DNA of 64,000 bases from Puniceicoccaceae bacterium. Lineage in GTDB: Bacteria > Verrucomicrobiota > Verrucomicrobiia > Opitutales > Coraliomargaritaceae. Below, piece by piece: positions 1-64,000 of the stretch. A program made the translations under genes and the position numbers. The stretch covers positions 1 to 64,000 of the forward strand of contig PBYS01000061.1 in the NCBI GenBank assembly GCA_002729725.1, read 5' to 3'. Position 1 is the stretch's first letter, and each line of letters opens with the position of its first letter. The notes beneath the pieces are model-generated. The model was not told the DNA's origin and searched no databases. It saw only the letters and a list, made by a program, of their open reading frames with translations.

Positions 1-1
1 C

Positions 2-604
2 CGTTTCACGCCAGCACATCACGAGTTGATTAACTCAGCAATTATCGAAGCGGCTACATGCACAAAGGAAGAAGCAAAGGATCTGGACGCAACTGAAGGT
101 AATGACGAAGACCACTCGCCTCCCTCGAACTCTGGCAAACTGTATGTATGACCTGCACACCTGCAGATATAAAATATCCAACCGACTTGGGCTTGCTCAA
201 CGAGGCTCGCTTTACCAGCAACAGCTGCAATGCATACGACGCGCACGCACTCGGTTGAAGATCGCATCGTCAATATCGCGCAGCCGCACGTGCGCCCGAT
301 CGTTCGTGGCAAAGCTGGCTAACGAGTTGAGTTCGGAGCCAAGATATCGATCAGTCACCAAAAAGATGGCTACGTGAGTTTAGATACACTCAGTTGAGAC
401 GCTTATAATGAGAGCGCTGATTTGCCCGCTCAAATCGAAACCTACAAGAAGCGCTTTGGGTATTATCCGCTCAGCGTTCATGCTGACACCATTTATCGCA
501 CTCGCGCGAGTCGCAAATACTGCAAAGAGCGAAACATCCGTCTAAGCGGCAAACCTCTGGGGCGTCCGAAGAAGCCGACCGCCCCGAGTCATATTACTGT
601 ATGA
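2..604 (+). pseudogene. Decayed IS5/IS1182-like DDE transposase remnant
   Basis: Pieces of one transposase can be read in order but in different frames. First comes a segment with the motif KYPTDLGLLNEAR (about 165-205), then DRIVNIAQPHVRPIVRGKAG (about 262-320), then the longest open piece at 422-604 containing ETYKKRFGYYP, VHADTIYRTR and CKERNIRLSG. These blocks are typical, as I recall, of IS5/IS1182-type DDE transposases in which an aspartate follows the VHAD block. Stop codons at about 320 and 399 and frame changes between blocks show that it is not functional. The N-terminus may lie before the window. It marks the left side of a region rich in transposon scars. Exact family assignment is uncertain. 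Confidence 0.75.
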
Positions 605-713
605 GTTACAGAACGCGCGAAGGAACGGCCACTTCAACCGTGGATCAATCCTTCCCTATCATTCGATAGAAGCAATTAAGTCGCAAAGTGTAGGCAAGTC
701 ACATGACATAGCC

Positions 714-3437
714 TCATTCCTTAACCAACTCGTACGCCATACGTGATTCTTTATGATCCGGAGCTGTATCCAATGTGAAGCGATACGCACCGTTTACATA
801 TTCAGTAGAAATGACCTCTAAACGTTTTCCTGACAAATCAACTGCATAAAGTGTCATCCCCTCTGCAGTGCTCTGGAGGGAAACGTCAATCGTCCCCCGT
901 CGAATCAAGTGCGGCAACTCACCCCAAGCTTCCAAACGAAGGAACTCGTCATTTTGAAAATGCATCTGCGTATTACGCACATCAGTTAGTTGCATCAACA
1001 ACACGCGCTGACTTTTGTTGAGCGGTCTGCCGTCCATCGACGACGCACTCAAATTCGTAAAAGTCGTAGCCGCGCTTCCACTCAGCACCTTCCCCGTCGC
1101 ATCATTCCCAGCACGAAGCACTAAGGACTCAGTGCGCTCGGTGATAACTTTAACTTCAATGCGAGCCGCATCGAGTTCGATCTCCTGTGTTTCACTCACG
1201 ATGGTACTGCCATCCGTACCAAACTTCTCGGCGGCAGCCGAGAAGGACATCCATGGCGTGCCTGCCAAATCCCCCTCTGGTTGACGGATCCCCGTTGCAG
1301 CCGTATAAGGTTCGGGCAATCCAGCTTCATTATCGAAGGCCCACGTACCAATCTGAACCGAGAGGCCCAAACGGCTAGCTTCATCCGGGAAGGCCCACCA
1401 ATTAGTCAGCACTTCGTCCATGTCCACGGGGTAGATCACGCGGCTTGGAGCCGGGGCCACATCACCTCGGGCAAAGAGCAAGGCAACCTGGCGCTCGGTC
1501 ATCATGCTAAGCGGATCCGTGGCCATATCAAAACCGTTAATGGGCTCGACTGTCGTCGCTTTCCCATCGCTGTGTGCCCAAGCAAAACGATATAAACCAT
1601 CCCAGTCCTGCAAGGCACTGTAAGCACCCATAAGTGTCCCACCTTCGGCACGGTATTTATTAGGCGGGCAATAGTTATACTCCGTCACAGTAAAGGGGCT
1701 GCCAAAAATACGGCTCGGCATGATGTGGCGCGGCAGCTTTGCGTAATTCATAATAGCGCTTTGCTGCTTGTACGCATTGGGCAGACGCCAGTTGTTCATC
1801 GGGAAAGAGGGGTGGTCCCAATATTGGTGATTATCGACAAAATCAAATTCGCTGCGAAAGAAAGTCTGGTGCCGGTCGGCGATAAAATTAGAGCCTGTTA
1901 CCAACACGTGCTCACTAATCCCTTTGATGAACGCTTCCAACTGACGGTTCGAGCGCGCCTTCACATCCTGAATAAACGCATAGTATTGCTGGGTGCGCCC
2001 TTTGCCATCGATCTCAGTTTCACCTCGTTCTGCGAGGTATTCCTTGAACGCTTTTTCGTAAAGATCCTTTACTTTCTGGCCGGAAAAATTGCTTACATGG
2101 TTGATTGTATCTTCATTCATCGGGCAGACCGAGAAGAAGGCCGGATCATCTTTCCATGCAGTTCCGGTATATGGATTCACGTGATTCAAAAGATTTTCCA
2201 CCATACCGGACCATGCCTCAAATGCGGACGGCAGGATCGGCACAAGGGCCTTGATTTCCGTCTTCACTGACTTGTTCATTTCAGGAATCATGCCCTTGGG
2301 AAAATCACGAAAGGTATAGAGATCAATGGTCACATACATGCCGGCCTTTTTCATCGCAGCAAAAAGGTAATCTAGGCGATCGAGCTTCTCGGGATCCAAC
2401 TGAACGCCCGTCTGATCACCATGCCCGCGCGTGAGCATGTCATCATAGTGGTGGAACCGAACACTATTATAACCCATGCGCCGGAAACGCTCCGCAAGAC
2501 GATCCGCCTCTTCATTCGTGAGAAAATTTGCGGAAAAACAAAGATTGGCCCCCATGAGGCGGACGTTACGGTTCGGGTCGTGCGCAAAGCCGAAGTGTCC
2601 GCTCTGATTGACAACAATCGGTCCATATTGACCAGCAGGCGACTCAACTCCGCCAGAAAAATCCAGGATGCTCCCCGCTTCCACGTCTATCCGGTGAGTG
2701 AGTGGTATCCACTCCTCGCTCGCAGCCATAAAAACATCATCAGGTTTCGCCGGGGCGGACTCTGCTGGGCTTATGACTTCGGGCGCATCCGAATGCGTCA
2801 ACCCCATCTCAAACTCTGCTTTCTGGCTGATTCCCGCTTTGGCAAGTAGGATGCGGACTTCGATCACTTTGCGCCCATATTTACGCATATCCTGGAACAA
2901 CAAGCGGCTCGGCTCAAAGGATAGATTTAGCCACCCCCCTTGACAAGGCAGAGACAAATGCCCCGCGTTCGTCGGATAGGTAAAGTTAAGCTTACTTAAC
3001 TCGGTAGGGATTTTGACCGCACGTCCATCTACGAAAAAGGTTTTTCCTTTAAAAGCCGCAGCCGGCAGTGAAACCGATAAAGCGGTCTGTTGGGTCGGAA
3101 CGCCTGCTTCACTAGTCAGTTCATATGAGACCGATGCGAGCGCTCCATCTTTCAAACGAATCACTTCCTCGAAATCGAACTCGCCGCTTTTAGTTGTCCA
3201 AATGCCTTTGATACGACGGCCCTGCCCCTGAACATCATTCGACTCGACGACCGAGTTATCTCCATGTCGAGAGTATTTCCACGACGGATCAAAATGAAGC
3301 AACTCCACTTCCACCCCGCCTAGATTGAGTCGCCCCTTCCCATCGACCTGGAACAATTCGCTTTCGGCAGACGCACTTAGAAAGCCGCAAGCACATAGAA
3401 GGAGGATGGCTCCATTTATTTTCGAGAATCTATTCAT
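714..3437 (-). CDS. Secreted clan GH-A-like glycoside hydrolase (907 aa)
   Basis: Probable secreted polysaccharide hydrolase. Residues 1-24 form a signal peptide (hydrophobic ILLLCACGFL, then ASA). Residues 25-240 look like a beta-rich N-terminal domain. A TIM-barrel-like region follows from about 270, with NVRLMGANLCFSANFL, MGYNSVRFHHYD and GMYVTIDLYTFRDF. Candidate catalytic glutamates are E442 in CPMNED (acid/base) and E586 in FTVTEYNYC (nucleophile), the usual clan GH-A arrangement; the exact GH family cannot be assigned by eye. It is a close full-length paralogue of the 898-residue protein at 29659-32355, with many identical blocks. Directly upstream lies the relic of a VerruA-DUF pair, so this is probably the surviving member of a duplicated hydrolase-VerruA-DUF unit. 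Substrate unknown. Confidence 0.85.
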   Translation of the reverse strand: MNRFSKINGAILLLCACGFLSASAESELFQVDGKGRLNLGGVEVELLHFDPSWKYSRHGDNSVVESNDVQGQGRRIKGIWTTKSGEFDFEEVIRLKDGALASVSYELTSEAGVPTQQTALSVSLPAAAFKGKTFFVDGRAVKIPTELSKLNFTYPTNAGHLSLPCQGGWLNLSFEPSRLLFQDMRKYGRKVIEVRILLAKAGISQKAEFEMGLTHSDAPEVISPAESAPAKPDDVFMAASEEWIPLTHRIDVEAGSILDFSGGVESPAGQYGPIVVNQSGHFGFAHDPNRNVRLMGANLCFSANFLTNEEADRLAERFRRMGYNSVRFHHYDDMLTRGHGDQTGVQLDPEKLDRLDYLFAAMKKAGMYVTIDLYTFRDFPKGMIPEMNKSVKTEIKALVPILPSAFEAWSGMVENLLNHVNPYTGTAWKDDPAFFSVCPMNEDTINHVSNFSGQKVKDLYEKAFKEYLAERGETEIDGKGRTQQYYAFIQDVKARSNRQLEAFIKGISEHVLVTGSNFIADRHQTFFRSEFDFVDNHQYWDHPSFPMNNWRLPNAYKQQSAIMNYAKLPRHIMPSRIFGSPFTVTEYNYCPPNKYRAEGGTLMGAYSALQDWDGLYRFAWAHSDGKATTVEPINGFDMATDPLSMMTERQVALLFARGDVAPAPSRVIYPVDMDEVLTNWWAFPDEASRLGLSVQIGTWAFDNEAGLPEPYTAATGIRQPEGDLAGTPWMSFSAAAEKFGTDGSTIVSETQEIELDAARIEVKVITERTESLVLRAGNDATGKVLSGSAATTFTNLSASSMDGRPLNKSQRVLLMQLTDVRNTQMHFQNDEFLRLEAWGELPHLIRRGTIDVSLQSTAEGMTLYAVDLSGKRLEVISTEYVNGAYRFTLDTAPDHKESRMAYELVKE

Positions 3438-3599
3438 AAGTAATCTTTCAAAACGGGTAGGTCCCGTAAAACCAACTGTGCTTAGTCATTCAAGCGAGAC
3501 TGCGGCATGACTTAATGTGTTCATCTGCAAAACGCATTCCGAGAGAAGTCATGAACATGAGAAGCACATAATAGCAGAATTTAAAAGACGGTCTATACG

Positions 3600-4062
3600 C
3601 GATAAAGTATTTAATATACACTATTACGCATAACCGTATTCCTCAGTACATGTGCCACTCCTTACCGGGAGAAGTCGACTTTCCCTTTGAATCGCAATGA
3701 CGTTGTAATGCTCTTCTTCGATTTCGTTTTCAAAGTCAGCCCCCATCAGGCTTGGTCGATCGAAGAGAAAAGTAACTGTCCCAGATCTTTTCGTTGACCA
3801 GATAGGACAGGTCGTAGACGTCCAAACCACTGATCACCGCAAAACCGAAGTTCTCCGTCGATCTAAGCGGGATGCGCGGGTTCGCATAGGAGTTGCCGAG
3901 ATGTAGCTCCGGGCACTGCTGTAACGCCCGAGGTTCGCATGCTGCAGCGCGCCGACCAACAGCAACGACTCACGCGGAATGTCAAAAAGCGGCGCGTAAA
4001 CCGCGCCTCCCGTTTTGATATCATTGCCCCAGTATCCATTGAAACGGTCTTCACTTGTGTCA
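3600..4062 (-). pseudogene. Relic of a third VerruA plus DUF gene pair
   Basis: Reading the minus strand down from about 4062 gives DTSEDRFNGYWG, then LFDIPRESLLLVGALQHANL. After a frameshift near 3905 it reads GNSYANPRIPL, VYDLSYLVNEKIWDSYF, then a stop. These match the 1094-residue VerruA protein at 26276-29560 block for block (EDRYNGYWG, FDVPREPLL, GALQHANLGRYSS, NSYANPRIPLDS, DVYDLSYLVNEKLWDSYF). Further down, EEEHYNVIAIQRES resembles VEAERYNVIAIPRD of the DUF protein at 25559-26269, so the relic joins both genes through an internal deletion. The frame-shifted upper part also supplies the artificial C-terminus of the adjacent transposase reading frame. Confidence 0.8.
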
Positions 4063-5104
4063 ATCTGGCAACAGAAAGCCTGCGGGGTGCAACATCCCTC
4101 AACAAGGACGCCCCAGAATTCAATGTATGCGCCGAAGGCTCACCCGCATGATGGGAAGCTTCGACGATTTTCGGATTTAAACCCGAGCACAAACTAACGA
4201 CGCTGCTTGCGACGCGACATGACCAAGGCACCTGCTCAATGACATTCTCCATGTCGGTAATAATACGCTGGATCTGCCCAGGGCTCAGGTCGGTGTTTTC
4301 ACCCAGTTCTTTAAGTCGATTTAAGTGCCTTTGTGCGTGCTGCTTGATACGGTGCAGCAACGCTTTCATTTGCCGCAGAACCTTTTTCCGGTGCTTCTTA
4401 CCTTCGCTAGTGCGATGCTTGGCACTCATAGCCATGCACAAGGTATTCATCTCGCTTAAAAACAATAGAGGAGCTTTGGGCATTCGCACGAGCAGTCCCT
4501 TTTTGCGGATACGATCTACCGCCTTCATCAGCGTGCGAGTGGCATCGCGTAGCAGCACCCAATCCACGGGATGGTGGACGGGGGCCTTTAGGCAAGTGCT
4601 GTCAAAGAAAACCGCATCAAAACGAACAGCGTTTTCCAATCCAAAATCACACTGCGCCCCTTGCTGGAGCATCTCGATCAACTTCACATTCAATTTTTGC
4701 AGCGAATCTGCATCAATAAAGTGGGCGAAGCGATCACTGGTGCTTTTGGCAAACGTGCTCACTCCATCGACACGCCCGACTTGAAGGAACCACTGCAACA
4801 GTGAACTATCGGCTAAGCGGATGCAAAAGTTCCGATGGTTCAGGCCAGTGATCAACCGAGCCAAGTTACTGCGAAGCGCCAATGTGCAACTTCTGCTCAG
4901 CGATTGAACTTCTGCAGCACTGCGAACAGAGAAATCAATCTTACGATACGCCATGCTCAAAATGAAGAACTCACCCTCCAGCCCGCTTTGACTGAGCAGA
5001 TCATCCAAGCGCACGAACAAAGCTCGTTGCTCGTGGTATTCTTTCGGCCCATCCACTAAAGGAAGTTCTGGACGTAGGTCGGGTTGGAAGCTTATCGTCG
5101 GCAT
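3863..5104 (-). pseudogene. Truncated DDE transposase fused to foreign 3' sequence
   Basis: The first roughly 310 residues look like a genuine transposase: a basic, alpha-rich protein with FDAVFFDSTCLKAPVHHPVD (a DDE-type first-aspartate context), then WVLLRDATRTLMKAVDRIR and a Lys/Arg-rich helical stretch. After about residue 315 the protein reads into the frame-shifted VerruA relic, so the catalytic C-terminal half of the transposase is missing. The insertion family is not certain (possibly ISNCY or IS1182-like). An inverted repeat lies about 55 bp upstream of the start and may mark an element end. I infer a truncated element left by recombination between the relic and the insertion sequence; the protein is unlikely to be active. 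Confidence 0.7.
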
Positions 5105-5158
5105 CGTTCGTTTCTATAGTTTTTTGTTCGCACCTAAATTTATAGACAACGAATTTGG

Positions 5159-5188
5159 GGCATGGGAGCCAAATTTGGCTCTTATGCC
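5159..5188. repeat. Inverted repeat upstream of the transposase
   Basis: GAGCCAAATTTGGCTC (5166-5181) is a perfect palindrome, extended by an outer GGCAT/ATGCC pair. It may be an element end or a hairpin terminator protecting the transposase from outside transcription. The 5189-5396 stretch between it and the next gene holds no recognisable gene. Confidence 0.5.
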
Positions 5189-5396
5189 TCTTTTACTTTT
5201 AGACGATTGCTGAGTAGCCCAACGCGATGGCTACATCTGGGACGGGCTCTAAGTAGTCTGACGAAAGCCGCTTACGAACACAGTCTTGCATAAGCTACAG
5301 CTGCCTTATGGGATGGCTGTGGAACAGTTTCTAAGATTGTACCCCGCAGGGGCACCGTGATAACGGAACGCATCACTATGCTTCGATCGAATGACG

Positions 5397-6164
5397 TCAC
5401 TCCCCTCGAAAGCGGACGAGACGATAGCTTTTTTGTCGCTCGTCCGCAACCAACAGAAAGATGTAATACTGATCTTTTAGCACCGTCTGCGAGCCCGAAT
5501 AAACCACTCGCCAATCATCATCGCCCGGACGAATTGCACATTTCAAATTAAGTTGAAAGTCGGACTTGACCGTATCGAGTAAAATGGACTTCGACTGGAA
5601 AGAGCCGAGTTGAAACATCTCGTCCATGGCTCGACACAAAACAGGGACATCACTAACATTCAGAAACAAGGCCATGTTCCTAGTCGTATCTTTCAACTTG
5701 CGATCAAACGGAAAAATTCGCAGTTCGCCTTCCCCACGAAGTATGGCTAGCATCCCGCCAGTCCAACCTTCTGGCAGGGTTACCGTGGCGATAGCGTGTA
5801 AAATTGGCTCGCCCGCATCACTCACTCCAACGGATCGATACAACGAAAACGCGCGTGGTCCATGATACGAAACCTCCTCGGAGCTTTCACCCGGATGAAC
5901 CGCTACTAACTGAGGGAGCCCAGCCTCACTCATTACATAAAACTCAAAGGACGGGCTCGGCCCATGCTCATCCAGATAAGTGAGGCTACGATTCGCATCA
6001 GGCACCCCGACTAAATAAAAACTGATATCAGCCTTAATTTGCGGGGCCACGGTTTCTGTCGGGATCTGCGCCTCAAGGGCGAGACCAAAACCGAGACAAA
6101 CAACTAAGATGAGATACTGAAAACTTCGAACTGTGGAATATGAAGAATACATAACTATAGGCAC
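5397..6164 (-). CDS. Secreted protein of unknown function (VerruA-linked DUF, copy 1)
   Basis: 255 residues with an N-terminal hydrophobic segment (FQYLILVVCLGFGLALEAQ) typical of a signal peptide; the ATG four codons in, at 6152, is an equally good start. The rest looks beta-rich with no catalytic motif that I recognise. It starts only 11 bp after the VerruA gene and so is almost certainly cotranscribed with it. A diverged homologue (236 aa) sits in the same position behind the second VerruA gene; shared features include an N(L/V)SDxPV block, a following DE(I/M)F(K/Q)L block and a closing VVYS/LGYS strand. The conserved pairing suggests a partner or accessory subunit of VerruA. Function unknown. 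Confidence 0.75.
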   Translation of the reverse strand: MPIVMYSSYSTVRSFQYLILVVCLGFGLALEAQIPTETVAPQIKADISFYLVGVPDANRSLTYLDEHGPSPSFEFYVMSEAGLPQLVAVHPGESSEEVSYHGPRAFSLYRSVGVSDAGEPILHAIATVTLPEGWTGGMLAILRGEGELRIFPFDRKLKDTTRNMALFLNVSDVPVLCRAMDEMFQLGSFQSKSILLDTVKSDFQLNLKCAIRPGDDDWRVVYSGSQTVLKDQYYIFLLVADERQKSYRLVRFRGE

Positions 6165-6175
6165 ATCAGTGATGA

Positions 6176-9100
6176 TTAGACTTCATCCGGATCCAACCAA
6201 CGGAAACTTTTAATTGTAAATCGCCGACCAAAGCCCCCCTCGGGATCGCCTGTAACAACATCTTCAAGTCTATCAACCTTCTCAGGCATTCGCTGCACGA
6301 TGGCTTCACACCAGACCTTAACACGCTCGCCGCTCAAAGGGCTTTCAGACTCGCCATACGCACGGATCTTAAACGTATCCGAACGCGCGACTAAGACACT
6401 GCCAATCTTCGACATAATATCAGCTTGCGAGAGATATCCGGGTGCATTGGTTGAAAATGAACCCGCCATAGCATTACGATAATAACCGTAGCTGAACCGC
6501 TCTCCTTTATAAAGATCATTATGGGGATCGTTTTCGCTATACTCATTACTACTGCCACTAAAAAAAGCAGCATTCAAACCAGTCGCATTTATCGCAGCTT
6601 GGAGTGCACCTCGCCGATGCAACGACGACTCGGTATCGGAGTGATAAACGGAACGGTTCACAAAATCAGCCACCGAGATGAACGGACCACGCTTCTTAAC
6701 TTCGACCACAATATTTTCAGCCAATAATCGAATCTCGTCTTTTGTTAATGCACGAAACCCAGAATATGCCTCAGACTCTTCAGGTAATGTTCCAAGACTT
6801 GCATCCATCTCAGCCGTTTGAGGAAAAGGATGCCGAAGCCATGGAGCCTCTGTCTCATACTCGAAATCACCATCAATAGTAGTATCCACGGTCGCACCAA
6901 GGAAAGTCCCCAACAACGACTCCCACGCATCGATCGAAGTCGAATTCACATTAAAAGCCCCATCCACCATCAACTCCTTGGCCGCAAGTGTCATACTATC
7001 CAAATCAACACTCTCTTCTCCGCTGATCGAATAGATGCGACTATTCTTAGAAACCATTGGCGTTAATAATGGATAATCCTCGCGTTCATCTTTCACTGGA
7101 ATTGCAGAAAAGAAATAATCATCCCAAAGCGCAGTATTCAAATTCCATGACATGTCGTAACTGACCATTTCAGGAACATCTGAAGAATATGGCGCTGCAA
7201 CATTTTCAGGATGATCACTATAGGTCTTGTTATAAGTAATGTAAGGCGTCGCATTACTGTTACCGATCGCATACGCGGGTGTAGCATTGCTCCACTTCCA
7301 GTAGTCCACGGCATCGTCCAAGCCCTTTGCCACAGTCAACCGTGCATGCATCAAATCGCCAATCGAACGAATCTCTAGCGGATCACGCGGCAAATGAAAG
7401 AGCACCGCGCTAGTATTATTACTGGTAGCCGCGTCGGTAAAACCAACGAAGGCATTGTTTCCACTAGTGGGCATAGAAATAAAATCCACTGTTGGCTCTT
7501 TATAAAAACCGGACTTCCAAGCTGGATTGTTATTGAATCCAGCTCGTCCCGAATTCAACCGAGCCTCACTCGGCGTCCGCCCACTGTAGGTGGCTGCAGG
7601 ATTCAAATACCCCAACCATTGCACACGCGTATTCTCACTTTCTTCAAGGCGACTTTGGGAAAATTTAAGCCCAGATATAAGTGAAATATTTGGCTTAGTA
7701 TCAGGAATGGGGGCTCCTGCAATGTGAATCTCACTACTTTCGACCACCGCGAAATCTTGGTCAGTGCCACCTCCATAATTAAATCCAGAAATGTAAAGTA
7801 ATGGCTGGTTCTCAAGATTACTAAGCGAATCAGCCATCCTCAAATCCCCTGGAATGCTTCTTTCATCAACGAAACGCTGCTCTCCAAAACCTGCGAGTTT
7901 GTATATGACGGAATCATCATTCCCCATCGAAAACTCACTATTCGGCACACGATACACATAGGAAAAACCTCCTCGATAACCAGGCGTCAAACGCCAACCG
8001 GATGCCCCGTCACTCACGGTTGACACTGGATTTGGGGCTGAAAAAACAACCGCTTCACCAGCCTCCAGATTTCTTCCCAAATCTAAAATAAAAGGAATTC
8101 GACCATAACTGAGTGTCGACAGCCCGCAATCACCCAGACTGTATTTACTTCGGTTCTTGTATGAGGGCGGCTGGTGCTTAGTCGCTCCACCGTCTGTATA
8201 CTTGATCTGATACTTCCAGTTAAGCTGACTAGCAGGATCATCTGAGAGCTTCATATCCACATACCACGGGCTGCCTGCTATTGCCGCATCATAAGGATTC
8301 CACAAGGCAAAGGTCGGTTGAAAATAAAACCACACAGCATATTGACCCGCGGTATCTGGTAGAACGATTACGCTGAGCGAAAGCTGAGCTAAGGTCAGCA
8401 CCGGCGAAATCCCGGCCCGATCCCCGTGCACTGCTTCGGCTTCGTAAATCGCTTCCAAGCCCGCCCCAGCTGTCGTCGGAGTCAAATTAACCCAGCTATG
8501 CAATTGATCCCACAAAGGTCCACCGCTATCGCCGACAATACTCGTTGCCCCAGGGAAAATCGGTTGCCCCTCCAGTAATGGATCGATCTCATTTGGCCGC
8601 AGGCCATTGGTTAAATCACGCTTCAGCCCGCCCCAAAGCGCAGATGTGGCATCATAAGTCGTCTTAGACAGCACTCCAGCGCTCTGATCTGTGACCGCAT
8701 GGTAAATCACTTGACTGAGATCCGGTGTCGCTGGAGCGGTAAAGAAATCAAAATCGCCATTTTGAGTCACACGCTGCATCTTCGACCACTCTGGCGTTTC
8801 AAAAGCAAGGTGTGACATACCATCCATTAACTCCGCCGCCGGACGTTCCGTAGAAAGCACCGCTGCATTGGTTTGAGCGGATCGATGTGCCACGATTTCA
8901 TCCATTGTATAACGCGGGTTCACCTTCGACTTAACGCCTTCATCCAGCACAACCCACGCAAAACCTCCCGTGCCATTTCCATCGCTTCCAATTATCCGAT
9001 TTCGTTCAATGAGCGCCTTGACCGAACCATCCACCAGACGGTCCGCCTCTAGACGGCGATCTTGATACAACCATACATAGTCGTCATTTGTATCTGGATC

Positions 9101-9574
9101 AGGCAACTCATCAGAATTAGGGTTCAGATAGTCGGTTGGATACTCAGAGTCCTCGTTCAGCGGGTCAAATCTCGTCTGATCATTACCGCTGATTAAGAAA
9201 CGGGGCAAGCCGGCTGGCTCCTGCTCGTCGGTCAAATCCGAACTATCCCAGACTGCAGTCAACCAGCGGTTATTGGGTGCATCCATTTCTGGTGTGCTCG
9301 GGTCGTCGGCTCGGAAAAACTCCATCCGTGCCGACACCCGCGCATCCGGCCCCAAATACTTCTGCACTTCTCCAATTGCAACATTGAGCCCAAGGAGTGC
9401 ATTCTCCCGTGCAACTCGCACCTCTGCACTCATCTTCGAACTCCGCGTCTCAACCTGCACTAAGGCCGTCATACTAAGTAACAAAAGCAGCACGAACCCC
9501 ATCAGCCCCAAGGCAATAACTAATGCAAAGCCCTTTTTAGACTCGGAGCCAACAGATCTGGAAGTATGTGCCAT
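6176..9574 (-). CDS. Large pseudopilin-like protein, Verru_Chthon cassette A type (VerruA copy 1)
   Basis: 1132 residues. The N-terminus KKGFALVIALGLMGFVLLLL is a prepilin-like segment: basic residues, a glycine before the hydrophobic helix, then a long helix. It lacks the usual Glu at mature position 5, as in GspK-type minor pseudopilins. Around residue 870 the motif FNVNSTSIDAW recalls the INLNTA motif of GspK, and ADFVNR follows near 990; both recur in the second copy. The family is known, as I recall, from Verrucomicrobiota as 'Verru_Chthon cassette protein A', usually beside smaller B, C and D pilin-like genes, none of which I find here. It lies 102 bp after a secreted GH5 gene and 11 bp before the DUF gene. 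I infer a cell-envelope or pseudopilus role tied to glycan use. Confidence 0.8.
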   Translation of the reverse strand: MAHTSRSVGSESKKGFALVIALGLMGFVLLLLLSMTALVQVETRSSKMSAEVRVARENALLGLNVAIGEVQKYLGPDARVSARMEFFRADDPSTPEMDAPNNRWLTAVWDSSDLTDEQEPAGLPRFLISGNDQTRFDPLNEDSEYPTDYLNPNSDELPDPDTNDDYVWLYQDRRLEADRLVDGSVKALIERNRIIGSDGNGTGGFAWVVLDEGVKSKVNPRYTMDEIVAHRSAQTNAAVLSTERPAAELMDGMSHLAFETPEWSKMQRVTQNGDFDFFTAPATPDLSQVIYHAVTDQSAGVLSKTTYDATSALWGGLKRDLTNGLRPNEIDPLLEGQPIFPGATSIVGDSGGPLWDQLHSWVNLTPTTAGAGLEAIYEAEAVHGDRAGISPVLTLAQLSLSVIVLPDTAGQYAVWFYFQPTFALWNPYDAAIAGSPWYVDMKLSDDPASQLNWKYQIKYTDGGATKHQPPSYKNRSKYSLGDCGLSTLSYGRIPFILDLGRNLEAGEAVVFSAPNPVSTVSDGASGWRLTPGYRGGFSYVYRVPNSEFSMGNDDSVIYKLAGFGEQRFVDERSIPGDLRMADSLSNLENQPLLYISGFNYGGGTDQDFAVVESSEIHIAGAPIPDTKPNISLISGLKFSQSRLEESENTRVQWLGYLNPAATYSGRTPSEARLNSGRAGFNNNPAWKSGFYKEPTVDFISMPTSGNNAFVGFTDAATSNNTSAVLFHLPRDPLEIRSIGDLMHARLTVAKGLDDAVDYWKWSNATPAYAIGNSNATPYITYNKTYSDHPENVAAPYSSDVPEMVSYDMSWNLNTALWDDYFFSAIPVKDEREDYPLLTPMVSKNSRIYSISGEESVDLDSMTLAAKELMVDGAFNVNSTSIDAWESLLGTFLGATVDTTIDGDFEYETEAPWLRHPFPQTAEMDASLGTLPEESEAYSGFRALTKDEIRLLAENIVVEVKKRGPFISVADFVNRSVYHSDTESSLHRRGALQAAINATGLNAAFFSGSSNEYSENDPHNDLYKGERFSYGYYRNAMAGSFSTNAPGYLSQADIMSKIGSVLVARSDTFKIRAYGESESPLSGERVKVWCEAIVQRMPEKVDRLEDVVTGDPEGGFGRRFTIKSFRWLDPDEV

Positions 9575-9676
9575 ATGGGGTATAAGGATGTAGATTATAG
9601 AATCCTTCAGCGCTGGTTATGAATAGTATCTCATTTCCTCGATAAAGCAATCTAGGACCACTATACTCTATAGGAA

Positions 9677-11332
9677 TTATCTCAGACGCTTCAACTCGAA
9701 GGACTCACCCAGTAATGCAGCCTTAGCAGGAGCGCCCCAGAACGGAGTCGGTTTATACGTCCAATCCTCCAGCATGCGCGGCGAGGCGCTAGGATGAAAG
9801 CACCACGCTGTCCAATTCAGGCGCTCGCGTTGAATCAAGCCCAACATGTCAGGCACCCAAGTCGCGGGGTCCCCTTGAACCTCTTCAGGCATCCATGACA
9901 TAATAATTTCGTCAGCCCCCACCTCTCCAATAAAAATTGGGTGTAATGCCGCTGCGTCAAGCACCTTGGACTGCCAACCGGACTTCCATGGATAAATATG
10001 CGTGGAATACATAATGCCGTTACCATCAGCAGCTTCAGACTCCTCCAAAGCATAGCCATTTACAATACCGCTGAGATCATAAGCCCAGTCCAATCCGCCA
10101 GCAATCACAACATTACGTGCGCCAGTCGAACGCACAGCTGCGACCAATGCCTGCATCCCCGGCGAATAAAAGCTACTCCGCGCCTTCTTACGTGCTTCCT
10201 CAGACAAAAAGTTATCTTCATCAGCTGGAGTTTTCCGCTGCAAAATATCACCACCATTGCGCCACAGTTCCCAGCTTATAGAATGAGGCTCGTTCAACAG
10301 ATCAAACAAGACCGCAGGATGATTTGCATAGCGAGCCGCAGCCGATTCCCAAAAAGTCACATGCTCAACACGTGGTGCTCGAAAACGATGTAAATCAATC
10401 ACCACATACACGCCTCGATTCGAGCAATAATTGACCACCGAATCCACTAAATGACGATAGGCTTGACCACCATCTTTCGAGCCATCCGCCGTGCCGAGCC
10501 AGTAATCTTCATGCACAGGTAGTCGGATACAGTTCACGTTCCACTGCTCTATCAGGTGCGCCGTGCTTTGCATAATGCGCTCCCCCGTCGCAACCCATTC
10601 CATACTGGGAACATTGGCTCCCTGCAACCACACTTCGTCCCCAGCTGCTGTCTTCAAACGATTGCCAACAACAAACACTTCCGGTGGAAATTGCGCGGGA
10701 ATCGGAGCCTCAAATGGAATCTCAATCGGCTTCGGGTTCTTAAGTAGATACTCCGCACGCCGCACCAGCAAAGCCTCCTCAGCAACCGGCTGTAAACTCA
10801 TCGAACGGATATCTACAATGCCCGACTTAGACATGAAATGCCCCGTCATGATTTCCAAGGTAATCGCCCCCTCTGGAACCAAAAACTCCACCGAGCGCTT
10901 ACGCCAATCACTAGTTCCCTTCTTACCTAGAATCACAGGGCGCGGCTTGGGGCTGAGCTTCTTATTATTAAGATCCTTAAATTGAAAAATAATACGCGCT
11001 TCATTCCACAGATCTGCACCCCGCACGATATCAATGACGCGCGAATCAATTTCAAACCGGAGAGCTCGGTAGCGTGAGGGCACACGCACTTCGCGATACA
11101 ACATATTAAATGCACCGGCTTCTCCCTGCTCGATTCGAATGTAAGGGCGGCCGTCATCCACTAAACTTTCACCTCCAGATACAGTTGGCCAACCATCCGG
11201 CCAGCCATCCGCATTCACATCCTCATTCATTTCAGGATTGGGCAACAACTCCACCGAAATGAGTTCATCAGCCACTGCGACACCACTCCCGACACAGGCC
11301 AATAATCCTAGAATTAGATTTCGAATTTTCAT
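9677..11332 (-). CDS. Secreted GH5-family glycoside hydrolase with N-terminal binding-like domain
   Basis: 551 residues with a signal peptide (LILGLLACVGSGVAVADE). Residues 25-185 form a beta-sandwich-like domain beginning with the NPEMNEDVNADGWPDGW block. Residues 215-545 are a GH5-type TIM barrel: LQGANVPSMEW near 238, NCIRLPVHEDYW near 270, VVIDLHRFR near 313, FDLLNEPH with acid/base E348, HIYPW near 447 and IFIGEVGAD with nucleophile E470. GH5 enzymes cleave beta-1,4-linked glucans, mannans and related polymers; the exact substrate cannot be told. It follows the small binding protein by 26 bp and precedes VerruA by 102 bp, and the whole row probably answers to the GntR-type regulator upstream. 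Confidence 0.9.
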   Translation of the reverse strand: MKIRNLILGLLACVGSGVAVADELISVELLPNPEMNEDVNADGWPDGWPTVSGGESLVDDGRPYIRIEQGEAGAFNMLYREVRVPSRYRALRFEIDSRVIDIVRGADLWNEARIIFQFKDLNNKKLSPKPRPVILGKKGTSDWRKRSVEFLVPEGAITLEIMTGHFMSKSGIVDIRSMSLQPVAEEALLVRRAEYLLKNPKPIEIPFEAPIPAQFPPEVFVVGNRLKTAAGDEVWLQGANVPSMEWVATGERIMQSTAHLIEQWNVNCIRLPVHEDYWLGTADGSKDGGQAYRHLVDSVVNYCSNRGVYVVIDLHRFRAPRVEHVTFWESAAARYANHPAVLFDLLNEPHSISWELWRNGGDILQRKTPADEDNFLSEEARKKARSSFYSPGMQALVAAVRSTGARNVVIAGGLDWAYDLSGIVNGYALEESEAADGNGIMYSTHIYPWKSGWQSKVLDAAALHPIFIGEVGADEIIMSWMPEEVQGDPATWVPDMLGLIQRERLNWTAWCFHPSASPRMLEDWTYKPTPFWGAPAKAALLGESFELKRLR

Positions 11333-11358
11333 AAAAATACTCTCAAAGTGTCATAAGT

Positions 11359-11949
11359 TTACTCCGCGACTCGCAGCGAAAGCTCGGCAAGATCAACCGT
11401 TCCAGACTCCGTTTGAAAATGCCCTGCCATAATTTGGAAAAAAGCTGCCCCCTCGGGCACGGGATAAGTATATTCAAACTCCTTCCATGCGCATGTGCCC
11501 TTCTTGGCGATAATGTAGGGGCGAGGCTTCCCGTCGTTCATCTTCTTACCTTCGACATCGATATATTGTGAAATAATACGTGCATCAAACCAGATTTGGT
11601 CGCCCGGAACAACTGCCTCCGCACGCACTTTACCAGAGAAAACAACCTCCGAAGCTCCCGCAGGAATCGGCACCTTCAAATAGATCATACGCATCTCACC
11701 TGGTGCCTTTTGCTCCAAACGCATAAAAGGAAAGCCTTCATCCGCCTTCAGCCAACTCGCACCAGGAAGCTTCCCCCAACTATCCGGCCAACCGTCAGCG
11801 TTAGCATCTTCACTGAATAAAGGGTTGCGAATCAACGACTCCGACTCAGCCTGAGCGATCGTAATAAGCGCAACTAAAAGGAAACAGCTCAGCATGGTCA
11901 GACGACCAGATGTCTGATTAGAGAATAATTCATTAATTTTACTTTTCAT
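11359..11949 (-). CDS. Free secreted carbohydrate-binding-like domain
   Basis: 196 residues: a cytoplasmic lead, a hydrophobic segment (LTMLSCFLLVALITIAQAES) and a single beta-sandwich-like domain. The domain is plainly homologous to residues 25-185 of the following GH5: NPLFSEDANADGWPDSW against NPEMNEDVNADGWPDGW, PRPYIIAKKGTCAW against PRPVILGKKGTSDW, and VPEGAAFFQIMAGHF against VPEGAITLEIMTGHF. It therefore arose by duplication of that module without the catalytic part, or the GH5 arose by fusion. A role in polysaccharide binding is an inference from the module's position in the enzyme. First gene of the minus-strand row after the regulator. Confidence 0.75.
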   Translation of the reverse strand: MKSKINELFSNQTSGRLTMLSCFLLVALITIAQAESESLIRNPLFSEDANADGWPDSWGKLPGASWLKADEGFPFMRLEQKAPGEMRMIYLKVPIPAGASEVVFSGKVRAEAVVPGDQIWFDARIISQYIDVEGKKMNDGKPRPYIIAKKGTCAWKEFEYTYPVPEGAAFFQIMAGHFQTESGTVDLAELSLRVAE

Positions 11950-12032
11950 ATTTTTTGGGGTTTATAGATATAGGTTAACTCTGCCGACTCTCGTAAGAAT
12001 CAGATAGAAATGGGACGCTCGGAAAAGCCGAA

Positions 12033-13214
12033 CTATTCTACCGGAATACTAACCTCCTGAGGCTTACCGAACTTTTCAGATAACTTGGCGCTCAGCCTTG
12101 GAATCAACCGAGGGATTTTGATTTGGCCACTCGCGACCATTCCTGCACCACCACAAGATTCGCGCACCACTAATGGTAAACTCTCAATCTCTCCTTGCTG
12201 GACTGGCGTGCGCAATGCCAAAGCCAGAGCCCCCCGCAACATACGCGTTGCAATAAAATCAAAATCCTGCGCGACCGTCGTCAACGGCGGGTCACTGTAA
12301 CGACTCCCTTCAGTATCGTTGTTTCCAATAATACGATAGTCCTTAGGCGCAGACAACCCAAGCTTATGCATCGAAGTCATAAATCGCAGCGCATGCTCAT
12401 CATCGTAACTGATGATACCAATGGGCGAAGCCTCCTTCGCCCATTCTTCTGCTAAACGGTCCATGGATGCGGCATCCGAATCAACCAGCTGGCAAACACT
12501 CGGAATACCTCGCGTCGCACAATAGAACGAAAAGGCTCCGACTTTATTTTCTAAAAAGCCATTTTCCGGATCTTTCGGCCCGAGAAGAGCCAGCTTCGTC
12601 GCCCCGACTTGCAGCAAGTATTGACAGATGGACTCAATAATCTGCCGCAAACTCAAAGCACTCTGCGGCGTCCTAGGCAACACCAAAGCAGTTCCAAAAC
12701 CTGGATACAATTGCGGATGCGAAAGTGGAAAACTGGTCGATTCTACGAGGTCTTCGACATCATAGATACTCGACGGCGGAAACCAAGGAATAACCGCAGC
12801 CAAGCACCCCATTTCCTCAAAACGACTGAGTTCGGATTTTGCAGTATTACCGTAATCATCGACCCAAGAGGGAACCATCGTCAGATCCATCCCACTCGCC
12901 ACATTTGAGATCGATTGCATCAAACGATAGGAATACGCATCGCTCTTGGATGACATCAACAAGCCAACCTTGTTGACCCCCATCGCCGCATCCGCACATG
13001 GCTTTGCCACAAAAGTGCCACTACCTGCTTTGCGTATGATAATACCTTCATCAACAAGGCGCTGCAGTGCTTTTCTCACAGTCAGAAAATTCACCCCCAT
13101 CGATTGAGCTAAATCACGCTCGGAAGGCAAACGAGCCCCAACAGGCAAAGTAGCGGCTAAGCGCTTCACTCCTTCCTCAATCCGTTCATGCTTTAGGGCC
13201 TTTGTCTTTAACAT
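12033..13214 (-). CDS. GntR-type regulator with LacI-like sugar-sensing domain
   Basis: Transcription factor with an N-terminal winged helix of the GntR class (RLPSERDLAQSMGVNFLTVRKALQRLVDEGIIIRKAGSGTFV) and a C-terminal periplasmic-binding-protein-like domain of the LacI kind (YRLMQSISNVASG, IIGNNDTEGSRYSDPPLTTVAQD). This domain order is that of AraR-like GntR/LacI hybrids that release DNA on binding a sugar. I prefer the ATG at 13214 because the 12 residues before it (from 13250) do not fit the family. It lies between the minus-strand binding protein/GH5/VerruA row and the divergent plus-strand GH5 gene, and probably controls both. Palindromes in the divergent gap are candidate operators. 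Confidence 0.88.
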   Translation of the reverse strand: MLKTKALKHERIEEGVKRLAATLPVGARLPSERDLAQSMGVNFLTVRKALQRLVDEGIIIRKAGSGTFVAKPCADAAMGVNKVGLLMSSKSDAYSYRLMQSISNVASGMDLTMVPSWVDDYGNTAKSELSRFEEMGCLAAVIPWFPPSSIYDVEDLVESTSFPLSHPQLYPGFGTALVLPRTPQSALSLRQIIESICQYLLQVGATKLALLGPKDPENGFLENKVGAFSFYCATRGIPSVCQLVDSDAASMDRLAEEWAKEASPIGIISYDDEHALRFMTSMHKLGLSAPKDYRIIGNNDTEGSRYSDPPLTTVAQDFDFIATRMLRGALALALRTPVQQGEIESLPLVVRESCGGAGMVASGQIKIPRLIPRLSAKLSEKFGKPQEVSIPVE

Positions 13215-13294
13215 ACCCACAGTAAAAAAGCATCTCATCGACTCTGTCAATAAAGCAGTTGATAATTAAGAAACACAACTGAACACTAATAATC

Positions 13295-13395
13295 GTATCA
13301 CAAGGATACTATATAACAACAACTTAAGAATGCAGAACAAAAAAACGCCCCAACACAAAAGACAAATAAAGTATAGCATTGACTACCCGCTATAC
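13295..13395. promoter_or_regulatory. Candidate operators in the divergent regulator/GH5 gap
   Basis: Two inverted repeats lie in the gap: GTATC-5 bp-GATAC (13295-13309) and GTATAGC-11 bp-GCTATAC (13371-13395). Both begin with GTAT and end with ATAC. Their position between the divergent regulator and hydrolase genes suits binding by the GntR/LacI-type dimer. This is inference from symmetry only. Confidence 0.4.
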
Positions 13396-13426
13396 AAGAT
13401 TACACACTACTAACTTCCGCGAGACA

Positions 13427-13444
13427 CCCCCCCCAAAAAAAAAA
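13427..13444. repeat. C8-A10 homopolymer junction in the GH5 5' region
   Basis: Eight C are followed by ten A, 102 bp before the GH5 start and downstream of the candidate operators. Such runs are prone to slippage and could change promoter spacing or leader length. No direct evidence of a function. Confidence 0.6.
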
Positions 13445-13546
13445 CAGGTAGTAATCAGCCGATCGTTGAATCGAAAATCATCACAACTCGGATAAGCCGC
13501 GACCGCTCAGCTCCGAAAAACTTCCCATAAATTAACACACCCCAAT

Positions 13547-15808
13547 ATGAATAAGCACCACCTCAGATATCTCACGATATTCCTAACACTGGTAACTGCT
13601 ATTTTCGCCAACCAGCCACCACACCTAATTGGCATCAACCTATCCGGAGCCGAAAACGGCAGCCGTGGTGCAACTTACGGAAGCGACTACATCTACCCAA
13701 GCGCCACGGATTTCGGCTATTACAAATCTAGAGGCCTCGAACTCGTTCGCCTCCCTTTTAAATGGGAGCACATGCAGCCCACTCTTTATGGCGCACTCAA
13801 CTCCGCCGAACTCGCTAGGCTCGACGCAACCATCGACCTCGCAGAAAAGCATGGCATGCTCGTCATACCGGATCTCCATAATTACGGACGCTACGATGGC
13901 AATATCGTCGGCACCACCGCAGTGCCCCGGAGCGCTTTCGCAGATTTCTGGAGCAGACTCGCAGCTCACCTCGAAAATCGCGACTGCATATGGGGCCTAG
14001 GCATCATGAATGAGCCACACGACATGGGAAGCTACACTTGGCTCGATTCAGCCCAAGATGCAGTCGATGCTATCCGCTCAGTGAACACACGACACGCGAT
14101 CATCATACCCGGCAACTCATGGAGCTCTGGCGCAAAATGGCTAACCGCCAGCTCAAGCCTAATCAATATCATCGACCCAGAGGATAACCTGGTTTTCGAA
14201 GCTCATCAATACCTCGGTAAAGATTCTGACGGAGTCTACTCCCTCAGTTACGAAGGTGAAGGCGGCACGCCCACGATAGGCGTAGATCGCCTGACAAATT
14301 TTGTCGATTGGTGCAACTCCAACAACGTCCGCGGACTCATCGGCGAAATCGGCGTGCCCGACAACGACCCGCGCTGGATCACCGCGCTCGACAACACCAT
14401 CGCCTACCTCGACGCCAACAACATTAGTGTCACTTACTGGCTCGGAGGCCACAAATTCAACTCTCTTAACGCACTCAGCATCGACCTGAGCCCACAACAT
14501 AAAGAGCGACCACAAATGACCGACTCTATCGGTAATTACGCCCAAGACATCGGCACAAACTACTGGCCACGCTTCTACTGGTATAAAGATGCGATTGCAA
14601 CCGTCCCTGGGCAAGCCAGCAGCTATTATTCTTTCCAATCGAGTTCACCCGCAGCCACCGTCACCTTAACCCCCTATGACACAACTCGGAAATACGGCTC
14701 CCGAAGCACCCGCTTCAACTTCACGATTCCATCCGGAGGCGGTTATGGAGGCGGCGGCTACTATATTTCAGACGGCATTAACTTAGCCGACAGCTTTAAT
14801 CGCGACCACCATATGATCATGTGGATACGCGGCAGCTATGGCTCTGCGCTAAAAATCAAGATGGTCGCAATGAACAATACAACCAGCGCCGCGGTCAGCA
14901 CCTCTACGTATCAAACATACGACTTGGGCGGTGACTGGCAACGCATCTCGATCCCACTCTCGGATTTTATTGATGCCGACTTCGATGGCAACTCCGAGGT
15001 GCATACGATTAAATTCGATTGCTATCCGCGCAACGGCAACAACTACACATTTCGCTTCGATGACCTGATCTTCGATGCTCCTTACACCAACCAAGCACCG
15101 ACCATCACACTCGACAGCCCTAGCGCAGGTAATGTCTATGCCGGCCAAGACATCACGCTCAGCGCTACCGCCAGCGATGATGGCACAATTGACTATGTCG
15201 AATTCCTCGCGGATGGCCAAGCAGTCGGCTACGCAACCGCAGCTCCCTACGAATACACCATCAGCTTCGACGACGTCGGCACCAGTAATCTAACCGCCAT
15301 CGCATTCGATAACTACGGCGAGCCGACACGTTCAGCCGTGACTACAGTAAACATCCTCCCAGGCTACGGCCCGGAACTCGTCCCCAACGGAGGCTTCGAA
15401 GAAGGTGACACGTGGGACGGCAACCATACTATCGTCAGCGCAGAAAGCGTCAGCGGTAGCTACTCTCTTCGTCACGACACAGGATCCTATGACGCAGGCC
15501 GTAAACGCATCAGCACGGGCATTACAGCCGGAAAAACTTACAAGGTTGAAGGCTGGATCAAAGCAGATGCCACTCTATCGGGCCCAGTTCGTATCTACGT
15601 GAAGTGGCAAACCGCGAGCAACCAAACGATCTCGCAAGGCACTCTGAACAGTCATTATGTTTACCCTGGAGCCGACTGGACACTCATCTCAACAGATAGC
15701 GCTGGCGCTCCCCCTGGAGCAGCTAAACTATATATTTTTCTCAAAGGCGACAACCGAACCGGCGGCTATGCCTACTTCGACGACATCAGCGTTAAAGAAA
15801 AACTTTAA
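13547..15808 (+). CDS. Secreted multi-domain GH5 endoglycanase
   Basis: 753 residues with a signal peptide (LTIFLTLVTAIFA). Residues 24-320 form a GH5 barrel: LIGINLSGAE, LVRLPFKWE near 67-74, VIPDLHNYGRY near 106, GIMNEPHDM with acid/base E156, FEAHQYL near 218 and LIGEIGVPD with nucleophile E267. Residues about 335-510 look like a CBM11-like beta-sandwich ending in FRFDDLIFD. Residues about 512-600 are a bacterial Ig-like domain (NQAPTITLDSPSAG). Residues 605-753 form a CBM4/9-like module (GPELVPNGGFEEG through YFDDISVKE). Probable secreted endo-beta-glucanase or mannanase. First gene of a plus-strand set with the two genes behind it, transcribed away from the GntR-type regulator. Confidence 0.9.
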   Translation: MNKHHLRYLTIFLTLVTAIFANQPPHLIGINLSGAENGSRGATYGSDYIYPSATDFGYYKSRGLELVRLPFKWEHMQPTLYGALNSAELARLDATIDLAEKHGMLVIPDLHNYGRYDGNIVGTTAVPRSAFADFWSRLAAHLENRDCIWGLGIMNEPHDMGSYTWLDSAQDAVDAIRSVNTRHAIIIPGNSWSSGAKWLTASSSLINIIDPEDNLVFEAHQYLGKDSDGVYSLSYEGEGGTPTIGVDRLTNFVDWCNSNNVRGLIGEIGVPDNDPRWITALDNTIAYLDANNISVTYWLGGHKFNSLNALSIDLSPQHKERPQMTDSIGNYAQDIGTNYWPRFYWYKDAIATVPGQASSYYSFQSSSPAATVTLTPYDTTRKYGSRSTRFNFTIPSGGGYGGGGYYISDGINLADSFNRDHHMIMWIRGSYGSALKIKMVAMNNTTSAAVSTSTYQTYDLGGDWQRISIPLSDFIDADFDGNSEVHTIKFDCYPRNGNNYTFRFDDLIFDAPYTNQAPTITLDSPSAGNVYAGQDITLSATASDDGTIDYVEFLADGQAVGYATAAPYEYTISFDDVGTSNLTAIAFDNYGEPTRSAVTTVNILPGYGPELVPNGGFEEGDTWDGNHTIVSAESVSGSYSLRHDTGSYDAGRKRISTGITAGKTYKVEGWIKADATLSGPVRIYVKWQTASNQTISQGTLNSHYVYPGADWTLISTDSAGAPPGAAKLYIFLKGDNRTGGYAYFDDISVKEKL

Positions 15809-15820
15809 ACAAACACCAGC

Positions 15821-17581
15821 ATGCACACCCTCGATCTAAATACCCTAATCCAAAGACTGCACCTACAAAGCTGCGACCTCAGCCACCAGCTCGACCCAGT
15901 ATCCGGAGGTCTCATTTCCTACGTCAGGAAGCAACACAATGGGCATGCCACGCTCGGCACAGGATCACAAACTGCCGAGCCCAATGCCACCGGCGAATAT
16001 ATCGCAACTCAAGGCTACCTCTATATCGCACAACGCCTCCAGCTCGCCTCCTCTAAAGCTTACGAAAATGAATTCAGCCTCGACAATGCAATCAAGGCGA
16101 CAAATTTCCTAATCAAATCCCAGCATCCAAGCGGCTTGATCGATCTCTGTTCCGCGAACTACGAATCCGCACCAGATACCGCGTTCATCATCCAAGCAAT
16201 TGCGCACCTTCTCAACCATGGCGCAGCATGGCGCAACGACGACAACGAGTGGAACGTGCTTTGCGAGCACATCGAAACCTTCATTCGACGTGCGGTCCCG
16301 GGCCTCGTTTCAGGCGGCTTCCATACTCCCAATCATCGATGGGTGATCTCCGGTGCCTTAGCCCTCGCGCTCAAGCTGGTCCCAGACATTTCAAATCCAG
16401 AGTCAGCCAGCTCATTAATCGACACATTGCTGAGCGAAGGCATCGACATCGACTCCGAAGGTGCTTACACCGAGCACAGCATCGGTGTCTATGATGCGAT
16501 CTGCAACTCATCCTTCTTTGCTCTGCACACGCACTATCCGAACTCACACAAAGCAGGCGTGCTAGCAGCCGTCATCAAGAATTTAAGCTTTGACCAACAT
16601 CTCTTAAACTCTGACGGAACAGCTGACACCTCGCTATCAAAGCGACAAGACTATGGTAGCAAATCAATTCCACTCGGACTCAGCGCTTCCTACCTACAGG
16701 CAGCCCATATCAGCCCGGAGCACTCCGAAGCATTTTCTAAAACCGCACACTTCATCTGGAACAACGCAGCACTGGCACATCCACTATCCCACACAATTTT
16801 CGACTTAAACCGTCTAGTCAATGCCCTGTTTATCAAACAGAATGATACACAGCCTCCCATCGTTCTTACCAAACCACAATTAGCCGACTTCGCCGAACTT
16901 TTTCCAACCAACCGCTTCTGGCGCACCCGTCAAGGAGCCATGACAGCTTCGGTTTTTGCGGATCGCTCCCAACTCCTAAATCTCAACTACCACACCGCCG
17001 AACTAGCTGGCATCAAAATCAACCAAGCCTATTTTGGAGCGGGCAAATTTGTCGGTGACACAATCGACGGCGATGCGAACGGAGTTACACTCACTAGCAA
17101 CGGGCAACACACCCCGCGCCGCCCCGGCTACGACTACGCCCTCGGCCCAACGGCAGCCAAGGCAACCTGGGACGACACCTTTCACGCACGTCCATTGCGC
17201 GAAGTCTCCCCTGCCAGCGGATCTCTCAGCATACAAGTTCCCAACGAAGGACTAGGCTTGGATCTCAATTACAAAACCACTGGCGAGACACAGAATGTCG
17301 CCACCCAAGTTGCGTTCGATTTCGCGCCGGGCGGCATTTGGGAAACGGATCACCTCAGCTTTGTTCCAGATGCCGGGCAGGTCATTTTTCTCAAAGAAGG
17401 CTCCGCCCGCATGCGCTACGGCATTGACATCATCGAAATCTCAGGAGGCGCACACAGCCATACCATGTGGGCAATGCGCGATAGCGAAACCGCGCCAAAC
17501 CACGTCCGCATCCTGATCACCTTTCAAACACCCGTGGATCACAGCATCCAACTCCGCTGCTACCGCAGCAACTCGCAGTAA
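15821..17581 (+). CDS. Cytoplasmic (alpha/alpha)-toroid, lyase- or hydrolase-like protein
   Basis: 586 residues, 12 bp after the GH5 gene, with no signal peptide or membrane helix, so probably intracellular. The first about 350 residues are helical with repeats of the toroid kind: GEYIATQGYLYIAQRL, PDTAFIIQAIAHLLNHG, TPNHRWVISGALALALK and EGAYTEHSIGVYDAICNSS. The last about 200 residues look like an antiparallel beta domain. This layout, and the conserved His and Tyr residues in the NHRW and YTEHS blocks, recall heparinase II/III-type lyases and related unsaturated-glycan enzymes. I cannot name the family. In context it probably acts on oligosaccharides released by the secreted GH5 enzymes after uptake. 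Confidence 0.6.
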   Translation: MHTLDLNTLIQRLHLQSCDLSHQLDPVSGGLISYVRKQHNGHATLGTGSQTAEPNATGEYIATQGYLYIAQRLQLASSKAYENEFSLDNAIKATNFLIKSQHPSGLIDLCSANYESAPDTAFIIQAIAHLLNHGAAWRNDDNEWNVLCEHIETFIRRAVPGLVSGGFHTPNHRWVISGALALALKLVPDISNPESASSLIDTLLSEGIDIDSEGAYTEHSIGVYDAICNSSFFALHTHYPNSHKAGVLAAVIKNLSFDQHLLNSDGTADTSLSKRQDYGSKSIPLGLSASYLQAAHISPEHSEAFSKTAHFIWNNAALAHPLSHTIFDLNRLVNALFIKQNDTQPPIVLTKPQLADFAELFPTNRFWRTRQGAMTASVFADRSQLLNLNYHTAELAGIKINQAYFGAGKFVGDTIDGDANGVTLTSNGQHTPRRPGYDYALGPTAAKATWDDTFHARPLREVSPASGSLSIQVPNEGLGLDLNYKTTGETQNVATQVAFDFAPGGIWETDHLSFVPDAGQVIFLKEGSARMRYGIDIIEISGGAHSHTMWAMRDSETAPNHVRILITFQTPVDHSIQLRCYRSNSQ

Positions 17582-17607
17582 TTCACCTCAACCCAAAGAA
17601 CAATAAA

Positions 17608-18537
17608 ATGAATACAAAAATAGCACTCACTATCAGCCTCAGTTGCCTTGCGGCGACTGTGCACGGCGCTGAAATATATCAAACCGTCCAAGGATCCGAC
17701 AGCCAACACTGGGGCACCGCGATCTGGGGCGATCCAGCATCAGTTCGTATAACCGAAGACCCTGACAATATTTATGTGACTGACGGCAGCACTTCAGCCA
17801 GTGCCGCCAGAAGCGGAAACTACTCTAATTCCGGATTCGGCAACAACACTTTAAAGCTGATCAACGGAGCTGGATTTGTAAACAAAGCTCAATACGTCAA
17901 CGAAGCAAATTTCATACTGGAAGGGAATAGCTCCCTTTCTGCAGGTGACCAAACTGGAACCTACGGAAACACCTTCACATCTTCGACTACGATCTTCGTC
18001 GACGCGGGCCAAAGCGGCCAATTCAACGCTGGTCCAGCAGCGAGAAAACAACGCTTCGCTTCTTTTATCAGTGGCTCTGGAACCATCAATGCAGTCGGCG
18101 AAGATGCCACCACCATCAATTACATCCAACAAAGTGGCAACACCTTCTCTGGACTCTGGACCGTATCAACATCGACGCTAGCCTCGCTCAGCGACGGGTC
18201 TTTCGGCACAGGCAGCTTCTTGATCAATGACGGCGGCGTCCTTGATATCAGTTACGAGTTCAGAGACGCGACGAGCACCTCGACACTCACAATTGAAACT
18301 GGCGGTTTGTTCCAATTGAACAGCGGCATAACAAGCTACTTCAATTCGATCACTCTAAACGGAATCGCACTGGATGCCGGCACCTATACTTTCAGCGATC
18401 TGGATGCCGGAAAACAAGCCTTCTTCACCGACATAGACGGCACAGGCAGTTTCACTGTAGTGCCCGAACCCACAACAACGGCCCTAATGATTGGCAGCCT
18501 ATTACTAGGATTCACCTTAATCCGACGCAGAAAATAA
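17608..18537 (+). CDS. PEP-CTERM protein with autotransporter-like repeats
   Basis: 309 residues: a signal peptide (IALTISLSCLAATVHGAE), a Gly/Ser/Thr/Asn-rich beta-helix-like body (for example SGSGTINAVGEDATTINYIQQSGNTFSG), and a C-terminal sorting signal VVPEPTTTALMIGSLLLG with a closing RRRK. Known PEP-CTERM proteins are exported, processed by an exosortase and attached to or released from the cell surface or exopolysaccharide. No exosortase gene lies in the window. Third gene of the plus-strand set and closed by a strong terminator, so it is probably expressed with the GH5 and toroid genes. Confidence 0.85.
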   Translation: MNTKIALTISLSCLAATVHGAEIYQTVQGSDSQHWGTAIWGDPASVRITEDPDNIYVTDGSTSASAARSGNYSNSGFGNNTLKLINGAGFVNKAQYVNEANFILEGNSSLSAGDQTGTYGNTFTSSTTIFVDAGQSGQFNAGPAARKQRFASFISGSGTINAVGEDATTINYIQQSGNTFSGLWTVSTSTLASLSDGSFGTGSFLINDGGVLDISYEFRDATSTSTLTIETGGLFQLNSGITSYFNSITLNGIALDAGTYTFSDLDAGKQAFFTDIDGTGSFTVVPEPTTTALMIGSLLLGFTLIRRRK

Positions 18538-18563
18538 ACGCTCGTCGATCCCCAGACACAAGA

Positions 18564-18591
18564 AAGCCGCAGGAATCTCCTGCGGCTTTTT
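18564..18591. terminator. Rho-independent terminator after the GH5/toroid/PEP-CTERM set
   Basis: AAGCCGCAGG (18564-18573), loop AATCT, CCTGCGGCTT (18579-18588), followed by T residues; a perfect 10-bp stem. The A residues before it make it usable from the other strand too, facing the convergent decayed PEP-CTERM gene. Confidence 0.9.
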
Positions 18592-18616
18592 CAATTACCA
18601 TGAGCCCCGCCTAGTT

Positions 18617-18997
18617 CTAAATTCGACGGCGACACATCACATAGCCCAGCGCCAAACAACCCCCAAGTAGTGCAGATACACCAGGTTCTGGAACTTGAGT
18701 TAATGTCAAACCACTCAAAGTCGCTCCCACAACAGAACGCTCGGTAAATCCGATGTAGCGAAAATCCGGATCGCCATTAAAATCATAGTAAAAGTCGATA
18801 TTCGCCCCTCCGTCTCTGGAATACGATATACTACCACGCTCCGAAGTCCCATCCTCCCAGGAACTCAAATCCAAAATAACGGTGAAGGTCTGAACTCCAG
18901 ACAAAGTTCCCGGATCAAAATTAGAACCACTTGTTCCAGGCCAACCTATACCATCGAACTTTTTAACACGCCTGCTCGAACTAAGCCACTTCAACAT
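18617..18997 (-). pseudogene. 5'-truncated PEP-CTERM gene
   Basis: The open frame encodes 126 residues. From residue 20 on it matches the C-terminal part of the intact PEP-CTERM protein at 23749-24564 nearly word for word (LSGVQTFTVILDLSSW, RYIGFTERSVVGATLS, LTLTQVPEP), then a different sorting tail (ALLGGCLALGYVMCRRRI). The first about 19 residues are unrelated and there is no signal peptide, so the 5' two thirds has been lost by recombination near 18950-18980. It is unlikely to be exported or functional. Confidence 0.8.
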
Positions 18998-19615
18998 TAG
19001 TCAAAATCATCCGCTCAACCGCCTCCTATATTTCAGGTGGATTTCCTTCGAGAACATACACCGCATTCATCGCGACGTCTGGAAGCGCTGCACATGTATC
19101 TACGCTTGCGCTTCCAGCATGGTGTTCGGATTGGCCGCATAGTTTTCCCGCTTGTTTACAATGATCCGAGGCGTAGTCTGGGATCGTTTCGTGCTGAGCG
19201 ATACGCTGCGTTTCTATGGGACAGCACGTGTAAAATAGCGAATCTCCATCCATCCACAAACCGCATACTTACCTGGGTTTACTCCATGAAACAATGGGAC
19301 AGCATGGAACGAAACGACCAAGCAATCACCACTTTTCAATTTTGACATCCACGAAATAACCGACCCCAGGTCGCTCTATTGCTCAGGCTTGCTTAACTGA
19401 AGGAATCTCTGTGGGATGGCTGTGAGTATAGATCACAAATTTAATTCATCGAAGCTGTAGCTGTAAGGTTACGCGCAAGAACTTGACCTCAATATCCTTC
19501 CCACTTCTTTGCACGGTCTTTCCTTGATTTGATGCTGAATAAATAATGGTCCCCGCCCTTTTATCCTCGACGTCCGAATTAACTAAAATCACGTCAACCT
19601 TACAAACAGTGAGAT
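18998..19615. other. Gene-free stretch
   Basis: Only short, unconvincing frames are present and I recognise no domain. The base sequence GGGATGGCTGTG at 19413-19424 also occurs at 5310-5321, near the truncated transposase, which hints at a common mobile-element border. Otherwise nothing is supported here. Confidence 0.5.
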
Positions 19616-20425
19616 TCACCACCAACCAGCGACCACCCCTGATCGCATGGCTTCTGTCAGAGACGGCAATTCAGCATGCCACAGCTTCTCCCACTCTAGG
19701 CTTACCGGGCCTTGAAATTCATCCCGACGCAAGGCCTTTAACAGTTCCAATACTGGCACCTCCCCCAATCCGGGAAGTGTATATCGAAATCCTTTTTTCG
19801 CGGATGTATCCATTACGGCATCTTTAATATGAATATGCCTGACATACGGCTGTAGAAACGGCCAGTCCTGCAAGGGCGAACGCCCAGTCATACGCCACGT
19901 GTGACAACTATCCCAAAGTAGATTCAAGCTCCCACCTCTAAGCTCAGCCAACTGCATGACTTTCTCCGAATCCGTAAGATAGCCGTGCGTCTCGACGATT
20001 AGATCACACTGCACCTGCCGATCGCGTTTCAGACGATCCCACCAATCCAATGCTTCGCCCAACACTTCAATCGCCTCGCCCTCGCCATCATGCCCCCCAT
20101 CAAACACCCGAATATATGGAACACCCACGCGATCCGCCCAAGTAGCCAACCCCTGCACTGCTTGTAAATCCTCATCTCGTTGAGACAATAAACTAAGCCC
20201 GCTGTTCAATCCGACTACGGCCACACCCAATTGCTCAACCGAATCCCGCATCACTTCCGGACTGCCAAATGCCTCATCCAGCGCAGTTAACAAATCCAAC
20301 TTCCCTCGTAAGGAGCGTAACTCTATGCCATAGAAGCCGTATGCTTGTGCCAATTCAGCCATCTCCAGCCAAGACGCCTCAGGACAGCCCATGCTTGAAA
20401 AACAAAATTGTAGATTGTTCACCAT
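19616..20425 (-). CDS. Sugar phosphate isomerase/epimerase family TIM barrel
   Basis: 269 residues with the xylose-isomerase-like (AP endonuclease 2) TIM-barrel pattern: AYGFYGIELRSLRGK at the N-terminus, VGLNSGLSLLS, IRVFDGGH, IVETHGYLTDSEK, LNLLWDSCHTW (metal-binding Asp/His region), VRHIHIKDA (metal-binding His) and GPVSLEWEK with a terminal Glu. Members isomerise or epimerise sugars, keto acids or inositols using a divalent metal. Last gene of a three-gene minus-strand operon, 13 bp after the dehydrogenase gene, so it probably handles the monosaccharide released by the beta-propeller enzyme. Exact substrate unknown. Confidence 0.85.
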   Translation of the reverse strand: MVNNLQFCFSSMGCPEASWLEMAELAQAYGFYGIELRSLRGKLDLLTALDEAFGSPEVMRDSVEQLGVAVVGLNSGLSLLSQRDEDLQAVQGLATWADRVGVPYIRVFDGGHDGEGEAIEVLGEALDWWDRLKRDRQVQCDLIVETHGYLTDSEKVMQLAELRGGSLNLLWDSCHTWRMTGRSPLQDWPFLQPYVRHIHIKDAVMDTSAKKGFRYTLPGLGEVPVLELLKALRRDEFQGPVSLEWEKLWHAELPSLTEAMRSGVVAGWW

Positions 20426-20438
20426 ACGAATGAAAGAG

Positions 20439-21437
20439 TCATGTGCTTTGATCGTAACTTTCTAAGGTCACGCGCGCCTGTAGTGCTTCTCCCATTACAA
20501 ATCGCCGTAAGTTTGCATGCGCCAATTCGGTGCAATAAACAAAAGCATCTGAAGTCGGCCCAGCCACATGTGGAGAAAGGAGAACTCCAGGCACCTGACG
20601 CAAAGCAGAATTCAAGGGCAAGGGCTCTTCTTGAAACACATCTAAACCCAAGCGAAGTGATTTCGCCAACGCAACACGCGCCAAAGCATCTTCATCAACT
20701 ACCGAACCCCGTCCCACATTCACAAACACCGCATCATCCGGCAAAGCGTTTAAGACGCCTTCATCAACGCTCAACCGCGTATCCTCACGCAGTGCCTCAC
20801 ACTCGATCACAACTTCCGAATGCTCAAACAATTCCTGCAATGATTCAGCGGGCTCAATACCATACTCCCTCATTATGTGCTCAGGAACGCCCAAAGAGAA
20901 GGCGCGAACTTCCGCCCGAAAAACTTGTAAAATAGGAACCAGCTCACGCGCAATCGCCCCAAATCCATGAACCCCCACGCGTCGACCACGCAAACTTTGC
21001 AAGCCAATCGCCCGCTTCGCATCCACCTGCACCCCTTGCATATACACCGGCCACACTGTGATATTTCGCAATGCAGCCAACACCAACAGCACCGCATGTT
21101 CTGCAATGGTATAGCTAATCTCGCTGCCCCAATTGGTAACTGGCACCCCCGCTTCAAGCAATGCACGCGGAACAACTTTCTTCACCTCACCACATAGATA
21201 ACACAGATAACGAATCGAACGATTCGAATTGATCACGACACGCTCCGGCAGCATCGGTGTGCCCCATCCAGCCACTAAAATATCTGGCAACTCAACACTG
21301 AGGCAATGCTCCCATTGCTCGGCAGTCATATGAGTCACATCTACCTCGTAAATTTCAACTCCCTCAATTTCGGGCAAGCTGCGCTCACCATAAAGCCTCA
21401 ATCGAGTTAACTCGGTCAATGCAAACAAGGCCTTCAT
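20439..21437 (-). CDS. D-isomer-specific 2-hydroxyacid dehydrogenase
   Basis: 332 residues. The NAD-binding domain has GRRVGVHGFGAIARELVPIL (a GxGxxA-type dinucleotide fold near 150-170). The catalytic region has INSNRSIRYLCYL, NALPDDAVFVNVGRGSVVDEDAL (catalytic Arg context) and DVFQEEPLP, then LSPHVAGPT with the catalytic His. Such enzymes oxidise or reduce 2-hydroxy acids such as phosphoglycerate, glycerate or sugar acids. The start codon overlaps the end of the BNR_4 gene by 4 bp, indicating translational coupling. In this context a sugar-acid step in glycan catabolism is likely. Confidence 0.9.
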   Translation of the reverse strand: MKALFALTELTRLRLYGERSLPEIEGVEIYEVDVTHMTAEQWEHCLSVELPDILVAGWGTPMLPERVVINSNRSIRYLCYLCGEVKKVVPRALLEAGVPVTNWGSEISYTIAEHAVLLVLAALRNITVWPVYMQGVQVDAKRAIGLQSLRGRRVGVHGFGAIARELVPILQVFRAEVRAFSLGVPEHIMREYGIEPAESLQELFEHSEVVIECEALREDTRLSVDEGVLNALPDDAVFVNVGRGSVVDEDALARVALAKSLRLGLDVFQEEPLPLNSALRQVPGVLLSPHVAGPTSDAFVYCTELAHANLRRFVMGEALQARVTLESYDQST

Positions 21438-22801
21438 TGATTAAACTTCGCTCCATCTTTGAAGGCGAGCATAGGCTTTACCCAATCACTCTCCATCGTG
21501 TAAGGCAACTGATACACTGACCGCCCGGAAGCATCACAAAAATACAATTTAGATGCACTGAGCGCCCTCGTATCCCCATCTGCCCAAAATGCAAAAAAAG
21601 GATCTTTCGCACTAAGTGGTCGGCGGACATGACTATGATTTGTCTCGCTCTCGTTTGTTACGTTTTGCTCACGTTGCCACGTCGTTCCCTGATCGCGACT
21701 CACCCACACCGCCACTTCACCGCCGGTGCCCAAAGGATCGGGACCAGCCTCGGTCGGCGCAATCACTCGCCATAGATCTGACTGCACATACAGGCTCCCC
21801 ATATCGTAGTTGTGAGTCAATACCGCAACAACACTAGTTTGCCAGCGTTCACCATCCCAACGCGTCATCCGCAATTCCCGCGGTTCTCCCTGCGGTCCAG
21901 GATTACCATCACGACTACAGACATACAAGAGGATCGCCCCCCCCTCTGCATCGAAGTTGATATCACAAGTATAGACCAAGCGTCCTTCACTGTGGTAATC
22001 GATCACAAGCGCAGCGTTCGCAGGCTGATCCAACGGCAATTCCAGCACGTCTCCACCCGCCGTGGTCCACGTTTCCCCATAGTCTTTCGTCTGCGCGTAA
22101 TAGAGGTTAGTGCGCTCATTGTTATCACTCTCTGGGTGCCAATTAAAGAAAGTCGCGATCTTCCCAGCATGTAGACCAGACACTTGGTAGTGCCCGCCAA
22201 AGCGAGCCAGTTCATGATCTGCAGACCACTCGACACCATCAGCACTCGTCTTCCAATAAAGCTCTCGCGAGGGCCCTTTTACTCCCTTCGAATATTTAGT
22301 GAATAAAAAACAAAAGCCTTGATTCGGCACCCACCATGCTTGCGGATAAGTGACTTGCTGCTCGGAGATCAGCTGAAAACCATCGATACAACCTGGTTCC
22401 ATGCTTCGGTATATCAAACCGGGACGTAGGGTGTTACGACCGCTGACAAAGACATACAGATAGCCGTCCGCATCCATTTGAATCACTCCATTGTCGTGTG
22501 GATCATCCACTCCGTTCTTATCGCACACCAAAACCGGTTGAGGCACGGTCCCTGTTTGATGATTATAATAGGAAACCATAATCAACAAGTGACGCCGATC
22601 AGCCGAAGGCGCACCACCATAAGTGAAAAAGGTTTTTTGAAAGCGTTCCGAATAAATCGCCGCCGGCTGATGATAGGCTGTATAAGTGCCGAGCCCTCCG
22701 GAATAGCGATCTCCATATTCATATGTGTGCCCAAGTTCATACCAAATCCCTCGATAGCCATTGACCCGTGAGATCTCATTTTCATTTGAAGATTGGTCCA
22801 T
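21434..22801 (-). CDS. BNR_4 beta-propeller protein (possible polysaccharide lyase)
   Basis: 455 residues, no clear signal peptide, so probably intracellular. The N-terminus NGYRGIWYELGHTYEYGDRYSGGLGTYTAYHQP and the blocks FFTYGGAP, DDPHDNGVIQMDADGYLYVFVSGR and TYPQAWWVPNQGF are typical of BNR_4 seven-bladed propellers. Similar propellers form the PL24 and PL25 ulvan lyases and other enzymes in marine glycan pathways, but many BNR_4 proteins have no known activity, so a lyase role is only likely. First gene of a tight operon with a 2-hydroxyacid dehydrogenase and an isomerase, divergent from an AraC regulator: the layout expected for uronate-containing oligosaccharide breakdown. Confidence 0.8.
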   Translation of the reverse strand: MDQSSNENEISRVNGYRGIWYELGHTYEYGDRYSGGLGTYTAYHQPAAIYSERFQKTFFTYGGAPSADRRHLLIMVSYYNHQTGTVPQPVLVCDKNGVDDPHDNGVIQMDADGYLYVFVSGRNTLRPGLIYRSMEPGCIDGFQLISEQQVTYPQAWWVPNQGFCFLFTKYSKGVKGPSRELYWKTSADGVEWSADHELARFGGHYQVSGLHAGKIATFFNWHPESDNNERTNLYYAQTKDYGETWTTAGGDVLELPLDQPANAALVIDYHSEGRLVYTCDINFDAEGGAILLYVCSRDGNPGPQGEPRELRMTRWDGERWQTSVVAVLTHNYDMGSLYVQSDLWRVIAPTEAGPDPLGTGGEVAVWVSRDQGTTWQREQNVTNESETNHSHVRRPLSAKDPFFAFWADGDTRALSASKLYFCDASGRSVYQLPYTMESDWVKPMLAFKDGAKFNQ

Positions 22802-22888
22802 GCAACCACCCTCGTGAATCTAGGTTGTTCGCGCAAGCTGAAGTGATTTTATATTTTAATTCTAATTTTATATTTTTATCATACATGA
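22802..22888. promoter_or_regulatory. Divergent promoter gap between BNR_4 operon and AraC gene
   Basis: This 87-bp gap is very AT-rich and carries the word TTTTATATTTT twice, about 17 bp apart, next to the AraC gene start. It must hold the promoters of both units. The AraC-type regulator is the likely binder, but no clear operator can be assigned. Confidence 0.45.
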
Positions 22889-23752
22889 ATGAATCTACCA
22901 CTCCACGAACTCTCGTGTATACACAATGAACTCATCTGGGCCTACGATCACGCGCCAGATTCGCTTAGAATGACAGTGAATCGCAGTCGTGACCGAGGAT
23001 ATTGGGTGTGGTATTTACGCACAGGCGACCTGAGGCTTCGTTACGGAGCACAGACTATTTCGGTGCAACCAGGGCAATGGCTCTTTCTTCCAGAAGGATA
23101 CACCTCACATGAATTTTCCTCAGGGGCGGAGCTCCTATCAATTCACTTCCGCTGCCAATGGCTGACGGGCGACAACTTGATACACATCGAGCAACCAATC
23201 GTGCTTGAAGCCGAAATGCATCCGAATTTACTCAAAAGCGCAGCAACCTTGGAATGCTTTCTGCGACAAAAATTCCCCTCCGTGCAATCCCATGCCACCT
23301 TTCACCGCGAGCAAGCTAACTACAGTAACTTCCTCCAACTTCAGGTCTACTTTTATGCTTGGCTCAAAGAATGGATCGCTCTGATGCAAAACGCGGATGG
23401 CAACTGGACATATAATAAATCAGAAGACGAACGGATACTAAGCGCCTGCCGCATACTGAACCAAAGTCCTCCCATCCAAGGAATCCCCAATAACAAATTA
23501 GCCAAAGCCACAGGACTCAGCCGAGTGCAATTAAACCGACTCTTCTCACGAGAACTCGGATTTACGGTCAGCAAATACTGGGACAAGCGTCTGTTACAGC
23601 AAGCTCGCAGTTCACTCAAAGGCCCCGACTGCACTGTCAAGGAACTCGCCTATTCGCTCGGGTTCGGTTCCGACTCTCTATTCGTAAATTGGTTTCGAAG
23701 GCGCCAAGGGCAAAGCCCCGGGCGCTACCGAAAAAGCCGCCAAAACGATTAA
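22889..23752 (+). CDS. AraC-family transcriptional regulator
   Basis: 287 residues. The N-terminal half is a cupin-like sensor (WYLRTGDLRLRYGAQTISVQPGQWLFLPEGYTSHEFSS). The C-terminus has two helix-turn-helix motifs of the AraC type: NNKLAKATGLSRVQLNRLFSRELGFTVSKYW and VKELAYSLGFGSDSLFVNWFRRRQGQSPGRYRK. Such proteins switch on nearby sugar genes when the cupin binds its ligand. It is transcribed away from the BNR_4/dehydrogenase/isomerase operon and is its probable activator. The stop codon overlaps the convergent PEP-CTERM gene by 4 bp. Confidence 0.92.
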   Translation: MNLPLHELSCIHNELIWAYDHAPDSLRMTVNRSRDRGYWVWYLRTGDLRLRYGAQTISVQPGQWLFLPEGYTSHEFSSGAELLSIHFRCQWLTGDNLIHIEQPIVLEAEMHPNLLKSAATLECFLRQKFPSVQSHATFHREQANYSNFLQLQVYFYAWLKEWIALMQNADGNWTYNKSEDERILSACRILNQSPPIQGIPNNKLAKATGLSRVQLNRLFSRELGFTVSKYWDKRLLQQARSSLKGPDCTVKELAYSLGFGSDSLFVNWFRRRQGQSPGRYRKSRQND

Positions 23753-24564
23753 CACCGACGACGCTGCAAAGCGACGGCTGAAAATCCAAGCAGTCCGGCC
23801 ACCAGTGCATACGCACTCGGCTCTGGAACTTGAGTTAATGTCAAATTACTCAAAGTCGCTCCCACAACAGAACGCTCGGTAAATCCGATGTAGCGAAAAT
23901 CAGGATTGCCACCAAAATCATAATAGAAGTCGGTGGTCGTGCCACCGTCCCGAGAAAACGAAATATTACCGCGTTCTGAAGCACCATCCCACGAACTTAA
24001 ATCCAAAATAACTGTAAAAGTCTGAACTCCTGATAGAATTCCAGGATCAGAATTAGAACCTGTCGTCCCAGGCCCTACATAATAATTGTTATTTCCTTCG
24101 GGATCATCCGCTCGCAATAAGCTCGTCCCATAACCTTCCGCATCATCGTAAAACGTCTCGCCTGCAGATATCCCCGTTTTTAAGAAACCAAATGACACCC
24201 ACTCACCATTTGCATTGCCAGCCGTAATCTCCATCGTGACTTGCAAAGTAAAAATCCCATTCGCCGTGCCACGCGAATCATTAATATAATCGCCGAGGTC
24301 AAGGAAGGCCGCTCCATTCCCACTGCTCGCTGCCAAGGATCCATCCGCATTGTATTGAGTCGCGGCAACCCAATTCCCTGTGACACCAGTAATGCCCGCA
24401 TCAAAAACATCAGCGGACGTTCCATTTAAGTTATCCGTCACTAAACCTTCAAACGATTCAGAAACAATCACGCCTGCACTCATGGAAGCGCACAAGGCTA
24501 CAAGGGGAAAATATAGCAGATAGGAAGTTTTCATAGGGTATTTAAGTTGAGAGTTCATACGCAT
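23749..24564 (-). CDS. PEP-CTERM protein
   Basis: 271 residues: a signal peptide (TSYLLYFPLVALCASMSAG), a jelly-roll-like body of about 200 residues (VIVSESFEGL, GNGAAFLDLGDYINDSRGTANGIFTLQVTMEI, DFRYIGFTERSVVGATL), and the sorting signal VPEPSAYALVAGLLGFSAV closed by RRRC. The body resembles carbohydrate- or LamG-like beta-sandwiches common in Verrucomicrobiota, but no ligand is known. Its C-terminal half is nearly duplicated by the truncated gene at 18617-18997. Surface location and exosortase processing are inferred from the tail. Confidence 0.85.
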   Translation of the reverse strand: MRMNSQLKYPMKTSYLLYFPLVALCASMSAGVIVSESFEGLVTDNLNGTSADVFDAGITGVTGNWVAATQYNADGSLAASSGNGAAFLDLGDYINDSRGTANGIFTLQVTMEITAGNANGEWVSFGFLKTGISAGETFYDDAEGYGTSLLRADDPEGNNNYYVGPGTTGSNSDPGILSGVQTFTVILDLSSWDGASERGNISFSRDGGTTTDFYYDFGGNPDFRYIGFTERSVVGATLSNLTLTQVPEPSAYALVAGLLGFSAVALQRRRC

Positions 24565-24728
24565 TTAGTATAGCAGTTGTAAATTGCTAGATAATTGACA
24601 ACATTACGAGATAAATCGAGGTCAACGCTCGACCGAATTGGCAAGTAATTGACAATGAATATGTTGGAGCAAAAAAAAGGGTTCTTCGCGATTTTTAGTG
24701 CTTTAAGGACACCCCCTTTGAAAACAAT

Positions 24729-25572
24729 TCAACCCATCTTTTTAGGGTTATCCAACCAAGCCCAATCAGAGAAATCGCTGATGATTCCACAACCGGCGCG
24801 CTTGAGTATATCAACGTTGCGTATAGTAATATCGCGCCACAACTGAGCCTCCATAGACGACCCGACACGAATGCCGTTCCCCCACTTCGTATTCCAGATC
24901 ACCAAATTATCAGCCACGGCATTTTCTGTTATCATTTCGCCGTTGGCTTCTGCATCCAGAGCATGCCACCCGAGGCCATCGTCCTCAACACGCAGGAAAC
25001 TATCACGAACAAGGAAGTTCTTGACCGCGTCAATATCGACACCGTCAGTGTTCATACCCACACCAAAAAAGTTAACGTGTGCGACCTCCGCATTGATCGT
25101 ATTCAGGAACAAGCTCTGCCACCAGGTATCAAAGCTTCGCATGCTGATACCCTCGACCAATACATCCTCACAGTCGTCGAACAAAATACCGTGTTTTTTC
25201 GATACGCTCCACTTCAATACCGTGTCGATCAGGCTTTAAGGTAAACGAGTCAAAATCACTCGCCAGCACGACATCGATACGCACCGGCGTCGTGCCCATA
25301 GTAAACATCGCGACATCGAAATCGTATGGCTCGTCTTTCACCTCAATTTCATGCCCTCCCGCATTGACGAGATAGCGTGAGCTTTGCGGCGCATCCAATA
25401 AGCCCGGAACCGGATGTACGTTCGGATCCGTCGAAAGCTGGATATCCTCAGCGGACACGCCCCCCGAGAAACCACAAGTAAACAAAGTAAGGAGCATATA
25501 TCGTAATATAAGCGCGGTGAAGATTGGCCTTCTTGTATTCGAAGGCTCTGAAGTCGGATTATTCAGGTACAT
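24729..25572 (-). pseudogene. Frameshifted GH28-like right-handed beta-helix gene
   Basis: Two frames together make one damaged enzyme gene. The upper frame (25168-25572) has a hydrophobic export segment (YMLLTLFTCGFSGGVSAED) and an N-terminal domain ending in DRHGIEVERI. The lower frame (24729-25217) has beta-helix text: FDDCEDVLVEGISMRSFDTWW, HVNFFGVGMNTDGVDIDAVKNFLVRDSFLRVEDDG and VIWNTKWGNGIRVGSS. The TDGVDID and EDDG blocks recall the catalytic Asp regions of GH28 polygalacturonase-like enzymes. The two frames overlap near 25170-25217, and the substrate-site region between is missing, so a deletion with frameshift is inferred. It overlaps the end of the DUF gene by 14 bp and was probably the fourth gene of that row. 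Confidence 0.7.
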
Positions 25573-26269
25573 ATTCGGAAAAGCGGCGAACGTCGATCGG
25601 GCTGACGGAGTCTTTGCTGTTTAAGACGAAAATATTGACGCGCTTGTTGACGTAGTGACTCCAAATGGAGCTATAGCCCAGCTCCCATTGCCCCTCCTCT
25701 TCCTGTGCGAATTTGACCTCAATACTGGTCTTTTCCTGCAAAGGTAGCGTGATCACTTTTTTGCCGTGATAATCGAGTTTGAAGATTTCATCCCCCATCT
25801 TACCGGACACGGGGAAGTCACTCAGGTTAAAAATTTGATAGCTCCCACGGGGGAAAGACGACTTGTCACGCGGAATCGCGATCACATTGTAGCGTTCAGC
25901 CTCGACCTGCTTATTCCGCATAAAAATGAGCAGCACTTCACTTGCCTTATTGGGCAGATTGACATTGGCCACAGGCGTGCGCAATGGCGCGTCCTCGCCG
26001 GGAACGCTTGTTTCCCTGAAAAAGGTCAACTGCGCAGGACCGGAGTAGTGAAAAGGTACCGATAGAGCTCTGGAATAGATATCGGTAGTCTCGACCTCAT
26101 GATCCGACACATACCCGAGATCCTCAACGACTCCCTTGTCCCAACTGAGCGTCGTCAAATCGAGCGAGACGAAATCTTCAGGTGTTTCCTGAGCCTGCAA
26201 ACTGAGCGTGAGCACAATGACAGGAAGAATGAGAATATATCGAAGACTGCACATAAATCTAAGGCTCAT
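25559..26269 (-). CDS. Secreted protein of unknown function (VerruA-linked DUF, copy 2)
   Basis: 236 residues with a signal peptide (LRYILILPVIVLTLSLQAQ) and a beta-rich body. Recognisable blocks are VEAERYNVIAIPRDKSSFP, FNLSDFPVSGKMGDEIFKL and WELGYSSIW, shared in pattern with the copy at 5397-6164 and with the relic at 3600-4062. No catalytic motif or known domain is recognised. It follows the VerruA gene by 6 bp, matching the 11-bp spacing at the first locus, so the two products probably act together at the cell envelope. Confidence 0.75.
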   Translation of the reverse strand: MSLRFMCSLRYILILPVIVLTLSLQAQETPEDFVSLDLTTLSWDKGVVEDLGYVSDHEVETTDIYSRALSVPFHYSGPAQLTFFRETSVPGEDAPLRTPVANVNLPNKASEVLLIFMRNKQVEAERYNVIAIPRDKSSFPRGSYQIFNLSDFPVSGKMGDEIFKLDYHGKKVITLPLQEKTSIEVKFAQEEEGQWELGYSSIWSHYVNKRVNIFVLNSKDSVSPIDVRRFSEYVPE

Positions 26270-26275
26270 TGCGTT

Positions 26276-29200
26276 TTAAATCTCGTCGGCACTCAGCCAC
26301 CGGAATTTAACGATTTCGAAGCGCCGCCCAAAATCACCGGATGGATTGTTTCGATTGGCACTGTCATTAATATTCCCTTCCACCGGATCGGGCAGTCTTT
26401 GCACGACTGCTTCACAATAGGCAGTCGAGACGACCTCATTTGTCACCGGGTTGTTGGCGTCCCCGTAAGCTCGTATCACAAAGGTATCCGAACGAGTCGT
26501 CAAAATGGGTGCCAGTGCCTGCAAAATATCTCCTTGAAGTAGGTAGCCGGGAAAAGCAGTCGCCTGATGCCCCGAGAGATCGTCGATCTCATAAGGATTA
26601 TTCCCCTCGGTCATCTGAACGATCTCAGACGACAGTTCAGAACCAGTGTCCTGATTAATTTCCCGGTCGATCACCCGTTGCAGAATGCCACTCCGCTGGG
26701 CTTCGTCAGGACCATCGAGGTCTCGATTCACAAAATCCGCCATTGTCCCAAAGGGCCGACCGCGTGCCTTCAATTCGTCCACAATACCGACTGCCAGATC
26801 GTTGATCTGATCTTCACTCAACTCATGTAATCCCCGCCAAAAGTTGGCATGGGTGTCGCTATCATCGTTTTTGTAGGCTCCTCCGTATGGAGAACTGAGC
26901 CGGCTGAAAAAGATATCCATATCGATGCCTGTACCTTCATTGCTGACCGGGTCATACACAGGCACTTCCAAATCGTGCATCGAACTGAGCACAGCTTTCC
27001 ATGCATTGACAGAAGTGGAATTCACATTGAAAGGCCCATTGATGCGCATGTACGAAGCGAGTGCATGGTAGTCGTCGCGATCTACTTTGGCCGCTTCAAT
27101 AAACTCATCCGCACCGTCCTCAAAAAGATAGCGCTTACTACGGTAGAGTTGCGCCTCAATTTCATTCTGCAAGTCAGTGCCACTCAGGTTCGAATCGATT
27201 GAGGAGAAGAAATAACTATCCCATAGTTTTTCGTTCACCAGATAAGAGAGGTCATAGACATCCAAATCAGTAATCCCGGCAAAATTCGAGTTAAGGGTCG
27301 AATCCAGTGGAATCCTTGGGTTGGCGTAGGAATTCCCGATGATAAAGCTCGGGTCGCTACTGTAGCGCCCCAGATTGGCATGTTGCAGTGCACCTAATGA
27401 AAGCAAGGGCTCACGCGGCACATCAAAAATCGGAAAATAAACCAGATCGGCATTGCCCGTGCCCACCGTGCTGCCCCAGTAGCCATTATAGCGGTCTTCG
27501 TTGGTATGGACTTCGAAATCGGTTTCGCTATCATCCAAAAGACCGTGGTCATCCTGATACTCGAAACCGGCCATCATGGTGTTGCCATCGCCATCTTCCG
27601 AACCGTCCCACCTCGGAGAGCCGACCAGCGGCCGAAGATTGCTATCAATCCCCAGGCGTAAACCATAGGCGCTTCGCGTGGTCTGCATATTGAATTCCCA
27701 GGTCGCCACAGACTCGCCATCGGTTAAGGTACTCGCATCGCGTGCCGGTGTTGGGATGTCGAACTCAGCGGCAGTGTTGCCCGACCCCGATTGCCAGAGT
27801 GCTTGTATGCGCTGGAGCGAACGAAAATTCCAACTCCATAATAGCGGCTGATTGGCATCGTGTGAGTGCCGGAGATCCAAAAAGACATCATTCCCGAGAC
27901 TGATCTTATTGATGCGAACCGGCACATCACCGTCAAACTTCCCCAAGCCTCCCTTTGTGCTAAGGTTGACATACAAGGCCTGACCGGAATGCGTATTCTG
28001 TAACCACTGAACTCGCAGTTGATCCTCCAGTTCTTTCTCCTCGGGCCGCACAATGGGCATAAACAAACGCGTTTCTCCAGGCATAAAAGCGGTGTAGTTC
28101 GTTCCGTCGCCTTCGGTTTTCCGCTTGGTATTTAAGACAAATCCAAAGAAATCAAAGCCGCTGGAACCACGCATATCACTCAGCTTTCTCGTGTAGACAC
28201 TGCTCCCCACTTGGATTTCAAACGTGGGATCGAATCTGCAGTAAATCGCATAAACACGATCATTGAGCGCAACATTGTAAGGATTATAGAGCCCAAAACC
28301 AGGCACCATATCGATGAGAATATTATACTTCCCAACTTCAGTCGAACTGGGCAACGTCCGGATATTGAAGGCCAGTCGCATTCTGGAAATCACCGGATGA
28401 AGCACATTCTCGTGCTGGTAGTAGTCGAGGCATTCGGTCGGATTCCCATCCACAGTATCGGTAATCGTGCCGTGGGCATAGGGATTGAAAGCGGTTCGCA
28501 GCGATGTCTTTAAAGAATTACCGGGAGTCAGAATGTCGACACTGCCATCAACCACACGCTCATGCAGTCGATAATAGCTGCGAAGAATATCCCAGTTTGG
28601 GCCAGTCAATCCCGTGCTGGGATCCTCCAGGTGATCGATGAAAAAACGGCGGGGATCCTGTTCGAGATTACCAAACTCCAGCTCGTAAACTCCGTCATCT
28701 TCAAAGGCCAGACTTAGGTCTTTTTTAAAGCCACCGTTCTGACTATCGGTAAGTAGACCGAAGCTTTGAGTCGTTAAATCGTGGAAGTAATCCTTATCGA
28801 GGCCTGCGGCTTCGGCGAGTAGCACAAGGTCACATAAGGAGTTGGCATTCGAGGTTTTGGTATCACCCTCCAGATCCTGAGCAGAAAAGGCTGCATTCAA
28901 CTGATTGATACCGTGCTGATACGACAGTGTGGTTGGCGAACCAGTCTGGCTGTCTGTGGCGGTATTCTCCTCGGATGCGATATTGAACTTAGCCTTCACC
29001 CCCTCATCAGCGACCCAAAAGCCGAACCGCCCCGAGGAAGCGTCACCAGAGGCTGCGATCGCCTCAGTCTGCACTTTGATGCGCTCGAGTGGATTGCTCA
29101 CAGACTCCTTAACGAGCCATACCGTATTCGTTTGATCCGAAGGATCGCTCAAGTTGCTCGATGGGGTTAGGTAATTGGCATCATTAACAGCTAAACCCTG

Positions 29201-29560
29201 ATTGCCGCTGACGATCCAACGGGCCGATTCTGTCGTAGCGGACGCATCCCACACACCGGTCCAATACGGGTGGTTGAGCGTTGAATCAGACGTAATCTCC
29301 GCCCGGGCTGTTGTGATTTGATCCTTTCCCGCATACTTCTGCAACTCACCGACAGCGACCATAAGACTGAGTCGCGCATTCAGTCGTGCTTGCATAGAGG
29401 CACGCGCCGTTTCCGCACTACTGCTTTCGACCGAAACGAGCGTTGTCAGGCTCAGCAATAACAGCAGGATAAAAGCCATCAGGCTCAGCGCAATGACGAG
29501 CGCGAAACCACCCTCTTTGCGAGCGGTTCCAGATGCTATGGCCTGAGGGGAAATGAACAT
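26276..29560 (-). CDS. Large pseudopilin-like protein, Verru_Chthon cassette A type (VerruA copy 2)
   Basis: 1094 residues. RKEGGFALVIALSLMAFILLLL at residues 15-36 is the prepilin-like start, again without Glu at position 5, followed by TTLVSVESSSAETARAS. The body is long and beta-rich. FNVNSTSVNAW (about residue 843) and ADFVNRDLDG (near 945) match copy 1, and RRFEIVKFRWLSADEI ends the protein just as FKSF-type RWLDPDEV ends copy 1. Overall the copies are clearly homologous but strongly diverged. The gene lies 98 bp after a clan GH-A-like hydrolase gene and 6 bp before the DUF gene. The relic at 3600-4062 is closer to this copy than to copy 1. Confidence 0.8.
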   Translation of the reverse strand: MFISPQAIASGTARKEGGFALVIALSLMAFILLLLLSLTTLVSVESSSAETARASMQARLNARLSLMVAVGELQKYAGKDQITTARAEITSDSTLNHPYWTGVWDASATTESARWIVSGNQGLAVNDANYLTPSSNLSDPSDQTNTVWLVKESVSNPLERIKVQTEAIAASGDASSGRFGFWVADEGVKAKFNIASEENTATDSQTGSPTTLSYQHGINQLNAAFSAQDLEGDTKTSNANSLCDLVLLAEAAGLDKDYFHDLTTQSFGLLTDSQNGGFKKDLSLAFEDDGVYELEFGNLEQDPRRFFIDHLEDPSTGLTGPNWDILRSYYRLHERVVDGSVDILTPGNSLKTSLRTAFNPYAHGTITDTVDGNPTECLDYYQHENVLHPVISRMRLAFNIRTLPSSTEVGKYNILIDMVPGFGLYNPYNVALNDRVYAIYCRFDPTFEIQVGSSVYTRKLSDMRGSSGFDFFGFVLNTKRKTEGDGTNYTAFMPGETRLFMPIVRPEEKELEDQLRVQWLQNTHSGQALYVNLSTKGGLGKFDGDVPVRINKISLGNDVFLDLRHSHDANQPLLWSWNFRSLQRIQALWQSGSGNTAAEFDIPTPARDASTLTDGESVATWEFNMQTTRSAYGLRLGIDSNLRPLVGSPRWDGSEDGDGNTMMAGFEYQDDHGLLDDSETDFEVHTNEDRYNGYWGSTVGTGNADLVYFPIFDVPREPLLSLGALQHANLGRYSSDPSFIIGNSYANPRIPLDSTLNSNFAGITDLDVYDLSYLVNEKLWDSYFFSSIDSNLSGTDLQNEIEAQLYRSKRYLFEDGADEFIEAAKVDRDDYHALASYMRINGPFNVNSTSVNAWKAVLSSMHDLEVPVYDPVSNEGTGIDMDIFFSRLSSPYGGAYKNDDSDTHANFWRGLHELSEDQINDLAVGIVDELKARGRPFGTMADFVNRDLDGPDEAQRSGILQRVIDREINQDTGSELSSEIVQMTEGNNPYEIDDLSGHQATAFPGYLLQGDILQALAPILTTRSDTFVIRAYGDANNPVTNEVVSTAYCEAVVQRLPDPVEGNINDSANRNNPSGDFGRRFEIVKFRWLSADEI

Positions 29561-29658
29561 GGGGACATCGGGGAATTTAGAACTGAACTTCGAATGACGA
29601 TGGGTAATAGATTATGTATAATTCCTCCGCAATCGCTAGCTCTCATTTCATCGATCAA

Positions 29659-32355
29659 CTATTCTTTGACCAATTCGTAAACCATCCGGGGCTCGGATCC
29701 GTCAGGTGCTGTGTTCAAGGTGAAATGATAGCTGCCGTCACTGTATGTGGTCGGCACGAGGCCCAACCGATTCCCGGACATATCCACCGCATAAAGCGCC
29801 ATACCCTCGTTTGTGTTCTCGAGCGAAACCTCAACGCTACCCCGACGGATCAGGTGCGGCAATTCCCCCCAACCTTCCATCAGCTGCAACTGATCGTTCT
29901 GGAAATGCATTTTGGTGTTACGCACATCAGTCAGGTGCATCAGAAGCACGCGCTGGCTTTCAGACAAGGCAAGGTCATCCATCGACGATGCGCTCACATT
30001 GCAGAATACGGAGGGGGCATTGGCCGAAAGCGCTTCGCCGCTGGCCTCGTTCCCTTCATGCAGGACCAGAGACTCACTGCGCTCAGTAACCACTTTCACC
30101 TCCCCTTTCAACACATTGAGTTGAATCTCAGAAGTCTCGCTGGTCACCACATTGTCGGCAGTCCCAAACTTTTCGGCCGCATCCTCGAAGGATATCCATG
30201 GAGTTGTCGGCTCATCATATCCTTCCGGCTGGCGGATGCCGGAAGCGGCCTCAAAAGTTCCGGGCAGGCCTTCTTCTTTGTCAAAGGCCCAGGTACCAAT
30301 CTGGACAGCAAGCCCGAGACGGCTGAATTTCTCGGAGAAAGACCACCAGTTCGTCAGCACTTCGTCCATGTCCACCGGATAGACCACACGACTTGTGGCG
30401 GGTGCCACATCCCCCCGGGCGTAAAGCAAGGCCACCTGCCGTTCCCCCATCATACTAATGGGATCGGTGGCCATATCGAATCCGCGAATCGCGTGCGCGG
30501 TGGTTCCTTTTTCGACACCCTGCGCCCAGGCGAATCGGTAGAGGCCATCCCAGTCCTGCAGCGCGCTGTAGGCACCCATTAAGGTTCCCCCCTCTGCACG
30601 ATAGATATTGGGCGGACAGTAGTGGTATTCGGTTACGGTAAAGGGACGCCCGAAGATGCGGCTCGGCATAATCTTGCGAGGCACTTCAGCGAAGTCCTGA
30701 GTCACGCTTTGTTGCTTGTAGGCATGTGGCAAACGCCAACTGTTCACCGGAAACGAGGGGTGATCGCCGTACTGGTGATTGTCGACGAAATCGAACTGGC
30801 TGCGGAAGAAGACCTGGTGGCGGTCCGCAATAAAGTTGGATCCCGTGACCAGCAGGTGCGGGCTGATCCCCTTAATGAAGCTTTCCAACTGGCGATTGGA
30901 CTTCGCCTTGATGTCCTGAAGAAAAGCGTAGTATTGGCTCGTGCGCGCCTTACCTTCCAACTCAACTTCACCCCTTTCTTCGAGATAGTCTTTGAACGCC
31001 TGCTTATAAAGATCCTTCACTTGTTGACCGGATGCGTGGCTGACGAAGTTAATCGTATCTTCGTTCAGAGGGCAGACAGAGAAGAAGGCCGGATCATCTT
31101 TCCATGCAATCCCGGTGTAGGGATTCACATGGTAGAGGAGTCGCTCAACCATGCCACTCCAAGCATCGAAAGCAGAAGGAAGGATCGGCACCAAGGCCTT
31201 AATCTCTGTCTTCACCTTACCGTCCATTTCGGGAATCATCCCGGGCGAGAAGTCGCGAAATGTGTAGAGGTCGATCGTTACATACATGCCGGCCTTCTTC
31301 ATGGCCGCGAACATGTAATCCAGGCGATCCAACTTCTCAGCATTGAGCTCGATCCCCGTGGTATCCCCATTTCCTTCAGTCAACATGCCATCATAGTGAT
31401 GGAAGCGCACACTGTTATACCCCATTCTGCGGAAACGCTCGGCCATGCGGTCGGCCTCCTCCTTCGTCAGGAAGTTCGCCGAAAAGCAGAGGTTGGCCCC
31501 GAGCAAACGGATGCGCTTCGCCGGATTCTCCGAAAAGCCGAAATGGCCGTTTTCGTTCACGATGATGGGGCCGTATTTTCCGGCGGGAGCTTCCAAGCCG
31601 GCGGAAAGATCAAGAATACTCCCGGGAACCACATCAACACTGTGGGTAAAAGGACGCCATTGATCATTCGCCTCCATCACCACCGTAGTCGAGGGAGAGG
31701 CCGTGTAACGCATTCTGAGATCCAGTCCGGCCTGACGGCTGGTATCTTCACCGGACAGCATGACCCGTAGCTCGAGATTTTTATGACCGAATTCCCGTCC
31801 GTCCTGTATGAGCAGTCTGGCAGCCTTGCCAAAGCTGAGGTGCAACCAGGAATCACCGATCGGCAGGGAGACTTGAGTCCCCTTCCAAGGTGCCTTGACA
31901 TTCAATTTGTCAAAGACCCGGGGCAAGGGTACCTCCCTCTCATCGACCCGTAGCGTTTTCCCGGCAAACATATGCACTGGAAGGGATACGGATAGAGCAA
32001 TCTGCTTGGTCGCCACCCCCGACTCACTGCTTAAGTCATAGGAGATCGACAAGGCCTCGCCGCCCGCTTCTTCTTTAATGACTTCTTTGACTTGGTAATC
32101 GCCTCCCGAAGTGTGCCAGAGCGCCTCGATGTGACGGGCTCCGTTTTGCATGCTGTCCGACAGCGACTCCATCTTGGTGCCATAGTTGGTGCAACTCCAG
32201 CCCGGACCGAAGTGAATCAGCTCGACCTGCACACCAGCCACGTTCACCTGGCCTTTTTGATTAACGCGAAACACCTCGGTTTCAGCATGGGCAAGCAGAC
32301 TCGCACTCAAGGAGAGAAGAAGGCTTAGACCTAACTTTCGGGAAAATATCATCAT
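29659..32355 (-). CDS. Secreted clan GH-A-like glycoside hydrolase (898 aa)
   Basis: Paralogue of the 907-residue protein at 714-3437. Signal peptide LGLSLLLSLSASLLAHAET; beta-rich N-terminal domain to about residue 230; then a TIM-barrel-like part with IRLLGANLCFSANFLT, RRMGYNSVRFHHYDGML, MYVTIDLYTFRDFSPGM, FFSVCPLNEDTIN (putative acid/base Glu) and FTVTEYHYCPPN (putative nucleophile Glu). Highest identity to the paralogue lies in this catalytic part; the N-terminal domain differs more, suggesting a shift in binding specificity. First gene of the minus-strand row hydrolase-VerruA-DUF-GH28 relic. Family and substrate are not assignable by eye. Confidence 0.85.
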   Translation of the reverse strand: MMIFSRKLGLSLLLSLSASLLAHAETEVFRVNQKGQVNVAGVQVELIHFGPGWSCTNYGTKMESLSDSMQNGARHIEALWHTSGGDYQVKEVIKEEAGGEALSISYDLSSESGVATKQIALSVSLPVHMFAGKTLRVDEREVPLPRVFDKLNVKAPWKGTQVSLPIGDSWLHLSFGKAARLLIQDGREFGHKNLELRVMLSGEDTSRQAGLDLRMRYTASPSTTVVMEANDQWRPFTHSVDVVPGSILDLSAGLEAPAGKYGPIIVNENGHFGFSENPAKRIRLLGANLCFSANFLTKEEADRMAERFRRMGYNSVRFHHYDGMLTEGNGDTTGIELNAEKLDRLDYMFAAMKKAGMYVTIDLYTFRDFSPGMIPEMDGKVKTEIKALVPILPSAFDAWSGMVERLLYHVNPYTGIAWKDDPAFFSVCPLNEDTINFVSHASGQQVKDLYKQAFKDYLEERGEVELEGKARTSQYYAFLQDIKAKSNRQLESFIKGISPHLLVTGSNFIADRHQVFFRSQFDFVDNHQYGDHPSFPVNSWRLPHAYKQQSVTQDFAEVPRKIMPSRIFGRPFTVTEYHYCPPNIYRAEGGTLMGAYSALQDWDGLYRFAWAQGVEKGTTAHAIRGFDMATDPISMMGERQVALLYARGDVAPATSRVVYPVDMDEVLTNWWSFSEKFSRLGLAVQIGTWAFDKEEGLPGTFEAASGIRQPEGYDEPTTPWISFEDAAEKFGTADNVVTSETSEIQLNVLKGEVKVVTERSESLVLHEGNEASGEALSANAPSVFCNVSASSMDDLALSESQRVLLMHLTDVRNTKMHFQNDQLQLMEGWGELPHLIRRGSVEVSLENTNEGMALYAVDMSGNRLGLVPTTYSDGSYHFTLNTAPDGSEPRMVYELVKE

Positions 32356-32480
32356 AAATAGTCTTTGCGTATTGGTTCCGACGCAAGGAACCCTGCCGGA
32401 GCCAGCATCCCTTGAGGACCTGACTCCAGTATTGAGAATGTTGAGCCCAAACTCGACTTAAAATATTGAGCTCAGTTGCT

Positions 32481-32497
32481 CCGGATTTCAAATCCGG
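32481..32497. repeat. Short perfect hairpin between PEP-CTERM and hydrolase genes
   Basis: CCGGATTT, a single C, AAATCCGG: an 8-bp stem starting just after the stop of the PEP-CTERM gene at 32505. There is no T-run, so termination is doubtful; it may be a processing or stability hairpin separating the PEP-CTERM gene from the hydrolase row. Confidence 0.45.
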
Positions 32498-32504
32498 CAG
32501 CGGA

Positions 32505-33254
32505 CTAAAGGCGTGGCTTCCGGCGAACGAATACCAAAGCACCCATGCCCGCACCAAGCAGAAGGGCTAGCGTCGAAGGTTCTGGGATCGCGGACACACT
32601 GAAGTTGTCGAATTCCACAGTATTGGCATATAAGCCATAAGCACGATAGCCAACAAGTGTGTTGCCGGATAAATCCGTGGCATCAAATCCGGAGTAGGTC
32701 ACTGTATCGGTATTGGTCCCATCCGAGACAGAGAAGGACAAGTCCATGATCTTATTGACAGTGTCCGTATATATCCCGGAAAACGTCAGGGTATATTCCG
32801 CATCCTGAGTCATTGTGATACTGCCGGTGTTGCTATTCAACAAGCCAGCGCCTCCGATCTCGTGCAAACGCAACGAATTCACAGTGGACCAATCCACAAG
32901 CAGATACTCGGAAGAACCCGCATCACTCATGACCGCAAATCCAAACGAACGTCCCGCCCCAACAAGCAATGGTGTGAAGCTGGTGCTTACAGTGAAGTCA
33001 ACAGGCGAAGCCAGATCGGTAACATCAACAAGTGACAGACCAGTCGCACTAGACCCTCTTTCATAATGATAAACCTCACCATAGGTGCCGACGTCATAAG
33101 TGAAGCCAGTGGCAGCACTAAAGTCGTCCGCATCACTGGAAAAGTCATTCGAATATGGCAGTGTTACCGTGGCCGACAGGCAACCCGCACCTATGGTGCC
33201 AAAGAGGCCGCATAAGGCGAGAGTTCGTAGAGGGGTGGTCAGTGTGGTTTTCAT
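32505..33254 (-). CDS. PEP-CTERM protein
   Basis: 249 residues: export signal (LRTLALCGLFGTIGAGCLSA), a beta-sandwich-like body opening with VTLPYSNDFSSDADDF and closing with NTVEFDNFSVSAIPEP, and the C-terminal sorting segment STLALLLGAGMGALVFVRRKPRL. The body resembles LamG- or CBM-like surface modules, with no specific ligand predictable. It lies upstream of the hydrolase row on the same strand, about 150 bp away, and faces away from the XylR-like regulator at 33461. Coregulation by that protein is possible. Confidence 0.85.
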   Translation of the reverse strand: MKTTLTTPLRTLALCGLFGTIGAGCLSATVTLPYSNDFSSDADDFSAATGFTYDVGTYGEVYHYERGSSATGLSLVDVTDLASPVDFTVSTSFTPLLVGAGRSFGFAVMSDAGSSEYLLVDWSTVNSLRLHEIGGAGLLNSNTGSITMTQDAEYTLTFSGIYTDTVNKIMDLSFSVSDGTNTDTVTYSGFDATDLSGNTLVGYRAYGLYANTVEFDNFSVSAIPEPSTLALLLGAGMGALVFVRRKPRL

Positions 33255-33460
33255 AAGTTTCCTTTGTTATATGATTTGGGGTGGAATCGATGCAGATGGA
33301 TCGACCATGGCATGAACTACGCGTCGCTGATTCGTGTTTCGGCCTTATATTCTACAATTACAAGATACAGATAAAGCCAGAATATTTGACTTTTTTCGTC
33401 GATAAATGAACTTTTGCTCCTTTCAACAACAATACACCAACGCAACCCCGCTTCTATCGC

Positions 33461-34663
33461 ATGCCCACAGCTCCCCAGAAAACAAATGAAGAACGCCCCT
33501 GCGTCCTCTTAGCTCTGGGCTGGTATTCGCATGCCATCCACCGCGGCATCGCGCGTTATGCTCGGAAAGCAGGCTGGATTATCGATGCCAGCATGGCTCG
33601 CAACGGCCGCATCCCCCAATCACGTCAATTCGATGGTGTCATCTCCCTCTTGAATGAAGATGCCACGCTCCGCGAATTTGTCGCGGGTTACCACAAGCCG
33701 ACCGTCAATATCGGGGATCGGACACTTCCGGGCATCCCCACGGTCAATTGCGACGACGAAGCCATCGGGCGCATGGCGGCCGAGCACTTCATCACCCGGG
33801 GGTTTCGCCATGCGGCCTTCTTCTTACATTCCGGCACCCCTTCCGCACTGATCCGGATGAGGTCGTTTCAAAAAACAATGACAGCCGCAGGTGCCTCTTT
33901 CTCCAGAATTGATGCGTCAGTGCTTACACCCAAAACCGGGTCTGAATATGATGAGCATGAGCTCATGCACAAACTCGGGGAAACTCTCATGCAACTGCCT
34001 CGGCCTTTGGCGGTTTTTTCCGAGTACGACGAGATCGCCATCGAAGTTCTGTATGCCTGCCACAAGCGGCAGATTCCAGTCCCCGAACAAGTCGCCGTGC
34101 TGGGCGTCGACAACGATCCACTCTACTGCGATTTCGCCCCGATCCCCCTTTCCAGCGTCGACAACAACCAAGAAGCGGAAGGCTATCACGCCGCTGCACT
34201 TCTAGACCAGCTACTCCAGGATAAAAAAGTCAGTCGGCGCAAAGTCAAAATTGCACCACTCGGAGTCGCGACCCGCCTGAGCACCGAGATCCTGGCCGTC
34301 GACCATCCGCATGTGGCCGCCGCGCTCCACAATATCTGGCAAAACTTCACAAAACCGATCAATGCCAAGACCGTCGCAGCCACTGTCCCGATTTCCTATC
34401 GCCGCCTGCACGACGCCTTCAAGGATTCCCTGGGGCGCACACTCGCGGAAGAGATCACCCTCAAGCGATTGGAGAAGGCCCAACAACTGTTGCTCGACAC
34501 ACAGCTCCGCGCGCACGAAATCGCCGAGCAATGCGGCTTCCCCAGTGAGGATCGAATGGGGCGCGTGTTCCGGCGGATCCTAAACCAGACCCCATTGGAA
34601 TTCAGAAAAGCCCGGAGCCTCTGCCAAAAAGAAAAAATGAGGCGGTGCAATACACGTCGGTGA
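33461..34663 (+). CDS. XylR-like regulator (LacI-type sensor plus AraC-type DNA-binding domain)
   Basis: 400 residues. Residues about 10-290 are a periplasmic-binding-protein-like sugar sensor: VLLALGWYSHAIHRGIARYAR, FDGVISLLNEDA, VAVLGVDNDPLYCDFAPIPLSSVDNN. Residues about 300-395 carry AraC-type helices: NAKTVAATVPISYRRLHDAFKDSLGRTL and AHEIAEQCGFPSEDRMGRVFRRILNQTPLEFRK. This order is that of xylose regulator XylR, which binds sugar and activates catabolic genes. It is divergent from the PEP-CTERM/hydrolase row at 33254 and upstream of the GH130 gene, so either may be its target. The exact inducer cannot be inferred. Confidence 0.9.
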   Translation: MPTAPQKTNEERPCVLLALGWYSHAIHRGIARYARKAGWIIDASMARNGRIPQSRQFDGVISLLNEDATLREFVAGYHKPTVNIGDRTLPGIPTVNCDDEAIGRMAAEHFITRGFRHAAFFLHSGTPSALIRMRSFQKTMTAAGASFSRIDASVLTPKTGSEYDEHELMHKLGETLMQLPRPLAVFSEYDEIAIEVLYACHKRQIPVPEQVAVLGVDNDPLYCDFAPIPLSSVDNNQEAEGYHAAALLDQLLQDKKVSRRKVKIAPLGVATRLSTEILAVDHPHVAAALHNIWQNFTKPINAKTVAATVPISYRRLHDAFKDSLGRTLAEEITLKRLEKAQQLLLDTQLRAHEIAEQCGFPSEDRMGRVFRRILNQTPLEFRKARSLCQKEKMRRCNTRR

Positions 34664-35020
34664 GGTTCATTCCATAATTATGACCGACCTGTTACAGCTT
34701 CACCATCCGCTTATGAACGCAGGTTCAGGTAGCATGACGGTTCAGCAAACGTTTTCCTGATGAGTCGAGAATCCCCGCAGCATGTGTGACCATCAAGAAT
34801 AGATGGTCAACATCGACGTATCCGTAAGAGTAATACAGCTCCCATAGCCTCCCATCCCCAACCATCTAACACCAAAAGTTTCACTTTTCGACGAATTATT
34901 ATCACATTTTGCACCTTCCAAAGGCAATTCGCCTTTGATCTATTCACTGAGGCACATCGGAGCCGGACAGGCACTCAAATCACCCAATCCGGTGGCTCCC
35001 CAACAATTCAAATCCTTATT
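34664..35020. other. Gap with possible short coding relic
   Basis: No intact gene. On the minus strand from about 34860 to a stop at 34725 an open stretch reads [19 protein letters not shown] then ILDSSGKRLL, which looks like the end of a decayed protein gene, but I cannot name it. The rest holds the leader of the GH130 gene. Confidence 0.35.
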
Positions 35021-36232
35021 ATGAAATTCGAAGACAAGCTGAAGGAACTGATCGACAAGCACGAAGCACTTATTACCCGCCGCAACGAGGTGGATGACGA
35101 GTTCTATAACGGCATTTACAAACGGCATAAGCATTGCGTACTCACGCGCGACCACGCCCCGATTTTCTGGCGCTACGACATTAACCCTGAAACCAATCCC
35201 CATCTGCTGGAACGGCTAGGCGTCAATGCGGCCATGAACTCCGGCGCAATTTACCTGAACGGTAAATTCTATCTCGTCGCTCGCATGGAGGGTAATGACC
35301 GCAAGAGTTTCTTCGGAATCGCGGAAAGCCCGAACGGTATCGACAATTTCCGTTTTTGGAACAAGCCACTGCTCGTGCCCGAACATCCCGATGACGGCAC
35401 GAACCTTTACGACATGCGCTTGGTGCAACATGAAGACGGCTGGATCTACGGAATTTTCTGCGTAGAACGCCGCCCCGAAGGCACTCCCGAAAGCGACCAA
35501 TCGGCGGCCGAAGCACAATGCGGAATCGTGCGCACCAAGGACTTGAAGCAGTGGGAACGCCTCCCGGACTTCCAAAGCCCCTCCCCCCAGCAACGCAACG
35601 TCGTCCTCCATCCCGAGTTCGTAAACGGGAAATACGCATGGTACACCCGCCCTCAAGATGGCTTCATCGATACGGGCTCCGGCGGCGGACTCGGTTTTGC
35701 GCTTTCGGATTCGACCAACCCGGCCATCTGCGGGGAAGAACAAATCATCAACTACCGCGCCTATCACACAATCAAAGAAGTGAAGAACGGCGCCGGAGCC
35801 GCACCGATCAAGACCCCCAGAGGCTGGTTACACATTGCGCACGGCGTTCGGAACTGTGCGTCCGGCCTACGCTACGTGCTCTACGCGTTTGTCACCGACC
35901 TGAAGGATCCGACTCAGGTGATTGCCGAACCGGGCGGCCACTTCATCGCCCCCCTCGGCAACGAACGCGTCGGAGACGTTTCCAACGTGATCTTCAGCAA
36001 CGGCATCGCCGTTCGCGGAGAGGAAGTCTTCGTTTATTATGCTTCTTGCGACACGCGCATGCACGTCGCCACAACGGATATACCCACCCTTTTGGATTAC
36101 GCATTCAACACACCCGCCGACGCCCTGCGCACCGGCCCCTGCACCCAGCAACGGATCGACCTGATTGAGCAGAACCTGTCTTACGTGAAACAGACGGGAA
36201 TCCAAGTTGGACAAGAGAGCACATGGCGGTAG
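35021..36232 (+). CDS. GH130 phosphorylase, probably 4-O-beta-D-mannosyl-D-glucose phosphorylase
   Basis: Cytoplasmic enzyme of 403 residues without signal peptide. The protein follows mannosylglucose phosphorylase closely: [98 protein letters not shown] and [12 protein letters not shown]. The Asp in YDMRL corresponds to the general acid of GH130. The known reaction is phosphorolysis of mannosyl-beta-1,4-glucose to mannose 1-phosphate and glucose. This fits beta-mannan or glucomannan use together with the secreted GH5 enzymes, although the usual cellobiose 2-epimerase partner is not in the window. The XylR-like regulator is the nearest upstream gene. Confidence 0.88.
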
Positions 36233-36339
36233 GCAGAGGCTCCCGCTGCGACTTCGACACCTTCCCTGCAGGCAACCGCGACATCCGATAAACGAAAGAC
36301 ATTTTGCCCCAAAGCCTGACGCCAATATTCCAAAGGAAC

Positions 36340-36700
36340 GCACCCCACAATGAAACGAGGCTTACAACGGAGCCAACATGAACGACGGCGACTTCGAGGG
36401 GCTCTCCGGCATCGAGGTCACGTTCTATCTACCGTGGGTGAATTATACGAGTTTGGAAGATATCTATATGGATATTGACAACATCAGTATCGAGCTGGAA
36501 ATCGCGGGTTCAAACTCTGGGGGGCGAAGATTCAGACGCTTCCGATGACGGCGGGGTCGACGGCACAGCCTTAGCCATCACGGAAATTTCGCTGCAAGCC
36601 GACCTCAACCTCACGCTGCCCCTACAGGGGCGCAGGCGACTCCGCGTATTGCGTGCTCCGCTCCAACGACCTGATGGGACCAGCCTGTCGCAAACGCAGG
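36340..36700 (+). pseudogene. Decayed 3' end of a secreted protein gene
   Basis: Coding-like text breaks across frames. 36378-36545 reads GLSGIEVTFYLPWVNYTSLE then DIYMDIDNISIELEIAGS, like the last strands of a beta-sandwich. Shifted frames then give GEDSDASDDGGVDGTALAIT near 36530 and YCVLRSNDLMG near 36655, the latter resembling a C-terminal extension commonly seen in verrucomicrobial secreted proteins. No start, signal peptide or single frame exists. The original family cannot be identified. Confidence 0.5.
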
Positions 36701-37070
36701 GTCTGGCAAGGAGCCGGCAACTTCCCGCTAGATCAAACTGAGCTGATCTGGCAACAAACCCATCCCGTGCATGCTCAGGCCTTTTACGTGGCGGCCGATG
36801 CCCACCCCAAGGCACGCATTATGTGTGTGGGCCATTCCGTAGTAGGCGTCAAAGATCAGTTCGTCGCACATCTCCCTTCTCACATCGCCGATATCGTGCA
36901 GTTCCATGCAGGGCACAATTACGACGCCACGCAATATACCGAAGGAGAAATCATCTCACACATCAATGGCGCGACACGGGAGATGATTGCAACGGCCCGA
37001 GCCAACAATCCCAATGTTATCATCCTGCTCGCCCAAAGGCAGTCCGACCAATCCGCCCCTCAGAGCAAGG
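36700..37070 (+). pseudogene. Decayed SGNH/GDSL hydrolase fragment
   Basis: In one frame the text ARIMCVGHSVVGVKDQF continues into SHIADIVQFHAGHNYDATQY and ATREMIATARANNPNVIILLAQ. RIMCVGHS corresponds to the GDS block of SGNH esterases and QFHAGHN to the GxND block, but the gap between them is only about 30 residues where about 60-100 are normal, and the C-terminal DxxH block is missing. There is no signal peptide. It is an internally deleted, truncated acetylesterase-like gene; esterases of this class often accompany glycan loci. Confidence 0.65.
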
Positions 37071-37234
37071 CGACAGATCTGACCCAACGCCAAAGCCGCC
37101 GCGAGCGGCGACGCTACAAAAAACTTTCCACTCCTCACTTGCCACTCCCTACTACGCGCGTAGCTCGCCCGCGCAAGAAAGACTTGCCCTTTCTCCGATC
37201 TATAGCCTTAACAGGCAAAACTTTCGCTCTCCCC

Positions 37235-37267
37235 AGCCAACAGCCCTCTGTTGGCTTTTCTATTTTT
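37235..37267 (+). terminator. Rho-independent terminator before the SulP gene
   Basis: AGCCAACA (37235-37242), loop GCCCTC, TGTTGGCT (37249-37256), then TTTCTATTTTT. A perfect 8-bp stem with a T-rich tail. It lies between the decayed hydrolase and the transporter and argues against any start codon inside it. Confidence 0.85.
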
Positions 37268-37274
37268 ACGACCA

Positions 37275-38762
37275 ATGACACAGAACAAATATTTCCAAGA
37301 GTGGTTCTCGAATCCGCGCCGCGACATCATCGCAGGCACGGTGGTGGCGCTTGCGCTGATCCCGGAGTCCCTCGCATTTGCCATTATCGCAGGTGTGGAC
37401 CCGAAAGTCACACTCTACGCGTCATTCTGCATCGCGATTACCATTGCATTTGTCGGTGGTCGGCCGGGAATGATTTCCGCAGCAACTGGCGCGATTGCGT
37501 TGCTAATTGGTTCACTGGTCGCCAACCATGGTGTGCAATATCTACTGGCCGCGACATTGTTGACGGGGGTGCTGCAGATATTATGCGGCGTCTTTAAATT
37601 GGCGGATCTGATGCGCTTCGTCTCCAAATCGGTGGTCACCGGCTTTGTCAATGCACTCGCGATTCTCTATTTCATCACCCAAGTCAATGAGATGATGGGG
37701 CAAACTTGGATCATGTATGCGATGGTCGCGGGGGGCTTAGTCATCATTTACGGCTTTCCGCGCTTAACCACCGCAGTGCCCTCTCCACTGATTTGTATCA
37801 TCGTATTAACCACGGTTTCGATCACAATGGGCCTGGATACGAGCCTAAAGACCGTCGGCGATATGGGCGACTTGCCGAGTTCCCTGCCTTCTTTCCTCTT
37901 CCCGGATGTACCTTGGAACTGGGAAACCTTCATGATTGTTCTGCCCTATGCTATTCCGATGACAGTGGTCGGCCTGCTAGAGTCTCTGATGACTGCGGGC
38001 ATTTTGGACGACTTTACCGACACTGAAAGTGACAAGAATCGCGAATGTAAGGGACAAGGCATTTCCAATCTTGTGGCTGGCTTCTTCGGTGGCATGGGCG
38101 GTTGCGCCATGATCGGGCAGTCGGTGATCAACGTCAAATCAGGTGGTCGTGGTCGTCTCTCGACGGCAGCCTCTGGTATCGTATTGCTGATTCTCATCTT
38201 TCTGCTAGGTGATTTGGTGAATCAAATTCCGATCGCGGCCTTGGTCGCGGTCATGCTGATGGTCTCGTTCGGCACCTTTAACTGGTCCTCAATCAAAGGC
38301 CTGCGCAAGAATCACCTCACCTCCAGCATCGTGATGATATCGACAGTACTTGCTGTAGTCTTGACCCACAATTTGGCGATCGGCGTTGGCATCGGTGTCG
38401 TGCTCAGCGCCCTATTCTTTGCTTACAAGGTGTCGCGACTACTTGAAATTTCATCCGAACTCGAAGTTTCGAAGAAAAAGCGCACCTACTCCGTCGTCGG
38501 ACAACTCTTTTTCGTTTCAGCGGATACCTTCGCCAATGCCTTCAACTTCCATGAGGTGCTGGAGCATGTCACCATCGACGTCACTCATGCGCACTTCTGG
38601 GATTTATCCGCCGTCGGCGCCTTGGACCGAGTTGTCTTGAAATTCCGCCGCGAAGGCACTGAAGTAGAGATCGTCGGATTGAACGAAGCCAGCAAAACAC
38701 TCGTTCTAAAAATAGCCACCCACGACAAGCCCGGCGCAGAAGATGCGGCAGGCGGCCACTAG
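37275..38762 (+). CDS. SulP-family anion transporter with STAS domain
   Basis: About 495 residues from the ATG at 37275; the upstream TTG at 37251 falls in a terminator hairpin and is rejected. [29 protein letters not shown] is the SulP signature region, followed by about ten hydrophobic segments (for example [53 protein letters not shown]). A cytoplasmic STAS domain follows at about 415-490 ([37 protein letters not shown]). SulP proteins move sulfate, bicarbonate or other anions; the substrate here is not fixed by sequence. The next gene encodes a universal stress protein, a pairing seen with several SulP genes, 50 bp away. Confidence 0.9.
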
Positions 38763-38769
38763 GATGTCT

Positions 38770-38811
38770 CATTTCCTAATTCATAATTCCCAACTCCTAA
38801 CTTCTGATCCC
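38770..38811 (+). repeat. Degenerate 7-bp tandem array abutting the stress-protein start
   Basis: Six heptads in perfect register: CATTTCC, TAATTCA, TAATTCC, CAACTCC, TAACTTC, TGATCCC, then one T and the ATG at 38813. The consensus is roughly TAAYTCC. It fills nearly the whole gap after the SulP stop. It may act as leader/untranslated region or be a slippage-born repeat. Confidence 0.75.
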
Positions 38812-38812
38812 T

Positions 38813-39670
38813 ATGCCTAACATACTAGCTTGCACCGACGGTTCCCAGTATTCACACAGCGTTTATGATCACGCGGCATGGGCTTCACGCCAAATGAACA
38901 GCGCATCGATCCACGTGATCCACATGCTAAACCCGCACCACGAAAAACCAGCCACCGCTAACTACAGTGGCTGTATCGGCTTGGGCGCACGCAGCGCACT
39001 GCTAAATGAACTAGTCGAACTCGAAGCCGCCAAGGCCAAGATCGCGAAAAAGCGCGGACAAGCGATCTTGGAAGATGCCACCACTCACCTCAAACAAGCG
39101 GGCGTCGCCCAAGTTCAAGCCGATCAATGGCACGGCAAACTGAGCGACGAGATCTCGAAGTATGAGCGCGACGCCGACCTCGTCGTGATCGGCAAACGCG
39201 GCAACAATGCCGACTTTGAAAAAGGCCACCTCGGCAGTAACCTGGAGCGCGTGGTGCGCAGCTGCCAACACCCGGTTTTAGTGGCCTCGCGAGCGTTTGA
39301 TAAGATGAACACCTTTGTGCTCGCCTACGACGGCGGCAGTAGTGCGCAAAAAGCGGTCGATTATGTCGCCAACGAGCCCCTGCTCATAGGCATGCACGCC
39401 TATCTCCTTTACGTCGGCTCCGCCAACGCCAAGATCGAGGCCTCCTTGGCAGCCGCCGAAGCCAAGCTCAAGGCCGCAGGCTATGAAGTCACCATCGAAC
39501 AACGCGACGGCGAGCCCGAATCCATCATCAGCGATGTGGTGGCCCAAGACCACATCGACCTTTTGGTAATGGGCGCCTACGGGCACTCCAGCATTCGACA
39601 ATTCATCGTCGGCAGCACCACCACCTCCATGATCCGCACGGTCAAGATTCCTGTGCTACTGTTCCGTTAG
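38813..39670 (+). CDS. Tandem-domain universal stress protein
   Basis: 285 residues with two Usp domains: MPNILACTDGSQYSHSVYDHA through HPVLVASRAF (1-160) and KMNTFVLAYDGGSSAQKAVDYV through VKIPVLLFR (162-285). The second has the ATP-binding pattern G-2x-G-9x-G(S/T) in MGAYGHSSIRQFIVGSTTTS, and the first has IGKRGNNADFEKGHLGSNLERV. Cytoplasmic; such proteins help in stress survival and can modulate transporters. It follows the SulP gene and may tune it or simply be cotranscribed with it. Confidence 0.92.
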   Translation: MPNILACTDGSQYSHSVYDHAAWASRQMNSASIHVIHMLNPHHEKPATANYSGCIGLGARSALLNELVELEAAKAKIAKKRGQAILEDATTHLKQAGVAQVQADQWHGKLSDEISKYERDADLVVIGKRGNNADFEKGHLGSNLERVVRSCQHPVLVASRAFDKMNTFVLAYDGGSSAQKAVDYVANEPLLIGMHAYLLYVGSANAKIEASLAAAEAKLKAAGYEVTIEQRDGEPESIISDVVAQDHIDLLVMGAYGHSSIRQFIVGSTTTSMIRTVKIPVLLFR

Positions 39671-39685
39671 CTCACTGCACTCCTC

Positions 39686-39754
39686 TGTAGCGATGCCACG
39701 CCAGTGGCGTCATCCCGACGCCCCTGAAGACCTCGCTCGCGCGAGTTCGCTACA
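39686..39754. repeat. Bipartite hairpin element, copy 1
   Basis: Outer arms TGTAGCGA (39686-39693) and TCGCTACA (39747-39754) enclose two hairpins: ATGCCAC-GCCA-GTGGCGT (39693-39710) and CTCGC-TCGC-GCGAG (39732-39745). The same architecture with different stem bases but identical loops occurs at 57053-57129. It fills the gap between the stress-protein and galM genes. Confidence 0.8.
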
Positions 39755-39838
39755 ACTGTTGACCTCCGCGTCGAAAAGCCGTCGCTCGCCCCACATATTT
39801 CATTGCACAATCTGGGCATCGGAATTTGCTACTTGCCT

Positions 39839-40885
39839 ATGAGTATTACCTCCACTCCCTACGGCACACTCCCCTCGGGTGAAGCGGTCGACCTCTTCAC
39901 CCTCACGAACGCGAACGGACTGAGCGCGGAAGTCACAAACTACGGAGCGATCCTCGTATCGCTCAATGTGCTCGACCGCGAAGGAGCACTCACCGACGTG
40001 GTGCTGGGCAAGGACTCGCTCGAGGACTATCTTGCGGGGCATCCCTGCTTCGGCTCCATCTGTGGTCGTGTGGCCGGCCGTATTGGTGGTGCGAGTTTTG
40101 AATTGGACGGCAAGACCTACCAGCTGGAAGCCAATTACGAGGGCATCAGCAATCTGCATAGCGGCCCCGAAGGCTTCCACACCATGTTGTGGAAGGCAGA
40201 AATCATCGAAGACTTTGGCGTTCAAAAACTACAGCTGCAACTCACCGATCCGGACGGCCACAACGGCTTTCCAGGCGAGGTACACTGCACAGTCACTTAC
40301 GCTCTGCTGGATAATGACGCGCTGGAGATTCACTACGAAGCCAGCAGCGACCACACCACTCCTTTCAACCCGACCAATCACAGTTACTTCAACTTGCGCG
40401 GCCAAGGCGACATCCTCGGCCACGAGCTACAGATCTTTGCTGACAGCGTGGCCACTGTGGATGAAAATTGCACATTAATCGGCCGCCGCGATCCCGTGGT
40501 GGCAGGCTACAACGACTATCGCGAGCCCGTACAACTCGGCTCGCTGGAGACCCTCGAAGTCGGCAATGCGGACATCCACTTCTTCCTCAACGAAGGTCGC
40601 AGCGCTCAAGCGAAACTCGCCGCACGCGTAGTGGAGCCTGATTCCGGCCGCATCATGGAAGTGCTCACCACCGAACCCGGCGTGCAATTTTACGCAGGGC
40701 TATGCCTCTCCGAGGAAGGCCCCGAAATCGGCAAAGGCGGCGTGCACCATGAACCCATGCATGCATTGTGCTTAGAAACCCAAGACTACGCGGATTCGAT
40801 CCACTTCCCCGAAATGGGCAACGCGATCTTAAAGCCAGGAGAAACTTTCAAGAGCACCACACTCTTTCGCTTCAGTACAAAATAA
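39839..40885 (+). CDS. galM: Aldose 1-epimerase (galactose mutarotase)
   Basis: 348 residues from the ATG at 39839; the TTG at 39803 adds 12 residues outside the family's usual start. Family blocks in order: [57 protein letters not shown] (first catalytic-site His region), [26 protein letters not shown] (catalytic His region), [12 protein letters not shown] (catalytic Glu region) and [17 protein letters not shown]. Cytoplasmic enzyme interconverting alpha and beta anomers of galactose and other aldoses. No gal operon is nearby; it serves general hexose use. Confidence 0.93.
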
Positions 40886-40943
40886 ATGAAAAGGAGTACT
40901 TGCATTCAGCGAACAAGCTGTTTTCTTCACCCTCTTTCAAAGA

Positions 40944-41029
<86 letters not shown>

Positions 41030-41044
41030 TCTTGAAATCTTAAG

Positions 41045-41067
41045 CCTCACTTCGGTGAGGTTTTTTT
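41045..41067 (+). terminator. Rho-independent terminator after tRNA-Leu
   Basis: CCTCAC-TTCG-GTGAGG followed by seven T (41061-41067), a classical tetraloop terminator 16 bp after the tRNA. Confidence 0.93.
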
Positions 41068-41293
41068 GTGAATGATTCATTCTTCAGGCGAGGGCTCACC
41101 TTCGGTGGTCCGGTTCGCTTCGCGCCCGGTCTTGTAAAGGAAACACTACCCTTCAAGCAGGCTGTGTTACGCTCAATGAGAAGAAAAATAACCTACTCAT
41201 TCTCAACTTTTACTTTGCGAGTTCCCGCACGGACGCCTTTCTTTACAATAAATTACCTCAACATACCGCCAATGCCCGCCCTCGCCTAGCAAA

Positions 41294-42604
41294 ATGAACA
41301 AAAAAGACCTCAGCGAACGCGACATCTGCACCAAGTTCATTACGCCTAGTATCCAAACGGCGGGATGGGATATCGCTAATCAAGTGCGCGAAGAAGTCGG
41401 CTTCACCGATGGTCGCATCTACGTAAGAGGAAAACTCCATACCCGCGGCGCACAAAAACGCGCGGACTACATTCTTTACTACAAGCCCAATATCCCCATC
41501 GCCGTGATTGAGGCGAAAGACAACAAACATAGTGTCGGCGCGGGCATCCAACAAGCGCTCGGCTATGCCAAGACTCTAGAAATCCCTTTCGTTTTCAGTA
41601 GTAACGGCGACGGCTTCATCTTTCACGACCGCACCGTTACTTCCGGCGACATCGAATCTGAGCTGGACCTAAATTCATTCCCATCGCCCGAAGTGCTCTG
41701 GGAGAAATATAAAGCCTACAAAGGAATCTCCGAAGCGGCCGCGCCGATTGTCTCCCAGGAATATTTCGCTGACGGCTCGGGGCGCTCTCCTCGCTACTAC
41801 CAACAAATCGCCATCAACCGCACCGTTGAAGCCATTGCCAAAGACGAAGGCGACCACCGCCATCTCCTCGTCATGGCGACCGGAACGGGCAAGACCTACG
41901 TCGCCTTCCAGCTCATCTACCGTCTCTGGAAAAGCGGAATCAAATTCCTCGCCCCCTACAAGGTCATCAAGGTCACCCTCGACATCGACGCCGAGGGCTG
42001 GCGGCCCCCAAAAGGCTTCAAGGACAAAGACGGCCAAGAAGTCGAAGACCGCATCTATAATCGCACCGATTTCGACAAACACATCATCGTCGAAGAGCGC
42101 CGCCAACTCGTCGCCCAAAAGATCACCGAGAGCCTGCGCGACTACACCCGCAAGAACGTTCGCACCAACTACACCTCGCTCGACTCCTTCCTCAGCTCAT
42201 GGCGCGACGCCGACAAAAAACGCGCTATCGTCGAGGAGCTCGAACAGCATGGCGTCATCTTCGCCGCCTTGCAGGATGAGGTCGGTTCCGCCTTCGATCC
42301 CTTCGACCTCATTTGCCACGTCGCCTTCGAGCAGAAACCACTCACCCGCAAAGAACGAGCCGACAACGTAAAGAAGCGCAACTACTTCACCAAGTATGGC
42401 GACCTCGCCCGCACCGTCCTCGATAGCCTGCTCGATAAATATGCCGACGACGGCCTGCTGGATCTAGAGAACCCCGCCATCATTACGCTCGATCCGATCA
42501 AACGCCTCGGCACCGCCCCCGAGATTGTTCGTGCCTTCGGAGGCAAGCCAGCATACGACCAAGCCATCCACGAACTCACGGCATACCTATACGAGAGCGC
42601 CTAA
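41294..42604 (+). CDS. hsdR: Internally deleted type I restriction subunit (HsdR-like, 436 aa)
   Basis: Type I R subunits of this kind usually have about 750 or more residues. The nuclease is kept: ADYILYYKPNIPIAVIEAKD with D58, E73 and K75. The Walker A motif ATGTGKT is at 195-201. Then the protein jumps from LIYRLWKSGIK (near 217) to FLAPYKVIKV, losing the DEAD/DECH-box region, and near 280 jumps again from AQKITE into SLRDYTRKNVRTNY, losing the second helicase domain. The C-terminal domain (EQKPLTRKERADNVKKRNYF onward) is normal. Both deletions keep the frame. DNA translocation and cleavage should be impossible; nuclease or DNA binding alone could persist. First gene of hsdR-rloA-rloB-hsdM-hsdS. 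A reduced, still functional role is only speculation. Confidence 0.85.
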   Translation: MNKKDLSERDICTKFITPSIQTAGWDIANQVREEVGFTDGRIYVRGKLHTRGAQKRADYILYYKPNIPIAVIEAKDNKHSVGAGIQQALGYAKTLEIPFVFSSNGDGFIFHDRTVTSGDIESELDLNSFPSPEVLWEKYKAYKGISEAAAPIVSQEYFADGSGRSPRYYQQIAINRTVEAIAKDEGDHRHLLVMATGTGKTYVAFQLIYRLWKSGIKFLAPYKVIKVTLDIDAEGWRPPKGFKDKDGQEVEDRIYNRTDFDKHIIVEERRQLVAQKITESLRDYTRKNVRTNYTSLDSFLSSWRDADKKRAIVEELEQHGVIFAALQDEVGSAFDPFDLICHVAFEQKPLTRKERADNVKKRNYFTKYGDLARTVLDSLLDKYADDGLLDLENPAIITLDPIKRLGTAPEIVRAFGGKPAYDQAIHELTAYLYESA

Positions 42605-42725
42605 ACCTGATCCCTACAGCTAGAATTGAAAATCTCCAAGCAAAGAAAGATAAACAAATAATCTGTTCATACCGGGTTGACATTCGACTGAAATAAGCAA
42701 ATTAACTCAAACGAGAACAATTCCT

Positions 42726-44015
42726 ATGCTATCTTCATTCTTCATTCGCAATTTCCGTTCAATTTTAGAACTACATTTGGATTTTACCTTTGAAGAAGGC
42801 AAGGCGCCCAATGGCTATAAGGAATTTGAAGTCATGCCCTTCCTCGAAGCAGCTAACAAACAGCGCCTAGTGCCCTGCATGGGACTTTTCGGAGCAAACG
42901 CAGCAGGCAAAACGAATATTCTTAAGGGCGTAGACACAGTGAAAAGGCTCTTGATCGAGGACTCTAGCTTGATCGACCTGTATGAACCGAATCTGCTAAA
43001 TCCCAAGTTTACCGAAACCACCTTTGAAATAGTCTTCATTATTGGAAGCGATACATACTCTTATCGCATTACCTACTCTAGTCTTGCGATTTCAGAAGAG
43101 CGTTTGACGAAAAATGGAGCTGCCGTCTTCAATATACAGAAACTCAAGCCACAGTTTTCTTCAGCAATACAGTCCGCAACCTACTCGAAGGAAAAACTTT
43201 CCGACATCTTACATGTTGAGTGTAGCGATGGCGATGGTCATCAGACAAAGCCTTTCCTCCGTTGTATCGGTAAGTCATACCCTGGGTTACATCAGGACAC
43301 GAAAGCCCCTTACCGCTATTTTCAAAATGGTATCAACTTTATAATAAATGATGACCCCATGCTACTCCCGATTGCGGTTGATATTCTAGCAAGTGTGATG
43401 GGAGGCGATCAAGCTGCTGCCCTAGATGCAATCACTGACGTAGTTCGCCGAGCCGACATCGAAATTGCTGCAATTAATATTTCAGAAACCGAACTCGGCC
43501 CCGATGAACAGCCGAGCAATGGTGAACTACTCAAGAGGAGCGGTAAAAACGGCCCCCGTCACACCATCAGCATCACAGCCACGCACAAGGATATCTCCGA
43601 CAACCCGGTTCTGCTACATTTCAGAAAGCACGAGTCCGATGGGACACAACGTCTAGCTGGTTTAGTGGGATTGATTCTGTATGCACTCAAAACCGGTGGC
43701 GTCTTCCTTGTTGATGAATTAGAATGCTCGCTTCACCCTCTACTCATGCGCGAAGTCGTGCTGCTGTTTAAAAAGCGCCGACATAATCCAAGAGGTGCTC
43801 AACTCATTTTTACGACACACAACACAGACATTCTCGACGACTCGATACTTCGCCTGTCAGAAATTGTTTTAACTCGTAAGACAATCGCGAACGGCACACT
43901 CGTGCGGCGCTTAATAGACGCCAAAAAAGAGGGTGAAGACATCCGCAACGTCACTAACTTTCGCAAACAATATCTTGCCGGGTTCTACTCTGGTGTGCCA
44001 CACCCAGCTCTTTAA
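42726..44015 (+). CDS. RloA/AbiL-type AAA+ ATPase
   Basis: 429-residue SMC/ABC-like ATPase of the AAA_21 kind. MLSSFFIRNFRSILELHLDF is the usual N-terminal strand, Walker A is GANAAGKT at 56-63, Walker B is GGVFLVDELECSLHP and the His switch is IFTTHNTDIL. LLHFRKHESDGTQRLAGLVGLI matches the signature region. Such ATPases form two-gene defence modules with a Toprim/RloB-like partner, which follows after 8 bp. RloA/RloB were first named as restriction-linked genes in type I loci, exactly the position seen here. Predicted role: phage defence by an abortive mechanism. Unlike the flanking hsd genes this one looks intact. Confidence 0.85.
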   Translation: MLSSFFIRNFRSILELHLDFTFEEGKAPNGYKEFEVMPFLEAANKQRLVPCMGLFGANAAGKTNILKGVDTVKRLLIEDSSLIDLYEPNLLNPKFTETTFEIVFIIGSDTYSYRITYSSLAISEERLTKNGAAVFNIQKLKPQFSSAIQSATYSKEKLSDILHVECSDGDGHQTKPFLRCIGKSYPGLHQDTKAPYRYFQNGINFIINDDPMLLPIAVDILASVMGGDQAAALDAITDVVRRADIEIAAINISETELGPDEQPSNGELLKRSGKNGPRHTISITATHKDISDNPVLLHFRKHESDGTQRLAGLVGLILYALKTGGVFLVDELECSLHPLLMREVVLLFKKRRHNPRGAQLIFTTHNTDILDDSILRLSEIVLTRKTIANGTLVRRLIDAKKEGEDIRNVTNFRKQYLAGFYSGVPHPAL

Positions 44016-44023
44016 TTTAGCCA

Positions 44024-44680
44024 ATGCCCACCGTTCGCCATATCATCGTTTGTGAAGGAGAGTCTGAATGGGCTTACCTACAACGATTACAAGCATTTAT
44101 AGAGGATCAAGAAGTTCCCCCGAATTGCTTTGAGGCACCTCTTCGCTTTATCAGTCCAGTGTCGGCAATCGCCAAAACTGGTTCGTTCGGAAAAATAAAG
44201 ACGACCTACAATAAGACCCGAAAAACCAACGGCAAGCGCTGTTCCATCCAAGTCTGGACAGACTTCGATCTGTATCATCGCAATGATAACCACTGTGCCG
44301 AACACTATGCCCAAAAAACCGCAGGCATTCCAGACTTCCTCTTCTCCTTCCACAACTTTGAGGATTTTTATGCACTCCATTTCGATGGTGCGACCTTAAA
44401 TGAGTGGCGGGACTATGGAGGGCCAGGCGGCCGTCGTCATTTCACTGCGCCTCTCCATGCCCGAGATTATAAGTCTGAGATGGAACGCATTTTCCCAGGA
44501 TACAAAAAAGGCGGACTCCCACCAGATTTTGTTTCCAAGGCATCACTACAGAACCTGAAAAATAACCTCCACCTACAGCCCGAATCCACCCCTCACAACC
44601 TGCAGGACGTCAATAGCTTCGCAGCTTTCTTGATTCGTCAAATTGAGCAAGCATACCCCACAATGCTCTCATCAGAATAA
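44024..44680 (+). CDS. RloB-like (Toprim-type) partner protein
   Basis: 218 residues. The N-terminus HIIVCEGESEWAYLQRL carries the glutamate of a Toprim-like fold. VWTDFDLY supplies an Asp pair, and SFHNFEDFYALHFD corresponds to the SNPCFExWLLLHF-like block of RloB. Known relatives pair with AAA ATPases in defence systems (RloA/RloB, AbiL; PARIS is analogous), where the Toprim-like protein is thought to be the nuclease effector. The 8-bp spacing to the ATPase gene supports a joint role. Full length and undamaged as far as can be seen. Confidence 0.8.
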   Translation: MPTVRHIIVCEGESEWAYLQRLQAFIEDQEVPPNCFEAPLRFISPVSAIAKTGSFGKIKTTYNKTRKTNGKRCSIQVWTDFDLYHRNDNHCAEHYAQKTAGIPDFLFSFHNFEDFYALHFDGATLNEWRDYGGPGGRRHFTAPLHARDYKSEMERIFPGYKKGGLPPDFVSKASLQNLKNNLHLQPESTPHNLQDVNSFAAFLIRQIEQAYPTMLSSE

Positions 44681-44768
44681 AATCTCATTTGCCAATTTCA
44701 CTTGAGATTGGCCTCAACGCCAAGCCCATCTGACACAGTCCTTACTTCGAACTTCCCACCTCTTTTAA

Positions 44769-46207
44769 ATGCCCAACATCTCATCGATCGTCAAAAACGT
44801 CCGCAACATCATGGGAACGAAGACCAAGGAATCTCTGGCGACGCCCAGCGCCTCGAACAGCTCGGCTGGATGCTCTTTCTCAAGATCCTCGATGAGAAGG
44901 ATCAGGAGCTTGAACTCATCCGCGAGAACTACAACTCCGTCATCCCAGAAAAGTTCCAATGGCGCACCTGGGCAACCGATCCCGAGGGCATCACGGGCGA
45001 TGAACTGCTAAGCTTCATCGACCATCCCACCGACGGCCTATTTGCCCACCTGAAACAGCTGCAGTCGACCAAAGCACCCAAGCGCGCCGCCATCGTGCGC
45101 GAGGTCTTTGATGGCTTGAACAACTACATGAAGTCCGGCTTCGCCATGCGCAAAGTCATCAACCAGCTCAACGGCTTCGACTTCAACAACTCCGAAGACC
45201 GCCACATCTTCGGCACCATTTACGAGTCCATTCTGATCGAGTTGCGCGATGCCGGCAACAAGGGCGAATACTACACGCCGCGTGCCATCACCCAGCTGAT
45301 GACACAGATGACCGCGCCCAAGCTTGGCGAAACAGTGCTCGACCCCGCAGCGGGCACCGGCGGATTCCTCAGCGCCGCCATCGACTATGTCCGCGATAAA
45401 TCAGAGAAAACATTGTCCAATGAGGCCACTCTCCAGCAATCCATCACTGGCTGGGAATACAAGCCCGTCGCCTACGTGCTCGGCCTGACCAATCTCATTC
45501 TACACGGCATCGACGTGCCCGACTACCACTATCAGGACAGCCTCAAGGTGGAATACAACGGCATCGGCCCCAAGCAGCAGGTGAACTGCATTCTAGCCAA
45601 TCCGCCCTTCGGTGCGGGCATCGCCGACGGCGTCGAGACCAACTTCCCCGCCTCCTTCCGCTGCAAAGAATCCGCCGACCTCTTCGTGATCCTCATGATC
45701 CAGCTGCTCAAAGCCAATGGCCGCTGCGCCATCGTCCTGCCAGACGGCTGTATCACCGGCGACGGCTACAAAGAGCGCATCCGTGAAAAGCTCCTGGCCG
45801 ACTGCAACCTCCACACCATCGTCCACCTCCCGCAGAGCACCTTCCACCCAGCAACCGTTTCCACCAACCTGCTCTTCTTTACAAAAGGCAGCCCAACCAA
45901 AGAAATTTGGTATTACGAGCACCGCCTGCCCGCAGGCCAAAAGAGCGACTCCAATACCAAAGTCATCCAGTTCGATGAATTCGCGCCCATGATCGAATGG
46001 TGGGACAAACGCGAGGAAAACGAAGTCGCTTGCAAGGTGAAAGTCGAAGACTTGAAAGACGGCTTTGATTTGGATGTGAAGAATCCAACCAGTTCCGAAG
46101 TCGAAGAAACCTTGAGTGTTAAAAAATGCCTCTCCGAACTTCGAAAATCCCTTGGCAAAGTTGAAACTGCGCTCAAGGCTGTCGAAACCGAATATACTGG
46201 AAAATAG
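44769..46207 (+). pseudogene. hsdM: Type I DNA methyltransferase subunit with N-terminal frameshift
   Basis: The expected start MPNISSIVKNVRNIM is at 44769, but the frame changes at about 44812-44818 to continue as NEDQGISGDAQRLEQLGWML. One missing base near ATCATGGGAACG would explain it. The remaining protein is normal: N-terminal helical domain, SAM-binding DPAAGTGGFLSAA, catalytic NPPF in CILANPPFGAG, and the C-terminal region ending with KVETALKAVETEYTGK. An alternative upstream start at 44702 keeps the main frame open but replaces the conserved N-terminus with junk. Either the gene is damaged or this is a sequencing error. The stop codon directly touches the hsdS start. Confidence 0.8.
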
Positions 46208-47400
46208 ATGAAACGTATCGGTGATATTCTAACCCGCTACAAAGTAGCAGAAACTGTCAAAGATGACGTGACCTACAAACAGGTCACCATCGGAACTAAC
46301 TACAAAGGCGTCCGTCTGCGAGGAACCAAGCCGGGCATTGAGATCGGCACTAAAAATCAATGGTTAGTCAAAGCGGGCCAATTCATCCTTAGCCGAATCG
46401 ACGCACGAAATAGTGCTTTTGGAATTATCCCCGACGACTTGGAAGGCGCTCTCGTGACGAACGATTTCATGGCCTACGAAGTCAATGAAGACGAAGTGGA
46501 TCGTGATTTCTTCAACGTCTTCCTTCAATCTCCGCAGTTTCTTGAAGCTTGCATCAAAGCGAGTCGTGGCAACACCAACAGGAAACGAGTTCAGGAAGAG
46601 TTTTTTCTGAACTACGAAGTCAACCTCCCCGACATCGAGCATCAGCGACTTTTGATCCAGAAGATCGAACGAGCCAAGGCAGCGATGGCCACCGCCGAAA
46701 GTGAAATCGCCCACCAGCAATCCCTGCTCGGCAAGCTCAAGCAAGCCATCCTGCAAGAAGCGATTCAGGGCAAACTGACTGCGCAATGGCGCGCCGCAAA
46801 CCCGGTAGGCGACCTGTCCACCGAAGCCTCGGCGAAGGTGGAACCCGCCAGCCAGCTGCTCCAACGCATCCAAGCCGAAAAAGTCCGGCTCATCGCCGAA
46901 AAAAAAAAATCCGTAAAGTAAAACCCCTTCCCGAAATCACCCCCGAAGAAATCCCCTTCGAGATTCCGGAGGGATGGGAGTGGTGCAGGTTGGGTGACCT
47001 TACCAAGTTCGTAACGAGTGGATCGCGAGGCTGGAAGGCCTACTACGCGAATCAAGGATCCCTCTTTATCCGAGCTCAGAATATCAAAACCGACCTCTTG
47101 GATCTATCGCAGACGGCATTCGTTAAACTCCCCGATAAAATGGAGGGCCAGAGAACTCGCGTTCAACCTGACGACATTTTAGTCACAATCACGGGAGGGA
47201 ACTGTGGAAAAACCGCGCGAGTCGATCAGCAACTCGATGAAGCATATGTCAGTCAACACATCGCTCTAACTCGACTAATGGAGACAGAACTTTCAGTATG
47301 GATACATCGTTGTTTGACCACAGATAGCGGCCCCCGCGGAGTTCTGCTCAGCTATTCAAAAATGGTAAAGTGCGAACATCCTATACGCTTAATGACTTGA
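46208..47400 (+). pseudogene. hsdS: Type I specificity subunit split at an A11 tract and 3'-truncated
   Basis: The first half (237 aa) holds target-recognition domain 1 (ILTRYKVAETV through FFLNYEVNLPDIEHQRLLIQ) and the helical spacer SEIAHQQSLLGKLKQAILQE. It ends at a stop just after the run of 11 A (46899-46909). One more A (or two fewer) would join it to the second half: IRKVKPLPEITPEEIPFEIP, then TRD2 with GWEWCRLGDLTKFVTSGSRGW and GPRGVLLSYSK. TRD2 stops at 47400 before the usual conserved closing part, so the 3' end is lost too. Known HsdS proteins determine the DNA sequence recognised by M and R; a half subunit can sometimes dimerise. Confidence 0.8.
46899..46909 (+). repeat. A11 mononucleotide run inside hsdS
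   Basis: Eleven A in a row in the linker between the two recognition halves. The current length puts a stop 12 bases downstream; A12 or A9 would restore the frame into the second half. The sequence is a plausible slippage switch. Confidence 0.85.
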
Positions 47401-47551
47401 GAACCGCAAACGACTAAATCCCAAAGAGAAGTTTCAAGTTGCCTTCCGCCTCCCAAAGAAATCGGAGGCAGAGATTAAAGATTTAGAACATGTCGAACGG
47501 ATTCATGGCGCCATGCGTTATGGATTATTAGAGCATCGTTATTTTATTTAA
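47388..47551 (+). pseudogene. Unidentified 3' gene fragment
   Basis: An open frame without start codon reads NRKRLNPKEKFQVAFRLPKK, then EAEIKDLEHVERIHGAMRYG and ends with a stop at 47551. It looks like the end of a small protein gene cut by the same event that truncated hsdS. I do not recognise it. The rest of the stretch to 47929 contains only short unconvincing frames and the kinase promoter region. Confidence 0.4.
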
Positions 47552-47929
47552 TTCAAAATCGCCATTTTGGCGACTGTCTGTATTGGCGTAAATCAATGTA
47601 AATTAACGGTTAAAAAAGATACACCTCTGTCGACTGCCGAATTTAGGATGATGAAAAATTCGCGACACTCACAAACTCAAAAGCGGTTTGCAATTTCACT
47701 CAAGCTCGCGGAAGCCAACCTAGATAAACCACAAGCTATTAATATTCAGCATAATAACAAACCCCAACTCATCATAAATCGTTCAAGTTAAACTTAGTTC
47801 AGAACGACTAAGCTGATAAACTGACAGGCCCCATCCTCAGTGCATGCAGTGAATTACAGACATTGCCAGTAACGCTATCAACCGTGGTGAATCTTGACCT
47901 AATCACCATTATCAAATGAGATAAACACA

Positions 47930-50428
47930 ATGGCATCGCCTAATACTACAAACCTAGAGATCCGCTCAAAAACAAGTCGACTGCCTTTTGTACTGTGTAG
48001 TTCGCTCTTCCTACTGCTGGCCATCTTTTCAGTCGCATCGGTCATTAAGAAAGCGGACCTGAGAATGCGCAGTGCGCTGATGGTTTCCGCAGAATTAGTC
48101 GCGAAGGGCCTTTCTCAGTCTGAAATACGTGATTTGGTTGAGGGCAGCTCTGAACAGCAACAAAAAGCAGCTGCCCAGATACAGGAACAGCTTTCCAGGC
48201 AAATTTTGGCTTCGGACCGTTTTCACTACATCTACATCATGAACCGTGATGCAGCAGGCGAAATTTACTTCTTGGTGGATGCTCAGCGCCCTGAAGAAGC
48301 GACGCCACCTTCTGCTTTTGGTGAACCTTATCCAGAGGCCTCCGCAAAGCTAAAAGGAATCTTCGATGAGAAAACGGCATTCCTAGAAGGCCCCTTAGAA
48401 GATCGCTGGGGCACCTGGATCAGTCCGATCACACCACTGTTAGATCCAGACACGGATCAGGTGATGGCTGCACTTGGAATCGATATCTCGGCCAAGGGTT
48501 GGTATCTCTACCTACTCGGAGTCGCGGCGCTCCCGACATTACTGTTCGTTTCGTTGGCACTGATGGGGCTTTCTCTGCGGCGCAGCCGATTACACCGCGC
48601 AGCTCAAAAGCAAAAGAACGATGAATTTCAGTATAAAGATCTGTTCCTGCAGCTTCTGATTCGGACTTCTCTAGAATACATTAACCGGCCATGGGTTTCA
48701 ATTGATGAGACCATAGAAGAATCCCTCGGTGAAATCGGCCGTTTCACCAAAGTGGATCGGGCCTATATTTTTCGGTATAACCTCGACGAAGCAACCGCCA
48801 CGAATACTCACGAATGGTGCGCCCCCGGAATCTCTGCAGAGATCGACCAGCTCCAGTCTGTCAAATTATCCGATCTACCGAACTGGTTAGAAACCCACCA
48901 GAAGGGGCAAGCCGTTGAAATTCCCGACGTGATGGCACTCCCGGGTGACAACGCGGAGCGTAAAATACTCGCTCCCCAGAATATAGTGAGCTTAATCACG
49001 GTACCACTGATGAACGAAAACGAATGTATCGGATTCGTCGGCTTCGATGCAGTCAAGCAAGCACATCAATACTCTAGCGACGAGCGACAACTACTAATAG
49101 TATTCGCGGAGATGGTTGTCAACGTGAGCAATCGCCGAAAAACTGATCTAGCACTTCAAGAATCGAACAAGAAACTCGCACAGCAAACACAACTAGCCCA
49201 ACAAATGGCAGAGGAGGCACAACAGGCCGACCGAGCCAAAAGTGCATTTCTAGCAGCAATGAGTCATGAAATCCGCACGCCACTCAATGCGGTCATCGGC
49301 ATGACTTCTTTGCTGATGAATACAGAGTTAGACGAGCAGCAGTCTGATTATACGTCCACCATTAACGTAAGTGGCAACGCGCTCTTGAGTTTAATTAACG
49401 ACATCCTCGATTTTTCCAAAATCGAAGCTGGGCGCCTCGAGCTACACGAAGAGGTATTTCAAATTGATGACTGCATCCTTCCCCCGGTGGAAATAATGAG
49501 GAACTCGGCCCATGCGAAGAATATTCAGTTACAAGCCAGCACCGCAAACAAGACACCCAAGCACTTAAAGGGCGATATTGGCCGTATCCGACAAATCGTA
49601 ATTAACTTGCTGAGTAATGCGATTCGCTTTTCTAACAAGGGAGACAAGGTCACCATAAATGTAAGTTCAGAACACTTGAGTGAGACAGAAATAAAACTGA
49701 CCATCCAAGTCACCGACACAGGAATCGGAATATCTGATGAGGCGCAAAAAAACCTCTTCAAAGCGTTCATTCAAGCCGACAGCTCGATCACTCGAACACA
49801 TGGAGGCACCGGCCTGGGCTTGGCAATCAGTCGTCAATTGGCGCGCTTGATGAACGGCGACTTATCCTGCCAAAGCAAGATCAACGAAGGTGCGATCTTT
49901 AAGCTCGAAATCCCCTTATCTGTCGTAAGCCCACATGGCACAAAAAAAACTCCCTCACGGAGTCAAGCAAGCCCCCTCCCCGCTTCAGCTCAGCCGCTCA
50001 AAACGAAAGAAAAAAAGAAGCCATACCATATAAATAAAGACCTATCAAAAGAGTGTCCTTTAAGCATCTTAATCGTCGAAGACAATCTAACCAATCAGAA
50101 GATAATGAGCCATACCCTCAAGCGCATGGGATATCTGACTGACATTGCAGAGAATGGGAAGTTAGCAATCGATGCGGTCGCGGCAAAGAATTATGATCTG
50201 GTTCTGATGGATATCGAAATGCCAATGATGGATGGCATCACTGCGACGCGTGAAATACGCCGCAATGGCTACAGCCACACCCCCATCATTATTGCACTGA
50301 CTGCTCACGTGATTGACGAACAACGCAAACAGTGCTTCGAGCATGGCATGAACGACTTCTTGTCAAAACCGATCAAGATTCCCGATCTGACCCGCGTCAT
50401 TATTAAAACTTCACGCGGCGAATACTAA
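47930..50428 (+). CDS. Membrane hybrid sensor histidine kinase with GAF and receiver domains
   Basis: 832 residues. Transmembrane helix at about 19-40 (LPFVLCSSLFLLLAIFSVAS), periplasmic sensor to about 185, second helix at about 188-210 (LYLLGVAALPTLLFVSLAL), GAF domain about 250-400 (EESLGEIGRFTKVDRAYIF), short coiled coil, then the DHp domain with phosphorylated H446 in SHEIRTPLNAVIGM. HATPase motifs: NLLSNAIRFS, DTGIGIS, GGTGLGLAISR. Receiver domain from about 700 (SILIVEDNLTNQKIM) with phospho-acceptor D761 in LMDIEMPMMDG. All catalytic motifs are present. No partner regulator is adjacent, so output is probably via the internal receiver or a remote phosphorelay. Signal unknown. Confidence 0.92.
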   Translation: MASPNTTNLEIRSKTSRLPFVLCSSLFLLLAIFSVASVIKKADLRMRSALMVSAELVAKGLSQSEIRDLVEGSSEQQQKAAAQIQEQLSRQILASDRFHYIYIMNRDAAGEIYFLVDAQRPEEATPPSAFGEPYPEASAKLKGIFDEKTAFLEGPLEDRWGTWISPITPLLDPDTDQVMAALGIDISAKGWYLYLLGVAALPTLLFVSLALMGLSLRRSRLHRAAQKQKNDEFQYKDLFLQLLIRTSLEYINRPWVSIDETIEESLGEIGRFTKVDRAYIFRYNLDEATATNTHEWCAPGISAEIDQLQSVKLSDLPNWLETHQKGQAVEIPDVMALPGDNAERKILAPQNIVSLITVPLMNENECIGFVGFDAVKQAHQYSSDERQLLIVFAEMVVNVSNRRKTDLALQESNKKLAQQTQLAQQMAEEAQQADRAKSAFLAAMSHEIRTPLNAVIGMTSLLMNTELDEQQSDYTSTINVSGNALLSLINDILDFSKIEAGRLELHEEVFQIDDCILPPVEIMRNSAHAKNIQLQASTANKTPKHLKGDIGRIRQIVINLLSNAIRFSNKGDKVTINVSSEHLSETEIKLTIQVTDTGIGISDEAQKNLFKAFIQADSSITRTHGGTGLGLAISRQLARLMNGDLSCQSKINEGAIFKLEIPLSVVSPHGTKKTPSRSQASPLPASAQPLKTKEKKKPYHINKDLSKECPLSILIVEDNLTNQKIMSHTLKRMGYLTDIAENGKLAIDAVAAKNYDLVLMDIEMPMMDGITATREIRRNGYSHTPIIIALTAHVIDEQRKQCFEHGMNDFLSKPIKIPDLTRVIIKTSRGEY

Positions 50429-50432
50429 AAAA

Positions 50433-50463
50433 AAGGTGCCACTCCTGACGGAAATGGCACCTT
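50433..50463. terminator. Bidirectional terminator between kinase and cysN
   Basis: AAGGTGCCA (50433-50441) and TGGCACCTT (50455-50463) form a 9-bp stem with a 13-base loop, preceded by a run of A that is a T-run for the minus strand. It separates the convergent kinase and cysN genes. Confidence 0.8.
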
Positions 50464-50490
50464 GCTAAAGACTTGGATCTGAAGCTCTGC

Positions 50491-51774
50491 TTAGATGATC
50501 ATACCAGCCGCAACAGTCTCGTTCGTCTGCTCGTCGATGAGAATAAAACTACCGCTAATGCGATTGGTCTTATAGCTATCAGCGATCAATGGCGCGGAAG
50601 TGCGCAGCGAGATGCGACCGATGTCGTTGTGGTTAAAGATGAGATCATCTTCGACCTTATGCAGCGTGTTGATGTTCACCTTATACTTCACCTCAGTCAC
50701 GATGGCTTTCACCTCTTTAGTTGTGTGACGCAAGATATACTTACCGCGCCCGGCGAGCTTCTTAGTCGAAGAGAACCAGCAAATCATCGCGTCCACATCC
50801 TGACGTGGCTCGGGTGCATTGTTCGGCTTGACCAACATGTCGCCACGCGAGATATCGATCTCGTCGTTGAGCGTGATGGCAACGGACATCGGCGCATAGG
50901 CTTCTTCCAATTCGCCATCCATAGTGTGGATCGCCTTAATCGTGGATTCAAAACCGGATGGCATCACTTTGACTGCATCGCCTGGTTTAAAGACACCGCC
51001 AGCGATACGCCCTGCGAAACCGCGAAAATCGTGCCACTTGTCGGAGTGTGGGCGAATGACCCACTGCACGGGCATGCGCGCTTCAATGTGATTTTCGTCC
51101 GCACCGATGTAAACTGTCTCCAAATGGTAGAGCATGGACGGGCCTTGATACCAAGGCATGTTTTCGGACTTATCGACGACGTTGTCCCCCAGCAATGCGC
51201 TGACAGGAATGAAAGTGATCTCAACGATGTTATCCAGGCGTGAAGCGAACTTCTTAAAGTCCTCAACGATGCCGTTGTAAGTCTCTTCGCTCCAGTCGAC
51301 CAAGTCCATCTTGTTGACGCAGACCACGATGTGTTGGATGCGGAGCAAGTTGGCAATGAAGGCGTGGCGGCAAGTTTGCTCGATCACGCCCTTACGTGCA
51401 TCGACCAAAAGGATGGCCAGATTCGCAGTGGAAGCACCGGTCACCATGTTACGGGTGTATTGAATGTGCCCGGGTGTATCGGCGATGATGAACTTGCGCT
51501 TCGGCGTCGCGAAGTAGCGGTAAGCCACGTCGATGGTGATGCCCTGCTCGCGCTCGGAACGGAGGCCGTCGGTGAGCAGTGCGAGGTTGACGTTTTCGTC
51601 GCCGCGTGACTTGGAGCTCTTTTCCATGGCTTCGAGTTGATCCTCGAAGATCGCCTTGGAGTCATAAAGGAGGCGTCCGATAAGTGTGCTTTTGCCGTCG
51701 TCGACGGAACCTGCGGTGGTGAACCGCAAGAGATCCATGTCAAGATAGCCGGCTGATGATTCTGATTCGCTCAT
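50491..51774 (-). CDS. cysN: Sulfate adenylyltransferase GTPase subunit
   Basis: 427 residues. GTPase motifs: AGSVDDGKSTLIGRLLYD (G1), ERERE-type SEREQGITIDVAYR (G2), DTPGH (G3) and VNKMDLVDW (G4). EF-Tu-like beta-barrel domains follow. CysN binds and hydrolyses GTP to drive the CysD reaction, ATP + sulfate to adenylyl sulfate (APS). It is not fused to a CysC kinase domain, which is separate here. Last gene of the row cysC-cysD-cysN on the minus strand, separated from cysD by a repeat-bearing gap of 136 bp. Confidence 0.96.
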   Translation of the reverse strand: MSESESSAGYLDMDLLRFTTAGSVDDGKSTLIGRLLYDSKAIFEDQLEAMEKSSKSRGDENVNLALLTDGLRSEREQGITIDVAYRYFATPKRKFIIADTPGHIQYTRNMVTGASTANLAILLVDARKGVIEQTCRHAFIANLLRIQHIVVCVNKMDLVDWSEETYNGIVEDFKKFASRLDNIVEITFIPVSALLGDNVVDKSENMPWYQGPSMLYHLETVYIGADENHIEARMPVQWVIRPHSDKWHDFRGFAGRIAGGVFKPGDAVKVMPSGFESTIKAIHTMDGELEEAYAPMSVAITLNDEIDISRGDMLVKPNNAPEPRQDVDAMICWFSSTKKLAGRGKYILRHTTKEVKAIVTEVKYKVNINTLHKVEDDLIFNHNDIGRISLRTSAPLIADSYKTNRISGSFILIDEQTNETVAAGMII

Positions 51775-51811
51775 GATATTTTTTTGTAAAGTTGTTCGGT
51801 TTTAGGTTGTT

Positions 51812-51894
51812 CAGTGAACAGTTGTCTAGTTCCCGCTTTTCGGTTCGAGAAGTCACTAAACTGACAACTGGTAAACCGGGAACTGGTTAACTAC
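51812..51894. repeat. Heptad-type repeat array in the cysD-cysN gap
   Basis: Read on the plus strand the gap runs in 7-base units: CAGTGAA, CAGTTGT, CTAGTTC, CCGCTTT, TCGGTTC, GAGAAGT, CACTAAA, CTGACAA, CTGGTAA, ACCGGGA, ACTGGTT. The first 20 bases match 62772-62791 at 17 of 20 positions, in the array before the Gfo/Idh gene. Confidence 0.65.
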
Positions 51895-51918
51895 ATTTTT
51901 AAGTCTAAGCTTAAAAAT
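51895..51918. terminator. Hairpin overlapping the cysD stop codon
   Basis: ATTTTTAAG, six bases, CTTAAAAAT: a perfect 9-bp inverted repeat spanning the cysD stop (51911-51913) and flanked by T-rich sequence on the minus strand. It may partially terminate or stabilise the transcript between cysD and cysN. Function inferred. Confidence 0.5.
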
Positions 51919-52825
51919 ACCCTTCTTTTTTGCGATCTTCCATCGCGGTTTCAGAGCGTTTATCATCGGCGCGTGTGCCACGCTCGGTTTGGCGAGCAGC
52001 GGCGACTTCGTCGATAATATCATCGAGTGTCGCAGCAGTGGAAAGCGCCGCGCCGGTGCAGGTCGCATCACCGATGGTGCGGAAGCGCACAGTCATCTTT
52101 TTGACATTGGCCTTCTCCTCAGGAAGCAACTCCATGAAGTCTGTAATGCCCATCACGACGCCATTGCGCACGAAGCATTCGCGCTCGTGTGAGAAGTAGA
52201 GATTGGGCAGCTCGATGTTCTCTAGCTTGATGTATTGCCAGATGTCCATCTCGGTCCAATTCGAGAGCGGGAAGACACGGAAGTGTTCGCCGTGCTGCTT
52301 GCGACCATTGAAAATATTCCAAAGCTCTGGGCGTTGATTCTTAGGGTCCCATTGACCGAAAGCGTCACGGTGTGAGAAGAAGCGTTCCTTAGCGCGTGCT
52401 TTTTCCTCGTCACGACGGCCCCCACCGAGTGCGGCGTCGTATTGACCTTCTTCCAGGCCTTCCAATAGAGCGACTGTTTGCAGGCCATTGCGGCTGGCGT
52501 AAGGACCGGTCTCTTCAGTCACCTTGCCCTCATCGATCGCTTTTTGCACAGAAGCCACGTGAAGTTCAGCGCCGATCTCCTCAACGAACTTATCGCGAAA
52601 TTCCATGGTTTCAGGAAAGTTATGTCCGGTATCTACGTGCAAGAGCGGAAACGGAAGTTTCGCAGGCCAGAAGGCCTTCTTTGCCAAATAGGCCATCACG
52701 ATGGAGTCTTTACCACCAGAGAATAGGAGAACAGGTTTCTCAAACTGAGCGGCGGTCTCACGAAGGATGTAGATCGCTTCAGATTCCAGCTGTTTGAGGT
52801 GAGTGATTGTGTAGTCTTTAGCCAT
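51911..52825 (-). CDS. cysD: Sulfate adenylyltransferase subunit 2
   Basis: 304 residues, the normal family length. The PP-loop for adenylation is LLFSGGKDSIVMAYLAKKAFW near residue 34; further family blocks are FPLLHVDTGHNFPETMEFRD, LGGGRRDEEKARAKERFFS, FPLSNWTEMDIWQYI and RFRTIGDATCTGA. CysD binds ATP and sulfate to form APS with CysN. The cytoplasmic reaction is the first step of assimilatory sulfate use and of sulfation. A short leader with a 22-base region shared with fabZ lies before its ATG. Confidence 0.97.
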   Translation of the reverse strand: MAKDYTITHLKQLESEAIYILRETAAQFEKPVLLFSGGKDSIVMAYLAKKAFWPAKLPFPLLHVDTGHNFPETMEFRDKFVEEIGAELHVASVQKAIDEGKVTEETGPYASRNGLQTVALLEGLEEGQYDAALGGGRRDEEKARAKERFFSHRDAFGQWDPKNQRPELWNIFNGRKQHGEHFRVFPLSNWTEMDIWQYIKLENIELPNLYFSHERECFVRNGVVMGITDFMELLPEEKANVKKMTVRFRTIGDATCTGAALSTAATLDDIIDEVAAARQTERGTRADDKRSETAMEDRKKEGYF

Positions 52826-52853
52826 ACGTAAAAGTGAATGAAGAATTCAGAGA

Positions 52854-53465
52854 TTAAGAGTTTTTGATCAGTGGAAGGACTTTGTTAAGCAGTTGCTCGA
52901 GCGATTCAGCTTCGCTCTGGTTGTCAGTAGTGATGGTCCAATCCGGATCCCCTGCAGCGGGCCCTTCAAAAGAGGAATCCTTACCGGTGAAGTTTTTCAC
53001 GCCGCCAGCTGCGGCTTTGGCGTAGAGGCCTTTGACATCGCGTTCGGCACAGGTCTCAAAAGAGGCTTCAACATACACGGGTGTGATGTCCCCCTCGCCC
53101 ACGATCTCCCGCGCCGCGGCACGGAGTTCACGCTTAGGTGTGATAAAAGAGGTAAAGACTACGATGCCCGCATCTAAGAATAAACGCGTCACCTCAGCGA
53201 TGCGGCGAATGTTTTCCTGGCGATCCGCATCGGAAAAACCGAGGTCACTATTCAGGCCGCTACGAATATTATCGCCATCCAAGATCTTAGTCACAAAGCC
53301 CTGCTCGGCCAGCTTGCGCTCCAGTGCATTGGCCAAAGTGCTTTTGCCCGAGCCAGAGAGCCCGTAAAACCAAAACACGTGCCCGCGCTGCTTAAGTTGC
53401 GCCTCCTTGGCATCGCGCCCAAGCATGCGGTGAAATTCAGTATGTATGTTTTCTGGTGTGGCCAT
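52854..53465 (-). CDS. cysC: Adenylylsulfate kinase
   Basis: 203 residues. Walker A in VFWFYGLSGSGKSTLANALE; LDGDNIRSGLNSDLGFSDADRQENIRRIAEVTRLF is the APS-binding block; VVFTSFITPKRELRAAAREI and CAERDVKGLYAKAAAGGVKNFTG follow in the usual order. It phosphorylates APS at the 3' position to give PAPS, the sulfate donor for sulfotransferases and the substrate of PAPS reductase. First gene of cysC-cysD-cysN; cysD starts 28 bp after its stop. No reductase or sulfotransferase gene is in the window. Confidence 0.96.
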   Translation of the reverse strand: MATPENIHTEFHRMLGRDAKEAQLKQRGHVFWFYGLSGSGKSTLANALERKLAEQGFVTKILDGDNIRSGLNSDLGFSDADRQENIRRIAEVTRLFLDAGIVVFTSFITPKRELRAAAREIVGEGDITPVYVEASFETCAERDVKGLYAKAAAGGVKNFTGKDSSFEGPAAGDPDWTITTDNQSEAESLEQLLNKVLPLIKNS

Positions 53466-53605
53466 AAAAATGAGCCGCTATCTAAGCGGGAATAAACAAA
53501 ATGTAAATGCGTTTCTCGTTAACTTAGGTTTTTGAGTCAAGAACCTATTAAAAGAAATCTGAAGAGCAAATACACCCGACGGCAGCGCTCCGCGGCGATT
53601 GCCAC

Positions 53606-56600
53606 TCACTCAGCAGCAGTTACAAAAGTATCCGATAGCCATTCGAAATATTGGCGACTGTGATACCCGAGGTCTTCACGCTCGATCGCAGTTTCACACC
53701 ACTGAATAAAGTCAGCGAAGGCCTGACGCTGTGCCGGCGAAAGCCGCTTCACATTCTCCTGCAGCCTAGCTTTGGTTCGCATGGTCACATGATAAAGCGA
53801 GTCAGGCCCATACCGGTAGCCAAAGTTGAACCCGAGCAGCAATTCACACTTCGCCTGCGTAAGTGGGTCCGGCTCGGTCCAAACGGCTACAATCCTTCGA
53901 GCCATATGATAACGCTCGCCATGTTTCAGCTCAGGCTGACGACCTTTGCCGAGCGCACTCCCCCCCTCCTGCGCGTGCGCATCCATAGTCGCCAAGCGCT
54001 GGAGAAACGCCCCAAACCGATGCAGGTCCGCCGCGTAAATAAATTCAGAAAATCGTCCCCAGCCACCGGCATCCTGCTCAATATAGCGCTGCCCCCAATC
54101 AAGCAACCAAGCATGTGCTTGCGACGACTCATTGACGACCGCTAAATGAAGCATTAAAGCCAAATAACTACCAAATGAGAACTCATTCCAGCCAGTATTG
54201 GCTGCTTTGATGTAGAGCTCCACTGGCGGCGGCAGCTGATTACGCAGCAATAGGAACAGTGCCGCATCGTAGACCAGATAGCGTTCCGGCCACGGATCGC
54301 GTGAGGGATGCATCTCTGACTGCAGCAGCTCCAATAGCGCCTGATCCAAGTCAATGCGCTCAATGGTGTTGGGCTCATTCTTGGGGAGCAACTTTCTCAA
54401 AGCCGCGACCCGCGTTTTAGCATCGAGCGAAGGCGCACACATCGTTGCCAGCAGAGATTGTATTGTCGCCGCATCCATATTAGCGGCTGATTGATTCTGC
54501 GCGAGTGAGGGCAACAATTTGAGCTGCTGCAAGCGCGGCAAGCTTTCGACTAAAGCCTGCGCCAGTTCACGATCCTGATTGGCCAGATAGCGAATTATAT
54601 TTGTGCGCCATCGCACTTGCTCACGAAAAACTTGGCTCAGCACCTCGCTCCAAGCTGCCGTATTGACATCGCGTAATCGCACGAGAGCCCATAAGGCACC
54701 CGGTTCCCCCGCGCGTTGCGCCCACTGGGACAAAGCCTCAACATCATCCGCCACCTCTAACTGCCGAATGGCCAAATTCAAGGGCTCGCGCAACCAGCCC
54801 CATAGATGATCACGCATCGATTGCTCAAGCGTCGCCATTTGCGCTTCCAACTCACTTTTTCTTCTAAAACTACCGATGTCGGACGCATCCCCCAGCTCTT
54901 CCAGTGCAAGCGCCAAGCGCTGCCACTCCAGTTCAAAAGCGGCCCGATCAGGGACCAAGGCTTCTATTTCTTTCAGCAAGGGCAACAAACTCCCCTCTGC
55001 CGAATCGCCCACCGATCGCACAATGGCCTGCGCCAACTGGGGAGGAATACGCCCGGCCTTTAAGTCCGCGATCAAGTCGGGCATGCTTGCGAGCACTTGA
55101 GGCAAAGATACATCACGCAGGCGCTCGCGATATAATCCACCCTCGTTCGCTTTAAAAAGTTGCTGCGCAAATCCGAGGTATTGCTCAGGGCCAAACTCAT
55201 CTCGCCATGAGCCGGAATAAGCACTGGCTCGCTCCGCCTTAATATCGATCAAGCTCGCACCAGCTGCCGTCAGCAAACGCAGCGAAGGAGGTGCGGCCTC
55301 CATATCGGTAGGAAAGCAATTCGTCGAAAAACCAGCGCTACTGGAATAACGACCTGGCTCACGAACTTTCAAATCCGAACGAATCTGCGCCAACCACCAA
55401 AGCCCCTGCTGTAACCACCGTGTGCGTTCTGCATCCACCCGCCCGAGCTCCCACTTCCACTGATATTCACCCGCAGGATACTTTTCTGGCAGGGGGCGTG
55501 AATATTTGGCCGACCAATAACGCCCAGCGCCCTCTTGCTCAGACTTCAACACCTCCACTCCGGGCCCTTGCCGCGAGCTAAAAACCACCCAATCGGCATG
55601 CTCTGCTTGCTTCAAATGAGTCGGATAGTAGAGCGTAAATTTATTGCGGTGCACATGGCTCTGGTTGCTCTCAACAAAGGTAAACATGGCAGCCCGCGGG
55701 TCTAATTCGCTCCACGCCTGTTTAAACTCAAAACGATGATTCGAGCCACTGGCGACTGCGGTCGCGGTCGACGGAGCCGTCGGCGCGAGCGACGGCGAAG
55801 GCTCATTTGAAGACGTCGCCTTCACTGGCGTCCAGCCACACATAAAATGGAGTAAGTCTGCATGGCTTGCGTCGACTAAAGAACGATGCCGATAAGGCTC
55901 ACGCTGCCGCCAATCATAGACCGGCGGCGGCACCTCGGCCGCAAGCACATCGGGCGCGTTGGCCTCCGCGATCGCCTCATATTGCAGGCCGCCCGCAGCT
56001 TTGACACGGCGCAGCTCATCCCAAAGATCGAGCTTAGGATCGAGCAGTAAATAATGATCCTCAAAACTCCCCGACGGCCCTACATACTGCCCCTGCTCGG
56101 CGTCCCAACGATAAACCACCTGCACCTCCGGCTCAGCCGACTCATTCTCGATCGGGCCGAGCACGATTTCATCGATCCCATCGCCATCTAAATCGCGCAC
56201 TGCCCAGCCCCATGTCGGAACCAGCTCCGACTGATAACGATGCCAATTGAGCAATAGATAAAAGAGCCGTTCCGACTCCAAATCCACCGCCTCAACCCGC
56301 AAAGCCTGGACTCGAATATCCGGCTCCCCTTCACGCGTATCATACACTCTGAAATTCGAACTATACACACGTTCGTAACGACCATCCTGATTCAGGTCCT
56401 TAAAAACATCGCCCTCCGTCATATTATCCCCGCCGAATGGCCTCACCACTTGTCCTTGATCGCTTAAGAACACGATCACTCGCTCCTCCAGTTTCTCCTC
56501 TGGAGGCAATGACAAATCAGGATTCTGCCCAGCGGGCAACCAATTCGAAGAACGCCCCCCCACACGCACCAGTGCTTGTGGCTTATGTGCCTCCTCAACA

Positions 56601-56974
56601 GGTGAAAAGCCTCCGCTGCGACTGGATCGATATTTCGAAAAATAGCGACTGTAAGTCGCATGATCCCAGAAATACGACACCATATACAACGAAGGCGCGC
56701 CCGCCAGCTGCGGGCATTCGGTGACTAATAGATCTTGATGATACAGCTCAAATGCCGCCATCGGCAAGGCCTGCCAATCATTGCGCGGATTCTCCCCTTG
56801 CCGCGCAATCTGCACCTCGCGAAAAGCCTGCGAGCGCGTCTCGGGTGCGATCAGCCGTTCTATGATCTCCGTCCCGAAAGCAGGCGTCTCGCGCCTAGCA
56901 GACAAAGTCCCCAACGACAACAACAGAGCAATAAGCAACGTAAATAAACATGAGAACCTAAACATCACTAACAA
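53606..56974 (-). CDS. Large secreted protein of unknown function (1122 aa)
   Basis: Signal peptide RFSCLFTLLIALLLSLGTLSA (start at 56974, or the ATG three codons in). Two FG-GAP/VCBS-like calcium-loop motifs: DVFKDLNQDGRYERVYSS near residue 193 and VRDLDGDGIDEIVLGPI near 260. Residues about 400-560 look beta-rich and the last 500 residues alpha-helical, with repeated leucine-rich helices that could be an armadillo/HEAT-type solenoid (for example LAQALVESLPRLQQLKLL). No catalytic motif is recognised. It stands alone between the cys genes and fabI. Periplasmic or surface location likely; function unknown. Confidence 0.6.
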   Translation of the reverse strand: MLVMFRFSCLFTLLIALLLSLGTLSARRETPAFGTEIIERLIAPETRSQAFREVQIARQGENPRNDWQALPMAAFELYHQDLLVTECPQLAGAPSLYMVSYFWDHATYSRYFSKYRSSRSGGFSPVEEAHKPQALVRVGGRSSNWLPAGQNPDLSLPPEEKLEERVIVFLSDQGQVVRPFGGDNMTEGDVFKDLNQDGRYERVYSSNFRVYDTREGEPDIRVQALRVEAVDLESERLFYLLLNWHRYQSELVPTWGWAVRDLDGDGIDEIVLGPIENESAEPEVQVVYRWDAEQGQYVGPSGSFEDHYLLLDPKLDLWDELRRVKAAGGLQYEAIAEANAPDVLAAEVPPPVYDWRQREPYRHRSLVDASHADLLHFMCGWTPVKATSSNEPSPSLAPTAPSTATAVASGSNHRFEFKQAWSELDPRAAMFTFVESNQSHVHRNKFTLYYPTHLKQAEHADWVVFSSRQGPGVEVLKSEQEGAGRYWSAKYSRPLPEKYPAGEYQWKWELGRVDAERTRWLQQGLWWLAQIRSDLKVREPGRYSSSAGFSTNCFPTDMEAAPPSLRLLTAAGASLIDIKAERASAYSGSWRDEFGPEQYLGFAQQLFKANEGGLYRERLRDVSLPQVLASMPDLIADLKAGRIPPQLAQAIVRSVGDSAEGSLLPLLKEIEALVPDRAAFELEWQRLALALEELGDASDIGSFRRKSELEAQMATLEQSMRDHLWGWLREPLNLAIRQLEVADDVEALSQWAQRAGEPGALWALVRLRDVNTAAWSEVLSQVFREQVRWRTNIIRYLANQDRELAQALVESLPRLQQLKLLPSLAQNQSAANMDAATIQSLLATMCAPSLDAKTRVAALRKLLPKNEPNTIERIDLDQALLELLQSEMHPSRDPWPERYLVYDAALFLLLRNQLPPPVELYIKAANTGWNEFSFGSYLALMLHLAVVNESSQAHAWLLDWGQRYIEQDAGGWGRFSEFIYAADLHRFGAFLQRLATMDAHAQEGGSALGKGRQPELKHGERYHMARRIVAVWTEPDPLTQAKCELLLGFNFGYRYGPDSLYHVTMRTKARLQENVKRLSPAQRQAFADFIQWCETAIEREDLGYHSRQYFEWLSDTFVTAAE

Positions 56975-57052
56975 CTTATCAAAAAAACGCGACTACTCGA
57001 GGCATTTCTACAACAGAGTATCCATTTTCAGTTCACATCACGATCAGACATA

Positions 57053-57129
57053 GTAGCGACGTGACGCCAGTCACGTCCAACCGAACGCACCCAACCGCTC
57101 AAAGACGCCGCTCGCGCGGCATCGCTACA
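57053..57129. repeat. Bipartite hairpin element, copy 2
   Basis: Outer arms GTAGCGA and TCGCTAC enclose GACGTGAC-GCCA-GTCACGTC (57058-57077) and GCCGC-TCGC-GCGGC (57107-57120). Compared with copy 1 at 39686-39754 the stem bases differ in matching pairs while loops GCCA and TCGC are the same. Confidence 0.8.
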
Positions 57130-57151
57130 CCAACTTTCGCCACCACAATTC

Positions 57152-57177
57152 TGTAGCGACGTGACGCCAGTCACGTC
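57152..57177. repeat. Half copy of the hairpin element at the fabI stop
   Basis: TGTAGCGAC and the GACGTGAC-GCCA-GTCACGTC hairpin (57158-57177) repeat the left half of copy 2 exactly 100 bp away. Its end overlaps the fabI stop codon (57176-57178), so it may serve as a 3' end structure for fabI. Confidence 0.8.
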
Positions 57178-57985
57178 ATTTCTTTTCTGGCCGCATCGCG
57201 AGACTGACCACTTCCTTGTCAAAATAATTGCGATCCATGCCGGCATTGACCACGACCCCCTGCCCATTAATACCGCTGGATGCAGGACTCAGCAGAAACA
57301 CCGCAGTGTTCGCGACTTCTTGAGTGGTCAGGTTTTGTTTACGAAAGGTCAACTTCTCGGCGTAGAGATAGCTCTCCAAATAGCCGGGAATTCCAGCCGA
57401 AGCACTGGTCTTGAGCGGTCCAGCATTGACGGTATTAAAACGCACCCGTGTGTCGGCACCGAAGGATTTGGCCAAGTTATACGAAGAAGTTTCCAGAGCT
57501 GCCTTGATCGGTGCCATGTAGCCGTAGTTTTCAGCCGTCACATCGGTGGACGAAATGCCGATCGAGACTACCGAGGCATCGTTGTCGAGATATGGCTTAA
57601 AAGCGCTGGCCACTTCCACCAACGAGAAGGCGGAAATCGCGGTGGCCTGCAGGAAGTCCTTTCGCACCGTATCGTGGAAGGGCTTGAAACCTTCGGAGTA
57701 GTTGGCAAAGGCGATCGAGTGCACAATGCCATCCAACGTACCGTAATCCGCCGCGACTTGTTCCGCCAGCGCGGTGATTTGCTCAGGAAATTCCACGTCG
57801 CAGATATAGGCCTTCCGATCACCGAGCAACTTTTGCAAACTTTCCAAACGCGCTTCGGAACGCACACTGTGGATGACTTCGGCGCCCGCTGCTTCCAGCG
57901 ATTTGGTGATCGCCCACGCGACGCTCTTGCGATTGGCCACCCCCATGACGAGGAAGCGTTTATTTTCGAGATTTAAGAAACTCAT
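57176..57985 (-). CDS. fabI: Enoyl-ACP reductase (NADH)
   Basis: 269 residues, a typical length. The N-terminus [21 protein letters not shown] is the FabI nucleotide-binding form of the short-chain dehydrogenase fold; [12 protein letters not shown] follows; the active-site Tyr-x6-Lys pattern is in [32 protein letters not shown] and [17 protein letters not shown] complete the fold. It catalyses the last step of each fatty-acid elongation cycle. The gene starts 1 bp from the end of fabZ, so the pair is an operon. Confidence 0.96.
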
Positions 57986-57986
57986 A

Positions 57987-58427
57987 CTATTTCCCCTCCC
58001 CCTCGACCATCGCCAGCGCGAACTTAATGGTCATAGCTGGCTTGCCGCCCTTGAGCACTTTGGCCTTCATGAAGAAGAAGCGGCTCACGGTCTCGTCCAT
58101 CGTCACCTCAATGGTGATTTCGTCACCGGGCTTCACCATTTGCTTGAAACGCGCATCGGTGATGCGCGAGAGCACCGGCGTCACATCGTTGAGCGACTTA
58201 CCGTCTTTTTCAATCTGCTTGGCGAGATAGATCGCGCCCGTCTGGAAGCAGGCCTCACACAGCAAGACCCCCGGCATGATAGGGTTGCCGGGGTAATGGC
58301 CCTCAAACTGCGGCTCTTCCTTGCGAATCGTGCGCTTACAGGTGGCGCCATCTTCTCGAACTTCGACGATCTCGTCAATGAAGAGAAACGGTGGGCGGTG
58401 TGGGATTGTGCGTAAAATTTCGTCCAT
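57987..58427 (-). CDS. fabZ: 3-hydroxyacyl-ACP dehydratase
   Basis: 146 residues, hot-dog fold. [16 protein letters not shown] contains the catalytic His, and [26 protein letters not shown] contains the catalytic Glu helix, with CEACFQ where most relatives have xEAMAQ. It removes water from 3-hydroxyacyl-ACP, just before the FabI step. First gene of a two-gene operon with fabI. Its leader shares a 22-base region (16 of 22 identical, same distance to the ATG) with cysD. Confidence 0.94.
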
Positions 58428-58501
58428 AGAAATAAGTGAAAGACGAATTTCTAAGAATGCGATCTAAATACCCCAGCGCCCGCAAGTGATCCGAAGCAAA
58501 A

Positions 58502-59676
58502 TTATTTTGGCTGCAACTGAGTTAGCTTCTCCTTAAGCACTTTCGCATTTATAGGCTTGCTAATATAATCGCAAAAGCCCTGCTTCAAATACTTAGCCTT
58601 ATCTTCCAAGTGCTCGAAGTGCTCGAAGCGCTCAAAGATGACTTCCATTCGATCCTCAGAAATTCCAATTCCTTGATATTGGACAAAAAATTCGACGCTA
58701 TCTCCCAGCTGCCGATATCCAAACTCGATCACACCCTCATCTGAGAACTTTAAGGCATTACTCAGAAGATTGATCAACACCTGCTGAAAGCGATGTCCAT
58801 CCGTCTCCATAATGATATCCTTGGCCTCTGGAGGAACCGTTTCCTTGAACTCGATAATAACACCAATATAACTGAGAACATTGCCAGCCCCGTCTCTTTC
58901 AAAAACGCACTTCACAGAGCGACACCAAATAGTCACTCCGTCTTTCCTCTGATACTTAAAATCGTATCGAGACTGCCGTCCGCCCTTAATGACTTCATCC
59001 AAATGCGCCTGATAGGCCTCAAGATCGTCCGGGTGGACACACATGAGTAATTCTCGACGCCCAAGACGTCCCACCTCTTCAGGCGTGAATCCTATAATCC
59101 TGGAAACTGATCGTTGAAATACCGATAGCGATCTTCCTTGTAATTGGACACAAAAATACCGACCGGCGAGAGTTCATTCACCCGATCCAGAAACTGCTTT
59201 TGTGCAATCAGTTCATCCCGAAGTTTTACTCTCTCAGTGATATTCTGCGCGACACCTCGCAAAGAAATCGCTCGCTTGTTTGCGTCGTATTCGACTGCGC
59301 CCCGCGCCCAAATCCAAACTTCTTCACCACTCGCCGTGGTCAGATTAAGCTCAATTTCATAGGGCTCTCCGGTCGCGTGTGTGCTCGATCGCCTGGGTCA
59401 AGCGCAGCCAGGAATCAAAGACTTAGTATATTTCCGAATTTTGAGCTCACGATCCAAGAAGAGAGTTCCGATCTCAGTACTCTCGAACAGATTGTTCATA
59501 TCGTTATTAATTTCATGCAGCTCCTGGTTCTTCTCCTGCAACTCGGAGTTAACTGTGTAAAGCTCTTCATTAACCGACTGAAGTTCTTCGTTAGTGCTCT
59601 GCAATTCTTCATCTGAAGCCATCAATTCCTCGTTCGAGGACTCTAGCTCTTCATGACTCGAAACGACTTCTTAGAC
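58502..59676 (-). pseudogene. Decayed PAS-containing hybrid histidine kinase (CheR-PAS-like)
   Basis: In order on the minus strand: a coiled coil with repeats of the [20 protein letters not shown] kind (59676-59400), as found in large CheB/CheR-PAS kinases; a PAS tail GAVEYDANKRAISLRGVAQN and the start of another PAS (59360-59110); after a frameshift near 59108 GFTPEEVGRLGRRELLMCVH and the rest of that PAS; an HATPase piece with NLLSNALKFSDEG; then a jump to a receiver end (KQGFCDYISKPINAKVLKEK). Stops near 59675, a stop after [12 protein letters not shown] and lost kinase motifs show that it is dead. Confidence 0.8.
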
Positions 59677-59943
59677 AGGAACCTATACGTATCAGTACAA
59701 TGCTCATCGCAAATCTTAGCCAACTATCCAGCAGACACGAGGTTCAGCAGCCTCTCGATAAACAAGCAAAAAGGACTTATGACTAACGCACACAGCCAAT
59801 CGCAGCCCCCAAATGGCCCTATGCCCAAAAACAAACTCCCAGCTCTAACAACAACTACTTTAGGTTTCATGTGATTCATAGATTTTAGGATAACACGCTT
59901 CCACTCTTGCTCAGACAGGAGATTTGCCGCAATACTAGCACTG

Positions 59944-60801
59944 ATGTCGCCCTACCACCCTCGACTACTAAGCTATCCCGCCGCAATGCCAGCAGCTCCA
60001 AATATTCCACTCGGATTACGCTCTGTCGGTCGGGATGAATTGCTTAAAGGCGTCTCTATAGTTTCGTGCCATAAGAACTTCACCCAGCTATTCTGGAGTG
60101 TTGCCGGAGAAGGCAGTTTCCTTCGAGAAGGTCGCTGGTATGAACAAACACCTGGCTCTATATTTTGCTATGAGCCTGACAGTATTCATGAGCTCATAGT
60201 TAAATCAGACAAATGGTGTTACTATTGGATCAGCTTTGACCACAAACATGCGCTAAACTGGTTACGAGACTTTGATTTCACTCGAATGGATACCGTGGAT
60301 CGCTTCGTTTGCATTGTCTATCTATACGCAAGCGGAGCAGGCCCCGAACCCTACACTGAAGACATCACAGAGTGGAATAGGCTCAGGCAGATCCCCTATA
60401 TGGCGACTTACTTTGACCATATGAACTTATTGCACATCAGCTATGCAGCGTTTAATAACAAGATCGACGCTGGAAAAGACTCCGCTTACATACGTGCTCG
60501 ACGTTATCCACGTTCATTATTCGGCGGTCAGTTCGACCGCATGGAGCTGGAACCAGATTATACCGCAATAGATTTATTTGAGCCCGGCATGGAGCACCAC
60601 ATGACCATCATTAAACGCGGAGAGGAAATGTATATGAATGTTAGTAATATAAATGAAGAACGCCTCTATTACTGGGATTTAAGTCAAGTCCCAGGTCTAC
60701 AGAAAGGACGTATTGGCCTACGTCACATGTGGCAACGCGCTGGTCTCTACAAAAACATTACAGTAAGCCAATTGGAAAATAGGAAGTCGGAAAGCTGCTA
60801 G
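59944..60801 (+). pseudogene. Chimeric frame: AraC cupin half fused to DUF1961-like half
   Basis: 285 residues in one open frame. Residues about 20-115 are an AraC-type cupin sensor (FTQLFWSVAGEGSFLREGRW, YEQTPGSIFCYEPDSIHELI, YYWISFDHKHALNWL) without the DNA-binding half. From about residue 125 to the end the sequence changes to a jelly-roll-like protein: EDITEWNRLRQIPYMATYFD, ARRYPRSLFGGQFDRMELEP, RLYYWDLSQVPGLQKGRIGL. That text resembles the DUF1961-type proteins as I recall them. Its N-terminal half is missing. The frame therefore joins two broken genes and probably has no function, unless the fusion has been recruited. Confidence 0.7.
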
Positions 60802-60957
60802 GGGCACTAGAAAGACGCAACGGCATTAAGAATAACTTAATTGTATTTTTCTCAGACCACGGAGATTCTATGACGGCCGGTGGATGGCAACTAAGCATAC
60901 TAGCTTTTACGAAGAAGCGATGCAGAGATCAAGATACTGATCGCAAACTACCTGGCG
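60787..60957 (+). pseudogene. Sulfatase gene fragment
   Basis: One frame reads VGKLLGALERRNGIKNNLIV then FFSDHGDSMTAGGWQL, matching the sulfatase block in which a Ser-Asp-His-Gly motif binds the metal. Only this piece remains; the N-terminal formylglycine region is absent. It directly follows the DUF1961-like fragment and overlaps the end of the next gene on the other strand. Confidence 0.65.
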
Positions 60958-61648
60958 CACATCCATAAGATTGTCTAAAGGCACGCGAAAACGACGAAAA
61001 GCTCTCGTAACCACATTCCAAGGCAATCTCGCCAACTTTGAGATGCGAAGTCGTCAGTAAATGCCGCGCACGATGCATCCGCATACGTTGCAGTAATTTC
61101 AAGGGCGTGATTTTAAGATGTCGCGCCACAGTCCGCTCTAGAGTCGAAAGCGACATGTTCGCCTTTCGCGCCATGGCCTCTACCGTCACCCCAGCAGTCA
61201 AATGCTCACGCGCATAGCTGACGATTAAAGATAAATCTGCATATTCCGCAGGCAGATCCCCGAGCGCCACCATTGGCTGGCTCATACCATAAGTGCCCGC
61301 CACCTCTCCACTCACGTCTACATAAGGAAATTTGCTGGTCGCATGCCAGACGACTTCGCCATCAGCACTCATCACCAACTCTGGCTTATTGATGATCGCT
61401 TGCTGCGTCTTGAGCACAGCAACATCATCCTCCATATAAACATCGGCGAGCTCGTTAAAGAACCAGTCACTGTCTTTCGTGCCTAGAATAGCCGCGCGCG
61501 ATGCCTGCGCCTGCTCGGCCAAGTTTCGATTCACCCACACAAAGCAGCCCGCACGGTCTTTCACCCAGAAAGACACATGATCTATTAAATCCCAAAGTCT
61601 GCGGTCGGCAAATGCAGTTAAATCCATATCGTGACGAATACTGCACAA
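60929..61648 (-). CDS. AraC-family regulator with PAS sensor domain
   Basis: 239 residues. Residues about 15-115 are a PAS-like domain ([53 protein letters not shown]). The C-terminal part has the AraC pair of helix-turn-helix motifs: [20 protein letters not shown] and [22 protein letters not shown], ending in the usual YGCAPGSLR. Start at 61648, or the ATG seven codons in at 61627. It faces the isomerase-dehydrogenase pair across a gap of only 54-75 bp and is its likely regulator. Confidence 0.9.
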
Positions 61649-61702
61649 TTATGGATGACTGAGAGCATTGTCAATTCCAGCATTTCAGCTATAATACCAC
61701 CT

Positions 61703-62737
61703 ATGAGTCGAAAAGTTACCCTCTTTACCGGCCAGTGGGCAGACCTGCCGCTGGATGATCTACTTCCCCTCGTCAAAAAAATGGGCTACGATGGTGTGGA
61801 ACTCGCCTGCTGGGGCGATCATTTTGAAGTCGCACGCGCCCTGAAAGAAGACGGCTACATCGCCTCGATCTGGGAGAAGCTACAAGCCAACGGCCTGAGC
61901 TGCTACGCCCTCTCCAATCACTTGGTGGGCCAAGCGGTCTGCGATCGTATCGACGAGCGCCACCAGGCGATTCTCTCGCCAGAGATCTGGGGCGACGGCG
62001 ATCCAGAGGGCGTGCGCCAACGTGCGGCCGAAGAAATGAAAGCCACTGCACGCGCTGCGCGTAAGTTCTTTGACGCTCGCCCGGACGAATCCGTGATCGC
62101 CCCGGTCGTGAATGGCTTCACGGGCTCCTCCATCTGGCACGCGCTGTATGCCTTCCCCCCCACCTCGCAGGCGTATTTAGAAAAAGGATACCAAGACTTC
62201 GCCGAGCGCTGGATTCCGATCCTGGACGTTTTCGAAGAGGTCGACGTCAATTTCGCACTCGAAGTGCACCCCACCGAAATCGCCTTTGACATCGCCTCCT
62301 CCGAACGCGCACTGGCCGCGGTCAATGGGCACCAGCGCTTTGGTTTCAACTACGACCCCAGCCACCTCGGCTATCAGGGCGTGGATTACGTAAAATTCAT
62401 TCGTCAATTTGCCGACCGCATCTACCACGCGCACATGAAGGACGCCTGGTGGGGCCACGGCGATGGCACAGTTGGCGTCTTCGGTGGCCACACCGATTTC
62501 ACCGATGCACGTCGCCACTGGGACTTCCGTTCGCTCGGTCACGGTGACATTCAGTTTGAAGAGATCATCGTTGCGCTCAACGATATCGGCTACGCCGGCC
62601 CGCTCTCGGTAGAATGGGAAGACGGCCGCATGGATCGCATCCATGGCGGCACCGAAGCCGCTGCCTTCGTCAAGAAGCTCGACTTCAAGCCCAATGCCAT
62701 CGCCTTCGACGCCGCCTTTGACAAAAAGAATCAGTGA
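61703..62737 (+). CDS. Sugar phosphate isomerase/epimerase (IolE-like TIM barrel)
   Basis: 344 residues from the ATG at 61703; the longer frame from 61631 would overlap the regulator and adds no conserved residues. Family blocks: [67 protein letters not shown] (metal-binding Glu), [20 protein letters not shown] (metal-binding Asp/His), [12 protein letters not shown] (metal-binding His) and [14 protein letters not shown] (final Glu). Probable metal-dependent sugar or inositol-derivative isomerase. Operon with the Gfo/Idh/MocA dehydrogenase gene 100 bp downstream, a common pairing for sugar oxidation. Confidence 0.9.
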
Positions 62738-62759
62738 GCCCAGGGGCTCAGTTCAGCAG

Positions 62760-62836
62760 TTTTCGGTTAACCAGTGAGCAGTTAACTAGTTTTTAGTTCA
62801 TCTAGCATCTCGCATCTCTAATCTCGTATCCCGCAT
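62760..62836 (+). repeat. Degenerate 7-bp tandem array abutting the Gfo/Idh start
   Basis: Eleven heptads in perfect register: TTTTCGG, TTAACCA, GTGAGCA, GTTAACT, AGTTTTT, AGTTCAT, CTAGCAT, CTCGCAT, CTCTAAT, CTCGTAT, CCCGCAT, then one C and the ATG at 62838. The last six share the pattern CTnnnAT. The array fills most of the 100-bp gap. Confidence 0.75.
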
Positions 62837-62837
62837 C

Positions 62838-64000
62838 ATGAAATCAAATCGTAAAATTCGTATGGGCATGGTCGGTGGCGGCCAAGGTGCCTTCATTGGC
62901 GCCATTCACCGTATCGCAGCCGGCATTGATGGTCAAATCGAACTCGTCTGCGGCGCCTTCAGCTCCGACGCCGAACGCGCACTCGCCTCGGGCAAAGAAC
63001 TTTTCCTACCAGAGGCGCGTTGCTACAGCGACTTCGAAACAATGATGAGCACCGAGGCGCAACTGCCCGAGGGCGAGCGCATGGACTTCGTCGCCATCGT
63101 GACGCCCAACCACGTGCACTTCCCCGTGGCCAAAGCGGCCTTGGAAGCCGGCTTCCATGTGCTCTCCGACAAGCCAGCCACACTCAACTTGGCGGAAGCC
63201 CAAGAACTGGCCCAAATCGTAGCCCAAACAGGCCTCAAGTATGGGCTCACCCACAATTACACAGGCTACCCCATGGTCCAACAGGCCCGCGAAATGGTCC
63301 AGAGCGGTCAACTCGGAAAATTGCGTAAGGTGGTAGTCGAATACCCGCAAGGCTGGCTGGCCACTCCGATCGAGCAAGACGGTCAAAAGCAAGCCGCATG
63401 GCGCACCGACCCCAAACGCTCGGGCGCCGCAGGCTGTATCGGTGACATCGGCACCCACGCCGAGAATCTGGCCGAGTTCATTACCGGCCTACAAATTAAA
63501 GAACTCGCCGCCGACCTCACCGCCTTTGTCGATGGACGCCTATTGGACGACGACGGCAACATCTTACTCCGCTTCGAAGGGGGCGCCAAGGGCATCCTGC
63601 ACGCCTCACAGATTTCAGCCGGCGAGGAAAACGCGCTCAACATCCGCATCTACGGTGAAACGGGCGGCCTGGAATGGCATCAAATGGAGCCGAACACCCT
63701 GCTAGTCAAACACCTGGATGCGCCCACCCAAATCTATCGCACCGGTGGTGGCTATTTGGGCGAAAGCGCCACCGCTCACAGCCGCACCCCAGCGGGCCAT
63801 CCGGAAGGTTACCTCGAAGCATTCGCCAATATTTATCGCAACTTCGCTGCCGACATCGCCGCAGAGCTCTCTGGTGCTGCAGCTCCAGCCTACGCCAAAG
63901 AATACCCTAGCATCCAAGACGGCGTTCGCGGTATGGCCTTTATCGAGGCAGTCGTCCAGAGCTCTCAGAACAATGCAGCCTGGACTCCGTTGAACATCTA
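62838..64000 (+). CDS. Gfo/Idh/MocA-family NAD(P)-dependent sugar dehydrogenase
   Basis: 387 complete codons to the window end, where the last two bases (TA) probably begin a stop codon, so the gene may be whole. NAD-binding motif MGMVGGGQGAFIGAIHRIAA at the N-terminus; IVTPNHVHFPVAKAALEAGF and VLSDKPATLNLAEAQEL (catalytic Lys context) follow; the C-terminal part has SGAAGCIGDIGTHAENLAEF with the conserved Asp-x3-His pair, and HASQISAGEENALNIRIYGE. Enzymes of this family oxidise sugars, inositols or their phosphates. Second gene of the pair with the IolE-like isomerase, under the probable control of the AraC-PAS regulator. Substrate unknown. Confidence 0.92.
   Translation, partial: MKSNRKIRMGMVGGGQGAFIGAIHRIAAGIDGQIELVCGAFSSDAERALASGKELFLPEARCYSDFETMMSTEAQLPEGERMDFVAIVTPNHVHFPVAKAALEAGFHVLSDKPATLNLAEAQELAQIVAQTGLKYGLTHNYTGYPMVQQAREMVQSGQLGKLRKVVVEYPQGWLATPIEQDGQKQAAWRTDPKRSGAAGCIGDIGTHAENLAEFITGLQIKELAADLTAFVDGRLLDDDGNILLRFEGGAKGILHASQISAGEENALNIRIYGETGGLEWHQMEPNTLLVKHLDAPTQIYRTGGGYLGESATAHSRTPAGHPEGYLEAFANIYRNFAADIAAELSGAAAPAYAKEYPSIQDGVRGMAFIEAVVQSSQNNAAWTPLNI

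Follow-up and report, generated by a model that had tools for sequence, protein, structure and literature searches.

The locus lies in a 64-kb stretch of DNA (64,000 nucleotides, called the window below) and consists of an operon in which hsdR, an AbiLi/AbiLii-like gene pair, hsdM and hsdS follow one another in that order. The features on which the argument depends are these:

40945..41029, plus strand: tRNA-Leu (caa), just upstream of the operon
41294..42604, plus strand: hsdR, 436 aa; two internal stretches deleted in frame (junctions near 41944 and near 42118)
42726..44015, plus strand: AAA ATPase, AbiLi-like, inside the operon, an open frame with profile matches
44024..44680, plus strand: RloB/AbiLii-like partner, an open frame with profile matches
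44702..46207, plus strand: hsdM with an open body; its natural start, ATG 44769, lies out of frame, one base being lost near 44813
46208..46921, plus strand: first half of hsdS, 237 aa, with the first recognition domain and the central conserved helix; matches Methylase_S
46805..46834, plus strand: 30 bases inserted in frame into the hsdS linker and lacking in the five nearest relatives; they overlap a dispersed palindromic repeat at 46817-46842
46899..46909, plus strand: A11 tract in the Lys-rich linker that separates the HsdS recognition halves
46910..47400, plus strand: hsdS second half, in another frame; matches specificity-subunit profiles and the relative L106

The A11 tract, read directly, sits exactly between the recognition halves of HsdS, as the sequence-only reading had placed it. 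No other single-base run in the window is as long, among 19 of at least 7. The expectation for exactly A11 in 64 kb, under a first-order model of the window, is 0.087 runs, and approximately 0.13 runs of 11 or more follow from the figures of that model. Across the 4.7-Mb assembly we counted 25 A/T runs of at least 9 (38 overlapping 9-mer matches, merged), and only two reach 11: the tract in hsdS and an A15 at positions 5329-5343 of contig 13, which lies inside no open reading frame of at least 80 codons. The hsdS tract is unusual for its genome and locally rare. Runs of at least 9 were absent from the other hsdS loci fetched from this genome, in which there are 19 Methylase_S matches in total. 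The second-longest run of the window, an A10 at 13435-13444, directly follows a C8; the combined stretch (13427-13444) is located between divergent genes at 12033-13250 (minus strand) and 13547-15808 (plus strand), and is possibly a promoter-length tract.

Computed reading frames agree with the expectation that A11 gives a half subunit and A12 or A9 a joined protein. With A11, HsdS is halted right after the tract at 237 aa; with A12 or A9 the two halves are joined, in 397 and 396 aa respectively, and with A8, A10 or A13 translation stops at 235-236 aa. As in an NgoAV-type system, a homopolymer between the recognition halves sets the half or the joined reading. The half itself also has the NgoAV-type content, in that alignment, structural model and Foldseek place the complete first recognition domain and the central conserved region within its 237 aa. 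Its AlphaFold2 model, built from a five-row alignment, reached a pLDDT of 79.8 and a pTM of 0.58 and features a 55-residue helix; the best Foldseek matches were the S subunits 7vru, 3okg and 5ybb, and EcoKI S ranked first in a profile search. At the sequence level the half is 67-69% identical to its counterparts in two Akkermansiaceae relatives, L020 and L021. Taken together, these results make the first half plausible as a module.

The second half is less well preserved at its end. Its best relative, L106, matches at 49% over 130 residues, and the second recognition domain aligns up to 47352, where homology ends. Past this point the adjacent frame encodes SYTLNDLRT, which we equated by eye with GLNLTNLRE of L106, and then a stop; as we read the sequence, this is a second frameshift in hsdS, near 47352-47370. 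The distal conserved region is missing and the 3' end is lost, in agreement with the truncation stated in the sequence-only reading. Joined readings run to 47400 and still lack the distal conserved region. Since the second frameshift and the truncation remove this region, no tract length yields a whole HsdS: the longest products, of 396-397 aa, fall short of the complete two-domain subunit of an NgoAV-type switch, and no single chain unites the two recognition domains with the two conserved regions in the manner of Type IB.

The 30-base insertion in the linker fits relaxed constraint, although an insertion might be tolerable in a linker in any case. The palindromic repeat at 46817-46842 (TCCACCGAAGCCTCGGCGAAGGTGGA) is in frame within the linker and missing in the five nearest relatives. 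Copies with at most three mismatches were present in 8 other genomes of the 56 searched (genus, family and order), and its reversed control gave zero copies in the same search. A further dispersed repeat, of about 130 bases, lies just downstream of hsdS at 47524-47658; it has two more copies in the same genome (80-81%), one of them next to a different hsdS, on contig 99; of 55 other genomes searched, 4 hold weaker copies. A DNA search with 46180-47980 for a replacement 3' half or a second hsdS copy elsewhere returned only this repeat of about 130 bases, on two other contigs. Recombinational switching by inverted repeats was rejected, as the sole pair found (40917-40937 and 43926-43946) is not placed around hsdS. 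We recognised no insertion sequence that would have severed the 3' end, and the two short open reading frames examined there, at 47402-47551 and 47567-47788, have no Pfam match.

Lesions are not confined to hsdS. The hsdM genes of L122-L126, the five relatives closest by DNA, all (5/5) start with MPNI(S/A)SIIKNVRNIMR and continue in the same frame into the body, and the hsdM start of L020 is likewise in frame. Relative to these, the window hsdM that starts at 44769 lacks one base near 44813, within a mixed, non-homopolymer stretch, and enters another frame. The body can be reached only from TTG 44702 or 44708, which gives an unrelated N-terminus, or from ATG 44870, which removes the N-terminus. 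The intact hsdM that accompanies an NgoAV-type half is thus not provided by the natural start, while rescue from a TTG is conceivable. In hsdR, comparison with L023 reveals losses of about 135 and about 217 residues, both clean and in frame; GTGKT is still present, the DECH box has been lost together with much of the remaining motor, and the complete HsdR motor domain of a Type IB system is therefore lacking. The protein still scores 547.9 bits, in three stretches, against NF046051, the NCBIfam EcoAI/FtnUII family, just below the cut-off of 550. On this match, two bits under the cut-off, we regard the system as Type IB-like, EcoAI being classed as Type IB (PMC3874165).

The genes flanking the operon have long open frames, and the adjoining aldose epimerase and histidine kinase match their families over full domains; so far as our survey reaches, the damage is therefore clustered in the hsd genes. 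The AbiLi/AbiLii-like pair at 42726-44680 (AAA ATPase and RloB-like protein) looks intact between the broken hsdR and hsdM, and may be the part of the operon still under selection.

Among 103 alignments of relatives that span the hsdS linker, a set which includes weak matches, A runs at the site reach 8 at most, and no linker (0/103) is split there. They comprise 58 of 71 alignments from 35 genome-contig loci (33 spanned) and 45 of 46 from 29 phylum loci (28 spanned); the remaining 13 of 71 and 1 of 46 break before or after the site and were set aside, and a split relative could hide among them. The 35 genome-contig loci have no run of at least 9 within 900 bases of the hsdS match. One relative, L029, has a stop just beyond the linker, with no A run. 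The five nearest relatives by DNA, one of which (G375) is also among the 29 phylum loci, have linker A runs of at most 6 and read IA(A/T)KKL(R/K) or IVTKKLK; they align gap-free with IAEKKIRK, the A9 reading, while A12 would insert an extra lysine. We consider it likely, from these alignments, that an A9 encoding E-K-K-I was ancestral and was then extended to A11. The nearest hsdM and hsdS sequences, which share the linker motif, belong to the EcoAI-like operons L020, L122, L123, L124, L125 and L126. Searches for copies of the locus in 13 genomes of the same genus, and for a close relative with the same locus by which the lesions might be dated, found none. Plasmid relatives amounted to 11 records, and the five among the matches listed hit hsdM only (approximately 65%). 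The L021 operon (1-6200, from an Akkermansia muciniphila MAG) is damaged too: its hsdM is split between frames, its hsdS has a stop, and its hsdR has a stop and in-frame gaps that include the Walker A stretch. This damage may reflect either independent decay or errors in the MAG.

We consider it probable that the tract arose by slippage while a Type IB-like (EcoAI-like) operon was decaying, and that it is not a maintained switch. The conserved linker that follows the central helix of HsdS (E-K-K-I/L-R/K-K) would by chance have been coded GAA AAA AAA ATC, and hence as A9; replication slippage would have lengthened A9 to A11, and A11 would then have halted HsdS after its first recognition half. 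Separate lesions would have accumulated in the same operon, namely the frameshift at the hsdM start, the two hsdR deletions, and the second frameshift and 3' loss in hsdS, and it is their spread across one operon that points to a mutational hotspot in a gene free of selection. Direct observation covers the tract, its reading frames, the damage to the genes and the lack of such a tract in the relatives examined; we infer the step from A9 to A11, the order of events and the loss of function. Some observations count against decay. The remaining frames (hsdR of 436 aa, the hsdM body and the hsdS halves) are without nonsense codons, and this, together with the in-frame character of both hsdR deletions, suggests that decay is recent or that some part is still used. 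Furthermore, the module formed by the first hsdS half is complete, and its type is the one that functions in NgoAV. The in-frame gaps in the hsdR of L021 are a further point against this reading.

The suggestion that the tract acts as an on/off switch of HsdS is for the most part unsupported, since the joined HsdS is incomplete, hsdM and hsdR are damaged, and the relatives examined have no long tract. The precedents invoked for it do hold. In NgoAV of N. gonorrhoeae, a polyG frameshift is described as leaving a 208-aa HsdS1, and the loss of one G as fusing the halves and changing specificity (PMC9577141), so that slippage in such tracts does alter Type I systems. Half subunits forming a symmetric specificity are likewise documented, for the dimerising residues 1-215 of EcoR124I (PMC2877798). 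By analogy, two 237-aa HsdS and two HsdM, the latter translated from TTG 44702 or 44708, might methylate a symmetric bipartite site which slippage would alter or abolish. The architecture is that of NgoAV and of the EcoR124I fragment in those accounts, the first domain and the central helix are contained in full in the 237 aa, and neither the hsdM body nor the half subunit contains a stop codon. We nevertheless regard this as improbable, given that the natural hsdM start is out of frame, that the fused HsdS is incomplete whatever the tract length, that the tract and arrangement occur in none of the relatives examined, and that a 2013 review records S homodimers in Type IC alone (PMC3874165), whereas HsdR here is EcoAI-like and thus Type IB.

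Slippage need not be mutational. With transcriptional (or ribosomal) slippage on A11, a single allele could supply the half subunit as well as the joined one. Any A11 will probably slip to some extent; tracts of 9A and longer are described as slippage-prone and avoided in many bacteria, where slippage can restore disrupted open reading frames (PMC1088944), and A/T runs of at least 11 are, as noted, very rare in this genome. However, the joined product remains incomplete, and a selected use of such slippage predicts a conserved tract, for which the relatives examined give no sign; this explanation is accordingly very doubtful. The length of the tract might also be an artefact of sequencing or assembly, the true run being A9 or A12. 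Homopolymer lengths are error-prone under some sequencing methods, and the A9 reading agrees with the relatives. The hsdR deletions, the base lost from a mixed stretch of hsdM and the loss of the hsdS 3' end are, however, not homopolymer errors, and the flanking genes are open. We judge such an error unlikely, by a little more than we do a functional half subunit, and the conclusion of decay would stand regardless.

Homopolymer switching in hsdS is already published, and a non-exhaustive literature search found no polyA Type IB case of it. The locus cautions against taking every homopolymer in a restriction-modification gene for a phase-variation switch, since here both the damage to hsdM and hsdR and the linkers of relatives argue for decay. 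The conserved Lys-rich linker of HsdS is itself a plausible hotspot, because the chance choice of AAA codons makes a slippery run exactly between the recognition halves. There is a very slim chance that the operon is a living orphan Type IB-like methyltransferase, in which HsdM from TTG and a 237-aa homodimer recognise an interrupted palindrome under modulation by DNA or RNA slippage on A11. If true, an S homodimer would exist in a Type I family for which, according to the 2013 review (PMC3874165), none had been reported.

Compared with known systems, the operon departs from the intact EcoAI-like operons (L020, L122-L126), which have joined linkers and an in-frame hsdM start and of which it has neither. 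Simple repeats are stated to occur in almost 10% of Type I systems (PMC7394358), and NgoAV, as described, is the closest parallel: in both, a homopolymer ends a half hsdS by frameshift after the first recognition domain and central region, and a change in its length fuses the halves. NgoAV alone has polyG, an active fused form, a working methyltransferase and a Type IC affiliation, whereas the window operon has polyA, a Type IB-like HsdR, an incomplete fused form, and damaged hsdM and hsdR. A stand-alone first recognition domain with its central conserved region is also shared with EcoR124I(delta50), EcoR124INT and EcoDXXI(deltaC) (PMC3874165, PMC2877798); these are, in the published accounts, laboratory or engineered Type IC forms that act with an intact HsdM and without tract switching.
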